From Nereocystis luetkeana (Eukaryota; Sar; Phaeophyceae; Laminariales; Laminariaceae): a stretch of DNA of 64,000 nt. A model generated the notes under the pieces. It made no database searches. It saw only the letters and a program-made list of their open reading frames with translations, and was not told where the DNA came from. This document shows, in pieces, positions 1 through 64,000 of this stretch. The stretch is taken from positions 3,746,001 through 3,810,000 of the forward strand of contig JARUPZ010000011.1 of assembly GCA_031213475.1 (NCBI GenBank), written 5' to 3'. Every line of letters begins with the position of its first letter. The first letter of the stretch is position 1. A program made the translations under genes and the position numbers.

Positions 1-59
1 AGATGCAGATCATACATGCGACTAGTAAATATTTCGACAACAATTTCCAGCAATCGGAG

Positions 60-155
60 AAGGGATCGAAGATGATTCCAATCGAGGGAGAGGGAAAAGG
101 GGCGGGCGAGGGGGGAGGAACGCTCCGGGGGAGAAGGAGGGGAGGCGCGCGCTAA
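60..155. repeat. Purine-rich G tract at the left end of locus copy A
   Basis: Run of GA- and G-rich sequence with several G4-G6 blocks. It corresponds to the stronger G17 purine tract at 24,227-24,300, which holds the same place relative to the following duplicated sequence. It marks the far-left edge of locus copy A that is visible here. Bases 156-300 show nothing identifiable. Confidence 0.5.
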
Positions 156-299
156 ACTGTGAAGAAATACCGGCCTGGACAAACTACATTTACGTTAACA
201 ACTTTTTAACAGGCGAGATAATCGACGGTGGATGCCAAAAACTAAGGATATACAGGTACTAGCGGCAGAGCAAAATTACTAGGAATATTACCCTCTCAA

Positions 300-860
300 T
301 GCTCAAGCGAGGGTGGTGGCTCCCCCCTCACTACTACTGCAGTAGATACCTGGTAGAAGGGAGAGGGGACTGACAGTGGGGCGGCGGATACAATCTTAAT
401 TTTAGCTTGTTCCCAACCACTTCGGCGACACCAGTGCACCCAGTATACATTGTTCGCAGGAAGTCATACGTACCTTCAATACTGCTTGCTGGTCTATGCC
501 GTTTTCTATCGGTGTTCGAGGGTGTGCTATCACGTCCCATCCACGGCATTTTTCGTCGATGACTTATATAGAACCATCGACAATACGCGACGCGCGGTCT
601 CGACAAGTGAATCTTTGATATGGGCTGGGTTCTGCCCTTGGCTCTCCTTATGATTCGCCTGCGCCCTTCACATTACCCTGATGTAGTCATAGAGTCAGAA
701 GAATATAATCCACTCGACCACCACGCGCGCAACAGCAATCACTCACTCATCTGCAGCACTACTGCAGCGACCGTGCGGGGACAAAGGAAACAACGGGTCT
801 TTTTGCCATCCGATGCGTATTCATACCCGCTTCGACCCGTTCGCCGCGCACTCTACCACC
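300..860. other. Non-coding part of locus copy A (pairs with 24,500-25,050)
   Basis: No gene seen. Sequence around 420-620, including a stretch reading TTTTCTATCGGTGTT, recurs in the same order at about 24,540-24,795. Short open frames here are not preserved between the two copies, so the conservation reflects duplication, not coding. Confidence 0.5.
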
Positions 861-2605
861 AGTGTTCATGTGTTTGCCTTTGAAGGTGCAATCGTTAACA
901 CCGCCGCCACCCGTCGTTGAACGGCACGGCCACACCACTTACACGTACTGCCTACCAGGTATGACAATCACCAGATACACCCCAACAGGCGATCTCCCTT
1001 CGGGACGAAGAAACCGATGTAGTGCAGATATTCAACACCACCACCCACACTCCACTGCCTCCACACTCCTGCCTCCTAGCACGTTGGTTCCCGTTGTCAG
1101 GCGGTCATCGATGCAAGCTGATTCGTATAACCAGAAATGCCACACTTGGCGACCCCGCTTATATTGAGGGGGCCGATAAATGTGCCAAACGCCGCTCCCG
1201 CGTCCCATTCTCCAGCATCCAATGTCTTGCTGGCCTTAGCTCATCGGGCCTCGTAGTTAGGCGCTCATCGAAGCAAGTTGCTTCACATCACCAGACATTC
1301 CACAGCTGGCGACCCCACTGATATCGAGGGAACCATATACCGAATGCCACCCCCACGCTTCGCCGCGACATTGACCGTGACCAAACCGATCCCTCGCTCA
1401 GGCGATTAAGGATACGAACAACATGTTCGTCACCACACGTACTCCAACAAGCGCGAACGATCACAGCCGGTTATTTGTTACGAACCTCTATCTAACGCCG
1501 TCGACAAAACACGCTGCACTGTCCTATTGGCCTCGGCCGAGTGTGTTACGTAGTCAGACCGATTACACATTCGACGGTATATACGTCACCAGATAGATCA
1601 CAGCAATCGTTCCGGACAGAACGAAGGGGCTGGACATCGGTGCAAGCATTCAGCGCCGCGTCCGCACTCCACCACTCCGTTGACCTTACCCAATTAGGTA
1701 CCGCATTCAGGCGCTTCACGAAACGAAGGGGGGTGTACCATACCAGATGCACCACATCAAACAGTCACACTCAAACGTGGAGGGGCCGGTACAGCAGGGC
1801 AGGTGTTGAACGCCGCAACCACAACCCGCCTCCATTTTTACCTTTTTTTAGCTATGCCGGGTCCCGAAATCCGACCGCTTACCACCACGAGGGTGTGTAC
1901 GTCACCTATTAACAACATACCACGGCAAGCGACCCCGGCCAAATAAAGGGGCTGATGCAAGAATTAAACGACGCCCTCACACTCCCCTACTCCGTTGGCT
2001 TTATCCGTCTGATTCTCGCCTTCAGGCGCTGAACGATACCAAGGAGTGTACCATACTTGTACTACTGTAGATGTACCAACAACTAACGGTCAGCATTAAC
2101 ATACGGGTACGAGGGGATGCATGCCACCAAAATTGCCACAGAATACGTGCCCCCGGTCGAAATACACAGATCCATACGAGGGGAGGGGCGTCGCCGGTTG
2201 CAACCACAATCACAACACGCGACCCCGGTCAACATAAACACAGACTGATACGAGGAGATACACGTCGTCAGGTATATCACAACACACGGCTCCGTTCAAA
2301 ATAGGCAGACTGGTGCGAGGGAATCGACGTGACCAGATGTACAACAGCCAAGACAAAGCACTTTGATAAAAAAGGGGATATAGACGTAGACATATGTAAA
2401 ACAGCACCCGACTCCGGTCAAAATAAACGGCTGGTACGAGGGGATGGACGTCACCAGGATAAATGCATCCCAACGACAGGACGTGATCCCTGTCAATATA
2501 AAGATACTGATACACGGGATGCACGTCACTAGATGCACCCCAACAAGCTACTCTGGTCGACGTAAACAGACTGATACAGGCAGGTATGAAGCGCCGCCTG
2601 CACAT
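860..2605. repeat. Degenerate tandem repeat region, copy A
   Basis: Diverged units built around GACCCCGGTCAA, CGAGGGGATG and CACCAGATG. From about 2,050 the period is roughly 62-66 bp. Between 1,090 and 1,320 a longer related unit recurs after about 156 bp (GGCGGTCATCGATGCAAG against GGCGCTCATCGAAGCAAG). The same family lies at 25,000-26,500 in copy B. The frames through it break in every unit, so it is treated as minisatellite, not coding sequence. Confidence 0.7.
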
Positions 2606-2639
2606 TTTAATGTTCCTTTGACTTTGTCCAAGAAAATCC

Positions 2640-3920
2640 CGTAGAGAGGCGCTTACCGGTGCGAGGGATGATGGACACAGATAAAGGTCCAGCCTGCTCT
2701 ATGCTCACGCTTCTCTCACGCTCTCTCGTTAACGTCAGCGGCGAAACTCGCATGTGATCGGCAAATCCCACCTAGACGTTATACCGCGTTTATATGCATG
2801 GCAGCCAAGACATCCTCTACTGGCGCAAGCACAAAGCGTCTGAATCCTTGATACTTGTCCGATTGTCGTCGCCGGGGCATGCACAGGAAATGGTTGCCAC
2901 TCATTTCGCCGCTGCGGTATCTGCACGTATTTCTGGCCACTCTGTCCCATCAGTATCAATACTCTCGTTACACCTTTTGTACTGACCCAGATTCCATCTA
3001 CTGCCTAACTACTCGCTATCATACCTATTGTTTTTGTTCGTATTGTGTGGGTGTGGTTATACTGTCTGTTCACGTCACCACGTCACTTTTGAATCATATA
3101 AACCAACAATGCTCACACACGCCACGGCTTTAACTTTTACTCCCCCTATTCTAAATTTTTTTGGTGTCACTGCCACAAAGGAGCAATGTTCGAGACAGTG
3201 GTGTCGTTCCTCGCCTTCGCACCACCTCAACAATGCCTGCCCCAAAAGGCGAGCTGCAACCATAGGCCAAGCTTGCACGTGCAGCATTCCTCCACCCTGC
3301 CGCCAGCTACAACGTGATAGCCTACCGGGGATCGTTCGCAACGAAGCAAAACACACAACCTTGAACGTGCATGGCCTGATCGTTCCACTGCGCTCGAAGC
3401 AAAAACGCCAAACACCTCTAGGCCTTCTCTGTTCCCACAGGCCAAACCACCAGATATGACGAACCCCAACAGCAACAACAAAAATAGGGGCCGGCAGCTC
3501 TCTACTACTGTGGGACAGTCGTAAGCGAAAACAAACCCTCACGCGTTTTTTTTACAGGCGGCACGTTATCTTCTCCCCTGATGATACGACGCCGCCCCCA
3601 GGCATCTATATCATAGCGTCTGCACGATGGTGCAATATTGTTGGACGATAGTCTTGCGCGAAAGGCAAGACAACGGTTGTTCAACCCTTCCTCTCTCCTT
3701 GCAAAAAGACGGTGGTACAATCCATCTCATCCCTTACCGAAGACTCCAAATTATGCAGGGGGCACATCTCCCAGAAGCCTACTCTCTCGACACAAAAACC
3801 AAACTTGGGTGCGATAGAGAGAAATGAACAGAGATAATGAGATGATTCATATCCATAGTAGACCGAACGTGTTTATTCCACTCGTTATTATCTCTCCCTC
3901 AAACGCTCAGTTTCATTGAT
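2640..3920. other. Non-coding 3' flank of gene A
   Basis: Downstream of the gene A stop codon. It aligns in patches with 26,500-27,560 downstream of gene B, for example CATGGCAGCCAAGACAT at 2,797 and 26,506 and ACACCTCTAGGCCTTCT at 3,412 and 27,091. The best minus-strand open frame (3,075-3,542) is not kept in copy B, so I do not call a gene. Confidence 0.45.
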
Positions 3921-4133
3921 TCAAGAGACCACCGGCGGAAGGTCGGTGAAATGCACCCCCCAGACAGTAGCGCCATTCAATCGAACCTCGAAACCGTCGG
4001 AGACCATGTGCATCTCGTAGTTACCCTTCGGTCTCTTGCGGCCCTTGACCAGGTCCCAGAACTTCCTCCTCCGTGTCCGGCCTTTGTTGGGCTCAGTCTT
4101 GTGCAGGACTCTCTTCCCGTCGATCGTCACCTC
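3921..4133 (-). CDS. Gene A terminal exon, unknown secreted/surface protein
   Basis: Last coding exon: 71 codons including the TGA stop, entered in phase 0 after a TGTAG acceptor. It is basic at first (KGRTRRRKFWDLVKGRKRPKG) and ends in a short hydrophobic and polar run finishing DLPPVVS. The gene B exon at 27,567-27,779 has exactly the same length and most residues in common (MHxVSDGFEVRL, WGVH, DLPPV), which shows selection on the reading frame. The upstream partner is the 591 bp exon at 4,543-5,133 across a ~0.4 kb intron. No domain is recognised. The basic segment could be a processing site or a polyanion-binding patch, but that is speculation. Confidence 0.78.
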   Translation of the reverse strand, partial: EVTIDGKRVLHKTEPNKGRTRRRKFWDLVKGRKRPKGNYEMHMVSDGFEVRLNGATVWGVHFTDLPPVVS

Positions 4134-4542
4134 CTACAGCGTGCAGACCAAGACACGTATACCAAAGCGGAAAGTTCCAGTGAACACTAAGCAAGGGGCC
4201 TAACTTTTAAACACGTTGTCTATGTATCGGAGACAATAACAAAACTGATCTGACACATTACCTTTCGCTGTGTCGTGCCTTCGTAGACAACTGAAAGGAG
4301 AAACTTTGGGGGCGGGAGAGAGGGAGGGCTAGCGGCGTAGTCTCTCAGCTTTAGAAATCTTACGCTGATAAAATACACCGACCGCAGCGTGTATAGGATC
4401 TTGCAAGAACATTGTTGAGGTTTCATTTTGGGCAGAACGCACTTAGCGAGCGCTCGAGAAGAAAAACGCTGATCGAGGGATTCAAGACCGTCGCGCTTGG
4501 AAATTGCTGCTGGTCACTTAAACGGCCTCCACACTCACTCAC

Positions 4543-5133
4543 CACACCCCCCTCGTCTGTAACCGTCAGGATCGTCCTGCCTCCCGCGTCGCTGCCGGCA
4601 CACCCGGGAACCTTCAAGCTGTCTTTTTGACAGGGGAGATCCGCATCCACCGCTTTCCCTCCCCTCGTCAGCCGCTTTTTGAGCGCGCGGTTGGCTTTGC
4701 CAAAATCTGCCGCAATCAGTGTCACTAGCGGCTGCTCCACAGGGTCACCGTCGGCCTCCACATAAGCAGCAGCTTGGTTCTTGAAGAGAAGAGAGCCGTC
4801 AACGCCAAGAGTGAGCATAGCGCCGTCCTCGCCGAACATGGAAGACGGCCAGTGGAGCTCCTCGCCGGCGAGGAGGTGCATGGGACCTTTCTTCAGGCGC
4901 TCCCCAAAAGACTCGCGGGATGTCAGGAGAGGAGCGAACATGGAGTTCGACGGGGGTACGTGCGTTGCGTGGTTCTGGTGGCGGGGGCGTTGAGCCCACC
5001 TCGAGTCGCGGTCGATGGGGTCGGGAGCTTCGACGGCCTTGGCCACCGTCAAAGTGTTTTCCGTGAAGTGCAGGTCTCCGTCCGCCTCGACCGATCCGCC
5101 TGTGCTCACCCGCATGATGGAGTGCGCGTCCTC
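4543..5133 (-). CDS. Gene A large internal exon (197 codons)
   Basis: Acceptor CGTCAG at the 5' side and donor GTGAGT at the 3' side bound 591 bp, 197 codons, phase 0 at both ends. It begins EDAHSIMRVS and ends TVTDEGGV. Visible pieces are a beta-strand-like start (GDLHFTENTLTVAKAV), a middle with SRESFGERLKKGPMHLL and ELHWPSSMF, a second strand-like part (AMLTLGVDGSLLFKNQ), and a basic Lys/Arg region (KANRALKKRLTRGGK). The counterpart in gene B (28,218-28,835) is also an exact multiple of three, uses the same splice positions, and is roughly 70% identical by eye. I recognise no named family. The repeated strand-turn-strand rhythm could suit an extracellular beta-solenoid, which is inference only. 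Confidence 0.8.
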
Positions 5134-5937
5134 CTGACGAGCAGGTTGTTAGAGGGGGCGAGGAAGGGGCGAGGAAAAGCGCGGGGAAAAAGTGTTCATG
5201 TGACCAGAGATTAACGCTGTCATCGTCCTTTAGCGCACGGTGATCGACGCTTGCGACGGGCGTTTCGGCAACATGAACTGGATGCAGACACACACCGAAA
5301 GCTACCAGGGTATTCACTACAGCCGGCGATGACCACTTTCCGATCATCCTAACTTTCGCGGTTGGACATACTTCGAGAGCGTTGATCCCTGATCTCAAGC
5401 TGTCTTGCCTAAAGTCAGCAACAATCCGCACGCCAATGATTTGGTTTTTTCAGCCAACAGAAAAAAGCTAGTGTTTAACTCCGGCCTATCTTTCGCGGTC
5501 AACCAACGGACGGGTTGGTGTCTATGTACGACTGCCGTGTTGCTGGAAAGTATTTGTGTTTCTGAGGGAGGAAGCAGTTCGAACCATGGACCGGGTGCAG
5601 CTTAGACCGAAACGCCAACACAAAACTGTGTATCAGGTGTATGGGGTACCATCAAAATGTATCGCGCAGGGGAGGGGGGAGAAGGGCCAGGTAGATGGCC
5701 CCGGTCCGAGCTACGACTAGAAGGGGGGGAGAGAGGAAAAAAGCGAGAATATAGGGAAGGGGAGGAGAAATAAATACGTAGAACGATCGATCAAACATAA
5801 AGCATAGTTCGTACAAAGACAGGACGCAGACTGTGACGCTAGCGCCCTTCTTGGTGTAGCAGCACACCTACTTCGAATGACTAGACATATATTCATACTA
5901 CGTAACAGACATGAACGCTGGCGACCTATTGTAGACT

Positions 5938-6055
5938 ATTCACGGGGGATCATGTTAAACAGGACCTACGGTACTGAAAAAAAAAACTGTATGTTTCACT
6001 ATTTTTACGAACAAAATTTGGTCCTATTTACTATGCCCCCCCGCAATAGATTCAG
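5938..6055. mobile_element. MITE-1 copy in gene A intron
   Basis: Terminal inverted repeats: a left arm with CACGGGGGATCATG and AACAGGACC faces a right arm with GGTCCTATTTACTATG followed by a C-run. It belongs to the same ~105-120 bp family as the copies at 12,582, 36,552 and 53,986. Gene B lacks it at the corresponding place, so it inserted after the locus duplicated. This is the most diverged of the four copies. Confidence 0.7.
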
Positions 6056-7899
6056 CACTCAGGCAGGGACGCCAGCTACGATAGAGGAATAAACAAGTGC
6101 ACTTTTTTGGAAAGCCGTTTCTGACTGCCGGGGCTCCTTGGGGAGGCGTGCTACAATAGAGGTTCGCCACAAAAATTCTGAAGCTCCTCACTTAAAGAGC
6201 TCCATACCTCACCCGAACACTGACTTCAGCCCAAATCAAATCTTATCTGGATGAACAATCCCATTACCCCAGTACAAAAAAATGCCAATTTCCGAAACAA
6301 CGTTAGGCATTCCGACGATACTGGGTGAAGGACCCCCGTCATTCAGAAACAAATTTAACTGAAATGTGCTACGTCTATCGTAGAACCCATCTAGGGGCAC
6401 CGAGGATTACCCCAACATTGTTGGAATGCCGTTCATGTTTTACGACATCGTTAGCTGCATACCTAGGCAATCGGATTGTCCATCTACGTTTTATGTTTCG
6501 TCGGTATTTAGGTGAGGTACAGGGCTCTCTCTTCGAGTTAGGAGCCCCAGAAAAACGTTGGAGTTAGAGCCAGCCCTACCGCAGCACACTAAAAAGGGTA
6601 TGTTCTAAACTAACACCAATATATATAACGCCGACGAGATTTCTTATCTCCCTGTAAATCTCAGCCTTCCTCACCTGGTTCTCGTCTTCCTGCATACTAT
6701 TATGATTAGCCGTTTTTGCCCTGACTGATAATAGTACGCCATACCATCTTGCTTTCGTGTAGTACACTACCAGTGACGCGGAAACCTAAAAAATATCACA
6801 GACTGACCAAACGCATGCGCCATTTCGACGATTAGAACAGGTTTGCTGGTAACGCCCGTGTTTTCGGTCAACCGGTTAGAAAAGACCGAAAACAAAACTT
6901 ACAACCTTTCTTTTTGTTTCTCAAGTACCCCCTTTTTATTCGCTTTTCGAACTCGCTTTTACCTGGCCCACCACTACTCGTTGGCCACTATTTTTATTGC
7001 CGTTGTAGCCATTCATTCGAGGGAGCTGCACATCGACAGTGAATCTATGCCCCAGTTGACCTCCACACACATTTATTTCCGAAGTCTGTTTGCCCCCCTT
7101 ATAAATATGCTGCTATTTTTGAGCTGAAAATTAAAGCTGCAAAATATCGCCCCCTACAATAAACAATGCCTGGTACAAAGAAGCTTTCCCTTCCACCCCC
7201 CTTTTTTACAAGATGGTACTACTGTATACAGTCAGATCTCGACATATATATCGGTGTAGTGCTGTATCCATTCGTGGAGTTTTTTTTTTTTTCTTGACAA
7301 TAAGGGCTCGTATTTCATACCAGTTACAGTACCCACATGCTGCGCGATAATAATATTGTGGTCACCGTCCTTATTATCCCTTTTAACACTGTACTACCAC
7401 CGTCCTTATCCCTTACCTGGTATTATATTATAGCACTGTACTGCTGTGCACAATCATGTGTTTCAATATGGTTTTGTTCCCAAGACGGGAGTGCATTCCT
7501 AATGGGGTTGGCAACAACATCGCATCAACCTGGCAGTCATAATGCGATCAGGTCGGGAAACTTTGGGTCCCTTTCGTCCTGCCGACGAGGTGTCCAGCAC
7601 CCAAGAGCGCATCTACATCGGGACGTAGATGCGCGGGGGTGTTTCGGTGGAAGACGTGCAGGTGGTCCCGGTGTGGTGGGGCTTAAGTGGTTGTCGAGCG
7701 CTGCTCGAAGCGCATCCAGCTGTCCCGCCCAAGAAGGATATGGTGCTGCATAGTGCTCGGAGGGACAATACACGCCCACACGGCTAGGGCAGGCGTGGTT
7801 GGACAAGTCTGAAGATGGCCCAAGAAATACGTACTTTGTACAGTAGTAGCAGCAAGATGAGAGCCAAAACGTGGCGGAAAATTGACGAAATAACGTATT

Positions 7900-8225
7900 T
7901 TCTACTGAGCTATAGTGGCAAAAGACCGATCGATTACCCAGCCCAGGGTAATCTTTAGAACTCTCCCCCCTCTCTAAACGGCGGGATATCTGGGGCGTCG
8001 GTACCGTGTACGGCCGCACGCTGGACTACCCGTTTCGTTTCAATACCAGGGATATATGCTTTTAGGGACGCACGCGCAAGCGTTTCTATAAAAGAAACGT
8101 TCGAAATTAGCTCCGAACCCGTGTCCTAGACGACGTCGTCAGTTGTGAAGGTATTACCTACCGAGCTACCAGCATAGTAGTAAAATATCGATCGATTGCC
8201 CAGCCCAGGGTACTCCTGTCGTATA
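7900..8225 (-). mobile_element. tRNA-derived SINE-like repeat, copy A
   Basis: On the minus strand a leader (ACCCTGGGCTGGGCAATCG, then ATCGATATTTTAC) is followed by TAGCTCGGTAGG, a good Pol III A box, and about 35 bases later by GGGTTCGGAGC, an imperfect B box. The tail carries TATAGAAACGCTTGCGCG. A second leader lies at 7,915-7,965. The same arrangement with better boxes is at 33,606-33,775, and a truncated head lies at 31,965-32,000. Confidence 0.6.
7966..7971. other. Empty C-run site matching a short-element insertion in copy B
   Basis: Copy A reads GTAATCTTTAG, then an uninterrupted C-run, then GGCGGGATATC. In copy B the same flanks, GTAATCCTTAT and AGCGGGATCTT, are separated by the ~548 bp short element at 32,138-32,685. 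This is the pre-insertion state of that site. Confidence 0.65.
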
Positions 8226-8532
8226 ACACTTTTGTGTCCCTTCCCAGGTTTGCCAAATGCCCAGGTAGGTGCTTGTTGTAACTCAAGTGTATTGATTGCC
8301 TAGAGATATAATAAGAAGAACAGCTTCAGTCCTTTTAGAGTACGACGAAAGAAGAGTAAAACGGCGTAGGGCTCGTTTGGGAAACCCCCTTTTTCCCATC
8401 TAAGATACGCCTCCCGAGTACTGCAGATAGATGCAATCCCAATTCCCTGCATCCAGGTAACTACCGGCCTTTCCACTTATTCTAAGGCAATACCATGACA
8501 CAGTGGTAGGCGGGCAGAGTAGTCGTTCTTAC

Positions 8533-8619
8533 CGGCGTGCTTCCTTCAGGGACGGGAAGCGGTACCTCAGCGAAGAAGACCAGGGACCCGTGTACGGAGA
8601 AGATTTCCTGGGTGGAACC
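8533..8619 (-). CDS. Gene A 29-codon exon
   Basis: Exactly 87 bp between a GCCCGCAG acceptor and a GTAAGA donor, phase 0 on both sides. It encodes GSTQEIFSVHGSLVFFAEV and then PLPVPEGSTP. Gene B (30,452-30,538) has the same length, start and end (GSIQQIFSVHGSLTFFADD, PLPVPEGSTP), so borders and frame are conserved. It reads as one beta hairpin followed by a Pro-rich linker. Function unknown. Confidence 0.82.
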
Positions 8620-9117
8620 CTGCGGGCGCAAATAAATGTCGAAGGACAACACGCAACAGCAGTAAGTAGTAGTCTGTTTTCCATCGCGGGAAGAACACTC
8701 GTTGGATACCGACAAAAACATTACTGCCCAAGGCTAGGGTAGGACGTGTGTGATGCCAATATGTTCACTGCCGAGTTTGGGTAGCTCGAGCGAATGGCTC
8801 TGCATCTCTCCTCAAAATCGAACGTGAAATAAATGTGTTGTTGGAGCAGAGAAACAAAACATGCCACGCCGGTGCGCATCGTGAAACAAACTAAAAAACA
8901 AATAATACCAGGTACGAGGTCGCCACTCTTCCGAGAGGCTCTAAGCGCCACCGTAAAAAGAGGGCCTAAAATTGCCCCCTACCCCTCTACTGGCTGCTTG
9001 TCGTTATAAAAACGGCAGGTCAGCCGCAAGAGAGCAACAGCGGGCAGTTAGTTGTTGCGGTGATTCTAGTGGGTTTAGCCTTCTGATTGATGATGTTGCT
9101 TGACTCCCAGCGAGCAC
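8620..9117 (-). other. Gene A intron
   Basis: 498 bp intron bounded by a GTGCTC donor and a CAG acceptor. Apart from the splice ends I see no feature in it. Confidence 0.6.
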
Positions 9118-9261
9118 CTTTTCCTTCTCGAACGTTAGCAGCGGCGCTCCGAACGCCATGAGCGTGTCGCTGGGCACCTCGAACTGCACCCCCTTGATGC
9201 CTACGGGAAAATCCGCCACGAACGCCACCTCTCCGCCCATGGACTGGCTGACGCGGACTAT
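9118..9261 (-). CDS. Gene A 48-codon exon
   Basis: 144 bp, phase 0 to phase 0, acceptor CATGCACAG and donor GTGCTC. It encodes IVRVSQSMGGEVAFVADF, then GIKGVQFEVPSDTL and FGAPLLTFEKEK. The gene B exon (31,227-31,370) is the same length, with IVRVRQ, EVAFVSEY, KGVQFEVPKDT and FGAPLLNFEKEK conserved. Alternating hydrophobic residues suggest successive beta strands. With the 29-codon and 197-codon exons it forms the conserved core of the protein. No family assignment. Confidence 0.82.
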
Positions 9262-12200
9262 CTGTGCATGAACAAGCAACAGGGCTTTGGTGTGATTTTT
9301 TTGCCGCAAGCAAGGAATCATGCACCGCCGAATAGAAGGTAGCAGATACATCAAGGCCAGAGGGGTACTCGAAGACTTGAGCGCCTTTTGGTTTAGACGG
9401 TAGGGCGTTCAGGTTGGCGAGGCATTCAAGGCTTGAAATCCCATACTGTATCCCACAAAAACTAAAACAGCTGGTCAATGTTATACTAACCATGTAATAA
9501 ACAACATATTGAGGGGTTGTCACCTTGATAATAAAATAATAGTGAATCTTTGTGGAGGTTCTGTGCTTGGCGCCCAAAGCCGACCCTCCGACTTGAACCC
9601 TAACCCTACCATAGTGGTCAGTGCTTGGATGTCGTGCTTTAAGACTCTAGGTGGGCTCGGCTGGCTCGGATGCCGTGCTTGCTATTGATAGGGGGTTCGG
9701 CCGGCGCGGGATGTTGTGGCTAGGAACTACTCTATGAAGGTTGATGAAGCGGAGATATCTGATGTAATACGAGTAGGTTTAGGTTTGGCATTCTGGGAGA
9801 AGGGATCTTTAGGGGTGTTTTTAACTTGAAAATTACCTAGCGCGCCCTGCACTCCGGAATCATCGTCCGCAATTATTAATTGAGGAATTTCCTGTTCGAT
9901 GCAAACGCGGCACAGCCGCGTTTATGGCCAGTTCTGGCTCGTTTTGGCTGCGGTTCGGGGTCAGGGTTAGGGTTCGGGTTAGAGTCAGGGGTTGGGTTGG
10001 ATCTTCGCCCGTACCTTGATCCCAACAGGAACCAAAATACCTGAACAACCCACCAACCTAGAGATCCTTTTTCCCAGATCGCAATGGGACCTCTGTAATA
10101 CACCCTCAGCCCTCAGTCGAACAGAGTGCCAGAATAGCGCGACGATTCACTACTAAGATCTATGCCAATGGGAAAGCGAAGTATCAATAAAATGTTTGAA
10201 TTTCAAGGATACCCTCCAAAACATTTTAGAACACGCTTCCTATGGGCCACGTAAAAAACAAAAAGTTCCTAACTTTTGCAAAAGCCCGAAAAAAACATAT
10301 CTATCTGTAGGGCCGATGTTGGGCCAACATCGGCTTGTCAAATTGAGAAAAACTCAGGCCGATCTTTGGTTCGAAGCGGCGAGATTCCGAGTCCTCGACA
10401 GACATCGATCAACAAAACCAACGATTGTGTCATGAATTATGAACGGAGTGCGCTCGTTAGGGGCTCCGACCCACCCTAGGGTCACCGTCTTCACACCATG
10501 GTCGGTGTCATGTGGCGGGAGCTGACCAGGCGTATGATAAAAAAACGTTTGACCGCTGGGCTGCACAAAACAGAAGGCAAAACTTCTCCATCCGTCTCGA
10601 ATGGTAAAACATAGTTTTTTTTTTCAGGCTTGGGAGGATACCGTAGGGCGCCGCCGGCAAAAGCTCTCGCCCCCTAGACCATGGATCCACCTGATATCTT
10701 CGAGACCGTCATCTATATTCGTTGGCCTTTGCCAGTTATCAAGCAGGTTGGCCGCGGGCTGAGTCTATGTCGAGATCGAGCGTCGATCGTCGCACGAGCT
10801 TGTTTCTATCTAAGATTCTCCGTGTTGACAATTTGCAGCCAGAAAAAACAAATTGCGCCGCCTGCAGCCGTTGGGGGAAAAAAATAAAAAAAATCACACA
10901 TTTTTCTCTTTTTTCCCCACAGTGGCGGTACGAGGAAATTTTCGGCTGTTCTTTGAAAGCAATATATTTGAAAAAAAAACTTTTGGGCTTCACGTTTCCA
11001 TTGGCATAGGTCTAATATTAATATTTTGATTTATGTCTTTTAATACTATACAGTATGAAACCTGGGTAATGTTACAGGTAGGTACGTATAATACGATGGA
11101 AGATTGCTTCAAGAATATCACGAAATAAATGAGAAGGAAGGAGCAAGGACAGCAAATAATGGAGTAGACAAGCCGAAAGCTGGCACAGAAGGGAGTAGAC
11201 TTGGTGCATGGGGTTCCTTTTGTTTCCGAGGTTTTCTTCTTTCGGGAAAGTTAAGAGTGATCACTGTTGAAGATCATGCTGCACATTGTCGGATGGCAAG
11301 AGAAATAATAATTATAGAAGATTGATTGTGCTGTAGTTTGAATATTTCAGCCCGCAGGTAGGAGGAGAAAGACAAAATGCCGCCACTCGTGCAGCGCCCA
11401 ATGGAGACGCGGAATTATTTATTTGTGACTTAAATCAAAGAATACTCGTACGTTTCCTCAGAAGAAGCAAATAATTGACTGCATATAATATGTGCGTACG
11501 GCCCTGAGAAAGCAACAAAAACACGAAACACACGGACTACTGTTTTGGATTCATTCTCGTGACCTACAAAATAGAGTGTTCGTTTTATTAATACTATCAA
11601 TATTCATATTCAAAGGTACGAGTACCTCGTATGCAAATGCTCTACGAGTACAACAGCAGTTGCCTGAAAACATTGTGAGAACAAAATATTAATAATGTTG
11701 AATAATGAAATGAATCAAGGAATGAGAGAAGGAATGCGTTTCTTCATTTTTCAAATAGTAGACTGTTTATTACCTGGTACCAGGTACCTGGTATGTGCGT
11801 AGAGCCCTGGGAAAGTAACAAAAACGCGAAGGAAACACACCGACCATTTTACATTCAACCTCGTGAGCTACGAGTATACAACATACCTGGTATAATTCTG
11901 TCTGTTTCTTACGAGTAGTAAGTAGCGTACAGCAGCAGGTATGTGTCTGAATGCGAGAACAACGACAACATGATAACAATATAATGAAAACAACAAATAA
12001 AGTATTTCAGTCGTGACTTGTGTCAATCGTACAGCGATACACTTGAGGGTGGTCACGTACAAGGTATAGAGGTACCGGTACTGCTGTATATACTGGTGTT
12101 CTGCTCTTCTGTGGCATCCTGTGGCTCATCGGCTTCGGGTCGCTGTGGATCAGACTGGCGATGATGGTTGATGTCGCCGACGTCATCATCAGCCGTGCAA

Positions 12201-12840
12201 CAACGCGTATAGTACACAAGGATACGTACCCTGATTGTTCATCTATCGCGATCTTGGGCATGATCTGGCCCCTCTGTCATCGTCAGATCCGCAGTGAAGA
12301 AGGGAGAGAGCGTGCCGGTTTGGTATCTTCTGTGGTGCAGCGCTGTGTTCTAACGAGCCGATACCAGAAAAAGCAAAACAACACCATCTATCTTATCTGT
12401 ACGAGTAGAAGATAGTGTGCTGAGATTGCTCGTCATCCGGAGCTCAAGCTTCGGGGTCGACAAAGTATTTAGAATGTAGGATTGGTGGCTTGAACTACAA
12501 CACACAGCAGTAAAAAATAACTTTTATTGTGGCGAGGGTCGAAAATTCAGATGTACTGCCTGTACGGACAGTATAATTACGCTATTATTATTACGGGGGG
12601 CCATAGTTAATAGGACCTATGGTATACATGAAAACCTATATATCTAACCATTTTTACCAACACTATTTGGTCCTATTAACTATGCCCCCCCGTAATAATA
12701 GTCGTATGTGTGCCAGGTATTATAATGCCGCTATCCTTGTACTCACCACTACGCAGCTACGAATGCACAAATAATGTATTGTTAGTTGGTTGAAGCTTTA
12801 TTTCTGGCTTATCATCAATGATGTGTATACTTGTAGTGGA
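9262..12840 (-). other. Long intron/intergenic stretch inside gene A
   Basis: No exon could be supported in about 3.6 kb. It holds short dispersed repeats: ATTCTGGGAGAAGGGATCTT near 9,790 is shared with 16,410 in slightly different form, and a ~55 bp repeat at 11,256-11,310 is shared with 21,460-21,515. It also holds telomere-like GGGTTAGGG at 9,962, a clustered triple TACCWGGTA at 11,771-11,793, and a MITE at 12,582. The copy B equivalent (31,371-35,790) is similarly empty. Confidence 0.45.
12582..12701. mobile_element. MITE-1 copy, well preserved
   Basis: Near-perfect terminal inverted repeats: TTATTACGGGGGGCCATAG at the left faces CTATGCCCCCCCGTAATAA at the right. Inner arms are TTAATAGGACC and GGTCCTATTAA. 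The core is AT-rich and non-coding. Flanking TA dinucleotides fit a TA target duplication, as shown unambiguously for the copy at 53,986. Confidence 0.85.
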
Positions 12841-12844
12841 GGAA

Positions 12845-14400
12845 ACTCCTCGACGGCTGTCACGTCAAGGGGTAAGAGTGCCGTCAACCGAAATATTCGA
12901 GTTCACGAACTACTGCTGCTGTTGTATTAATAGTTTATTAGTCCAGATATTTCGATGACGGCTGTCTGCTGAGGGACAAGAAAGAGGGGTTTTCGGCAAA
13001 ATAGTTTTTCGGCAACCGAAAGGAGTACCTCTCAGAGGTGTGAACGGATCCCTTGCAGGCGAGGACAACCGAGCACAGGGCGTGCAGATCACCCTTGGCT
13101 CCGTGCAGTGCAAGTAGAGTGACCACATGCCTCGGAAGGCAATGCGGAACGGTGTCATTGCCTCTCGACTCGGGGCTGAAACTGTGAAGCTGGCACAGAG
13201 GCTCGCATGCATCCCCAATCAACAATGTCGGTTCATCGTCTAGTCTTGACCCGTCACGGTCTACTAGGACGTTATACATTGTTAATCTAGTCTGGAGTTT
13301 CTTGACGTCTCCGTCAAGGGGCAAGAGTGCTGTCAACCGATGGGGATGTGAAACGGACCAACATGTGTTTTTTTTCTTCAAATTTTGGTCCCCCAGAGCC
13401 TTAGCTTTGCTCAAACTTTGGTTGGTGTGTCGGTGCTTGACTCTATCGATGCACGAGAGCACAAGTTTGATCTGTTTTTGATTGTCGATCCGTCTCAGGC
13501 TCGCGGAACACCAATCGAATATATAGGATACCCCCACACCTCTGATCGGGACGCTCACAACCACAAAGCGATCTTCATAATGTGAAAACTTCCTGCAGTA
13601 CGGAGAAAAGAGATCTATCGACAATGCATCGTAAGTTTCTTGTGCTGCGCACCCGAACCTCCGAGCAGATGATATTTCCCAGCAGTGCCACCATCCCGCA
13701 CGGGATCGGGACACTCCTGCGCGATTTGATACACTCGGAGAATTGGGTGTGCAGTACAAGTACCTTACGATGCATCACTATTGGTAGGTCTCTCTTCTGT
13801 GCGGAGATGTACTACTGTGTAGTTTCAATGCAAGGAGTTCATTGACGGCTAGCCGTCAAGAGGCAAGGAGGGTGCCGTCAACCGAAATCTTCGATCTGAT
13901 GCACGTGGGAGAATTTGGAGAAGTTAACCTTTCCGACAAACAAAGCGCTTCTGCGTGATTCTCGACAAGCACAGGGCGTAGAAATAGTACCCTCGGTTCG
14001 GTACACTACAGTGCAAGTCGAGCGATGCAATGTATGCCTCGGAGGGGTACGCAGAACTTTGCCATGGCCGACCGAGAGTCGGAGCTGAAAGCTGAAAGTG
14101 GGCACACGCCTGCATCCATTTTCAAGAAAACATGTCATGATGTCCATTGACGGTCTACTGGACAGCAGTTTGACCCGTCAAGGTCTGTTTTGACTCTTCT
14201 AAGTACTGGTTTTAGGGCCTGGGGGTTGAGAAACGGACCAACGGCAGCAGCAGTTTGTGACCGCAGGACTAGGTCCTGCTTGGCTTGTGGGTATCGCTCA
14301 AACTTTGGTTGCTGTGCCAGTGCATGGTCATATCGCTGCCCGAGAGCATAGCTTCCGCCTACTGTCGTTATAAGGACATGCTATCTCAGGCTGCGACATT
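12845..14400 (-). repeat. Internally repeated exon/intron modules of gene A
   Basis: Two rounds of a ~0.9-1.0 kb module. Each holds an X-type segment resembling the end of exon 1 (13,653-13,716 and exon 1 itself), a Y-type segment (about 13,045-13,190 and 13,991-14,091), and intron sequence. Intron parts repeat too: TTGACGGC...GTCAAGGGGCAAGAG inverted-repeat blocks at 12,849, 13,303 and 13,842, and CAAACTTTGGTTG at 13,409 and 14,290. The same modules occur at 35,790-37,420 in gene B. Y segments start after TTTCAG and stop at conserved GT sites, but their reading frame does not agree among copies, so I do not call them coding. Confidence 0.65.
13653..13716 (-). pseudogene. X-type exon of gene A, probably decayed
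   Basis: Conserved end ATCATCTGCTCGG and donor GTGCGCAGC, as in exon 1 and the gene B X exon (36,749-36,832). The frame giving VALLGNIICSEVR matches those exons, but the only good acceptor (CGCGCAG) leaves 64 bp, not a multiple of three. Gene A may therefore skip or have lost this exon, or use an acceptor I did not identify. Confidence 0.45.
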
Positions 14401-14536
14401 ACTATTAATAACCGATTAGGAAGCCCTCGCACCCCAACCAGGGCCTGGTACCTGGCATGCACTGAAAAACAAACCAAAGCAAAGCAGAAAATACACCCAT
14501 CATAAGAAAGCATCACAAATAGCTCGTGTTGCGCAC

Positions 14537-14821
14537 CCGGTTCTCCGGGCAGACGATATCGCCCATGACGGCCACGACCCCATAGACCTCCGTGAGTTCA
14601 TCGGGGAGGTCGTCGCACGACGAGATGGTCAGCAATTCCCCCGCTTCTTCATCGGCGTCGCCAGGCGGGCCCGGTTCGTTCTCTGCCTTGACTGCGATGG
14701 AGTGGCTGATGCCGAGCAAAACCGCAAGCAGCACCAGCAGAGGCAGCCTTGCCAGAATAAGACCCGCCCGCCGATGATGCCTTGAAGCTCGGCCTGGTGA
14801 TCCGCCCAACGCACTTGCCAT
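14537..14821 (-). CDS. Gene A exon 1 with signal peptide
   Basis: The ATG at 14,821 opens 95 codons ending at donor GTGCGC, phase 0. The N-terminus is basic (RASRHHRRAG) followed by a hydrophobic core LARLPLLVLLAVLLG and a plausible cleavage near AVKA-EN, so the product should enter the secretory pathway. An acidic linker (GDADEEAGE) follows, then DDLPDELTEVYGVVAVMGDI and VCPENR. The start was chosen because it aligns codon for codon with the gene B start at 37,841 (94 codons, one codon shorter in the hydrophobic core). A stop follows soon after the donor if unspliced, which supports the splice site. Function unknown. Confidence 0.8.
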
Positions 14822-15343
14822 CGTGCTTATCTATCCCTCTCCTGTCTTCGAATCTTACGGCTTGCGGTGCTGGGGCTTCTCGCGGGATTGCAAGATACCA
14901 GAAATTGCAGGCCGTGTGGATGGAGATGTGGGGGTGGAGAGGACCGCCGCTTTTGAGTGGCACCAGAAACAAGAACTGAACAGATGTTTTTTGGCAGCCG
15001 CAAAGCAAGAACAACAAAAAAGGCATGTGCAACATTGTTGGAGCACGTGGTTCCAGGATTTGACATGCCTGATTTGGAATAATGCCAGGTACTCATAATA
15101 TTATGTATTCATATTCCATACTACTGGCACCTAGTATATTCTATCGTAGATTGGTGGTGTTGATGTGCGATGTATTAAAATACCGGTTTGTGTTGGTGTT
15201 ATGCGCGTGCATGCGCAAAAGACGCTTCCTGAAGAGCATCTCTACCCCTCTCTGTAACTGCTTGGAAGACAAGCAAGCACTGCTGATGGTTGGCTTGGGG
15301 ATAGTAAGGTACTTTTCCGGGCTGTTTCACGAGTCAGGTTAAA

Positions 15344-15690
15344 CCGCACGGGTCGGGTCGGGTCGGGTCGGGTCGGGCCGGGCCGGGCCGGGTCGGCTGA
15401 CCCGCGAAACGTTTGAGATGCGTTGACGTGTCCCGACCCGCTAGATTTGAAAACCTAGCGACCCGACTCCGCCCGACCCGGGAGATTTGAAAACCTTTCA
15501 CCCGGCCCCACTCGCGGGATTTGAAAACCTTCTGACCTGATCCGCCTCGATCCGTGAGATTAAAATACTCTAGACCCAACCCGACCCGACGTGATCTGTT
15601 AGATTCCAACTGACCCGTGTGGTGTACAGGTCATGTCGCGTGTCGGATCACTTTTTGACCCGCGATAAACGTTATCCCGACCCGCGGGTT
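15344..15690. repeat. GGGTC-type minisatellite upstream of gene A
   Basis: Starts with about five GGGTC/GGGCC pentamers, then ~40 bp units with ACCCGACCCG...GAGATTTGAAAACCT. A larger array of the same family lies at 38,795-39,635 upstream of gene B, so it belongs to the duplicated locus. A long open frame across it is a by-product of the repeat. Confidence 0.85.
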
Positions 15691-16255
15691 TGACCCACGG
15701 GCCTGGCCCATGGATCGGCACCTTCAAAACAATTTAATAGATACCGGTACCTGGTATGTTTGTACCCCGGAGGGACACGTGGTCTGGCTGTAGTAGGTAT
15801 GAGTGGATGTATGTATGCATGTGAACCTGAACATGTAAGTAGGTTTGGCGGTGTTTTACGGCGTTTAAAATAGATACCAAGTACCAAAGACGTATCGACA
15901 CGAGAGAGACCTTCAGGCAGCAAGCAGGATTGTTTTTTCACTGTCCGATACGAGAGCAGGATTCTCAGGGACGACCACTGGTCAGAGAAAAACACTCGTG
16001 GGTAAACGTGGACTGACCCTTGTCCTATGTTATACAGTAGTGTGGCCACGGCACCGTACATACGCACCTTCTGCATCTTTTGCTGGGCCTATTGCTGAAC
16101 GTACGTACCTATTGCACCTAAGGTAACCTACTGAATCAGATGTACTACTACTTACTGCTGTTGCAAACGTATCTACTCACGTGATATATAGTTTTGATAG
16201 GGTTCGCCAAAACGAAGGTCGTAGATGGTGATCCATGTTGAATGTACAACTACTT
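15691..16255. other. Flank shared with copy B, no gene
   Basis: Bases 15,700-15,900, including CTTCAAAACAATTTAAT, match 39,070-39,230. A TACCTGGTA motif lies at 15,748. I see no coding sequence. Confidence 0.45.
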
Positions 16256-16259
16256 CACA

Positions 16260-17965
16260 CAAACTATCAGGCCTACTACACCATGTTCTTTTAACTTGCT
16301 GAACCTTCTTGCCCTAAATGAATAGGTAGGGACCACCAGCTTCACGAGCTCCAGCCAACAGCCAACGATAGCATATTCGTTCTGGGGAGTTGCAGAAGGA
16401 GTAGGTTTAGCAATCTGGGAGAAGGGATCTTTAGGGATGTTTTTGACTCGAAAAATGCATGGCAATACGTATAAAACCTTACCGTTCCCGGGTGACGCTG
16501 ACTTTACGAATCCCAGCCAATCAGGAAAGAGGCAGTGGGGCTGGGGTTTCAGCACCGTGCCGGGCGGTAATTTCCAAAATGGCCACCGTTTTTGTCCCCG
16601 GTGTGTCGCAGTTGCATATATAGATATATATGTATATATAATATATGGAAGGATGTCTGATCCGGGGATGGGACCTGATCTTCCCCGTTTGGCGCTGACG
16701 CCACGAACCCTCAGTCTATCAGCATTCGGCCAGGAAGATTGGATTTTTCACGCCCTGCGAGGCGATATGGACCAGGGCGACCACTCTTTTCGTTCACGTT
16801 GTGTTGAAGTTTCAGATGCAGGGAAGATTTTGTGATACGGGGATAGAACCTGATCCTCCCCGGTGGCGCTGGCTCCACGAACTCCAGCCAATCGACCATG
16901 ATGAGCCGGTGGGGTTGGTTTGTCCACACCACGGTGCGGGGCAGTATCGACCCTGGGAATCGCCTTTTTCGACCACGGTTAGCTGGAGTTGTACTATATA
17001 CTAGATATTTACGCAAGGGTTTTTGATCCGGGGAAGTGGCCCTATCCTCTTCGGATCGCGTTGGCTCCACGAATCCCAGCCGATCATCAATCAGCCGGTG
17101 GGGTTGAGGTTTGCACAAGTAAGTGGTAATAGGGGCGACCATCGTTTGCGTTCGCGTTGTGTTGGAGTTACAGATATATGTAAGGTTTTCTGGTCCGGGG
17201 ATGGAACCTGATCCTCCCCGGTGGAGCTGGCTCCATGAACTTCAGGCAATCAACAATGAGCCGGTGGGGCTGGGTTGTCCTCACGGTGCAGGGCAGTATC
17301 GACCTGGGGAATCGCCTTTTCATCCCCGGTGTGTTGGACTTGCACTATTAATATACACCAGGAATGTATGCAAGGGTGTTTGATTCGGGGATGCGACCCT
17401 ATCCTCTCCGGATGACGTTGGCTCCCCAAGCCCCAGCCAATCATCAACCAATCAGTGTGGTTGGGATTTCCACACCGTGCGGAGCGGTATCGATCAGGAC
17501 GACAACAGTTTTGGTCCACGTTTGTTGTGCTGAAGTTCCCGATACATGGAAGGATTCATGAGCAGGAGATGGGATTTTATACTCCCCGAGTGGCGCTGGC
17601 GCCACGAACCCCAGCAAATCAGGAACAAGGCAGTGAAATTAGTGCTCATACCTTGTGACGACCCGGGGGACTGCCGCTTTCGCCTCCGGTTTGATGGGTT
17701 TGCGTGTTTATAGAAGGTTTTATGTTCCAGGGATGTAACCATCTCCTCCCCCGATGGCGCCGACTCCACGAACCCTCCCCAATCAGCAATGAGCCATTGG
17801 AGTTGGGGTCGTCTACATAGTACGTGGTGGTATCGACCTGGAGGACCACGGTCTTCGTCCCGGATGTGTTGGAGTTGCAGATGTATAGAAGGATTTCTGA
17901 TCCCGGGATGGGATCATATTTTCCCCTGGTGGCGGTGGCTCCATGAATCTCAACCATTCAGTAAC
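16260..17965. repeat. ~167-188 bp satellite array 1
   Basis: Tandem, diverged units. The landmark GGGGATGGAACC...CTCCCCGG falls near 16,666, 16,839, 17,027, 17,197, 17,385, 17,563, 17,730 and 17,906, giving spacings of 173, 188, 170, 188, 178, 167 and 176. Other constant parts are GGCTCCACGAACCCCAGCC, CCAATCA, CCGTGCGGGGC and TGTTGGAGTTGCAGATATAT. No frame is conserved. The unit length is close to a nucleosome repeat. Confidence 0.88.
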
Positions 17966-19940
17966 ACGCAATAGAGCCCGAGTATCGTGGTAAGGGAATG
18001 GAACGCACTATCTGAACTGGCTAGGAAGGCAGCTTCTCTTGACTTATTTTTGTGTTGTCGTATTATTCGTTTTCCTGCCGAGAGAAAACGGAGCTGGTGA
18101 GAGTTATTCGATAGGGACTTGATTCCAGGCATCTAGCCCACTCTGCTCTCCTTCTATTCATCTGCTAGATGGGTAAGGACACTTGTCCGAGGAACTTTCC
18201 CCGGCCGCTTGTCTACTCTTCTCCTATCGGCTATCCTAACCATTGTCCTGCAAAAGAAACTTCAGAGCCCCGAGAATATTCTTTGGGTGTTACACGGATT
18301 TGATACTAATAATACGGCTATCCCATGACCACTCAATAGCCCAACACTAGTCCATATCACATTAGCCACCCTGAATAGTCGAATATGCAGTCAAAGGATG
18401 ATACCGAAATCATCCGAAAAGACCGGAAAAGGAGATGAAAAATGCGGCTATTTGAAACAACGAAATTATGCTATAGATTTCCCCGCACCTCGTAGTGAGG
18501 CCTACAGTAGGCGTCACGGACGGTATTATTGGCAGAACCGCCCGCTGAAAGAGGGGGTCAAAAGCCAAAACAGAAACGGACAGGAGCCGAAGGTTTTGGG
18601 ACGGAGAAGGGGTCGAAGGTGTCCACGGGTGGTGTGTCACGGTGAAACGTCGACCACATACTCGTCGGTTTAGTAGTTTAATAGGGGCCGAATGGTATCC
18701 GTGGGGCATGAGTATGGGAAGGGCAACCCCACTCAAGTCAAGTCGATGCTCGGCATGGAAGGCGCGCAGTACGAGCGGTGGAAATATAGTGGGGGGGCGG
18801 CAGCGGGGGCATCAAGCCCACCCAAACCGATACTCGGGTCGGAAGACTTGTATGCCGGAAACCAAAACATAGGCTCAGAAGGGAGCGGTGAGGATGGTGT
18901 CTGGAACGGTGTCGAGGCGAGCGGCTGCTATTCCCATGTGGTCGGTGTCGCCGCGGTAGACTTTGAAAATAGGGGGGATTGTGTCTCGAACAATGTCGAG
19001 GGGAAATCCCATAAATTCATCTCAAAGGAGCGGCAATACTCCCCGAGTTGTCCCCCTCTCCAAGAGCTACAACAGTGGTCTCTGGAAGCGCCGTACATGG
19101 CGTGGAGGAGAGAGGTCGATAGCCGGAGGCTACATCGTGGTGGAAGGGGCCAGGTAGTGGCCGATAGGCGGTGGTTTCGGTGCGGTGGGAACCCACTCAT
19201 AGACGCTGGTAGCGAGGTCATGGCTTTGGTGGAAACGGCGGAGACCAGTGGGCAGCGGCTCGCAAGGTCCGCAGGGGTCGAGGTAGGCTGTTGTGGAGAA
19301 CCGGAAGAAGCTCCAGCGTTTGATGGCCTCGACGTCAACACCCCAGGTTAAGTCATGGCGTTGGTTCCAGTACTTTTTCAGGACCCGAAGAACCAAGATG
19401 CGCTGCCGAGTCGCGCTGTCAATCAATTACTCGGTGTTGTGCGGCACCGTCAAGTGTTCGGCAGAGTCGTCAAAACCACGGAGGGAACAGGAGTCTGAAA
19501 GGTAGTACTGTAGAACGCTGGGTGAGACTTCGCGGGAAATTGTCCGAACAATACTTCCGAACGTAGACTGCCTGCGGTATGCAACTAGACAGAGGGCAGT
19601 GGGTTAAATTTCCCGGGTGAGCTCCTAGTGTTGCTGGGGAAAACGTCGACACGGGCGCGTTTACGGGGGGGGCTGTCGCCATGTAGAGTCGGCGGGGATG
19701 GAGGCCGGTTCGAACGGACAGCGCTGGTTGGAATCCTCGCGTTCGCCGGGGAATAGTTCGGCAGAGCCGAGTACCCGGGAGGGTCCACGAGGGCGCGCGT
19801 ACGCGGGGCGTGGATACCCTGGGGGACCCTGTCTCCAAGTACTTGGTGAACAGGGTTAAAATCGCTAGGAGACGCTATACCTGTGGTGGTCCAAGTCTTC
19901 GCAAGGGCTGAGGCTCGGCAGGAGGACGGGTCAGGGGGCT
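17966..19940. other. Single-copy stretch between satellite blocks, no confident gene
   Basis: GC-rich. Open frames exist on both strands (plus 18,692-19,351, 219 codons; minus 18,928-19,341, 137 codons), as expected of GC-rich DNA. A minus-strand frame near 19,009-18,880 reads GFPLDIVRDTIPPIFKVYRG and then DTDHMGIAAARLDTVPD. It looks more protein-like than its surroundings and could be a relic of a mobile-element polyprotein, but I cannot place it in a family. Confidence 0.3.
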
Positions 19941-19944
19941 CAGG

Positions 19945-20300
19945 ACGTGTTCTGGTCGACGGTGGGCCAGTCGGGTATGGGTACTCACACCGTGCGGGGT
20001 CGATATAAACCCCCGGTACCATTGTTTTTATCTTCGCTGTGCTGGAGTTGCAGGTGCGTGGAAGGATATCTGATCCGGGCACGGAACCTTATCCTTCCCG
20101 GGTGGCGCTGGTTTTCCGAAGCCCAGGCTATCAGCATTTAATGAGTCAGTGGGTTGGCTTTTTCACTCTGTGCGGGGCGATTCGACCCGGGAAATTGTCG
20201 TTTTCGCCCCGCTGTGTGTTGAAGTTGTACATATATCTATGGAAGGTCAGAGGGGATGGAACACTATCCTCCCCAGGTGGAGCTGCCCTACGCTGGCTCT
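19945..20300. repeat. Satellite units between arrays 1 and 2
   Basis: About two diverged units of the ~175 bp satellite, with the landmark at 20,079 and 20,253. They are separated from array 2 by 20,301-20,985. Confidence 0.75.
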
Positions 20301-20985
20301 ATTGCTAGAATAATGCTTGTTCTGCGCCAGCCTTCTAGAAAATACCAGCAGCCTCTGGCATGTATTAGGCCAATGGGTAGAACTGGAATCAACCGATAGA
20401 ATGCCGATTAGTTTATTTGAAATGTAAATAACTGTAAGCCAGCAACAATGCGGGTCTTACGGCTCGGAGATCGCCTCGGGATTGTCGCCAATGCTAAGCG
20501 TGCGACTGTTACAACTCGGCGCGACATGAGACCCAGTGTTCCACTGGTTGTGACGGTCCGCCTCTACCCATGGGGCAAGACGGGGCTGAAACGGTCTGCA
20601 TTGCGAGACTGTGTTGACTGTCGTACGGACAGACCGACAGACTACCAGCATTTAATTATGACCTTTTCTTCAAGTACTGTAGTACAAGCGCCAAAAACGA
20701 CGCGCTTCGCGCGCCATACTGTTTCTTACTGGACTTCGCCTAACGAAGATCGTAGGAGTGAATGGTGTTCACGCCAACAGTTACTACATTTAGCGCGTAT
20801 TACATGCCGTATTGGTGTGGTGTTGTGCAATGTTTCGTTGCTATGCTGCTGCACGTCGTTGAGCGGTGGACTTCTGCCTAATCGAGAACCGAGTTTGCAC
20901 CGACTATCATTGGCGAACTGGGATTATTTTTTTTATATTTTAATGACCACACCAAACATAATATAATATTGTACTCCCCGATTTC
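20301..20985. other. Unassigned spacer
   Basis: Holds a plus-strand open frame of 172 codons (20,448-20,966) with no recognisable motif, no second copy and no splice support. I do not call it a gene. Confidence 0.3.
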
Positions 20986-23680
20986 CTTCCGGAGATGGAG
21001 ACGTATCCTCCCCTGGCGCCGTTTGTGTCGCGAACCCTAGCTCCCAATCCCCAGCCCAGAATTTCTAATAAGGAGACGGAGCCGTACCCCCCTCTGGTTC
21101 CGTTGGCTTCATGAGTCCCAGCCAATCAGCAGTCAGCCAATGCCATCCAATTTTCCTGAAAAACGATAAACACCTTTCCGGTGAGAAGGATAATCGAACC
21201 TATATTACCTTTTCTTTTCGAAAAGTTATGTCCCCTTGCGGTTAAATTTTAATCTACAATACCTGGTACAAAAGTATGGATCATACGTACCTGGTATCGA
21301 TGATCGAGACCGCCAATCTATCAATGCTGATTTCGATTTGTATTGGTGTGAGCGACAGCTGTCACGAGTGACTATCAAATTTCACTGTGTAACCATGTTT
21401 TACTTTGAGGGAACTGCTTCTGCAAAATTAAAAAACAAACAATTCTTTCAGGAAAGTGATGAGTGATCAATGTTGAAGATCATGCTGCACATTGTCGGAT
21501 GGTAAGGGAGGTAATAACTATTTTGGTTCTTATTGTCACTTGGAAACAACAGACAAATCTGAAAAATGGGAACGAAACAAAAAATGAGAACGGACGGGTT
21601 TTTTTAGAAAGCAAACCAAATCTGTACAACTCCAAGAAAAAAAGTTGACAGTCCTGTGGGGCTGTACAGCAGCCTTCGAATGAGCTGTCGCTCAGGCTGG
21701 AAGTCCTCGGCATCGCCGCGGTAGCCAGCATCTAGAGAAATCACAATAGAGCCAGCGTATATCGCTTTTTGCGCCCACCCAAAGGCACGAGATGGAGCAT
21801 GACCGTTCTGACGAGCTCCTCTCACAGGGCTGGCCAAGGGGTTTCGCAGGATCATTTTGGTTATCTGATACACCACATGGTTCTGGAGATACGGCTTGGT
21901 TCTCATTTTAGGCTTCGTTCCCATTTTTCCGATTTGTCTGTTAAACGCTATTTTCAATGGTGTAACCCCGGGTTGGGGTCGCGAACTCCAGCCCCGAACC
22001 CACCATGACAGCCAAAGCTGTATGGTCAGGAGATGATGAGTATCCTGCACGACTGTAGTGCCACTGGCTTCACAGACTCCGCTCAATTCACAATAAACCA
22101 AGGGGATATCCGAGGTTGGGCGTGGTATTGCCCCGGGACATCACGGATTTCGTCCTCATTTCGTTGGAGTAGACACGAATTTCTGAGCCAGGGAAGGAGC
22201 GTCCTCCGGTGCTGCTCTACTGAACGTGATTCACATCGTTCGAGGCGGTTTTTCCACGGGAGGTCATGGCTTTCGTCCCCGATTGGCTGGAGTCGTAAAC
22301 TTATGTACGGATTTTAACCGGGGGGTGAGGTCGTACCGTTCCCATATGATTCTACCCGGTTAAAATCCAACTCCAACTCTCAGCAAACAATATGATTCTA
22401 ATCAGGGAATAGGACCCTGTCCTCTCCGGGTGCGGTTGGCGACAGATTCCAGCCAATCAGCAATCATCACATGGGGTTGGGGTTCCCACACCGCGCCGGG
22501 CGGTATCGACCGGTGAGGATTACCATTTCTGTCCCCGATTCGTTCGAATTGTAGAGAGATGGAAGGATTCTTGGTCTAGGGATAGATTAGTGTCCTTCCC
22601 GGGTGCCGCTGGCTTCACCAACCCCAGCAAATAAATGGGCAATCAACCAATGCGGGTGGATTTTCCGCATCGCGCGGACCGATTTATTTGCGGAAATCAT
22701 CACTTTCGTCTCCGATTCGTAAGAGTTGTAGAACGCTTCCTACTCCGGGGATGGAGCCGTGCCCTCCCCGAGCGTCGCTGGTTTCACGAACCCCAGTCAA
22801 TCAGCAATCAGCCGAAGGAGTCGGCGTCTCCACATCGTGTGGGGCCGTATCGACTCGGGAGATCACTGTTTTAGCCCCCGATTCGTCAGAGTTGTAGATG
22901 AATGGAAGGAATTTAGATCTAGGCATGAGACGCTATTCTTCCCGGGTGTCGCTCGCTTCATGAACCCCAGCCGATTCACAATTAGCCAATGGGGTTGAAG
23001 TTCCCAAACCGTGCGGGGCGTGATCGTCCCGGGGGATCACCGAGTCCGTATTTGATTCATCGGAGGTGTGGATGTATGGAAGGGTTGATGATGCGGGGAT
23101 GTACTAATGCAGTGCCCTCCCTGGGTACCGCTAGCTGCACGAAGTCCACACAAACAGCAATCAGCCATTCATTGGTTAGGTTTGGGCTTTACACACAGTG
23201 TGGGGCGCTAGCGGCCCAGGGGGTAATTATTTTCGTCTCCGGTTCGTCGGAGTTGTAGAGATGTAGGAATATCCTTGAATCGGGAATGGAACACTATGCT
23301 ACTCGGGTGCCCCCGAATCGTGACATCCCCACGACGGGGAACTCTAGCCGAGCGCCCGGCGCTCCCCTATTGAGCAAGGGGGAGCGTGGAGACCCCCTTG
23401 ACTAATGGCGTGCCGGGAAAGTTGGAACCAGTCAATGCGGTTGGGGTTTCCACACAGTGCAGGGCGCGTCGTCCCGGGAGGTCATCGTTTTCGTTCCCGA
23501 TTTGTCTAAGGTGTAGACGTAATGACCAATTTTTGAACCAGGGATTTGACTTTACTGTCCTCGGGTGTGGCGTGACCGTGGCGTCGCTCCGAGGGGAAAC
23601 TCTCGCCGCGCGCCCGGTGCCCCCCCATTGGGCGATGGCCGGTGAGGAGACCCCCTTGATCAATTGCGTGACTATACATT
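20985..23680. repeat. ~167-188 bp satellite array 2, interrupted
   Basis: Further units of the same satellite, with landmarks near 22,404, 22,580, 22,747, 22,921, 23,094 and 23,283. The AGCCAATCAGCAATCAGCC motif is prominent. The array is interrupted at about 21,180-21,960 by unrelated sequence that carries two TACCTGGTA motifs and the ~55 bp repeat also found at 11,256. The right end has two longer variant units (near 23,330 and 23,580) with GAGACCCCCTTGA. Confidence 0.85.
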
Positions 23681-24226
23681 TCGGGCTTGGAGCACGCTTT
23701 TTGACAACCATTTGCCGATTACAATTTACAAGCGGTCCACCCACTACTACGCCAGTGGAGCCGGGCACGGTAGAACAAACACGTACCTGGTACTGCGACT
23801 TTACAACTATCTAATGCAATGCTGCTCTAAGAAACATCAGCTCTAGTTGTGTGCACGTATAAGCAATGCCTTTGTTTTTGTTGGACATTACTGCATTGCT
23901 GCTCCTGCCGCTTCTCCTGCGACGATCGCGCAAGTACGATCGACCGCAAAGGGAGCGACGGCGCGACCGAAGAAGCGAACGGCGCGGGCGGCGGTCGGCC
24001 GAGCGAAAACGCGTCGAGCGAACGGGTACCGATAACGGCGCGGTTGCACCGGCTCGTGGACAAAAAAAACGTTATACTGCTGAGGGGAGGGGACGATGGC
24101 ACCCCTGATACATGGTTGTGGAGTAGGACCACGCACTACAAACGCCAGTGGACCCGGGAACGGTAGGCAGGGAACTGCTCAATATGTTGCTGCTGTAGCA
24201 CTGTTTGTATCTACTACTTTTACCTG
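23681..24226. other. Spacer before locus copy B
   Basis: No supported gene. It contains GATCGCGCAAGTACGATCG and a Pol-III-unlike AC-rich run; an open frame of 105 codons here is unsupported. Confidence 0.3.
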
Positions 24227-24300
24227 GGGGGGGGGGGGGGGAGGAGAGGGCGGGGGAGGGAAGAAGGGGGACGGAGGTGGGGAGAGGGAGGGGGGCGGAA
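24227..24300. repeat. G17 run and purine tract at the start of copy B
   Basis: About 17 consecutive G followed by almost pure GA/GG sequence to 24,300. It is a candidate G-quadruplex or triplex former on the plus strand. It marks the left boundary of the second locus copy. Confidence 0.8.
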
Positions 24301-25000
24301 GACTGTGGCAGAGAAAGACTTGCTGGATGAAAATATTTTACATGAATCTACAGTCAAGATAATCAACGGTGTTCGCGGGACACCGGAGGGCGCTCTAGTA
24401 GTAGCCGAGCGAGGTGGCAAGATTTTATATCTCACGACGCTCCAAGCGACAAGTGGTGGCGGCCTATAAACTACTAGGCTATCAGCGGAGGCAGCAACGA
24501 TTAAGGCGGCCTGAACTACAGTAATTTATTATTCACCATTACGGAGACACCAATGCACCCCGTACAATTTTTTCGCAACGAGTCCACCCATAGCGTCGAT
24601 ACTGCGTGTTGCTATATACTATTTTCTATCGGTGTTGGAGAGTGTGCTACTACGTCCCAACCAAACCTTTTGTGCGGATGGCAGCATTGAAAGGACAACT
24701 TAAACTCTCGATTGCGCGTAGCAGCATGCGCCGTATACATTACACCAGCGACAATATGCGACGCGGAGTGTCGACAAGTGAACCCTTGGTATAAGTTTAC
24801 TTACGCTCTTTGCTCTTATATCTCTTGCCCTTCATATTACCCTGATATCGCCAAGACGCCAGAGGAATAGCATCGGCTCGCCTACCACGAGCGTATCGTG
24901 GATCACTCCTCGGCAGTACTACTCAAGCAACCGTACGGGCGAAAAGGAGACAACTTTTCCATTCGATGCGCATTCCCACCCGCTCCGATCCGTTTACCGC
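24301..25000. other. Non-coding part of locus copy B (pairs with 300-860)
   Basis: Repeats the layout of 300-860, including CGGTGTTGGAGAGTGTGCTA near 24,630. No gene seen. Confidence 0.45.
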
Positions 25001-26505
25001 GACACTCTTAATACTACTCTCGTGTGCTTCGGTTGGTCGTACAATCGTCCACATGCCCACGACCAATACACCACTCTTCATTGTCTACCACGACCCAAGT
25101 AGATACATGTACCGAACGACGACCCCACGCGCCACTGCCTCCACGCTCCACTGTTTTGCCGGCCTTAGCGCATCGGGTCCCGTAGTCAGGTGCATATCGA
25201 TGCAAACTGACTGACATCACCAGGCCTGTCACACCAATGACTGACATCACCAGGGATGTTACACCAATAATGATATAATCGATGCTTGTACTGAATGCTG
25301 CCCCGACACCTTGCTGGTACGCTGATCTTGGCCTGACCGATCCCGTCATTAGGCTACCACCGTTATGAGAACATGTCATCATCACACATGCTGCAACACG
25401 CGACCCCGATCAAAACTGAGAGGACGAGCACTCGATCCTGGTATCCGTCATCGTCTACACCACATACTCAACTGCCCCAATGGCCTCGGCCGACTGGGTG
25501 GCGTATCGAGACCACCCACATACTCAGCGAGACGTGCGTCACTTGATGGACCACAGGAAGCGTCCCCAGACGAAACGCAGAAGCCGATGCTAGCATTAGA
25601 CGCCGTCCGCGCACTCCACTACCTCGTTGACCATGTATAATCGAGGCTCGTACTCAGGCGCTCATCGACCCGAAGGGGTTTACCATCACACCAAATATTC
25701 CACAACAGACAGTCTTACTCAAAATGAGGGGGCCGGTACAGTAGCACAGATATTAGAAGCTGTCACCGCACTCCGCCACTCGTTTGACCTTATGCTACTG
25801 GATCCCGCAGTCAGACTGCTTACCGTTAAATGGGGATGAGCGTCACCAAACGTACCACCATAAGCGGCTCCGGCCAAACGAAGCGGTCGATACTGGTATT
25901 AACCGTCGCCCGTGCGCTCCACTACCCCATTGTCTTAGCTGATCGGCCCCCGTGACCACGTCCGTACATGTACGAGGGGGCGGACGTCACTAGATACGCT
26001 CCAACACGTAACCCCGGTAAACAACAACAGTCCAGAACGAGGGGATGGATGTTACCAGATGCACAACAAGACGCGACCCCGGCCGGAACAAACAGACTGA
26101 CAAGAGGGGATGGATGTCACCAGACGTACCTAAACACCGATCCCGGTTGAACTAGACACACTGGTACGGGTGGAAATCACAACATGCGCCACAACAACAG
26201 CACGAGACCCGCGACAAAATAAACAGACACTACTACGAGGGGATGAACGTCACGAAGCGTGTCACAACACCCGACTCCGGTCAGAATAAGCACACTGATA
26301 CGAACGGGTGGACCAGATACACCAACACACTCGACCCCAGTCAAACCATATCAATTGATTCGAGGGGAGAGACGTCGCCGGATTATACACAACACCCGAC
26401 CTCGGGAATGATAAACAGACTGATACGAGCGGATATACGTCACCAGATGCACTACAACCACAAGACGCGACCTCTGTCAACCCAAACAGGCTGATAGAAG
26501 GGACT
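25000..26505. repeat. Degenerate tandem repeat region, copy B
   Basis: Same minisatellite family as 860-2,605. GGGGATGGATG recurs at 26,041 and 26,106, a 65 bp step, with GACCCCGG, AAACAGACTGA and CACCAGA as constant parts. Not coding. Confidence 0.7.
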
Positions 26506-27566
26506 CATGGCAGCCAAGACATGCTTTATGAGGGTACGCACAAAGCTTCTAAACCATGGGCGTACGCCCGACTTTTATCGCCAGGGCGTGCAAAGGGGGT
26601 TTTCCTTATCTATTTCGCTGCTCTGGCACCAGCACAGTTTCCTAGCGGCTCTTCCCAGTCGGTATCAGTACTCTCGTTTACAGCTCTCTTGCTGACCCAA
26701 AACCTACCAAATTACCTACCAACCTCACTACCTAACTAGCTATATTCCCCCCCATGTTGGTGTGCCTAACTTGTTACGTCACGGCATCACTATTAAAGCG
26801 AATAAACTAACACTGCTCCCACACGCCACCGTTTTCATGTTCACTCCAAATATTCTTCAAGGTTTTAACGTCAATGACACAGAAGCAATGTACTACATCG
26901 TACTGTATTCTCCAACCTTCGCACCATCTCAACAATCCCTATGCGGAAAGGCGTGCAAATATAGCAAGCCAAGCTGGCACTTCCAGCATTCCTCCTTCTT
27001 GCCGCCAGTTGAGCATTGTTTGCAGCCAAGTAGACTCCAAAACGTTACAAAGCATGGCCGTGTGGTTGCGTTGCACTCGTAGCACGCAATACACCTCTAG
27101 GCCTTCTTGGGTTGCCACCGGTCGAGCCACTCGATATTGCATATAAAACAAAAACAGGGGGGTGCAGCTCTGTGCCAGGAGACTTGTGAGCGAAAATATA
27201 TCCCAGGGCGCTCTTCGATAGTCACCACAGTATGTTCTCCTTTGATAACGGCGCTGGTCTCACGGATACAGCACAATGTAACCAAAGGTGAAGACTAGTA
27301 GGCCGGCCGTCCTAACCTTTGCGGGAATGGCAAGCGCACGGTCGAAACAACCCTTCCTATCTCCTTGCACAAGACGGCGGGAAGCGGTGGCGCATTCCTT
27401 CGTGCAAAGTTTGAACCCTTAGGGAGGTAAGTATACCGCAAGACCTTCGTGTTGCCAAAACAAACGTGAGCACGACAAAGAAGAGAGCTTGCTCACAGCC
27501 ACTGTAAACCAAACGTTTCTGAACTACTTTGTATTCTCTCTCCCTCTTTCGCTCTCTTTCGTCGAT
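26506..27566. other. 3' flank of gene B, no gene
   Basis: Counterpart of 2,797-3,920. Conserved in patches only; no frame is common to both copies. Confidence 0.45.
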
Positions 27567-27779
27567 TCAAGATGCCACCGGTGGAAGGTCGGCGGTATGC
27601 ACCCCCCAGATAGTAGCGTCATCCAGGCGAACCTCGAAACCGTCAGAGACCAGGTGCATCTGGTAGTTACCCTTCGGTCTCTTGCGACCCTTGATTACGT
27701 CCATTAACTTCTTCCTCCAGGTCCGGTTGTTGTTGGGCGCGGTCTTGCGCAGGACTCTCCTTCCATCGATTGTCACATC
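27567..27779 (-). CDS. Gene B terminal exon
   Basis: 71 codons including TGA, phase 0, the same length as the gene A exon at 3,921-4,133. It starts DVTIDGRRVLRKTAP, passes through a basic stretch (WRKKLMDVIKGRKRPKG) and YQMHLVSDGFEVRLDDATI, and ends TADLPPVAS. The acceptor aligns with the gene A acceptor but reads AAG, not TAG. The substitution pattern (codon-sized, frame kept) argues that the exon is or was functional in both copies. Confidence 0.78.
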   Translation of the reverse strand, partial: DVTIDGRRVLRKTAPNNNRTWRKKLMDVIKGRKRPKGNYQMHLVSDGFEVRLDDATIWGVHTADLPPVAS

Positions 27780-28217
27780 CTTCACCGCATAAACCGAGAC
27801 ACGCACATTTTGGCGAGAGGTTTCAGTGTGTATTCAGCTAGGGGTTTAACTTAGAAACACGTCGTCGATGTAACGGAGACACAAACACGACTGGTAATAC
27901 AAGTGGCTCTTCGCTGGGTCACGCCTTTGCAGACACCCGAAGATAGAAAAGCGAGAGAGATGGGGCAGAGAGGGCGAGAGCTAGTGGTTTGGTCTATTAG
28001 CTTTAAAACACGTTTGCCGATAGCATACATCGACCGCACTGTGTATTGAAGCGAGCAAGAACGTCGTTGAGGCTTCATCCTGGGAAGCGTGCACTTAGCG
28101 TCGGTACAGTCCTCCCACTGAAGCGAGCGCTCGAGAAACAAACTCCGCTGAAATGATTAAGACCATAGCGTTTGACAAGTGCTGCGGGTCACCTGCACGA
28201 CGTACACACTCACTTAC
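27780..28217 (-). other. Gene B last intron
   Basis: 438 bp, donor GTAAGT. Diverged from the 409 bp gene A intron, with islands such as AAACACGTCGTC. No other feature. Confidence 0.6.
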
Positions 28218-28435
28218 CACATCCCCCTCGTCTGTAACCGTCAGGACAGTTCTGCCTCGTGCGTTGCGTCCGGCACCTCCGGGAACCTTCAAGCTGTCGT
28301 TACGACCGGGGAGATCAGCACTCCCACCCCCCGCCAGCCGCTTCTTGAGCGCACGGTTGCCTTTGCGAAAATCTGCGGCAATCAGTGTCACTGGCGGCTG
28401 TACCACCAGGTCGCTTTCGGCCTCCACAGAAGCAG

Positions 28436-28472
<37 letters not shown>

Positions 28473-28835
28473 TTGGTTCTTGAAGAGAAGAGAACCATCA
28501 ACACCAAGAGTGAGCACGGCGCCGTCCTCGCTGAACATAGAAGACGGCCAGTAGAGCTCCTCGCCGACGTAGAGGTACATGGGACTTTTCATCAGGCGTT
28601 CCCCGAATGACTCGCGGGTCGTTTGGGGAGGAGCGAACTTGGATACCAGCGGGGGTGCGGCATCCGTTGCGTGGTTGTAGCGGCTGGCACGCTGGGCCCA
28701 CCTCGAATCTTGGTCAATGGGGTCGGGAGCTACAACGCCATTGGCCACCGTCAAACTGTTTTCCGTGAAGTGCAGGACTGCGTCCGTCTCCACCGTTCCA
28801 CCTTTCGTCACCCGCATGATGGAGTGCTTGTCCTC
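28218..28835 (-). CDS. Gene B large internal exon with poly-Ala
   Basis: 618 bp, 206 codons, phase 0 on both sides, acceptor CGTCAG and donor GTAAGT at the same places as in gene A. It begins EDKHSIMRVTKGGTVETD and ends TVTDEGDV. Shared blocks: LHFTENSLTVA, PDPIDQDSRWAQR, TRESFGERL, LTLGVDGSLLFKNQ, VTLIAADF and NRALKKRL. After FKNQ it has a poly-alanine run coded by a GCA/GCT repeat at about 28,435-28,472, where gene A has only three alanines. A few other codon-sized gaps (for example GGGSADLPG against GGKAVDADLPC) leave the frame intact. Function unknown. Confidence 0.8.
28434..28473. repeat. (GCA)n microsatellite inside a coding exon
   Basis: About twelve near-perfect trinucleotide units; on the coding (minus) strand they encode alanine. 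Absent from the gene A exon. Confidence 0.9.
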
Positions 28836-30451
28836 CTGACGAGAAGGTCGTGACGGTTCGCGGGGGAGAGGAGAGGCGAGAAACGGGGATTTTTTTTTTT
28901 GAAATGCATGTGACGATGGGTCAAACCTGTCTTCGTCCTTTCGCGCACAATAATCGACGCTACGACGGGTACAGAATGGGCACGCCAACAAGAAACACCT
29001 AGTCTGGGCAAGCCTGAGATTCCTATTGGGGCGCCGTCTTCTCACAACCTTGAGCATATACTATTTTATAGGATTCAACGTAGAGTTCACACAGAGCCGT
29101 TTTTCTTAACTGAATTTTCTTCGCGTTTTCCGAAAAGTGAGCAGTATATTATTATTATGAATAGGCTCTTTCCTAATCGTGGGCCTACACTGCATTGCGG
29201 CAACACGAACCGAGCGCAGGACTAGGGTGAACGACAGAAACCAACCGCCAATGACCACTTGCCTATCAGGAAAACTTTTGCTGTTGAGAAAAATTCGACA
29301 ACCTTCATATATATATATCCGATCTCAGGCTGTCTTGATTAAAGCCAGGAAGAAACCACGCGCCCTTGAGTCCGCCATTTAAGCCAACATAAGCCAACAT
29401 AATAGAATACCTCATACAACGTTCGGCGTATCTTTGGCGGGCTGCCAACGGGCGGGTTGATGAGTGTACGGTCGTGTTACCGGGCAGCATTTCTCTCAAG
29501 ACTTAGTGTGCAAGCAACTCGAACAGTATTGTGAGTGCAGCTGTGCCTGAACGGCCTGCAAGAAAACAGTGTGTCGTGGGTTTATGGCAGCAGGCATCGC
29601 CCAAGTAAAACGGTTGACCAAACAGAAATTGTGCAAATATAAGGCATAGACAGACCCCCCCCCCTCTTCTTCGTAGCTACGCGTGGGTAAAGGCCGGCGC
29701 CTGTTGGAGAAACACCGACATAACGGTTAGTAAACACACCTCAGGCGGGTACAAGTACGCGGCGTTGAACTGTATAGAGAGAGCTGATGGTTTCGCCGGT
29801 TTAAAGCGGTTAACCGGTTACAAGAATAAAACAAGAAATAATGCGGCAAACCGGTTACCCAGAAAGTAGCACCGGTCGAACCTCTCCATAAAGTTTAACA
29901 GAATCATAAGTGCATTCTTAGACATTTTCCCGAAGCTACTCGTGGGCCACTACTACACTATTGAATGGCATTGTAGCCATCCAGTTGAGCCGCGCTTGAA
30001 ACTGTCTCCACGCTCCAGTTAGCTCCCCACACACTTTTTCGGAAGCCAGTTCACTCGCCGCCCCCTTCATACGCCGCTATATCGCCTCCTATACATAAAC
30101 GGTAGCATCACAATGTCACCCCACTCAAGATGGTATACTTACTACCAGGTTTGACACTACAATGTGTAGCATGAGCTTCAAAGTTTTTCGTTAAAAAAAC
30201 ATTTCAAGAGGCACGAACAAAACCAACAGAAACCAAAAACGACGGCAATATACTTATACTTACGTAAAATGTACCAGTCAGTATGCAGTTTTGCACCATT
30301 AATTTGTTGAGTTTAGTTTGGGCCGTATACGCTTCAAAACCAACAAGTACCAGGTACTCGTACGGACACCGTTTGTTTGTGCAATACGGTCATGATAACA
30401 AAATCGCCTCAGTCTGAGTATGGTATACACAGGCAGAGTAGTCTTTCTTAC
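28836..30451 (-). other. Gene B intron
   Basis: 1.6 kb. Patches at 29,330-29,550 and 29,870-30,080 match the gene A intron. No exon supported. Confidence 0.5.
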
Positions 30452-30538
30452 CGGCGTGCTTCCTTCAGGGACGGGGAGTGGGTCGTCGGCGAAGAAGGTA
30501 AGCGACCCATGCACGGAGAAGATCTGCTGGATGGAACC
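30452..30538 (-). CDS. Gene B 29-codon exon
   Basis: 87 bp, phase 0 to 0, acceptor GATATTTAG, donor GTAAGA. It encodes GSIQQIFSVHGSLTFFADD and PLPVPEGSTP and pairs with gene A 8,533-8,619. Same length and the same last eight codons. Confidence 0.82.
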
Positions 30539-31226
30539 CTAAATATCGAAAGACAGCAAGCAACAGCAGAGTATGGATTTTCAGGAGGCAGAGGTATGGG
30601 AGACCGCCAAAAAAGGTTGCTGCCGGACCGACAAGACACCTACCTGCTGTATGGTTGTGCGTCGATCAACAAAAAAAGGAAAAACGAAACTCGTCAAAAT
30701 TACTGTTCTTGGTGCATTTTAACAACCACCCTCCGTATAAACACGGGGGGCGGTAACGGAGGGGGTGGGACGAACGTAATCATGGCCCGATAGCGATGAG
30801 TTATACAACGAGCTGGTGCGAGGTGAGCAGTTTCGCAGGATGCTAGTTGCGTGATAGGGTGAGATAGGGTGTTACTTAGCTCCAGTGCCAACGAGTTTGC
30901 CCGTAGATAGCGCCAGTGCAGGGCCTGTTTTTCTACACGAATTTCAGGTGTACAGTTAGCATTACTTCCCAGACTAAACGAGAGATGAAATAAAACTAGA
31001 GCCATCTTACATGCGTCATCACCGCGCGGACACTCATCGCAAGTAGGCCCGAACTTGACTAACTTGTGGTCGATGGCGCGGAGTCGTCAGAGCCATATGT
31101 ATGCTCAAGCACTACTACTGTCATCTATAGTGTCTATAGTACCAGACCCTCCCGAACCAAACAGCTGCGGGCAATATGGTAGCGGTTTACCTGGTCTACT
31201 GACGCTACTTGACTCCCGTCACGCAC
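30539..31226 (-). other. Gene B intron
   Basis: 688 bp; apart from a short G-rich tract near 30,745 nothing is recognisable. Confidence 0.5.
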
Positions 31227-31370
31227 CTTTTCCTTCTCGAAGTTGAGCAACGGCGCTCCGAACAGCATGTGAGTGTCTTTGGGCACCTCGAACTGGACGC
31301 CCTTGGTGATGATGGGATACTCACTTACGAATGCCACCTCTCTGTCATGGGTTTGCCTGACGCGGACGAT
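31227..31370 (-). CDS. Gene B 48-codon exon
   Basis: 144 bp, phase 0 to 0, acceptor GTGCATGCAG, donor GTGCGT. It encodes IVRVRQTHDREVAFVSEY, IITKGVQFEVPKDTH and FGAPLLNFEKEK. It aligns without gaps to gene A 9,118-9,261. Confidence 0.82.
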
Positions 31371-31964
31371 CTGCATGCACACGAATCAATCAGGACTTTG
31401 GTGTGAAGTTGTTACTGCACGCAAGAAAGCATGCAGTATACAGGGAAACAAATACATCAGTAAGATGAGAAGGAAGTTTAAGTTTCGTAGACTTGAGTGT
31501 TTTTTTTTTTTAGACTGTGCAAATAGGGTATGGGGCAGGAGGACTTCAGGTTGACGATCGCACACTATCACACCATAAATAAAGCAAATAAATATATATT
31601 GACCAATGTCCAGTACTACTTACTAATATATATGTTGCATGAAAACCTGGTACGACGAATACTTTGTTTCCATGATTGTGGCAGTGGTAGTATTAATAGT
31701 AGTAAAGTAGTGTGGGTAGTAGTAGTAAAGCAGTGTAGTAGTCGGTGCAAGACACTACTGTATTTCAATTCGGTGTGGTGGTGACTTTGGATGATACCTT
31801 TTGGAATGCAATGAAGTCAGAGAAAGACGACAGCAGCAGTCAGTCGTGGTCACCAGGCAGGGCTGGGAGAACCCGTTTATTTTTTCATGCTCTATTTAAA
31901 TACAAAGTATGTACCAGGTACGTACGTATTGTTTTACACAAATAATCTCGATTTAGGCATGTAT

Positions 31965-32137
31965 GTGTGAAGGTGTTACCTACGGAGCTATATGAGTAGG
32001 AGTAAAATATCAATCGAGTACCCAGTCCAGGGTGGGGTCATAGGGAGGGGTACAATATTGATCGATCACCCAGCCCAGGGTAGGGTCATAGGGGTAAAAT
32101 ATCGATCGATTACCCAGCCAAGGGTAATCCTTATATC
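31965..32137 (-). repeat. SINE head fragment with triplicated leader
   Basis: On the minus strand, TAGCTCCGTAGGTAACACC (A-box-like) is preceded by three ~55 bp leader units, each with ACCCTGGnCTGGGT and GATCGATATTTTACC. This is the same leader that precedes the tRNA-like heads at 8,170 and 33,725. Confidence 0.6.
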
Positions 32138-32685
32138 ACCCCCCCCCCCCCCCCTAATTTTTGTAGGTTGGGTTGGCGTCGGTTGGCAACGACACTGTCA
32201 AACATGCCGCTCACTACGTGAACTAGACAACCAGGGTACCGTTTTTTTTTTTTTTGGCGGTCGCCCACAGCTGGTTGTCGAGTTAGATCACTTGTGCGAG
32301 GTAAATAACCTTTACTCCGCACAATTGGGAATTACCGTATCTCGTAGTGTTCAAGGTAAGGCACCCAGGAGGCAGTTACATAGTACTCCCATTGCTGTCT
32401 CTGGAAATAAATGCCTACATACACCGGAAATTAAATCAACTCATTGAAACTGTCGTCCATATGCAAGTCCGCCTCAAAAGCGGTTCTTAGTAGGATGCAG
32501 CTCACCCTTCATGCGACTCGCCGGACACCTCACGGCGCTTCGCGCTTGGTGCACGCAATGTCTGCCTGGTCGGTGAAAACCCGACATGCTCCGTCCCGGC
32601 ATTGTAGGGATGCGAGGGTCTATGGTCATACGACTACGGCCATGCACGAGTACATCTCTCCTATCGAGTACACCCCCACCCCCCT
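32138..32685 (+). mobile_element. Short poly(C)-ended retroelement, copy 1 (~548 bp)
   Basis: Bounded by C-runs on both sides (32,138-32,154 and up to 32,684). It starts with GGTTGGCGTCGGTTGG, carries a T-run near 32,240, GGATGCAGCTCACCCTTCAT near 32,493 and GGTCTATGGTCATACG, and ends CTATCGAGTACACCCCC. No long ORF. The uninterrupted C-run at 7,966 in copy A is its empty site. Related copies lie at 48,955, 51,732, 55,441 and 62,882. The 3' end matches that of the LINEs (GAGTACRCCCC), so it is probably their non-autonomous partner. Confidence 0.8.
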
Positions 32686-33570
32686 GAACAGCGGGATCTT
32701 TGGAGCATCGGAACCGTATACGTCTGTACGCTGACCTACCCTCTCCGTTTCATTACTGTTGTAACATCGCGTAGTACGTTCATTCGTACTTCGTATATAG
32801 TTTGAGATCAATGAAGCCTCCTGCTGCGACCAGCCGGGGACGCTCACCCAGGGTTGCTACTCCCGCGTTGATTGTCTGGCAACGAACGCGGCACCTCGTC
32901 GCAGAGAGTAGGTACCCCGGTAAAATAAACATATCACCAACGCGGCACCTCGTCGCAGAGAGTGGGTACCCCGGTAAAATAAGCAATATAAAAACCGATG
33001 TATTTGTCGACGGTACACCTATCTACCAACGATGGGCGGGCGAGATGGTCTGTTTTTGACTAGCCTCTTTCTATTTTTTCGTGCTGTTGTTGTAGAGCTG
33101 CGATATCGCTCACGGAGTGAAACTCAATCACTGTCTCTCCATACAACAATGAGGCTTTCCCGCAAAGGGATCCACTCTGCTGGCGTCCCCTCTTTTCTGT
33201 TCCAGATTACTGTTGTTGTAACATCGCGTCGTGCGTTAATTCGTACCATATATAGTTTGGAATCAATGAGGCCTTCTTCTGCTGTGGCATGAGATCACAC
33301 CCACCATGCTTGTTGACCCTTCTCTTGTCTCAATGTCGTCGCTCGTTCCATGCGTATTCTTTTAGCGGGTGCCTTCTATTCCTTTTTGCCCCCAAACTTG
33401 TAACCTAACAGGTACAGGTACTTCACTATTAATACGGATTCTGCTACCGTTGGTTGTCCCGTCGGGACGTCGAGTACGATTTTCCATACCCCAACGACGC
33501 TGATACGGCGCTGCGGCATGCGATTGCGGTGTGATGCACCCGGAACCCGATTACCTGGTTGTCGGCACGG

Positions 33571-33571
<1 letters not shown>

Positions 33572-33601
<30 letters not shown>

Positions 33602-33602
33602 A
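33572..33602. repeat. (TA)n microsatellite
   Basis: About 30 bp of TA dinucleotide, directly followed by TACCAGGTA at 33,601. Confidence 0.9.
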
Positions 33603-33605
33603 CCA

Positions 33606-33775
33606 GGTAAGTGTTTTTAGGGGCGTACGCGCAAGCGCTTCTATAAAAAGAAATGCTCGAAGTGAGTTCGAACCATCGACCTGGATGACGCCAAATAAAC
33701 GTGAACGTCTTACCTACTGAGCTATAATAGGGGTAAAATGCCGACCGATTGCCCAGCGCAGGGTAATCTTTATAG
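33606..33775 (-). mobile_element. tRNA-derived SINE, best copy
   Basis: On the minus strand, TAGCTCAGTAGG at 33,724-33,713 is a perfect Pol III A box and GGTTCGAACTC at 33,74-33,64 (33,674-33,664) is a good B box, at tRNA-like spacing. A leader with ACCCTGCGCTGGGCAATCGG lies upstream and a tail with TATAGAAGCGCTTGCGCG downstream. It shares all parts with 8,045-8,225. It is a repeat, not a tRNA gene, because leader and tail are repeated with it. Confidence 0.72.
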
Positions 33776-34239
33776 CACAATGTCATGCCGAGGTCAGCTG
33801 ACAATATAAGTATGTACCCGGTACGTCGTACGTCGTTTGGGTAATTGCGACCCGGACCGGTATACATAGTACTGTACTCTGAATGACATGGTATGCACCA
33901 GGTATCAGGTATTATTCCTGCTGTATCACGAATGATACGACAACTCAAAGTTTTGGAATATTTCAACCGTTCTGTGGAAGCCACGGTCGGAGATATCGTA
34001 GACCATGAAGAAACAGACCGCCGCTCACGGCTGTTTCGCAAGCGCCCATTATAAAGACGCAAAATTAGTGACTGGATGGACGAAGAAAGGAATACGTTTC
34101 TTCAACTTTCATAGAATTGGCTGCTTCTGTGCGTCTGGCCCTGGGGAAGTCACGAAAACACGATTCTCCGTGAGCGCGCAGAAGTACACCTACCTATAAT
34201 AGTGCACCTCTACAATAGCAACGCAAGTTTGGGTGAGGC

Positions 34240-34390
34240 AACACAGCGCCCGGTAGGTGATCAATTAAAAACCAAGGACTACAAGGAAGTTTGGGTAGGA
34301 CCACCGACCGGGGGCAGGAGGCCTCACCCAGTCAGTCCAAAACTTACATTGAATGATTGGCGGCAGCGTAAAATAATACTGTAGAATAAA
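34240..34390. repeat. Dispersed repeat pair member
   Basis: GGCAGGAGGCCTCACCCA and CTTACATTGAATGATTGGCGG match 41,480-41,535 (GGCGCAGGAGGCCTCATCC, CTTACACTAAATGATTC). No ORF. Nature unknown. Confidence 0.55.
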
Positions 34391-34721
34391 TGATGGGTGT
34401 TGCTTGATACTACAGTACATACAGCAGTACTACCGGTCCCTATATAGTGCCGGTATGCGCCAGCCAACAATACCGGCACTATACCGGCAACCGACAATAC
34501 TAAGCACACTGCCACACTGGTCAATATCATACCACCTGGTACCTGGTATGTGCCACGCGGTTTTCAAAGGCACTCTAGCGGGCAGACGGTACTACTCAAC
34601 CGGGTCTATAGAGGGAATTCTACACTGCTGTAGAGCAATGTGCAGATATATGTCATAATCTGAAAACGGTGGGAGAACAACGGCACCAACGAAAGCAACA
34701 GCAATCAGTAAAAAACGCCAC

Positions 34722-34756
34722 AACAACGGCGGCACCACAACAACAAGAACAACAAG

Positions 34757-34824
<68 letters not shown>

Positions 34825-34832
34825 GTAATAAC
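34722..34832. repeat. (CAA)n microsatellite
   Basis: About 110 bp of CAA units with occasional GAA/CGA interruptions. It yields a poly-Gln frame on plus and a poly-Cys frame on minus, neither of which I regard as genes. Confidence 0.92.
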
Positions 34833-36551
34833 GAGCAACTTCAATCACATCTATCTGAAGCAACAGCAAAATATCCGACACTGTTCATGTCTCGGGGGGC
34901 CAAAATGTTTCATGTACGTAGGTTGAACAAATAATGCCGTTTTTATCTAGCCCGGAAACACCTCAAGCAGGGAACAACAGGGTAGAGGCCTGAACATTTT
35001 TTCGAGGATACAATGCCTCCCAGCGTACCATAGCGCCTCTTTAATACTGAAGGTCCTACTGTCCCGCACTTTTGGGAGCCCCGCCCAAAATGGTATTGAT
35101 TGGACTCGAAAATCGCCGTCAGGGCAAGCGAAGGCCCGGTAAAATGCAACTCATACGCCACTCTCTCTACACTACAGTAGTTTCAAGTAAGTGTGTTTCC
35201 CGAAACGTGGGGGCATGAGCCTTGCATTGCAACGTGCCTTATATCAGCTTCTTCGCGGGTATTGGCGGCCGTAACCGTAAGCCTCAAAGCCTGGGGACTC
35301 TAACATAATATATCCTAATGATATATACATGATGCGAGTATGGCTTTCCCTCTTTCTGGTGTCGGCTTGCTTCTTCTCGCTAATAAGGCAAACGCCAATC
35401 ACAGGCTCGTGCAGGCAGTGATGCACGAGAGGATATCAGACCGGCTGGCTCTGTACTCTACACGTGGCTGGTGGATCTGACGTCGAATACATGACATGTA
35501 TGTGCTGCATGCCCAAGACCGCGATGGATGGAGGATAATATTACGCTCATTGCTCTCCTTACACATCATCACTCTAAAAAGCGTACCTCCACGCGACTGA
35601 TTCATGACTAAAATATGAAACAAAACTGCTTCATTCAGTATAATCAAGGATGAGTCTAAAATACTATGGTACTACTATTATTGTATGTACGAGTACTGGT
35701 CGTGTACGTATGTTCTACAACTTTATTACACTCTACATATGACAGCCTATCATTAGACGACCGTAATGTACTAGTTTTAGTGTAGGGAGCTCCATGACCG
35801 CTGTCCGTCAAGGGGCAAGACGATCGCCAACTAAAATCTCCGATTGAATGTGCCAAGTTTTAGCGTAGGGATTGCCTGGACGGCTGTCCGTCAAGGCGCA
35901 CTACTACTACTGCTGTACGCGTACACCGGTGGCTTTCGGCAAACGAAAGGTGTGCATTTCCAAAGGTTGTTCGAAACTCTTGCAGACGCGGACAGACAAT
36001 CACAGGGCGTACGAAGTACCCCTGGTTCCGTGCAGTGCAAGTCGAGTGACCAGAGGCCTCGGAGGGTCACGCGGAACCGCACCATTTAAATTTTCCTGCC
36101 GAGTCGGAGCTGAAAGCTCAAGCAAGGTGGGCAACAGCCCAGATGCTTTCCCAATCAAGATGCCGGTTGATGGTTTAGTTTCGAACCGTCAAGGTCCATG
36201 ATAACTTTATACACTTACTTTGAGTTTGCGGAGTTCCTTGACGGCTGTCCATCAAGCAAGGTGGAACAGCAGTGAGTGCCGTCGACCGATGGTGATGTGA
36301 AACAGACCGGCGGCAACAGTTTTTTTTTTCTCCTGTACCGTAGGTCCTGCGTACAAATACTTGACTGCCAGGTATTGCTCACAGTGTGGTGGCGTGGTTG
36401 CTGTGCCGGTGCTCGACTCTGTCGCTGCTTGAGAGCACAACTTTTGTCTACATACAGCAGTTTTGATGACCAAGCTGTCACAGGCTACGGCGGTATTAAT
36501 CGGCTAGGAAGCCCCCGTGCCTCCGCTCGAGACATCCATACAAAACGATCT

Positions 36552-36664
36552 TCTATTACGGGGGACCCTAGTTAACAGGACCTATGTTATACATAAAAAC
36601 CTATATATTTAACCATTTTTACTAACAATATTTGGTCCTGTTAACTATGGCCCCCCGTAATAAA
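36552..36664. mobile_element. MITE-1 copy in gene B intron
   Basis: Arms TATTACGGGGGACCCTAG and GTTAACAGGACC face GGTCCTGTTAACTATGG and CCCCCCGTAATA. The core AAAACCTATATATTTAACC is nearly identical to that of the 12,582 copy. It sits between modules and is absent at the matching place in gene A. Confidence 0.85.
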
Positions 36665-36748
36665 TAAATGTGCACTCTGAATGCAGCACAGAAAAGAGAC
36701 CAACAAGTAGTATCGATCCGCCTAGAGCAAGTTGCTCGTGCTGCGCAC

Positions 36749-36832
36749 CCAATCCTGCTGGCAGATGGTATCTTCCAGCAGCAGTGCAACGACCCCGTAC
36801 ACCTCCAGCCCACGGATCTGTGGGGAAGCGTA
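36749..36832 (-). CDS. Gene B X-type exon (28 codons)
   Basis: 84 bp, phase 0 on both sides, acceptor CTCGACAG and donor GTGCGCAGC. It encodes YASPQIRGLEVYGVVALLL and EDTICQQDW, which parallels the end of exon 1 (TEVYGVVAVMGDI, VCPENR). It is thus a duplicate of the exon 1 C-terminal module. The symmetric phase makes it insertable without frame damage. Its gene A partner appears decayed. Confidence 0.65.
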
Positions 36833-37559
36833 CTGTCGAGAGGTTTTATGTGAGGGACTTCTTGACGGCTGGCCAACCAGGGGCAAGAAGAGAGTGCCGT
36901 CAACCGAAATCTTCGATACGATGCGCGTGGGAGAAAAGTTGGGAGGACATACTTTTCGACAAACTTTATAAGGAATGCTTCTGCGTGATTCTCTGGACAA
37001 GCACAGGGCGTGCAAAGCACTCTTGGTTCAGTGCAGCGCAAGTCGGGCAACCAGGAACCTCGGAAGGTCTCACGGAGCGTCGCCATCGCCGGCCGAGTCC
37101 GGGCTGAAAGCAAAGATGTCGGTTGACGCTCTACTACTGCTGTAGCCGTCAAGGTCTATTTTGGTTTTATATACTAGTTTTAGCGCCTGGAGTTCCTTGT
37201 AAAACGGACCAACGGCAGGCAGCAGCAGTCGTTTGTGACTCCAGTTTCGGGCCGCTCGTGGCTTGGTTATCGGCCAAATTTTGGTTGCTGTGCCGGTGCT
37301 TGACTCTATCGCTACACTAAAGGAAAAGGTTCGCCTCGTAGTCTGATAGGCAAGCTGGCATAGATAGGCTGCGGCAGTACCAGTCGACTATTAATAGGAG
37401 CCCCCCTTGGCTCAGATGGGGACACCCCATCAAAGGGACTTTCCAAAAATGCGGAGTTTTGATCACAAATAAATGCGTACCAAGTACACTATTTACTGTC
37501 ACAGAAAAGAGACCTACGTACCACAAAAGGAAGCATCGTGAGTTGCTTGTGTTGCTCAC

Positions 37560-37841
37560 CCGGTTCTCCGAGCAGATTATGTCTCCCACGACCCTCACGA
37601 TCCCGAAGACCTCCGTGCGTTCATCGGGGAGGTCGACGCACGACGAGATGACTAAGGATACATCGGCTTCTTCATCGGCGTCGTCAGGTGGTTCCGGTAC
37701 GTTCTCCGCCCTGACGGGGTGCTTCATGATAATAACCACACATACCAGCAGCACCAGAAAGGGCAGCCTGGCCAGCATAAGGCACGCCCGACGAGGATGC
37801 TTCGAAGCACGACCTCGGGATCCGCTCATCGCAGCCTGCAT
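37560..37841 (-). CDS. Gene B exon 1 with signal peptide
   Basis: 94 codons from the ATG at 37,841 to donor GTGAGC, phase 0. A basic start (GRASKHPRRACL) precedes the hydrophobic LARLPFLVLLVCVVII, then an acidic linker (DDADEEAD), VDLPDERTEVFGIVRVVGDI and ICSENR. A further in-frame ATG lies three codons upstream (37,850), but the aligned start in gene A has no equivalent, so 37,841 is preferred. Secretory entry is inferred from the signal-like N-terminus. This is the first exon of a product of at least about 475 residues when the supported exons are joined. Confidence 0.8.
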
Positions 37842-38439
37842 CGCGCTCACTCTATCTCTCTCCCTCTGCTGTGTTCGTATATCACGGCTTGCGACGCCGG
37901 GGCTTCTCGCGGGGGTTGCAAGAGACCGAAACTTCCAACTCTGCGGTAGACGGAGATAAAGGGGTGGAGAGGATCACGGCTTTGGGGCTCGCCGGAAAAT
38001 AGACAAAAAAAAAACAATTTTTGCTACAAGCAAGACCAAGAAAAACGAAAATTCCCCCATGTGCAACGTACGACAAGGTTTGAGCATAATATATATATGG
38101 TTCCAGGATTTTGGAACCTGCCTGTTTTTTTCTCTCTTCTTTTCGTTTTGCTCCGTCTCATTTTGTTTCCGCCCTCCAATTCTCTCTACATCCTACTGCG
38201 CTGTAGTATTCATACCTGGTAGTAACTAAGATCCGGGATCACCAAGTATATACCAGGTAGCCTCTTATCCCCCCTCCCCAATAGGATTCAAGCCTTGCAT
38301 TTTTATCGCGAGAAAGACTGTGCGGCCTTTTCTTCCCTCGACCCGCGTTGAATTCCGGTCACCCACGCTACGAATCACCCGTCGTTGGTTCCTACCATTT
38401 TATACCAGGTATTTATTTGCAAAAATGACGTCAAATTCT
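37842..38439. other. Upstream region of gene B
   Basis: Bases up to about 38,110 match 14,822-15,060 upstream of gene A, including GCTTCTCGCGGG, and probably hold the 5' UTR/promoter, but no core promoter element is clear. Three TACCWGGTA motifs lie at 38,213, 38,251 and 38,403. Confidence 0.4.
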
Positions 38440-38540
38440 CACCACGGCGAGGTTCGAACTCGGGTATCAATGCTACCACTCCTAACAGCAGTACTACTGT
38501 AGCATTCGAGTCTAACCACTATTAATAGACTACCGGGGCG
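38440..38540 (-). tRNA. tRNA-like sequence (pseudogene or intron-containing)
   Basis: On the minus strand, acceptor arms CGCCCCGG and CCGTGGTG pair at seven of eight positions. TA follows at positions 8-9, then a D-arm GTC...GAC enclosing TATTAATAGTGGTTA. A T-arm CGAG-TTCGAAC-CTCG is well formed. The anticodon region AATGCTAC...GTAGCATT makes an 8 bp stem with an over-long loop containing a TAGTACTGC-type insertion. The oversized D and anticodon loops suggest a decayed tRNA, a SINE head, or a tRNA with an intron. I cannot assign an anticodon. Confidence 0.45.
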
Positions 38541-38631
38541 ACCGCCTATACATACATGAAGTGTTGATATTCTATGTGTTCGATATAGAATATTTGATGC
38601 TGGTGCGCTGTTGTGCAGTACATACACATAC

Positions 38632-38740
38632 TTAAAGTTACCCTTTTCCTAAAATCACTCGACTATAAGCACCTGCCTCCTACTTACTTGAAGTTACCCT
38701 TTTATTTCCTAAAATCACTTGATCATAAGGACCTGCCTCA
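38632..38740. repeat. ~57 bp tandem pair
   Basis: AAGTTACCCTTTT...CCTAAAATCACT...ATAAG.ACCTGCCTC occurs twice in direct orientation. Confidence 0.8.
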
Positions 38741-38794
38741 CGCTCAGCGAGTCTCCCACGATTTTTTCAGGGCTTTTCGCGGGTCAGGTCTAAC

Positions 38795-39635
38795 CTCACG
38801 GGTCGGGTCGGGTCGGGTCGGGTCAGCGGACCCGACCCGACCCGCGAAAATTTTTAGGTATATTGACTTGACCCGACCCGTGAGATTATTTGAATATCTC
38901 TTGACCCGACCCGACCCGACCCGCGAGATTTCGAAACCTCCTGACCCAACCCGAGCCGACCCGCCACTTTCCGACTGACCCGTGAGACACGGGTTTCATG
39001 CGGGTCGGGTCACCTTGACCCGCGAGACCATTTATCTTGACCCGAAGGTTCGACCCGCGGATCTGGCCCGTAGGTGGGCACTTCAAAAACAATTTAATGT
39101 TCATTTTAGTGCCCCGAAGCGATGTATGACCTGGCTGTAGTGGGTATGAATGGATGCGGGCATGCGTATATGAATTTGGCGGTGTTTTAATGTCTGAATA
39201 TGATACCAATAAAGGGGTGTTATGGAGTATTGGTACGAGAGAAGCCTTTGGGTAAGAGAGCGGGAAGTTATTCAAGTGTCGGGTCCGCGAGCCGAATGCG
39301 CGGGTCCGACCCGCGGGTCAGCAAAAAACAACTCGCGGGTCATGCTGGCCCGACCCGCGAGTGACCCGCTTCTCGCGGGTCATGTCCTGACCCGACCCGT
39401 AAGCTTTTCATCACCTACCTCTTGACCCGACCCGACCCGACCCGTGATATTTGAAAAACTCTTGACCCGACCTGACCCGACCCGCGAGCTTTGAAAAAAT
39501 CTTGACCCGACCCGACCCGACCCGTGAGGTTTTGAACACTAAGTCTTCCTGACCCGACCCGACCCGACCCGTGACATTTTGAACATCAAGTGACCCGACC
39601 TGCGGGTCGGGTCATGACCCGCGAAAAGCCCTGGA
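38795..39635. repeat. GGGTC-type minisatellite upstream of gene B
   Basis: Two blocks (38,795-39,060 and 39,275-39,635) of GGGTC pentamers and ~45 bp units TTGACCCGACCCGACCCG...GATTTGAAAA. Same family as 15,344-15,690 but expanded. Strong G/C strand asymmetry that switches orientation at the ends. Confidence 0.88.
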
Positions 39636-39639
39636 TTTT

Positions 39640-42600
39640 TTGTTGCTTCTACGATCTTTGCTTCCTTCTCGTTCTTTGCTTTCTTTGCGTGCTCGCTTCT
39701 CATGCCACACTTTTTTTCTCGGAACAATAGAAAACAAATCTCGGGAAAAGAAGAAGTCGATTTTGTTTTTTCAGCGGTTTGGGAGGCTCTCTTTCGCTTT
39801 TTTTCACCGGCTGGTTGAAATTTCTTTTGCACTTTCAGTTTTTTTTCCCCTTTTTTCTTCTTCCGTTTCGTGTGCGTGTGTGTAGTCGGAGCACGGCGAC
39901 GCTGGCGAGCCCGGCGCCGTCGCGGGTGTCGGCTGATTATGCTGGCGGGTAGAGGGGGGGTTGCAAGGAGCGCGGTCGCGGTTTTCGTGGCTAGGCGTCG
40001 TGTGTGCCTCGAGACACAAGGGAAACATGAATGGGCTCTGTTCTGCCTCCATCTGAAAAATTAGGCCTAGCATGTACGAGTCCATAAGGGTCGTTCGGGA
40101 TTGCAAGCTGACATTCAAGCGGTGCTTATTTTTGCGACCACGCTGAACTATGCAAAGAGATGAACGCCGGTCTGACCATGGACATCGTCGAGCTGGCGAA
40201 CGAGGGCCACGGCGAGCACCGGGCTTCACGCGGGGCGGGCGACGGGGATCACTGTGACAGAGAGGGAGGAAAGCTTTACGCGGACCGAATCTGTGGCGAG
40301 GTGGTCGAGAGAGGGGCCGGTGGCATACGAGGCTGACAGCCAAGCTCTGCTGTTCATTTTTTTATTTTTTATTCTTTGACTGGTGCAAGGTGTTCCAGGG
40401 GCAGACAATTATTACATGAGAGCGGACGGGAAATTTTTTCTCTTCTTTCCGAATTTTTAATTTTTCGGTTTCGTTTTCATTGTTTTTGCGGTGCTGCTGC
40501 TGTGCCATGCTGTCCTTTCTCGCACGTGCGTACATACCAGGTACATATCATACAACATACCGAAAGAAGAAAATCAGTACCCTACCTGGGGTATGTACGT
40601 ACGTACGGCATGTGACTCTTGGCATTATCAAGTCGCCAATTTGCAACTACAACATAACAGTCTTGAAATAAATGTTCAATCATCGACCTTCTGTCCGCTT
40701 CGCGTAATTCGATGTACTTTTTCTTCTTGAGCGAGCGTAGCGGGCGGCGCAGGCCGTCCGCGGAGCGAAGCGCCTTGTATTTTTTATTGATACGTACTAT
40801 GGTGTGCGTGCGCAGATGACGCTGAGTAATTTCCTCAACAGAGCGACTACAGGCGTAAAGTACACGTGCGTTTTTGAAAGGCAATCGCCAATAATACGAG
40901 TAGCATTGATTGGTTGGTTGATTGATGGTTCGGTTGGAGAGAGCCACCCTGCCGCCGTGTTTCTACGGGAAAATCTGCAACGCAAGGTGGCCGACCCCCC
41001 CCTGTTGCATAATTTATAAGTAAGGTGGTCGTCAAAATTTTGAAGACTTTGTGAGCAACGTAGCACACAATTACACGCCCCGAATTGAGAGGCTGTTGAC
41101 ACATCTTGTGGGGCTTGCTACATTGCTCTATGTCTCCACTAGACAAGAAGTGTTTTAGCCCACATTGTCCAGGGGGGGGGTTCCCGGCCCCCTGTGAAGT
41201 ACAGTATTCTTACAGTATTAATAATACAATGTACACACATATGATAGGGGTGCGAGTGGACAAGTGCGGGGTAGCAAGAAGAAACGTGGCCAGAGCTACG
41301 CGGACGCTAGCGAGCTGCCGTTGTCGCCGGAGTTCAGAAAGGAATTTGCGGCGGGTGCGGGTAAGGACTGAGTTAAGGTGATAGAAGTTTGGGTGAGATT
41401 ATTCTGCCCCGGACCAGGGGTCAACTACAAAGAAAGGCAATCTGAAAGGAGGCGTGACGAAGTATGGGCGGGACCACAGGCCGGCGCAGGAGGCCTCATC
41501 CAATCCAATACTTACACTAAATGATTCACGGTAGAGAGACAAAATACTGCCGTACCATATTTAAGATTGGATGAAGGCATGGATTTTCTGGGATCCTTCG
41601 GACTTCAAAGTAGGAAAGCGGCAAAACAGGTACTACTACAGCCGATACATACACCTCCTGGTCACTTGGGAGCCAGGTACATTTTGGATGTGATCAGGTG
41701 AAAACCAGCACCAATCGGCAAAGAAGGAACATAAAAACCTGGGCAACATGTTCGTCACCACGTCCACTGTCTTCTGACCCTACTACCACGCTTCTTACGT
41801 ACTGCAATACGCGTGTATGACGTTTGGGGTGGCGGTGGTCGGTGGTAGTATTCGGATTGGTAAGTTCGGGTTAAGGATAGCGTTCGGTTGGGGATTACCA
41901 ATTCGAAGAGAAATAACTATCAACCACTACCGTGTTTGTTTTTGAGTATTAACTGCCAGTGCTCGCAGTATTTCGGCCGTCAGTACTCTGTTCATACTTT
42001 CAGCACTCGCAGTATCCCGGCCTTGAGTAATAGTGTAACACTGTAACATTGTAACACGATGTAGTCTTTGTTGCTGATGCTGCCGCTGCTTTCGTAGTTT
42101 TCTGCTCTTTGGGTTGTTGTTGCCGCCACGCCGAAGACCTTGACGCCCCTGGTTTGCGTGCAGTTTGGGTGTGGGGCTGTGGGGCTCGTGGGCGATGCTG
42201 TCGTACCCTCGTGTTTCGCCTGCTTTGCTCTCGCTTCTCTCTTTGGATCTCGGTACGAGTAGCTCACTTCGTTTACTCTACGACAAATACGCAAATACAG
42301 TGGTGGGTGTATACATAGTGCGGGTGCTGTTTGTTGCTGGTTGTTCACCACCGTATACCTGCCACTCGAGGTCTTCACACAGCAGTACTCGCGGCCATCT
42401 TTTTTTACTACGAACGAACGAAGTTGATTTAGTACATCCCTTTGCAGTACAGTCGTTTTTGAGCGGCCTCGGCATGCTAACTAATAGGGTATTACTCTTA
42501 AAGAAGCATAACACCGCGTTGCCATGACGGCCATGTGCGGAGCCGCAGACAGTCGTCAGGCCGCCGCGGCGAAGCCCCCCTTGTAGAATTGTATATATGG

Positions 42601-44540
42601 AGATGGGTCCAAGTCCCATCAACTACGAAAATACTGTAAAAGTACAGAGTTGATCGGGCGCGCTTTCGTAATCTTTTGCGCAATCGCAAGAGCAGAGTTC
42701 TAGCGTGGGGAACAATGGCTGCAACTAGGACTGCCCCAACGCCGAAACACGCCGAGATAAATCCAGTACCCCTGTCTGAACACAGATTTGAAGCCGTAAG
42801 GCAAAAAAATGTATTAATGCTATAGGGCGGTGTCATTCTCTGCTTGAGCTTGTTATGATTTCCTTCGTGGCCCTACTTTCGGAGCTCAGACGTCCGGATC
42901 CCGTCTTCGCCGAGTACATACTATTCAGTAGTGGTTGACGAGGCACTCAATGGGTTGTCGTCAAACACCTCTCGAAAATCTGGGAGTGAGAACTGCTTGA
43001 CAAAGTTGGATCGGGCCTGCAACTTCTTCTACCATATGTGTGTGCATTATATTCTTTGTCATACATGAAGCGCAGAAGAAATGATGAGGGCATGCAACAT
43101 TCGCCAAGCGCGTTATATCAAGACTAACAGTGCGGTTAACCGGAGCGCCAAGCCTGGTCTGGACCTCTGCTGTGACCTGCTGCAACATTTACAGGGAGTA
43201 TAATGTATATGTGGAGTTTTTTTCAGTGTCGTTTGTCCCCCTCGCTCGTGGTACCTGTTGCGTTGGCTATGATATGAAGGAAATAGAATGGGCCAAAAAA
43301 ACATCTGGATATCGCGCCTGCAATAAATATCGTCTCTTAGGCCCTGGTAGCACCCACGGGGGTCACCGGCCAAATAGTCATTCGCCAGGATGTAGGAAAC
43401 GCGCAAACGCGAGTACGCACCTTGCAACATGGGGTATCGATCGATCGGGAGCTGACGTACGTAGTTACGTTTGTACACAACAAAAAGTACTCCGGAGATA
43501 CTGTCAAAGCCCAGCCCAGAGAAAACCCGTTCAACTACCAGTTATAGTTATGATCGTCCCTCCCCACGGCTCGAGTGACAGATGCCGTACCTTCCAACAT
43601 CCTAATTCCGGAAAGTATGTCAAAGCGCGCGGGGGCGTGCCACTGACTATGTTGCAGAAGCCAATCATTCCCTCAACACCAGACAATCACTAAAACAAGT
43701 GTGGACCAAGTTATGGAACACAACTGTCATTTGTCCGAGGTGTCAACCAGCATTTATCTCGTCGCGCCGATGAACCAACACCGATCACGTTGTCCGGTAC
43801 CCACGTGACCGGGACCGCTTTGGCCACATTAATCCCCGCCATGGACTAGCCGCCAAGTTGCCTGCCGCATATGGGGCGCGCGGAATCGGATGGGCGGGGG
43901 GGGGTGGAGGATGAGCTTCACGAGCCGAAGGCATCGGAACAGTAAAACACAAGTGCTACGCGGAAGGGTTGGTCTACCTGTGCCAGCATTACCAGGTAGG
44001 CGAATACCGACGGGAGTATGACGCCTCTGGCACGTATTCGGCTGTCATCTTCCATGACTCCACGGCGAGGGGCAACAGCTCCTGCACTATGATAACGGAA
44101 AACCCACACGAATCCCTTCCAATCCAACGATAACCGATCTGAAGGGTGCAAGCGCACTACGAGCTATTTGCAGGTATATACACTATGAGTGTCGCCTCCA
44201 AGAGACAGCGGGCACGAAACCAACACGGTGAACACACTCGAAGCTACCTTTCTTGGCTGGCATCAGTACGCAACCGACCGACCGAGCGTCAGCAAACATG
44301 AGAAGCACCCCAGACCACGAGCCAATCCCGGGTACCTAACGCGCCCCCGTCTGTGTCGCATCTATAGCGAAACGCGAACATAAACTACGAACCGACGCAT
44401 CCGCTCACTCGCAAGCCGCAACCTCATCATCTCCTGTCGAAACGCCTCCGACGCCGCTAAGGACGACTCGGGAAACACTAATTTACGCTGTGAGCATTGA
44501 ACGTGATGAGGTTATGCGGCAGCGTGAGCCCTCGGGCCAC
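39640..44540. other. Gene-poor interval, no confident gene
   Basis: A 179-codon minus frame at 39,804-40,343 and a plus stretch near 40,160-40,330 (CKEMNAGLTMDIVELANEG) are GC-rich and protein-like but show no family motif or splice support. Also here are TACCAGGTA at 40,535 and 43,990, a repeat pair member (41,370-41,560), and G-runs at 41,171 and 43,893. Frames at 42,165-42,527 and 43,130-43,693 are unsupported. Confidence 0.3.
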
Positions 44541-44559
44541 TGTACCCTAGGACCGCTAC

Positions 44560-44722
44560 GATTGAGACTGGCTCTCACCTCTATGCTGACTGAGTTCGAT
44601 GAAAAGATCAGAGAATTCGACCAGCTAGCTCCTCGGAGTCGGGACTGGCTCTCACCTCTATGCTGACTTGAGTTTCGACGAAGAGACTAGAAAAAATTCC
44701 CAGCTAGCTCGTCGGAGGTCCA
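44560..44722. repeat. ~77 bp tandem pair
   Basis: GACTGGCTCTCACCTCTATG...CAGCTAGCTC.TCGGAG occurs twice in a row (from 44,566 and 44,643). Confidence 0.85.
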
Positions 44723-45576
44723 GAGTGATCATGAGACTCCAGATATAAATATGTCAGAACGAGCAACGTGGTCGATAAACGAGGAACCAAGCGCGTTGCG
44801 AGCGATATATGTGCACAAAAGGTGGACACGTGACCAGTGGACATATCGATTGGAGGTGAGTCTAGCGCTTTGACTTTGGCATCTCACTTTGGATGTGGTT
44901 CCGAGTAAAGAGCAATTTGTTGCCGGCTTGGGCAGAGCATGCCACAGGGACACGATGGCGCCCTCACAATGGACCCTCTACGAAGCACTGGTCACGAAAG
45001 TCGCTACGCTTTAAGTTCTTAACCCGCGCTCCAACAGCTCACCATGCAGGTGACGCCGTGAAGCCACTTCTCCAGCCTGTCCGCGTCAGTAAAAGAGTCG
45101 ATCATGTCTCCCAGGAGAGTGTATTCTACGACTAAGATCCGCGACTTTAGTTGTGGTCGCTGCCCAGATTAGCTATCTGATGGCCACATCTGCGCCGTCG
45201 CCGCCGCCGCCCCATGCCTGGGGCCTGCGTCCAGAAACGTGGGAGAGGATTGCGGTGAAGTGACATTTCTTGTAGACGGTTCCTCGGATCTGGCCGAGGA
45301 ATTGTCCTCGCATTTGTTCAGCTTCGCCCTTGAACTGCGTCCGCAGCGTTTCCGAGAGCTGAGCCTGCGGAGTGTCTATTCACCGGAATTAGCTGCGGAA
45401 AGGCGATCGCTCGCGGCAGCAGCGATAGATGGGACTTATAGAGGGCACAACGCTATTTCCGCAGCTGAAACGTTCGACTGAGCCATTCACTCCTTTCCAT
45501 TCTTCCGCATAAGGCGGGAGTGCCACGGCTATCACTCTTGACGGTTCGTACCCTTGAACAATTCACACCGACGCAA
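44723..45576. other. No confident gene
   Basis: Contains ATGGACCCTCTACGAAGCAC at 44,961, which recurs in diverged form at 47,606 (CAATGGACCTTCCACGCAGC), so a dispersed repeat is present. The plus frame at 45,239-45,481 (80 codons) shows no motif. Confidence 0.3.
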
Positions 45577-45673
45577 TTGACCCATTTAGAACCGCAGTCC
45601 CGTTTTGGGGATAAACTACTTAAACATTGAGTGGTTTGTCCCCAAAACGGGACCGCGGTTCTAAAAGGGTTAA
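45577..45673. mobile_element. 97 bp inverted-repeat hairpin element
   Basis: Two 44-nt arms, 45,577-45,620 and 45,630-45,673, are reverse complements with about six mismatches (TTTAGAACCGCAGTCCCG against CGGGACCGCGGTTCTAAAA; GTTTTGGGGATAAAC against GTTTGTCCCCAAAAC), around a 9-nt loop. It is a MITE-like or structured-RNA candidate. The outermost bases are TTGA and TTAA. Only one copy is in the window. Confidence 0.75.
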
Positions 45674-46750
45674 CATCGTTCCTAGTACCTTTTCTCAAGG
45701 AAAATAACGTTGTCGTTGGAGATCGAAGAGATATTGAAAAAACAGCGGACGCGGAGAGTGCACCTTGTCCCTGACTTCGTCTGCAAGAGCATGAAGCGAG
45801 GTCGCGAGGCTCATCCCGTTGCCTGAATCCGCGCGGGGCCGCTCGATCTGCGCCAAAAGCACCGCAGTTGACACCGTAACGCGGCTGGCGTGCCATCACT
45901 CTCACGCCCCAGCAGCTAATAAAGCATCAATTGTTGAGAGGGCTAGGCAGTATCGCTGCGATGCAGTAAATCGTGTACTGGGATGAGTCAGAACGGGGAA
46001 CATGGAGTTAAAGCAACATGGTAACCAAATAGGTATGTAGAGCGTCACCAAAGATATACGTTGCGCTGCTGTTGCCCAGCGTACTACTTAAATAGTTAGG
46101 GTGGACGCTCGCACGAACGTAGGTAATCAAGGACAGACAGAAGAGGAATGAAACGATGTTGTTTTCAACGTTGATGATTTCGAATAGACTAAGTTTCTAA
46201 ACAGGAACTTCCAGGAAAAGAGGGGGATTTTTTTAATGTGAAACTACGTTGCTAGAGAAAGGGTAATATCGTAGACCTTCCTCTCCAGACAGCTCCTTCC
46301 TTGCTATTGTCGAGCGCCGGCGCCAGCTTGCTTGGTCGCTCAATCGGCTGCGGAAGAAATAATATTTACTGCTGTATCATATCGTATAGACACAACAGTA
46401 CAACGCTGTTTTTTATTCGTTGCACTAGACCTGTTACGTATGTGCGCAGCAGACCCGTCCGAGTGCAATCAGTGGGTGGCGTCAGCTGCAAAACCCTGAT
46501 TTCATTTTTTTTGTGGGCATCGAGATCGTTCAAGATCGGCATTGTTTTCGGAGATCGCAAAACACATCGATATCTCAATACCGTCAATTCTAGACCGGCG
46601 ATATAACAAAGTCGATCGGATTCAATACTAGAACGGAATATTTTGCCATGGGATGTCCTAGGTCGCAAAAAACTTACGCAGTCAGTCTTGAAACATCCGG
46701 CGGTGAATCGCCGGCGAAGGCCCCCTTCGGCCGACGCAGTGGGTGTTGAT
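45674..46750. other. No gene seen
   Basis: Open frames at 46,301-46,606 and 46,366-46,668 overlap on opposite strands, with no motif. Nothing else recognised. Confidence 0.3.
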
Positions 46751-46763
46751 GGTCGTGGCTTCT

Positions 46764-46815
46764 TTTTTTTTTAACCCTCCGGCAGATTGATAAAAATAAG
46801 GCTTTGACGGTGGGG
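46764..46815 (-). mobile_element. Short A-tailed repeat, minus-strand copy
   Basis: On the minus strand, GCCTTATTTTTATCAATCTG is followed by CCGGAGGGTT and an A-run. It matches the insert at 55,348-55,402 in LINE A, where target duplications prove mobility. Confidence 0.55.
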
Positions 46816-47984
46816 GGTTGACGTTAACTACAGTGGGGTTGGGGACTCGCGGCCAATAGCCATGATGACCATAGAAAAAAGTATGAGAAGGAAGACGCCT
46901 CGCACCAATCTGCTTGCTGCTCGTCGTGCTGCTAGTTTTGCTCTCTCGCACTCCCGCTGTCCGTGGAAATTGTCTCTCGCCACGATATTTGTGGTGGTGA
47001 TTCACTCTACTGATCGTGGTTATTGGCTTCTGCGTTTCGGCGTCTGCGTTGTTGTTGCCTCCTGCGTGTTGCCTTCTGCAGCGTTGCTGTTGTTGCGTGT
47101 TGTGTTGTACAACGCGGGGTTCACCTGCTATTGTCCCCTGTTGCCTTGCGCCACTCCTGATTTCTGACGGTGATAAAGTGATGCAGAAGCTTTCAGCCCT
47201 CGGACGCTAAAAGAACTCGGCTCCTCACATCTGAGACTGGCTTACCTGGTGCTCTTTGAGTTCGAATGTAGTACCTCTGGGGCTGGGAGTGAGGACCTCA
47301 ATCGGTTGTACAGTGTTACCGTTGTGGGTCGGAACAGACAACGCGGATGGACAGCGGTGCAGCGGGTGCGGTGACGGGCACAGCGGTGCACGATAGGCGC
47401 GAGGCCGACACGACAGGTATCACAGATCTCTAGGGCTTGCTTTTCTTTCTTTCGTTGGGTGGTGTTTAGTAAACACCAGGTCGGTCCAATCGCTGTGTGT
47501 TGGCACTATCAGCAAAAACCAGAGGCCTTCCCATGTGAGGAAACTATGCGCTGTAAACCTCCATTGTTACGGCAGGATTTCCTACAGCTCATTCCCTACC
47601 TGTACAATGGACCTTCCACGCAGCACTGGTCAGTACAGTCGCTACGCTTCGATGCATAAATCCCAGCACGACCGCGCTGCAACAGAGGATGCCTACATCC
47701 GAGGCCTCTTATCTGCCTGTTTCGTTGCTGCGTGATTGATGGTGCTGTTAGTGGCTGATGGTGTGTTCGCGCCCCCCTCGCACAACCAACATTCCATTTA
47801 ACCACGTTTCCGAAAACATACACTTTGTCCGTAAACATTAGGATCGATTGTTGCATATAATGCCATACACTGTCCGCCCAAACTTCTGCGTGCTGACTGA
47901 TGATGGGTGCTGCGTGCCACCCTCCTCCATCGGTCCCTCCCTCTCTCCGCCGGTGCTACGCAACACCCGCGGCGACGACGCGCT
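46816..47984. other. No confident gene
   Basis: Hydrophobic Leu/Val/Cys frames at 46,862-47,210 reflect T-rich trinucleotides. A second member of the ATGGACC.TC.ACG repeat lies at 47,606. Confidence 0.3.
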
Positions 47985-48475
47985 TGCCCGCGCTGACGAC
48001 TGGAGTAGGTGTGTTGGCTGGTGTGTTTCATTTGAGTATCACTATGGTGTGTTTCGTTTTGCTCGGTGGTGTCTTTGCGAACTTTTTTCTCATTGGCGGT
48101 GGCTCCATGCAGTATTTGCTTGCAATGGTAGAAAATGTATGTGGTACTTACTCCCAAGCTTCGAAATAACAGTTTTCGACCTAACAGTCAGGCACATTTG
48201 AGTCGGACACGTTTGGACGTTTGCTTGCGGAAGACACCAGTATCGCTCGCGTTGACGACGTGAGTAGGTGTGTAATTTGGTGTCGTTTAATTTATTGGTG
48301 GTGTGTTGTGTTTCAATTTCGGTTCGTCGTGTCTTCGTGCATTCATTGCTCGTTCGGTGTGTGCCTTCGTGCAGTATTTGCATATAATGGCAGAACGTAT
48401 ACGTGGTATTTAATTATTCGAAAAGACAAGTTTCGACTTGACAGGTAGACAGACACGTTCCAGTTGGACACGCTT
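47985..48475. repeat. ~257 bp tandem duplication
   Basis: CGCTGACGACTGGAGTAGGT (47,991) recurs as CGTTGACGACGTGAGTAGGT (48,249), and GCAGTATTTGCTTGCAATGG (48,109) as GCAGTATTTGCATATAATGG (48,372). A shorter trace of the unit lies at 47,838. No frame is conserved between units. Confidence 0.8.
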
Positions 48476-48954
48476 GCACCTTTAATTGAAGAAGACTCCC
48501 GTACCTGGGGCATGGGTCGGGTGGGAGAACCTGTTGAAGTTGGAGGGGGGCACACCATTTTTCATCCGTACCGAGTCCAAGTACTTCCGAGAACTATTGC
48601 TCAAGAATTAGGCAAGAGACGTGTGCTCAAGGATGCTTTGTTGGCTGTGATGCCCGAGAGGCCGGGACTCTATACACCTGCAGTCGTTGGCTCGTAAAAT
48701 TAAAGCAATACGACTCCCACAGGTTGTTGACAGTTAACGCGGTTGGTGTGGATGGCGGAGGTATGCGTAGAGCAACACAATCAAGACGCTGGATCAAGGG
48801 AAGCAGTACAACGTGCACCAGTCCAAGGAGTCGCAGTAAAACGCCCACGAGGAGCGAGAATCGTGGCGCTGGTACGTGACCCCCTCCCCTCGACCTGTCC
48901 GCCCAGTTGAGTTCGAACCGCACTTTGGGGCTACCTTTCACAAATTCTTCGCGA
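48476..48954. other. No gene seen
   Basis: A minus frame (48,627-49,019) and a plus frame (48,464-48,697) have no recognisable content. Confidence 0.3.
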
Positions 48955-49452
48955 CAACCCCTCCCATATATTGTATTTAGGTCGGATGGGCGTCGGTTGG
49001 CAACGGCACTAAAAAACACGCCGCTCGTTACATGAGCAAGACAACCAAGGTATTGATTTATTTTTGTCTTGGCGGTCGGTCACAGCTGGCAATCCACTCA
49101 TAAATCATTTGTGCGGGGGGGGAAATCTTTACTACGCACAAGGAGAATAATCGCATCACGTATGTTTACGGTGAGGCACCCTCGAGGCAGCTACATAGTA
49201 CCCCGATTGCTGTGTCTGGAAGGCGGCCACACCGGAAAACAACTTCATCGAAGATGTCATCCATGTGCGGTCTTTAGTAGGATGCAGCTTACCCTTTACG
49301 CGACTTGCCGAACACCTCAGGGCGCTTCATGCTTGGAGCAGGCAATGTCTGCCTGGTCGGGGAAAACCGGACGTGCTCCGTCTCTGGATTGTAGGGGTGC
49401 GAGGGTCTATGATCATACGAGTAAGGCCGTGCATAATATCGAGTATACCCCC
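48955..49452 (+). mobile_element. Short poly(C)-ended retroelement, copy 2
   Basis: Starts near GGGCGTCGGTTGGCAACGGC, contains GGATGCAGCTTACCCTTTAC and GGTCTATGATCATACGAG, and ends ATCGAGTATACCCCC. Diverged from copy 1. The LINE A monomer array begins directly after its C-rich end. Confidence 0.75.
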
Positions 49453-50339
49453 TCGGATTTAGACATGAAATTTCTGAACAAACTACCCGGTACTTTGTTT
49501 ATCATACCCAAAACGCAAAAACCAGATTTAGACGTAAAAAAAACGAACAAACCAGTTTTTTCCCCCATTATGATTACACAAACCGGATTTAGACATGAAA
49601 TACTCAACTAAGGGTCATTCTTATCGGAGAGCTTTTTCCCCAAGTTTTCGACATTTTTTTCGCGCAATTTTTCAATCTTCCATATTTTCCTGTTTTTTTT
49701 TTTCCAAATATTGGAATGTTAACGAACTTGATATTTTTGCTTCTGGAGAATTTCACGAATAGTGACAGAACGCCTCCGTATATCGATACATATCTCCAAT
49801 TATTTCCAAACTTTGGAAATTTTGGAAAAAACGCTCTCCGATAAGAATGACCCTAACTATTTTTTTTCTTAAACCACACACGCAAAAACCAGATTAAAGT
49901 GAAACCATTGAACTAACCAGTTTTTTCGTTCCCCCTTACCAATACACAAACCGGTTTTAAACATGAAATTACCCAACTAACTAGTTTTATTTATCGTACC
50001 AAAAATGTTAAAAACAGATCAAGACGTGAAACAATTGAACTGAACAGCTTTTTTTTCCCATATCATAACACAAACCGGACCTAGACATGAAATTACTCGA
50101 CTAATCATTTTTTTCCGATACCGAAACCCAAATCAGACATATACATATGAAATTACTCACCTAACCGTTCGTTTTTGTTTCCCATACCAAACCACAAACC
50201 GGAGCTAGACACGAAACAACGCAACTAACAAGTTTTTTCCCCCCTTATCCGAACCCATACCAGACGTAGGCATGAAAAAAAGTATATAGTTTCTCCCATA
50301 TCATACTATTACTGGTAGTAAAGGCGTAAAAGATAGACA
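49453..50339 (+). repeat. ~60 bp monomer array in front of LINE A
   Basis: Repeating ACCGGATTTAGACATGAAAT, then TACTCAACTAACCAGTTTTT, then CCCATACC.AAACGCA. About ten diverged units, split by the MITE at 49,611-49,854. The same array precedes LINE B at 56,040-56,946, so it is probably the LINE 5' UTR/promoter region, similar in layout to the monomers of rodent L1. Confidence 0.75.
49611..49854. mobile_element. MITE-2, 244 bp, with AACTA target duplication
   Basis: Terminal inverted repeats AGGGTCATTCTTATCGGAGA and TCTCCGATAAGAATGACCCT (at least 22 bp, then T/A-rich). It is flanked by direct AACTA at 49,606-49,610 and 49,855-49,859. The interior is AT-rich and non-coding. It splits a LINE 5' monomer, so it is younger than that array. 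Confidence 0.9.
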
Positions 50340-51589
50340 GAAAACCTAGCATGAAGGCAGACCGCCTCACATGCACACACATAGATACAGCATGGTCACC
50401 CCAAGATGTTCAATTCACATGAAGGTTGGGTCTTGTGGTAAGATACCCGTAAAAAATACCGATTTCCATTGGGCGGTGGAAGTCTGGTCTGACATTAGTC
50501 CTAAAATCCCCGACATTTGGTGCACATAACAAGCGCTAAATGAAGGGAAGGGGTGGATGATTCAAGACATTAAGTCAAGACCTATTATACTCATGAAACA
50601 AACACCTTGCATTTGACCGACCACATGACCACAAAGAGAAGGAGAACCAAGCGGTACGTAGATATCTTGATATCTGGAAGGATAGAAGCCGGTACAAAGT
50701 GTGGGGGGATTGTTGGCCAAGCTTTCGGCAGTGAAGGTCTACTCGGGAGCATTAGTGGGGTAGTTACCCATGGTGAAACGTACATATGACGGAGAAAGAG
50801 ACGTACGGGGCATCCCGATGTGTGAGTAAGATTTTGTGTTATGCAAGCCGTCCTTGAACCTTGCATGGTAAAAATGACCTCCCTGGAGAAAAGTAACCAG
50901 TACAGCAGCGGAGCAAGAAGAAACAAGATACGATCGTGGGACGCCAGGATGGTTACCATGCAGATCGCCTGGCACAAACGTGGGGTACTTGTGTTAAGGG
51001 TGTTGAACTTGGCTCCAGGCTACGAGCCCGTGTTGGAGACACTATTTAGTGTGGTGCGCCGGCAAAAGAACTGAAAGACACCAGACCCCCAACGAGTACT
51101 AGGATTGGGGAGTCCCAGTAACTTGAACATTTCCCACTACCATTATGAACACAAACACGCTGGAGACATTCTCGGAAGGGATTAGGAGAAAGACGGTGAG
51201 GCAGGGTGGGTGGAGAAAGAAAGACTGGCAGGGTAAAGTACTCGTACTGCTGATATTTGGAGTTCCTAGCGAAAGCGAGCATGGAGCGGCGGAGGATAGA
51301 GACAGAATAAAGTGTCGGCATGGGTTTAAAAAAACTAGGGTGGAGAGTATGTATAGCTAATGGAATAGGGAAACTCAGACGCAGTCCTACGGCGAAGGAA
51401 GGTGAGGGGAGGCAGGAAACAGCAAGGGACCCAAAGGGAATGGGGGAGAAACATAGGGGCGCAGAACAACCACATAAAATCAGAAAATGAAACGAAAATA
51501 ATGCTCAAAGGAAAGAAATAGAAATATTCTGTAGCGGCAATGGAGAAGGAGCAACATGTCAGACTAGAGCGGATAGTGGAACGAAAAAG

Positions 51590-52440
51590 AGGCTAAGAAT
51601 AGGATCATGGAATGTATGTGGGTTCGCCACGGAACCGAGCGCAAAATGATCGAAATTGCCGAACAAATAAAAAGAAAGCGCGACCTAGACGTAGTGGAAA
51701 ATCAAGCGTCGTGGGAGAAAGGGGGGGGGGGTGTACTCGATAGGAGAGATGTACTCGATCTCATCCATGGCCGTAGTCGTATGACCATAGACCGGGGGGG
51801 GGGGGGGGGGCATAGGATGCAAAGTTGGAGAGTACGCACGGATGGGGAAAAGAGGAAGGGACATAATAGCAAGAAATAGGGGGGCGGGGGGCGTGGGTTC
51901 CTAGTCAAATAATATCTGTGACATAATAGAGGTGATCAAAGACAGTACATTCGACGAAAGCATATGGGTCAAGGTACCAGGGAAGCGGGCAGCGAAATAT
52001 TACCTCTTGGGAAACATCTAGATGCCCCCAGAGTCGAAGAATAACGACAAAAGATATACAGAGGAAGTTCGGAAAAGTAGCCGTAGATGCACAGAAGTAT
52101 AAGAGGCAAGGAGGCGTAGTACTACAGTAGTGGGAGATATTAATTCAAGAATTGGGAAGGCAAGCAAACCGAACGAGAGCATTGGACAGTATGGTGAAGT
52201 AACAAAGAACATAAATGGGGAAGATATGTTTAAGTTCCTCAATCACAACGAGATGCAGACGTCGAACGACAGAGTAAAGAAGACAGAACTGGAATGGACC
52301 AGGCAGTGCACACTTAAGAGAGAAATCTCTATCCTTGGCTTTATACGGAATTGTGGTTGAAAATGGAAGCGGTAAGGAAACGGAACTACATATATGCGCA
52401 GTGGACGTAGGAACTACGGATCACTGTATAGTATGAACAC
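51590..52440 (+). pseudogene. LINE A AP-endonuclease segment, broken
   Basis: RIGSWNVCGFAT near 51,597 is the N-terminal motif of the endonuclease/exonuclease/phosphatase fold of non-LTR elements. The catalytic region reads VVGDINSRIGKASKPNESI near 52,130 (normally GDFN). The segment is interrupted by an insertion at 51,721-51,810 and by later frameshifts, so it is not functional. Confidence 0.75.
51721..51810 (-). mobile_element. 5'-truncated short-element stub in a G-run
   Basis: Between G11 (51,721-51,731) and G17 (51,794-51,810) lie about 61 bp equal to the 3' end of the short element, reversed (GTGTACTCGATAGGAGAGAT...GGTCTATGGTCAT read on the other strand). LINE B at 58,425 has only the uninterrupted G8 run. 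Fixed 3' end, lost 5' part: the signature of target-primed reverse transcription. Confidence 0.82.
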
Positions 52441-52539
52441 ACAGTCAACAGACGAGAGAGTTATCAAACATAGACGAGGTAGGAAATTGCACAGATGGAG
52501 AATAGATAAACCAGAAGTAGACGAGCAACGGTAAGCGAT

Positions 52540-53230
52540 CCAGGAAGATATGGCCAAAAATGCAGAGCAATTTTCCGAGCTATTGGAAAAAATAGGTACA
52601 ACAAGGTCTGATATAGAGAGGGGTGATGCAGGAGCTAGGATAATAGAAGGATGGGAGCAGTTGGTCAAGACCACAGCAAGTAAAGTAGTGGGGAAGAAGT
52701 TGACAGTATGCAGCAGAGCAGTAAAATGGCGGGATGAGGAAGTGAAAGAGGCTATAACAGTAAGGAGAAAGGCACACGCAAGGTACACATCGAGTAAAAC
52801 TACGGCAGGATGGGAGGAATATGCTATACTGCAGCAAAAATGAAGCAAAAGAGATGGTAGAGAAGAAGAAGAAAGGGATATGGAAAGGCGTAGTAAATTA
52901 AACGAATGAAGATTTTGAGGGCGGGATGAAGCAGATATGGGTAGGGATAAAAGGGATACTGGGCAAGTAAGCAGGAGAGGCAGACACGGGAAAAGCTACC
53001 TTAAGAGCACGGAACGGTAAAATGGTTAGTAGTTCGAAGGGAAGTACTTGTCGAGCATTACCGTAAGCTAGGAACACCCACAGCCAACAAAACGTTCGAC
53101 GCAGAATTCGAGAAGGAAATCAACGCGTGGGCAGAGGCGAACGTAGATGCACCAGAAAGGAAAGACCGTGGTTCGGAAGGGTTACAGAGAGAGAGTTCAC
53201 AAGGAAAAAGGTAAAACAATTTGTAGCTAG
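52540..53230 (+). pseudogene. LINE A linker between endonuclease and RT
   Basis: 52,550-52,843 reads MAKNAEQFSELLEKIGTTRS through VKWRDEEVKEAITVRRKAHA, as in LINE B 59,154-59,504. Broken afterwards. Confidence 0.7.
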
Positions 53231-54525
53231 ACTGAGGAATAGGAAGGCAGCAGGGGCAGGCCAAATAGTGAATGAATTTATGAAAGTACGGGAGAGAAGG
53301 AATGCTTGCCATGATGGTTGTATAACTGGATATGGAAAAAGGAGTACGCACCCAGGAGGTGGAGAGAAGGAGTAGTAGTAAACTTATTCAAGAAAGGAGA
53401 TACGGCTGACCCGGGGAACTATAGAGGGATAACGCTACTAAGCACAGTGGGCAAAACATTTTGTAAGATTTTGAACGATAGAATGGGAACGATGATGATG
53501 GAGAAGGAAGACAAAATAAGCGAAGGGCAGGCAGGGTTTAGGCCAAACCGTAGCTGCGTAAACCGTGTGTACACCTTAGGCAAGATAATCCAAGGTAGGA
53601 AAGACGCGGGGTTAACCATGCAGTGTTTCTTTCTAGATGTACAGAAGGCCTACGACACATCACGGAGAAATGGAGTGTGGGGACAATTATGGGGAATAGG
53701 GAGAGGAAAGATGTGAAGAATAATGAAAAATAGGACCAAATGTGCGAGACGTGCTGTCATGCTGGGCGGGGAAACATCGAAGTACGTTGATATTTTGCAA
53801 GGAGTTGCACAGGGATGTACGCTGTCACCCAACCTATTTCAAGATATATATTAACGACCTGATAGTAGCAGTCAAAAGCAGCAAGGCAGGGAGTCAAGGT
53901 AAGAGAAGATACGGTGTCGGGATTGGCGTTTGCTGATGACTTCGTGGGGATATCAACAGCACCCGAAAAATTGCAGAAACAACTATCACGAGGGGCCATA
54001 GTTAATAGGACCAAATATTGTTAGTAAAAAAGGTTAAATATATAGGTTTTTATGTATACCACAGGTCCTATTAACTATGGTCCCACGTCATAGAGAAGGC
54101 ACCATAATACACTAGGAAATAGAGGGGGACGGCCAACGTCGAGACGTGTGCAGTAATTGTTTGTACCGAAGATAAGGTGATTCCGATAAATTCCAGTTGG
54201 AAGTGGGGAGAAGATGAATTGCCGATCGTACACCAGCATACGTACCTTGGCGTAGCGATCTCAAAATACTGCTCTTGGGATACACATATAGCCAAAGTAG
54301 TAGGAAAGGGCAAATCAGACGTAGGCAAGATGGGTGCGATCCTAACAGACTCGAACCATGACACCAGGATTAAGAGATGTATCCTGATCAATGTGATAGT
54401 ACCAAAGCTGGAATATACAGGAGAAGTATGGGAAGGGAACGCGAAACTCGTAAAACAGTTGGAAGCAGTACAGATAACAGCAGCTAAAAAAACTCCCAAG
54501 ATGCTCAAGTAGGACTAGTAGTACA
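53230..54525 (+). pseudogene. LINE A reverse transcriptase, broken
   Basis: 53,318-53,716 carries PRRWREGVVVNLFKKGD, NYRGITLLSTVGK, QAGFRPNRSC and FFLDVQKAYDT, all standard non-LTR RT blocks. The catalytic FADD box survives at 53,929-53,940. After the MITE insertion (53,986-54,090) the frame 54,177-54,512 continues with YLGVAISKYCSWD. Frameshifts and the insertion rule out activity. Confidence 0.85.
53986..54090. mobile_element. MITE-1 copy nested in LINE A, TA duplication
   Basis: 105 bp with arms GGGGCCATAGTTAATAGGACC-type left and GGTCCTATTAACTATGG right. The uninterrupted LINE sequence is AACTAGAGAAGG (seen in LINE C near 63,540). Here it reads AACTA, the element, then TAGAGAAGG, giving a TA target duplication as in Tc1/mariner-type elements. 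Orientation is opposite to the 12,582 copy. Confidence 0.9.
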
Positions 54526-54684
54526 GTATTAAGAGCAGAACGGGGAATGCGCCCATTCAAGAGAAATAGAGACGTGAGAAAGTTGAAATGACAATATAAA
54601 GTAAGGAACGTGCCAAAAAGAGGGTGCCAGCATAGTTGATAGAGCAGTATCGGAGAAAGTAACAAAAGGGCGAGCTGGAATAAG

Positions 54685-55335
54685 GTGGAATACCGTAGAC
54701 GAGAAAGTATGGAAGCATGTAGGGGGAAACCAAGAAGAGGCGATGTCCGCCGGGAAGTTTGGGAGGTACAAGGAAGAAATAGAAGAAAGGACAGAAAGAA
54801 GGGAAAGGCTAGCGCTAAGAAACAAGGCGGAATCGGAGAAACACGTAGAGATGTACGGGGGATTGAGGGAAGCAACAGGAATGAAAACGTATTTGTACGG
54901 CCCAATGCACTTCGCGAAACGCTGAAACTGCTATTCCGTCACGGTGAACTGGACCTGCCAGAAAGAAGAAAGAGGTGTACCGGTAGCCGGGAGGAGGAAA
55001 TAGATACACAGATGTGCCCGTGTGGCGAAGCAATAGAGAGTAGAACTCACATAGCAGGATAATGTGAAGTGTTCAAGGAGGAACGGGATGTGTTAGAAGA
55101 GATGAGGGAGATAGACGAATGTGACATGGAGGATTATGATGCACTAGATAGCAGCGAGAAAACGGTCGCTATCCCAGGAGATAGATGGTGGCGACAGGCG
55201 GCGAAACAGGAAGGGGATAAGATTAGCAAAACATTTTCATGTAATATACGGGAACATCGTAATGAGTGCCCAATTGTTGGAGGTGTCTCTATTAGGAGTA
55301 GGAACGGTGCACCGTCTCGGAAGGGATGCTTGGTC
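54685..55335 (+). pseudogene. LINE A C-terminal region with Cys/His knuckle
   Basis: Near 55,012 it reads MCPCGEAIESRTHIAG, a stop, then CEVFKEERD. This is the C-x-C...H...C pattern common at the C-terminus of non-LTR polyproteins. A stop codon falls between His and the last Cys. Confidence 0.7.
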
Positions 55336-55347
55336 AATGGTCAAACT

Positions 55348-55402
55348 TAGTGAGCTTAAGCTTTATTTTTACCAATCCGCCGGAGGATAAAAAAAAATAA
55401 AA
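55348..55402 (+). mobile_element. Short A-tailed insert with 12 bp target duplication
   Basis: 55 bp ending in an A-rich tail, flanked by AATGGTCAAACT at 55,336-55,347 and 55,403-55,414. LINE B has the target once. The core TTTATTTTTACCAATCCGCC is shared with 46,764-46,815. Poly(A) tail and TSD indicate retroposition by a different LINE type from the poly(C) family here. Confidence 0.82.
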
Positions 55403-55440
55403 AATGGTCAAACTGCCAAGGCAAGAATGAAATGAGTACG

Positions 55441-55968
55441 CCCCCCCCCTATCATATACCTGGTATATATAGATTGACCACGACGCTGTAAAACATGCCT
55501 CTCACTGCGTGAGCTAGACCGGCAGGGTACCGTTTTTTTGTTTTTTGTTTTGGCGGCTGCCTCGGCTGGCGGTCAAGTTAGATCATTTTTGAGCGGGGAG
55601 AACCTTTACTCTGCACAAGGGGGATGATCGCATCGCGTAGTGTGTATATGGTGAGATACCCACGAGGCAGTTACATAGTAAACCCATTGCTGTCTCTGGA
55701 AGTGGCCACACCATAAACTTAATCAATTCATTGAAGCTGTCATCCATATACAAGAAAACCCGCCTCGAAAGCGGTTCTTAGTAGGATGCAGCTCACCCTT
55801 CATGCGACTCGCCCACCACCTCACGGCGCTTCGCGTTTGGTGCAAGAAATGCATGCCTGGTCTATGGAAACCCGACGCGCTCCGTCCCGGCATTGTAGAG
55901 ATGCGAGGGTCTATGGTCATACGACTGCGGCCATGCATGATAATGAGTACACCCCCCCCCCCCCCCCC
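55441..55968 (+). mobile_element. Short poly(C)-ended retroelement, copy 3
   Basis: Starts in the C9 tail of LINE A and ends AATGAGTACA plus C17 (55,952-55,968). Internal landmarks: GCTAGACCGGCAGGGTACCG, the T-run, GGATGCAGCTCACCCTTCAT and CCCGGCATTGTAGAGATGCG. LINE B begins right after the C17 run. Confidence 0.82.
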
Positions 55969-56946
55969 TCCTCTAAATCCGGACGGGTTGGCGTCGAGTG
56001 GCGACGACGCCGTAAAACAAGCCACCAGACACTAGACATGAAACGTACAGACGGCTCCTTCCGACATAAATGACATATAGACCAGACCAGACATATACAC
56101 CATGCAAACAACAGAAAAAAAACAGACCCGCCGGTAAAACAAACACAACATAATATACACGGTTCACAGTTATTTTCCGGCACCAAAACACAAAACCAGA
56201 AATAGACATGAAATTACTCAACTAACATTTTTTCCCCCATACCGAAACGCAAAAACCAAATTAAGAAATGAAACAATTGAACTAACCAGTTTTTTCCCCC
56301 CATATGATTACACAGACCGGATTTAGACATGAAATTACTCAACTAGCTATTTTTTTTTTCTCACATCAAAAACGCAAAAACCAGATTTAGATGTGAAATA
56401 ATTGAACTAACCAGTTTTTTTTCACCATAAAATAACACAAACCAGATTAGACATGAAATTGTTCAGCTAACATATTTAGACATGAAATAATTGAACTAAC
56501 CAGTTTTTTTTTTCACCATAACATAACACAAACCAGATTAGACATGGAACTACTCAGCCAACATATTCTTTTTTATCATACCGAAAACGCGAAAAACATA
56601 TTTAGACATGATACAATTGAACTAACCAGTTTTTTTTTCACCATAAATAACACAAACCGGATTCAGGCATGAAACTACTCAACTAACCATGTTGTTTCCC
56701 GATACCAAAACCCAAATCAGAAATATATATGAAACTACTCACCTAACCGCTTGTTTGTTTGATTGTTTGTTTGTCTTGTTTTGTTTTTTCCCATACCAAA
56801 CCACAAACCGGAGCTAGAATGAAACAACTCAACTAACAACTTTTTTTTTCCCCATATCCGAACCCATACCAGATATAGACATGAAAAAAGTATAACGCTT
56901 CTCCCGTATATCATGATACTGGTAGTAAATGCATAAAAGATAGACC
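55969..56946 (+). repeat. LINE B 5' head and ~60 bp monomer array
   Basis: The first ~45 bp (GGGTTGGCGTCGAGTGGCGA, CGACGCCGTAAAACA) resemble the 5' head of the short element. Then a dozen ~60 bp units follow with TAGACATGAAAT, ACTCAACTAACCAG and T-run plus CCATA. This arrangement ties the head, monomers and LINE body into one element. Confidence 0.7.
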
Positions 56947-57752
56947 AAAAACCTAGCATGAAGGTGGACCGCCTCACATGCACACACATAGATACAGCAT
57001 GGTCACCCCAACATGTTCAATTCACATGAAGGTTGGGTCTCGTGGTAAGATACCCGTAAAACTTTACCGATTTCCATTGGGCGGTGGAAGTCTGGTCTGA
57101 CATTAGTCCTAAAATCCCCGACATTTGGTGCACATAACAAGCGCTAAATGAAGGGGAGGGGTGGATGATTCAAGACATTAAGTCAAGACCTATTATACTC
57201 ATGAAACAAACACCTTGCATTTGACCGACCACATGACCACAAAGAGAAGGAGAACCAAGCGGTACGTAGATATCTTGATATCTTGAAGGATAGAAGCCGG
57301 TACAAAGTGTGGGGGAATTGTTGGCCAAGCTTTCGGCAGTGAAGGTCTACTCGGGAGCATTAGTGGGGTAGTTACCCATGGTGAAACGTACATATGACGG
57401 AGAAAGAGACGTAATGGGCATCCCGATGTGTGAGTAAGATTTTGTGTTATGCAAGCCGTCCTTGAACCTTGCATGGTAAAAATGACCTCCCTGGAGAAAA
57501 GCAACCAGTACAGCAGCGGAGCAAGAAGAAACAAGATACGATCGTGGGACGCCAGGATGGTTACCATGCAGATCGCCTGGCACAAACGTGGGGTACTTGT
57601 GTTAAGGGTGTTGAACTTGGCTCCAGGCTACGAGCCCGTGTTGGAGACACTATTTAGTGTGGTGCGCCGGCAAAAGAACTGAAAGACACCAGACCCCCAA
57701 CGAGTACTAGGATTGGGGAGTCCCAGTAACTTGAACATTTCCCACTACCATT

Positions 57753-58094
57753 ATGAACACAAACACGCTGGAGACATTCTCGGAAGGGATTAGGAGAAAG
57801 ACGGTGAGGCAGGGTGGGTGGAGCAAGAAAGACTGGCAGGGTAAAGTACTAATAGTGCTGATATTTGGAGTTCCTAGCGACATGACGAGGATTGAGTTCA
57901 AGAGGAAGTACGAAGACGTAGAACTGTACTGCTTCGCAATAGGAAACGTAGAACGAGAGGGAGAACACTTTCGAATCACGCTAAAGCCGACAGCGAGCAT
58001 GGAGTGGCAGAGGATAGAGACAGAAAAAGTGTCGGCATGGGTTAGAAGACTGGAGAGTATGTACAGCCAATGGAACAGCGAAACTAAGACGTAG
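57753..58094 (+). pseudogene. LINE B ORF1-like frame
   Basis: 113 codons, MNTNTLETFSEGIRRK to SMYSQWNSETKT, with charged and aromatic character (FKRKYEDVELYCFAIG). Its place before the endonuclease suggests an RNA-binding ORF1-type role, but no zinc knuckle or RRM is visible. LINE A has a ~110 bp deletion here. A further upstream open stretch (57,449-57,682; also 50,841-51,074) encodes an identical 77-residue frame in both LINEs of unknown meaning. Confidence 0.5.
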
Positions 58095-58289
58095 TTCTAG
58101 GGTGAACGAAGGTAAGGGGAGGCAGGAAACAGCAAGTGGTCCAAAGGGAATGGGGGAGAAACATAGGGGCGTAGAACAAGAAGACAAGCACATAAACGGA
58201 AATGGAAAGAATGCTCAAAGAAGAGATGACAGAAATACTCGTAGCGACAACGGAGAAGGAACAGGTAAGACTAGAGCGGATAGTGAAAC

Positions 58290-58990
58290 GAAAAAGAGGC
58301 TGAGAATAGGATCATGGAACGTATGTGGGTTCGCCACGGAAGAACGAAAAAGGATCGAAATTGTCGAACAAGTAAGTAAGCGCGACCTAGACATAGTGGG
58401 AATTCAAGAGCCATGGGAGAAAGAGGGGGGGGAGATAGGATGCAAAGTTGGAGAGTACGCATGGATAGGGAAGAAGAGGAAGGGACAGAGTAGCAAGAAT
58501 AGGGGGGCGGGGGGTTCCTAGTCAAATAATACCTGTGTGACGTAATAGAGGTGATCAAATACACTAAATTCGACGAACGCATATGGATTAAGATACCAGG
58601 GGAGCGGGGAGCGAAATATTACTTCTTAGGAAACATATATATGCCCCCAGAGTCGAAGAATACGGTAAAAGATATACAGAGGAAGTTCGGAGAAGTAGCA
58701 GTAGATGTACAGGAGTATAAAAGGCAAGGAGAAGTAGTACTAGTGGGAGATTTCAATTCAAGAATTGGGAAGGCAAGCAAACTGAACGAGAGCATTGGAC
58801 CGTATGGGGAAGTAACAAAAAATAAGAATGGGGAAGAGATGTTGAAGTTCCTCAAACACAACGAGATGAAGACGTTGAACGACAGAGTAAAAAAGGCAGA
58901 ACCGGAATGGACTAGACAGTGCATACAAAAAGGAGAAAGCTCTATCCTTGACTTTATAGTAGTAGAAAACGGACGTGGGAAGGAAACATA
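58290..58990 (+). pseudogene. LINE B AP-endonuclease domain
   Basis: Motifs in order: RIGSWNVCGFATEERKR, DLDIVGIQEPWEKE (metal-binding Glu), GNIYMPPES, VVLVGDFNSRIGKASK (catalytic GDFN near 58,745) and SSILDFIVV. The frame is split by a shift in the G-rich run at 58,503-58,513. In the family this domain nicks target DNA to prime reverse transcription. Confidence 0.85.
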
Positions 58991-59029
58991 ACTACATGTA
59001 TGCGCAGCGGACGTAGGAACTACGGATCA

Positions 59030-59504
59030 CTGTCTAATATGGACAGACAGTCGACAGACAAGAGTTATCAAACAAAGACGAGGTAGAAAATTACACGAAT
59101 GGAGAATAGATAAACTAGAAGTAGAAGAGAAACGGGAAGAGTTCCAAGAAGAGATGGCCAAAAATGCAGAGCAATTTTCCGAGTTATTGGAAAGAAAAGG
59201 TACTACAAGGAACGATATAGAGAGGGATGATGCAGGAGCTAGGATAATAGAAGGATGGGAGCAGTTGGTCAAGATCACAGCAAGTAAAGTAATAGGGGAA
59301 AAGTTGATAGTATGCAACAGAGCGGTAAAATGGTGGGATGAAGAAGTAAAAGAGGCTATAACAGTAAGGAGAAAGGCACACGCAAGGTATACATCGAGCA
59401 AAACTACGACAGGATGGGAGCAATATGATGTAGCTAGAAAGAAAGTAAAAGAGATGGTAGAGAAGAAGAAGAAGAAAGGGATATGGAAAGGCGTAGTAAA
59501 TTAA
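59030..59504 (+). pseudogene. LINE B linker region
   Basis: Reads through MAKNAEQFSELLERKG and VKWWDEEVKEAITVRRK to a Lys-rich end EMVEKKKKKGIWKGVVN and a TAA. LINE A has the same TAA in the same place. Confidence 0.75.
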
Positions 59505-59799
59505 ACGAATGAAGACTTTGAGGGAGGGATGAAGCAGATGTGGGTAGGGATAAAAGGGATACTGGGCAAACAAGCAGGAGAGGCTGACACGGGAATAGCT
59601 ACCGTAAGAGCACAGAACGGTAAAATGGTTAGTAGTTCGAAGGGAAAAAGGGAAGTACTTGTCGAGCATTACCGTAAGCTAGGAACACCCACAGCCAACA
59701 AAATGTTCGACGCAGAATTCGAGAAGGAAATCAACGCGTGGGCAGAGGCGAACGTAGATGCATCAGAAAGGGAAGACAGTGGTTCGGAAGGGTTACAGG

Positions 59800-61376
59800 G
59801 ATAGTTCACAAGGGAAGAGGTAAAAAAATGTGTAGCTAAACGTAAGAATAGGAAGGCAGCAGGGGCAGACCAAATAGTGAATGAATTTATGAAGTACGGG
59901 GGAGAAGGAATGCTTACCATGCTGGTGAAGTTGTATAACTGGATATGGAAAAACGAGTACGCACCCAGGAGGTGGAGATAAGGAGTAGTAGTAAACTTAT
60001 TCAAGAAAGGAGATAAGGCTGACCCGGGGAACTATAGAGGGATAACGCTACTAAGCACAGTAGGCAAACCATAATGTATAATTTTGAACGATAGAATGGG
60101 AACGATGATGGAGAAGGAAGACAAAATAAGCGAAGGGCAAGCAGGGTTTAGGCCAAACCGTAGCTGCGTAGACCATGTGTACACTCTAGGTAAGATAATC
60201 CAAGGTAGGAAAGACGCGGGACTACCAACGCACTGTTTCTTTCTGGATGTACAGAAGGCCTACGACACAGTATGGAGAAATGGATTGTGGAAAAAACTAT
60301 GGGAAATAGGGATCAGAGGAAAGATGTGGAGAATGATGAAAAAGATGACGGAATGTGCGAGAAGTGCTGTGATGCTGGACGGGGAAATATCGAAGTATGT
60401 TGATATTTTACAAGGAGTTGCACAGGGATGCACGCTGTCACCCAACCTATTCAAGATGTATATTAATGACCTGATAGTAGCAGTTGAAGGAGCAAGGCAG
60501 GGAGTCACGGTAGGGGAAGATACAGTGTCGGGATTGATGTTTGCTGATGACTTCGTGGGGATATCGGAAACACCTGAAGGATTGCAGAAACAAATAGAGA
60601 ACGCGCTACAATACACTAGGAAATGGAGGGTGACGGCGAACGTCAAGAAATGCGCAGTAGTTGTTTGTAACGAAGATAAGGTGAACCCGATAAATTTCAG
60701 TTGGAAGTGGGGAGAAGATGAATTGCCGATCGTAGACCCGTATACGTACCTTGGCGTAGAGATCTCAAAATACTGCTCCTGGTATACACATATAGCAAAA
60801 GTAATAGGAAAGGGTAAAGCACACATAGGCAAGATGGATGCGATCCTAACAGACTCGCACCTTGACACCAGGATTAAGAGATGTATCCTGATGAATGTGA
60901 TAGTACCAAAGCTAGAATATGCAGGAGGAGTATGGGAAGGGAATGCGAAACTCGTAAAACAGTTGGAAACAGTACAGATGACAGCAGCTAAAAAAATCCT
61001 AAGATGCTCAAGTACGACTATTAATAGTAATACAGTATATAGAGCAGAACTGGGAATGCGCCCACTTAAGACAAACAGGGATATGAGAAAGTTGAAATGG
61101 CAATATAAAGTAAGGAACATGCCAAAAAAGAGGTTGCCGGCCATAGTTGATAGAGCTGTATGGGAGAAAGTAACAAAAGGGCGAACTGGAATAAGGTGGG
61201 ATAGCATATTTGAGAAAGTATGGAAGGATATAGGGGGAAACCAAGAAGAGGTGATGTTCGCCGGGAAGTTTAGGAAGTACAAGGTAGAAGTAGAAGAAAG
61301 GGTAGAAAGAAGGGAAAGGCTAGCGCTACGAAACAAGGGGGAATCGGAAAAACACCTAGAGATATACGGAGATTGA
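59800..61376 (+). pseudogene. LINE B reverse transcriptase
   Basis: The N-terminal part (59,810-60,070) has NRKAAGADQIVNEFMKYGG, PRRWR-stop-GVVVNLFKKGD and NYRGITLLSTVGK. A single open frame of 430 codons then runs from 60,084 with QAGFRPNRSC (residues 19-28), FFLDVQKAYD (52-61), GVAQGCTLSPNLF (111-123), the catalytic FADD box (153-156, bases 60,540-60,551) and YLGVEIS. These are the canonical blocks of non-LTR RT palm and thumb. In-frame stops upstream separate it from the endonuclease. Confidence 0.9.
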
Positions 61377-61888
61377 GGGAAGGAATAGGAATGAAAACGT
61401 TTCTGCACGGCCCAATGGACTTCGCGAAAACGCTGAAGCTGCGGTTTCGTGTAGGCGACCTGGACTTGCCAGAAAGAAGAAAGAGGTATACCAGTAGCCG
61501 GGAGGAGGAGGAGGAAATAGATGCACAGATGTGCCCGCGTGGCAAAGCGATAGAGAGTAGAACTCACATAGTAGGAGAATGTGAAATATACCAGGAGGAA
61601 CGGGACGTGTTAGAAGAGGAGATGAGGGAAAGAAACGAATGTGACATGGAGGAGTTTGACACACTAGATAGCATCGAGAAAACGATCGCTATCCTAGGAG
61701 AAAGATGGTGGCCACAGGCGGCCAAACAGGAAGGGGATAAGATTAGCAAAACTGTTCTATGTAATATATGGAAACAGCGCAATGAGCGCCCAATTGTTGG
61801 AAGTGTCTCTATTAGGAGTAGGAACGGTGCTCCGTCCCGACAGGGGTGCGTGGTCAATGGTCAAATGACTAAGGCAAGCAACAAATGA
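61373..61888 (+). pseudogene. LINE B C-terminal region
   Basis: 171 codons, joined to the RT only through a frameshift at 61,376. The knuckle reads C54-P-R56-G...H66...C70. LINE A keeps Cys at the R56 position, so one zinc ligand is lost here. It ends TKASNK just before the C-run. Confidence 0.7.
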
Positions 61889-62881
61889 GTACGCCCCCCC
61901 CTCCCCCTCTCCCCTGTGGGTAGGAATACAAGGGATACTGGGCAAACAAGCAGGAGAGGCAGACACGGGAATAGCTATCTTAAGAGCACCGAACGGTAAA
62001 AAGGCTAGTAGTCCGACGTGGAAACGGGAAGTAGGAGCAGAGCATTACTGTAGGCTAGGAACGCCCACAGCCAACGAAAAGCTCGACCCAAACTTTTACA
62101 AGGAAATCAACGCGTGGCCAGAGGCGAGCGAGGATGCATCAAAAACAAAAAATAAAAAAGTGGTTCAGAAGGGTTACAGAAAACCTTCACAAGGGAAGAA
62201 GTAAAAAAGTGTGTAGCCAAACTTAAGAATAGAAAGGCGGCAGGGGCAGACTGTTAATAAAATAATTTTGTGTAGTACGGGGATGAAGGAAAGCGTACCG
62301 TGGTTGGGTTGCCCAACTGAAGATGGAAAAACGAGTACGCACCTAGGAGGGGGCGAGGAGGAGTAGTGAATTTATTTAAGGAAGGAGATAAGGCCGACCC
62401 GGGGAACTATAGAGGGATAACGCTGCTATTAATAACCACAGTAGGCAAAACATGTTGCGATATTTTGGACCAGAGAGCGGGAACAGCGATGGCGAAACAA
62501 GACAAAATGAGCGAAGGGCAAGCAGGGTTTAGGCCAAACCCTATCTGCGTAGACCACATTAGGTAAGATAATCCAAGGTAGGGCGGACGCGGGGCTAACA
62601 ACGTACCGTTTCTTCCCACATGTACCGAGAGCCTACGACAGAGTATGGGGAAATCGAATATGGAAAAAGCTGTGGGAAACAGGAATCAGAGGAAAGATGT
62701 GGAGAATGATGAAAAATAGACAGAATGTGCGGGAAGCGCTGTGTTGCTGGACGGGGAAATATCAAAGTATGCTGTTTATTTTACAAGGAGTTGCACAGGG
62801 ATGTACGTTATCACCTAATCTATTCAAGATATTTATTAACGACCTGATAGTAGCAGTCGAAGCAGCGAAGCAGGGAGTCAC

Positions 62882-63438
62882 GGGGGGGGGGTGGGGTGTA
62901 CTCGATAGGAGAGATGAACTCGATCTCATGCATGGCCGTAGTCGTATGACCATAGACCCTCGCATGCCTACAATGCCGGGACGGACCATGTCGGGATTTC
63001 ACCGAGGAGAGATGTACTCGATCTCATGCATGGCTGTACTTGTATGACCATAGACCCTCGCATGATTACAATGCCGGGACGGACCATGTCGGGTTTTCAC
63101 CGACCAGGCAGGCATTGCTTGTACCAAGCGCGAAGCGCCGTGAGGTGTCCGGCGAGTCGCATGAAAGGTGAGCTGCATCCTACTAAGAACCGCTTGTGAG
63201 GCGGACTTGCATATGGATGACAGCTTCAATAAGTTAATAAAATTCCCGGTGTAGGCAATTCCAGAGACAGCAATGGGAGTACTATGTAACTGCCTCTTGG
63301 GTGCCTTACCTTGAACGCTACGTGATAAGATCATTCCCACTTGTGCGGAGTAAAGGTTCTGAACCTCGCACAAATGATCTAACTCAACAACCAGCTGTGA
63401 GCGACTGCCAAACAAAACAAAAGCCACGGAGGGGGGGG
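62882..63438 (-). mobile_element. Short poly(C)-ended retroelement, copy 4, in LINE C
   Basis: Inverted copy. Its 3' end is at 62,882-62,910 (G-run, then GTGTACTCGATAGGAGAGAT) and its 5' end is truncated at about 63,430 next to another G-run. LINE B at 60,506 has ACGGTAGGGGAAGAT at the same point. A ~105 bp terminal segment is duplicated in tandem inside it (62,897-63,105). Confidence 0.85.
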
Positions 63439-63520
63439 ATACGGAGTCGGGATTGATGTTTGCGGATCACGGTGGGGGACGATACGGTGTCGGGACTGAT
63501 GTTCGCGGGTTCTGTCAGAT
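63439..63520 (+). repeat. Local duplication next to the LINE C insertion
   Basis: GATACGGAGTCGGGATTGAT is followed within ~40 bp by GATACGGTGTCGGGACTGAT, each with TTTGCGG/TTCGCGG. LINE B has the segment once. It may be an over-long target duplication or a repair scar. Confidence 0.6.
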
Positions 63521-64000
63521 ACACCCGAAATATTGCGGAAACAACTAGAGAAGGCACCAGAATACACTAGGAAATAGAGGGGGACGGCCAACGTCGAGAA
63601 GTGCGCAGTAGTTGTTTGTAACGAAGGTAATGTCAACGCGATAAATTCCAGTTGGAAGTGGGGAGAAGGTGAATTGCCGATCGTAGACCAGTTTACGTAC
63701 CTTGGCGTAGAGATATCAACATACTGCTCCTGGGATACATATATAGCAAAAGTAATAGGAAAGGGTAAAACACACGTAGGCACGATGGATGCGATCCTAA
63801 CAGACTCGCACCATGACACCAGGATTAAGAGATGTATCCTGATGAATGTGATAGTACCAAAGCTAGAATATGCAGGAGGAGTATGGGAAAGGGAACGCGA
63901 AACTCGTAAAACAGTTGGATACAGCAAAGATGACGGCAGCTAAAAAACTCCTAAGAAGCTCAAGTACGACTAGTAGTACAGCATTAAGAGCAGAACGGGG

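Follow-up and report, generated by a model that had tools for sequence, protein, structure and literature searches.

Probable insertion of a poly(C)-ended LINE and its short partner into oligo(C)/oligo(G) runs in the genome of Nereocystis luetkeana

How does a series of retroelements come to lie head to tail, in one orientation, with only C-runs between its members? The question is raised by the right-hand part of the window, that is, the whole 64,000-nucleotide stretch of contig JARUPZ010000011.1 analysed here, which belongs to a genome of 465 Mb. The original prediction, made from the letters alone, was that a non-LTR family ending in poly(C) targets C/G-runs and inserts into the tails of its own older copies. 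Direct reading and self-comparison confirm that the chain S1-LINE A-S2-LINE B-LINE C is real and lies entirely on the + strand. Its members, and other features of the window discussed below, are as follows.

48958..49452, + strand: S1, short (SINE-like) element, 3' end GAGTATA-C5
49453..55449, + strand: LINE A, 3' end GAGTACG-C9
51721..51810, - strand: short element piece within LINE A, 5'-truncated and inverted, with G11 and G17 on its sides
55450..55968, + strand: S2, short element, 3' end GAGTACA-C17
55969..61901, + strand: LINE B, 3' end GAGTACG-C8
58425..58432, + strand: G8 target run in LINE B, unoccupied (the LINE A equivalent is occupied)
61902..61914, + strand: LINE B/LINE C junction, C-rich, 13 nt, TCCCCCTCTCCCC, by direct reading
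61915..64000, + strand: LINE C, 5'-truncated, continuing beyond the window to ~64641, by reading, self-comparison and locus L170
62882..63438, - strand: short element in LINE C, inverted and 5'-truncated, with G10 and G8 on its sides
32139..32684, + strand: S3, solo short element in a C-run of another repeat family, between C16 and C6

The earlier description of LINE C as 5'-truncated holds for its 5' end but is incomplete, because the 3' end is missing as well: when followed via L170, the homology stops at about window-equivalent position 64641, ~190 bp short of the LINE 3' end and without a C tail. Similarly, the insertions listed earlier all exist, but the list had missed three short elements (51721-51810, 62882-63438 and 32139-32684), which likewise sit in C/G runs. 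LINE A is also 5'-truncated, its start falling within the 5' tandem repeats of the LINE, and it contains what look like three nested inserts, of which one is known by eye only. The inverted short element in LINE C carries a 98-bp tandem copy of its own 3' end.

The LINE and its non-autonomous partner of ~510 bp share the 3' end GAGTAC(A/G)-C(n), and a C-run is present at the LINE 3' end in 30/30 loci read, including LINE B (L039). The two elements are also similar along 34-54 nt close to the 3' end (76-85% identity) and over the first 39-43 nt, or about 40 nt, at the 5' end (82-86% identity), and the short element is perhaps a deletion derivative of the LINE. The following coding features were assigned in LINE B.

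60084..61376, + strand: reverse transcriptase open frame (RVT_1, E 1.7e-25)
58150..58914, limits approximate, + strand: region homologous to P0002, the APE-type endonuclease frame of L069

RVT_1 is also found in L005/L069, where the open frame has 921 aa (E 2.8e-28), and the best solved-structure match of the reverse transcriptase is L1 ORF2p. The endonuclease domain (Exo_endo_phos, E 6.2e-13, better than the curated cut-off) is found in P0002, an open frame of the genomic copy L069; no solved structure matched this piece at E 0.01, and no + strand frame of at least 150 aa is listed in LINE B at 58150..58914. Self-comparison of positions 48801-64000 revealed no long direct repeat between the LINE B ends that would represent long terminal repeats (20 largest of 33 families), only the internal 5' repeats, and the family has the hallmarks of LINEs, namely target duplications, 5' truncation and a 3' tail. 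Neither Rfam matches at gathering score nor a tRNA were found within the window. Inside the short elements there are T-runs, T14 in the case of S3 and no longer than T8 in L017, at which pol III would be expected to stop. Four window frames unrelated to the family have no Pfam match at E 0.01, and no relatives of the family were confirmed in viral contigs. Genomic matches to the family, among them those found with a query taken from LINE B, are spread over many contigs and over separate places within contigs.

Chains of this kind could also arise without insertion, from tandem duplication or from recombination or end-joining between C-runs, which are shared sequence able to mediate joining. 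The loci L018 and L019 do reveal duplicated stretches or haplotigs, and the lack of a 3' end in LINE C can be counted on the same side. However, S1 and S2 are 74.9% identical (S1 and S3, 79.5%) compared to 90.5% for LINE A and LINE B over 5,189 aligned columns, the short element and a palindromic insert being excluded, which does not fit one recent duplication of a unit, and the junctions differ. On these grounds a plain tandem duplication is unlikely, and the 6.6-kb duplication that was named beforehand as the finding that would speak against insertion was not found. Moreover, target duplications flank the inserted LINE at L069 and L169/L063, showing insertion, and the solo insertions S3 and L082 keep both host flanks. 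We therefore regard duplication or recombination as a highly unlikely origin of the chains.

Copies elsewhere do not lie in random sequence: most junctions of 70 short and 30 LINE copies are in C/G-runs, with exceptions. A C-run of at least 6 is present within 45 nt upstream of 65/70 short copies (1.6% in the background) and a run of at least 8 upstream of 60/70 (0.25%), while the 5 exceptions among the 70 have an upstream run of just 4-5 C. The background consists of 45-nt windows on both strands at window positions 1-32000 and 32801-48000; the 70 copies include S3 (L009), and L018 and L019, which are one insertion seen twice, are both counted. Forty of the copies (L070-L109) were taken by their 5' end in list order among 100 places listed on contigs C1-C8, three already sampled ones being skipped; 39 of them reach the expected 3' end, and L073 and L074 have no C-run there. 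Another family member is joined via a C-rich stretch no longer than 45 nt at 16/70 left and 13/69 right flanks of short copies and at 9/30 right flanks of LINEs, and in 38/38 such junctions the two elements are on the same strand. Other neighbours (6 short-left, 3 short-right, 1 LINE-right) fall outside this definition and are uncounted, including the hit at the right flank of L109, which is on the opposite strand and not joined by C-rich sequence. Copies sitting in G-runs are inverted. As read from these sequences, the orientation of insertions evidently follows the strand of the run, and the tails of older copies serve as landing sites. Assemblies are prone to error in the lengths of homopolymers, and an assembly artefact could be suspected, but the same junction logic recurs at ~100 loci that are spread over many contigs and differ in their flanks, and such an artefact is almost certainly not the explanation.

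The C-runs at the junctions could nevertheless come with the element, if its RNAs bear C-runs at both ends and insertion has little preference. Two observations are in line with this possibility. Extra C's lie outside the duplication at full-length 5' ends (L070, L088, L069), and tails exceed the target run, as with the C10 and C11 around L082 compared to C7 in unoccupied copies. The state of the target before insertion is decisive here, and it can be read where paralogous sites are unoccupied. There are three such contexts, one being a G-run within the LINE and the others two different repeat families, and almost every site is a G/C-run without interruption, in most cases of 7-8.

The LINE's own G-run is empty in LINE B and in 39/39 other fetched copies, whereas LINE A holds the inverted short element there; several of the 39 are identical over the stretch read (L138-L141 mutually, and L110 and L111), so that fewer of the sites are independent. 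The run is G8 in 20/29 copies measurable by script. Being occupied in 1/41 copies (39 fetched plus LINE A and LINE B), it finds no support as a hot spot. In the first host repeat, whose C-run contains S3 with both flanks matching the host, an uninterrupted C7-9 is kept in 12/20 fetched copies (L157, with diverged flanks, among them) and the remaining 8/20 diverge before the site; L013, outside the 20 fetched, is one more uninterrupted copy. From position 32753 on, the stretch beside S3 is a different repeat and does not serve to probe for empty sites. L104 is also inserted in the run of this host, as judged by eye, and L169 matches the host on its left side only. In the host copy L156, an inverted piece of the short element interrupts the repeat ahead of the site, and the inner end of this piece has no run. 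The second host repeat has C7 in 7/8 unoccupied copies and CCCACCC in the other, the 8 having been fetched from 39 other places listed, and L082 is inserted at this C7 site with host flanks on both sides. A further paralogous copy, L021, has no C7 run, perhaps due to later change.

In the readable cases, then, the sequences show a C/G-run as the target before insertion. The unoccupied sites rule out poly(C) acting purely as a tail with no target preference, and the presence of the run in all three contexts largely contradicts the idea that the run arrives with the element. The left copies of the duplications also include the run, and in 19-30% of the flanks read the neighbour is the tail or head of another member, linked via C-rich sequence. 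An element with little insertion preference thus has only a very slight chance of being the correct account.

Target duplications provide additional evidence of insertion into runs. Those that can be measured begin in the C-run; most are wholly inside the run and hence unmeasurable. Duplications with at least 4 non-C letters past the run and at least 4 C's before it were found at 6/65 loci, compared to a mean of 0.04 and a maximum of 1 in 50 shuffles. When the C's in front are not required, at least 4 non-C letters are duplicated at 8/65 loci, but 50 shuffles (mean 2.3) reach up to 8, which leaves this weaker test unconvincing on its own. The parse covered 65/70 loci (not L070, L073, L074, L080 and L103) and used C-rich sequence to place the 3' end, about which it is therefore not independent evidence. 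A duplication running past the C-run was also read by eye at L070. Two LINE insertions indicate the order of events. The target duplication on both sides of the LINE consists of the C-run plus GCCGCTC at L069 and of the C-run plus GGTACTTTA at L169/L063, and at both loci the sequence shows that the LINE landed in a C-run by which two older short elements were joined.

Unoccupied sites, flanks and duplications together support the original prediction. We conclude that target-primed reverse transcription very probably carries the LINE and its non-autonomous partner into oligo(C)/oligo(G) runs that are at least about 7 bases long. Judging from the DNA, the endonuclease would nick the G-strand within the run, the oligo(G) 3' end so freed would pair with the poly(C) end of the RNA and prime cDNA synthesis, and the cut in the top strand would fall 0 to ~15 nt beyond the nick. 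This simplest model does not account for the additional C's that separate the duplication from the 5' end at L070, L088 and L069. Since an inserted copy has a C-run on either side, the number of targets grows with the copy number and chains of the same orientation build up.

The site could instead be chosen by the tail, if an endonuclease with no C/G-run specificity of its own is involved and the poly(C) of the RNA anneals to oligo(G) exposed at nicks already present or at fragile G-rich sites. Target and tail are indeed the same homopolymer, and G-runs tend to form secondary structure and break. The APE-type endonuclease domain in an open frame of L069 argues against this alternative, as do the duplications past the run, which fit a staggered cut made by an enzyme. 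The sequence does not separate choice by the tail from targeting by the enzyme, and we consider the former unlikely. A broader proposal is that the targets are self-renewing: RNAs of both elements would carry C-runs at their ends, the poly(C) would find genomic oligo(G) with a permissive endonuclease, so that RNA-DNA pairing directs the choice of site, and new C-runs would be left on both sides by every insertion. The supply of targets would then rise with copy number, and the same-strand chains would expand while sparing unique DNA. We put this forward tentatively, as a possibility that is rather doubtful at present.

For most LINEs, the restraint is either that insertion is random and harmful or that the pool of target repeats is fixed. 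For the pair in the window the target is a simple homopolymer that every insertion copies, and the landing pool can grow. The two elements offer a natural test of tail/target matching during target-primed reverse transcription, one in which C:G pairs take the role that A:T pairs have in L1, and also an APE-type endonuclease that may favour G-runs. Insertion into tails also accounts for a nested arrangement of repeats, which repeat annotation would probably call unrelated fragments.

Among known systems, the available parts of PMC8226300 and PMC3446292 describe Zepp/ZeppL of the L1 clade (Chlorella, Coccomyxa, Chlamydomonas), whose copies insert into copies and form nested arrays rich in 5'-truncated pieces. 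Zepp forms one cluster per chromosome in Coccomyxa (PMC3446292, in part), and according to the available text of PMC3747384 both Zepp and Chlamydomonas L1-1_CR have (A)n at the 3' end, the latter with a partner SINE that has a common tail. The window family resembles Zepp in nesting into existing copies but differs in its (C)n end, in occupying many contigs and in targeting the C/G-runs of unrelated repeats besides its own tails. It also resembles the LINEs that target microsatellites or telomeres, in that simple repetitive DNA is targeted with an APE-type endonuclease. The accessible portion of PMC4640811 includes among them Togen for (TG)n, TRAS and some families of the HERO, Tx1 and R1 clades, with APE-type endonucleases in Tx1 and R1 members; no mononucleotide C-run target is among those it describes. 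A strong preference for one type of repeat target, here C/G-runs, is a trait of site-specific Tx1/R1 LINEs. No LINE with a C-run target or a poly(C) tail is among the literature matches listed, which cover few subscription papers and lie outside Repbase. In human L1/Alu, the poly(A) tail is matched to a homopolymer-rich TTTT/AA nick site. The window family is similar to L1/Alu in the match between homopolymer tail and target, in a short partner mobilised in trans, in 5' truncation and in target duplications; it differs in that C/G replaces A/T and in that the run is needed more strongly, so that insertions stack in tails.

The original prediction of a head-to-tail chain of retroelements was borne out by direct reading and self-comparison of the window, which occupies positions 3746001-3810000 of contig C11 in an assembly of 465 Mb and 1,987 contigs. 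Copies of a LINE (A, B and C) and of a short partner element (S1 and S2) follow one another on the + strand in the order S1, LINE A, S2, LINE B, C-rich junction, LINE C, linked by C-runs.

Copies of the two families in the window
48958-49452, +, short element S1
49453-55449, +, LINE A
55450-55968, +, short element S2
55969-61901, +, LINE B, then the C-rich junction
61915 onward, +, LINE C
inside LINE A, between G11 and G17, -, inverted short copy
inside LINE C, between G10 and G8, -, inverted short copy
32139-32684, +, solo short copy S3, between C16 and C6

The homology of LINE C ends ~190 bp short of the family 3' end, at a point beyond the window. The runs that hold the two inverted copies read G on the + strand, so each of the window's five short copies carries its C tail on the strand of the run that reads C. 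A plain tandem duplication was tried as the alternative to insertion into tails; S1 and S2 are 74.9% identical (475 columns) and LINEs A and B 90.5% (5,189 columns), and because these identities are unlike, no single duplicated unit fits as the origin of the chain.

The members carry further structure. The 5' region of the LINE consists of diverged ~60-bp tandem units (49454-50280 and 56170-56890), possibly a promoter or an RNA-binding array. LINE A contains a ~110-bp palindromic MITE-like element (53983-54094), with further copies at 5942-6049, 12589-12697 and 36552-36662 and one at a different position within a LINE elsewhere in the genome (L069; L-numbers denote such genomic loci). A further apparent insert in LINE A, found by eye at 49612-49854, has ~21-nt inverted ends (GGGTCATTCTTATCGGAGAGC), and the inverted short element of LINE C bears a 98-bp tandem duplication of its own 3' end (62907-63103).

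Junctions were tabulated in 30 LINE 3' ends (the best 30 of 40 scored, LINE B among them) and in 70 short copies, namely the best 30 of 40 scored by identity, including S3, and 40 taken in list order from 100 listed 5'-end places, three of which were skipped as already present in the identity-search list. A C-run follows the LINE end in 30 of 30 cases. Of the 70 short copies, 65 have a C-run of 6 or more within 45 nt upstream (background in the window 1.6%) and 60 have one of 8 or more (background 0.25%); five have only 4-5 C's. The expected 3' end is reached in 39 of the 40 copies taken by their 5' end, L080 being the exception, and two of these 39 (L073 and L074) are without a C-run there. 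Counting as chain neighbours those members of the same families that are joined via C-rich sequence no longer than 45 nt, we found them at 16/70 left and 13/69 right flanks of short copies and at 9/30 LINE right flanks, on the same strand in 38 of 38. The LINE at L069 is bordered on both sides by a C-run plus GCCGCTC, the right-hand GCCGCTC being the beginning of a 5'-truncated short element; the C-run therefore joined two short elements before the LINE landed. At L169/L063 a 5'-truncated LINE, read except for ~660 bp in its middle, lies between two short elements with a C-run plus GGTACTTTA on either side. At the level of sequence, such junctions demonstrate the C tail, the strand rule and insertion into tails.

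Paralogous sites that lack the insertion indicate what was there beforehand. The inverted short element of LINE A sits precisely at a G-run that is insert-free in LINE B and in 39 of 39 further LINE copies, some of which duplicate one another; this run is G8 in 20 of 29 script-measurable copies and is broken by one base in a few. S3 lies inside a C7-9 run of a second repeat, both flanks matching bar a few adjacent T/C differences. The run is uninterrupted in 12 of 20 fetched copies of this repeat, one with diverged flanks, and in one more copy beyond these (L013), while the remaining eight, L156 among them, diverge ahead of the site; L104 is inserted like S3 (by eye), and L169 is inserted at the same run with its left flank matching. 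The S3 host sequence is formed by a dispersed repeat with 1,438 first-look genome candidates, of which a ~48-bp tandem unit (31997-32138) is a part. An inverted fragment from the 5' part of the short element interrupts the copy at L156; a G-run borders this fragment on the 5' side, but no run marks its inner junction with the host. A third repeat, into whose C7 site L082 is inserted, has C7 in seven of eight fetched copies and CCCACCC in one (39 other places were listed); a diverged copy, L021, has no run. Where unoccupied sites are readable, these comparisons demonstrate a C/G-run as the target.

Most target duplications fall wholly within the run and are hence unmeasurable. Six of the 65 parsed loci have a duplication that passes the run with at least 4 other letters and has at least 4 C's in front of these, the mean being 0.04 and the maximum 1 in 50 shuffles; with the C condition dropped there are 8 of 65 (mean 2.3, maximum 8 in 50 shuffles). 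L070 has an additional duplication past the run, seen by eye. The measurable duplications begin within the run. Because extra C's follow the duplication at the full-length 5' ends of L070, L088 and the L069 LINE and none do so at the 5'-truncated LINE of L169, the RNA 5' end itself is suggested to start with C's; the simplest model does not account for them.

A first look at the genome gave 3,441 candidates matching the short element and 3,957 matching the 3' end of the LINE, figures unconfirmed as counts (40 scored for each). With at most 2 mismatches, the 24 nt at the 5' end of this element have 1,752 occurrences, and 1,365 with four extra C's in front at an equal mismatch limit, the control giving 0 in both cases; the element meant is the short one. 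At L018 (contig C446) and L019 (contig C16) the short-element insertion and its flanks are identical, and we take this pair to be a haplotig or a duplicated stretch.

At L069 the reverse transcriptase of the LINE is encoded in an open frame of 921 residues (RVT_1, E 2.8e-28), and a frame upstream of it encodes an endonuclease domain of the APE type (Exo_endo_phos, E 6.2e-13). Among solved structures the nearest to the reverse transcriptase are L1 ORF2p (E 7.7e-19) and R2 (E 1.1e-17), which does not fix the clade. Two stretches of the ~510-bp short element are akin to the LINE, one of 39-43 nt at the 5' end and another of 34-54 nt close to the 3' end, and the terminus GAGTAC(A/G)-C(n) is common to both. 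Since the window holds no Rfam or tRNA match and the short element has internal T-runs, it resembles a non-autonomous derivative of a LINE more than a classical pol III SINE.

In the proposed mechanism the G-strand of the run would be nicked, the poly(C) end of the RNA would pair with oligo(G), which would prime synthesis, and the second strand would be cut up to ~15 nt downstream. The run may be recognised by the endonuclease or picked by the RNA tail; sequence alone fits either.

LINEs targeting microsatellites and telomeres are already known (PMC4640811, in the part available). Zepp, according to the available parts of the sources, nests into itself as does the present family (PMC8226300, PMC3446292), forms one cluster per chromosome in Coccomyxa (PMC3446292) and ends in poly(A) (PMC3747384), whereas this LINE ends in a C-run. 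The tabulated 3' repeats of flowering-plant and green-algal LINEs in the accessible portion of PMC3747384 comprise (A)n and several 2-7-nt units, with no (C)n. No C-run LINE was among the matches listed within a partial literature collection.
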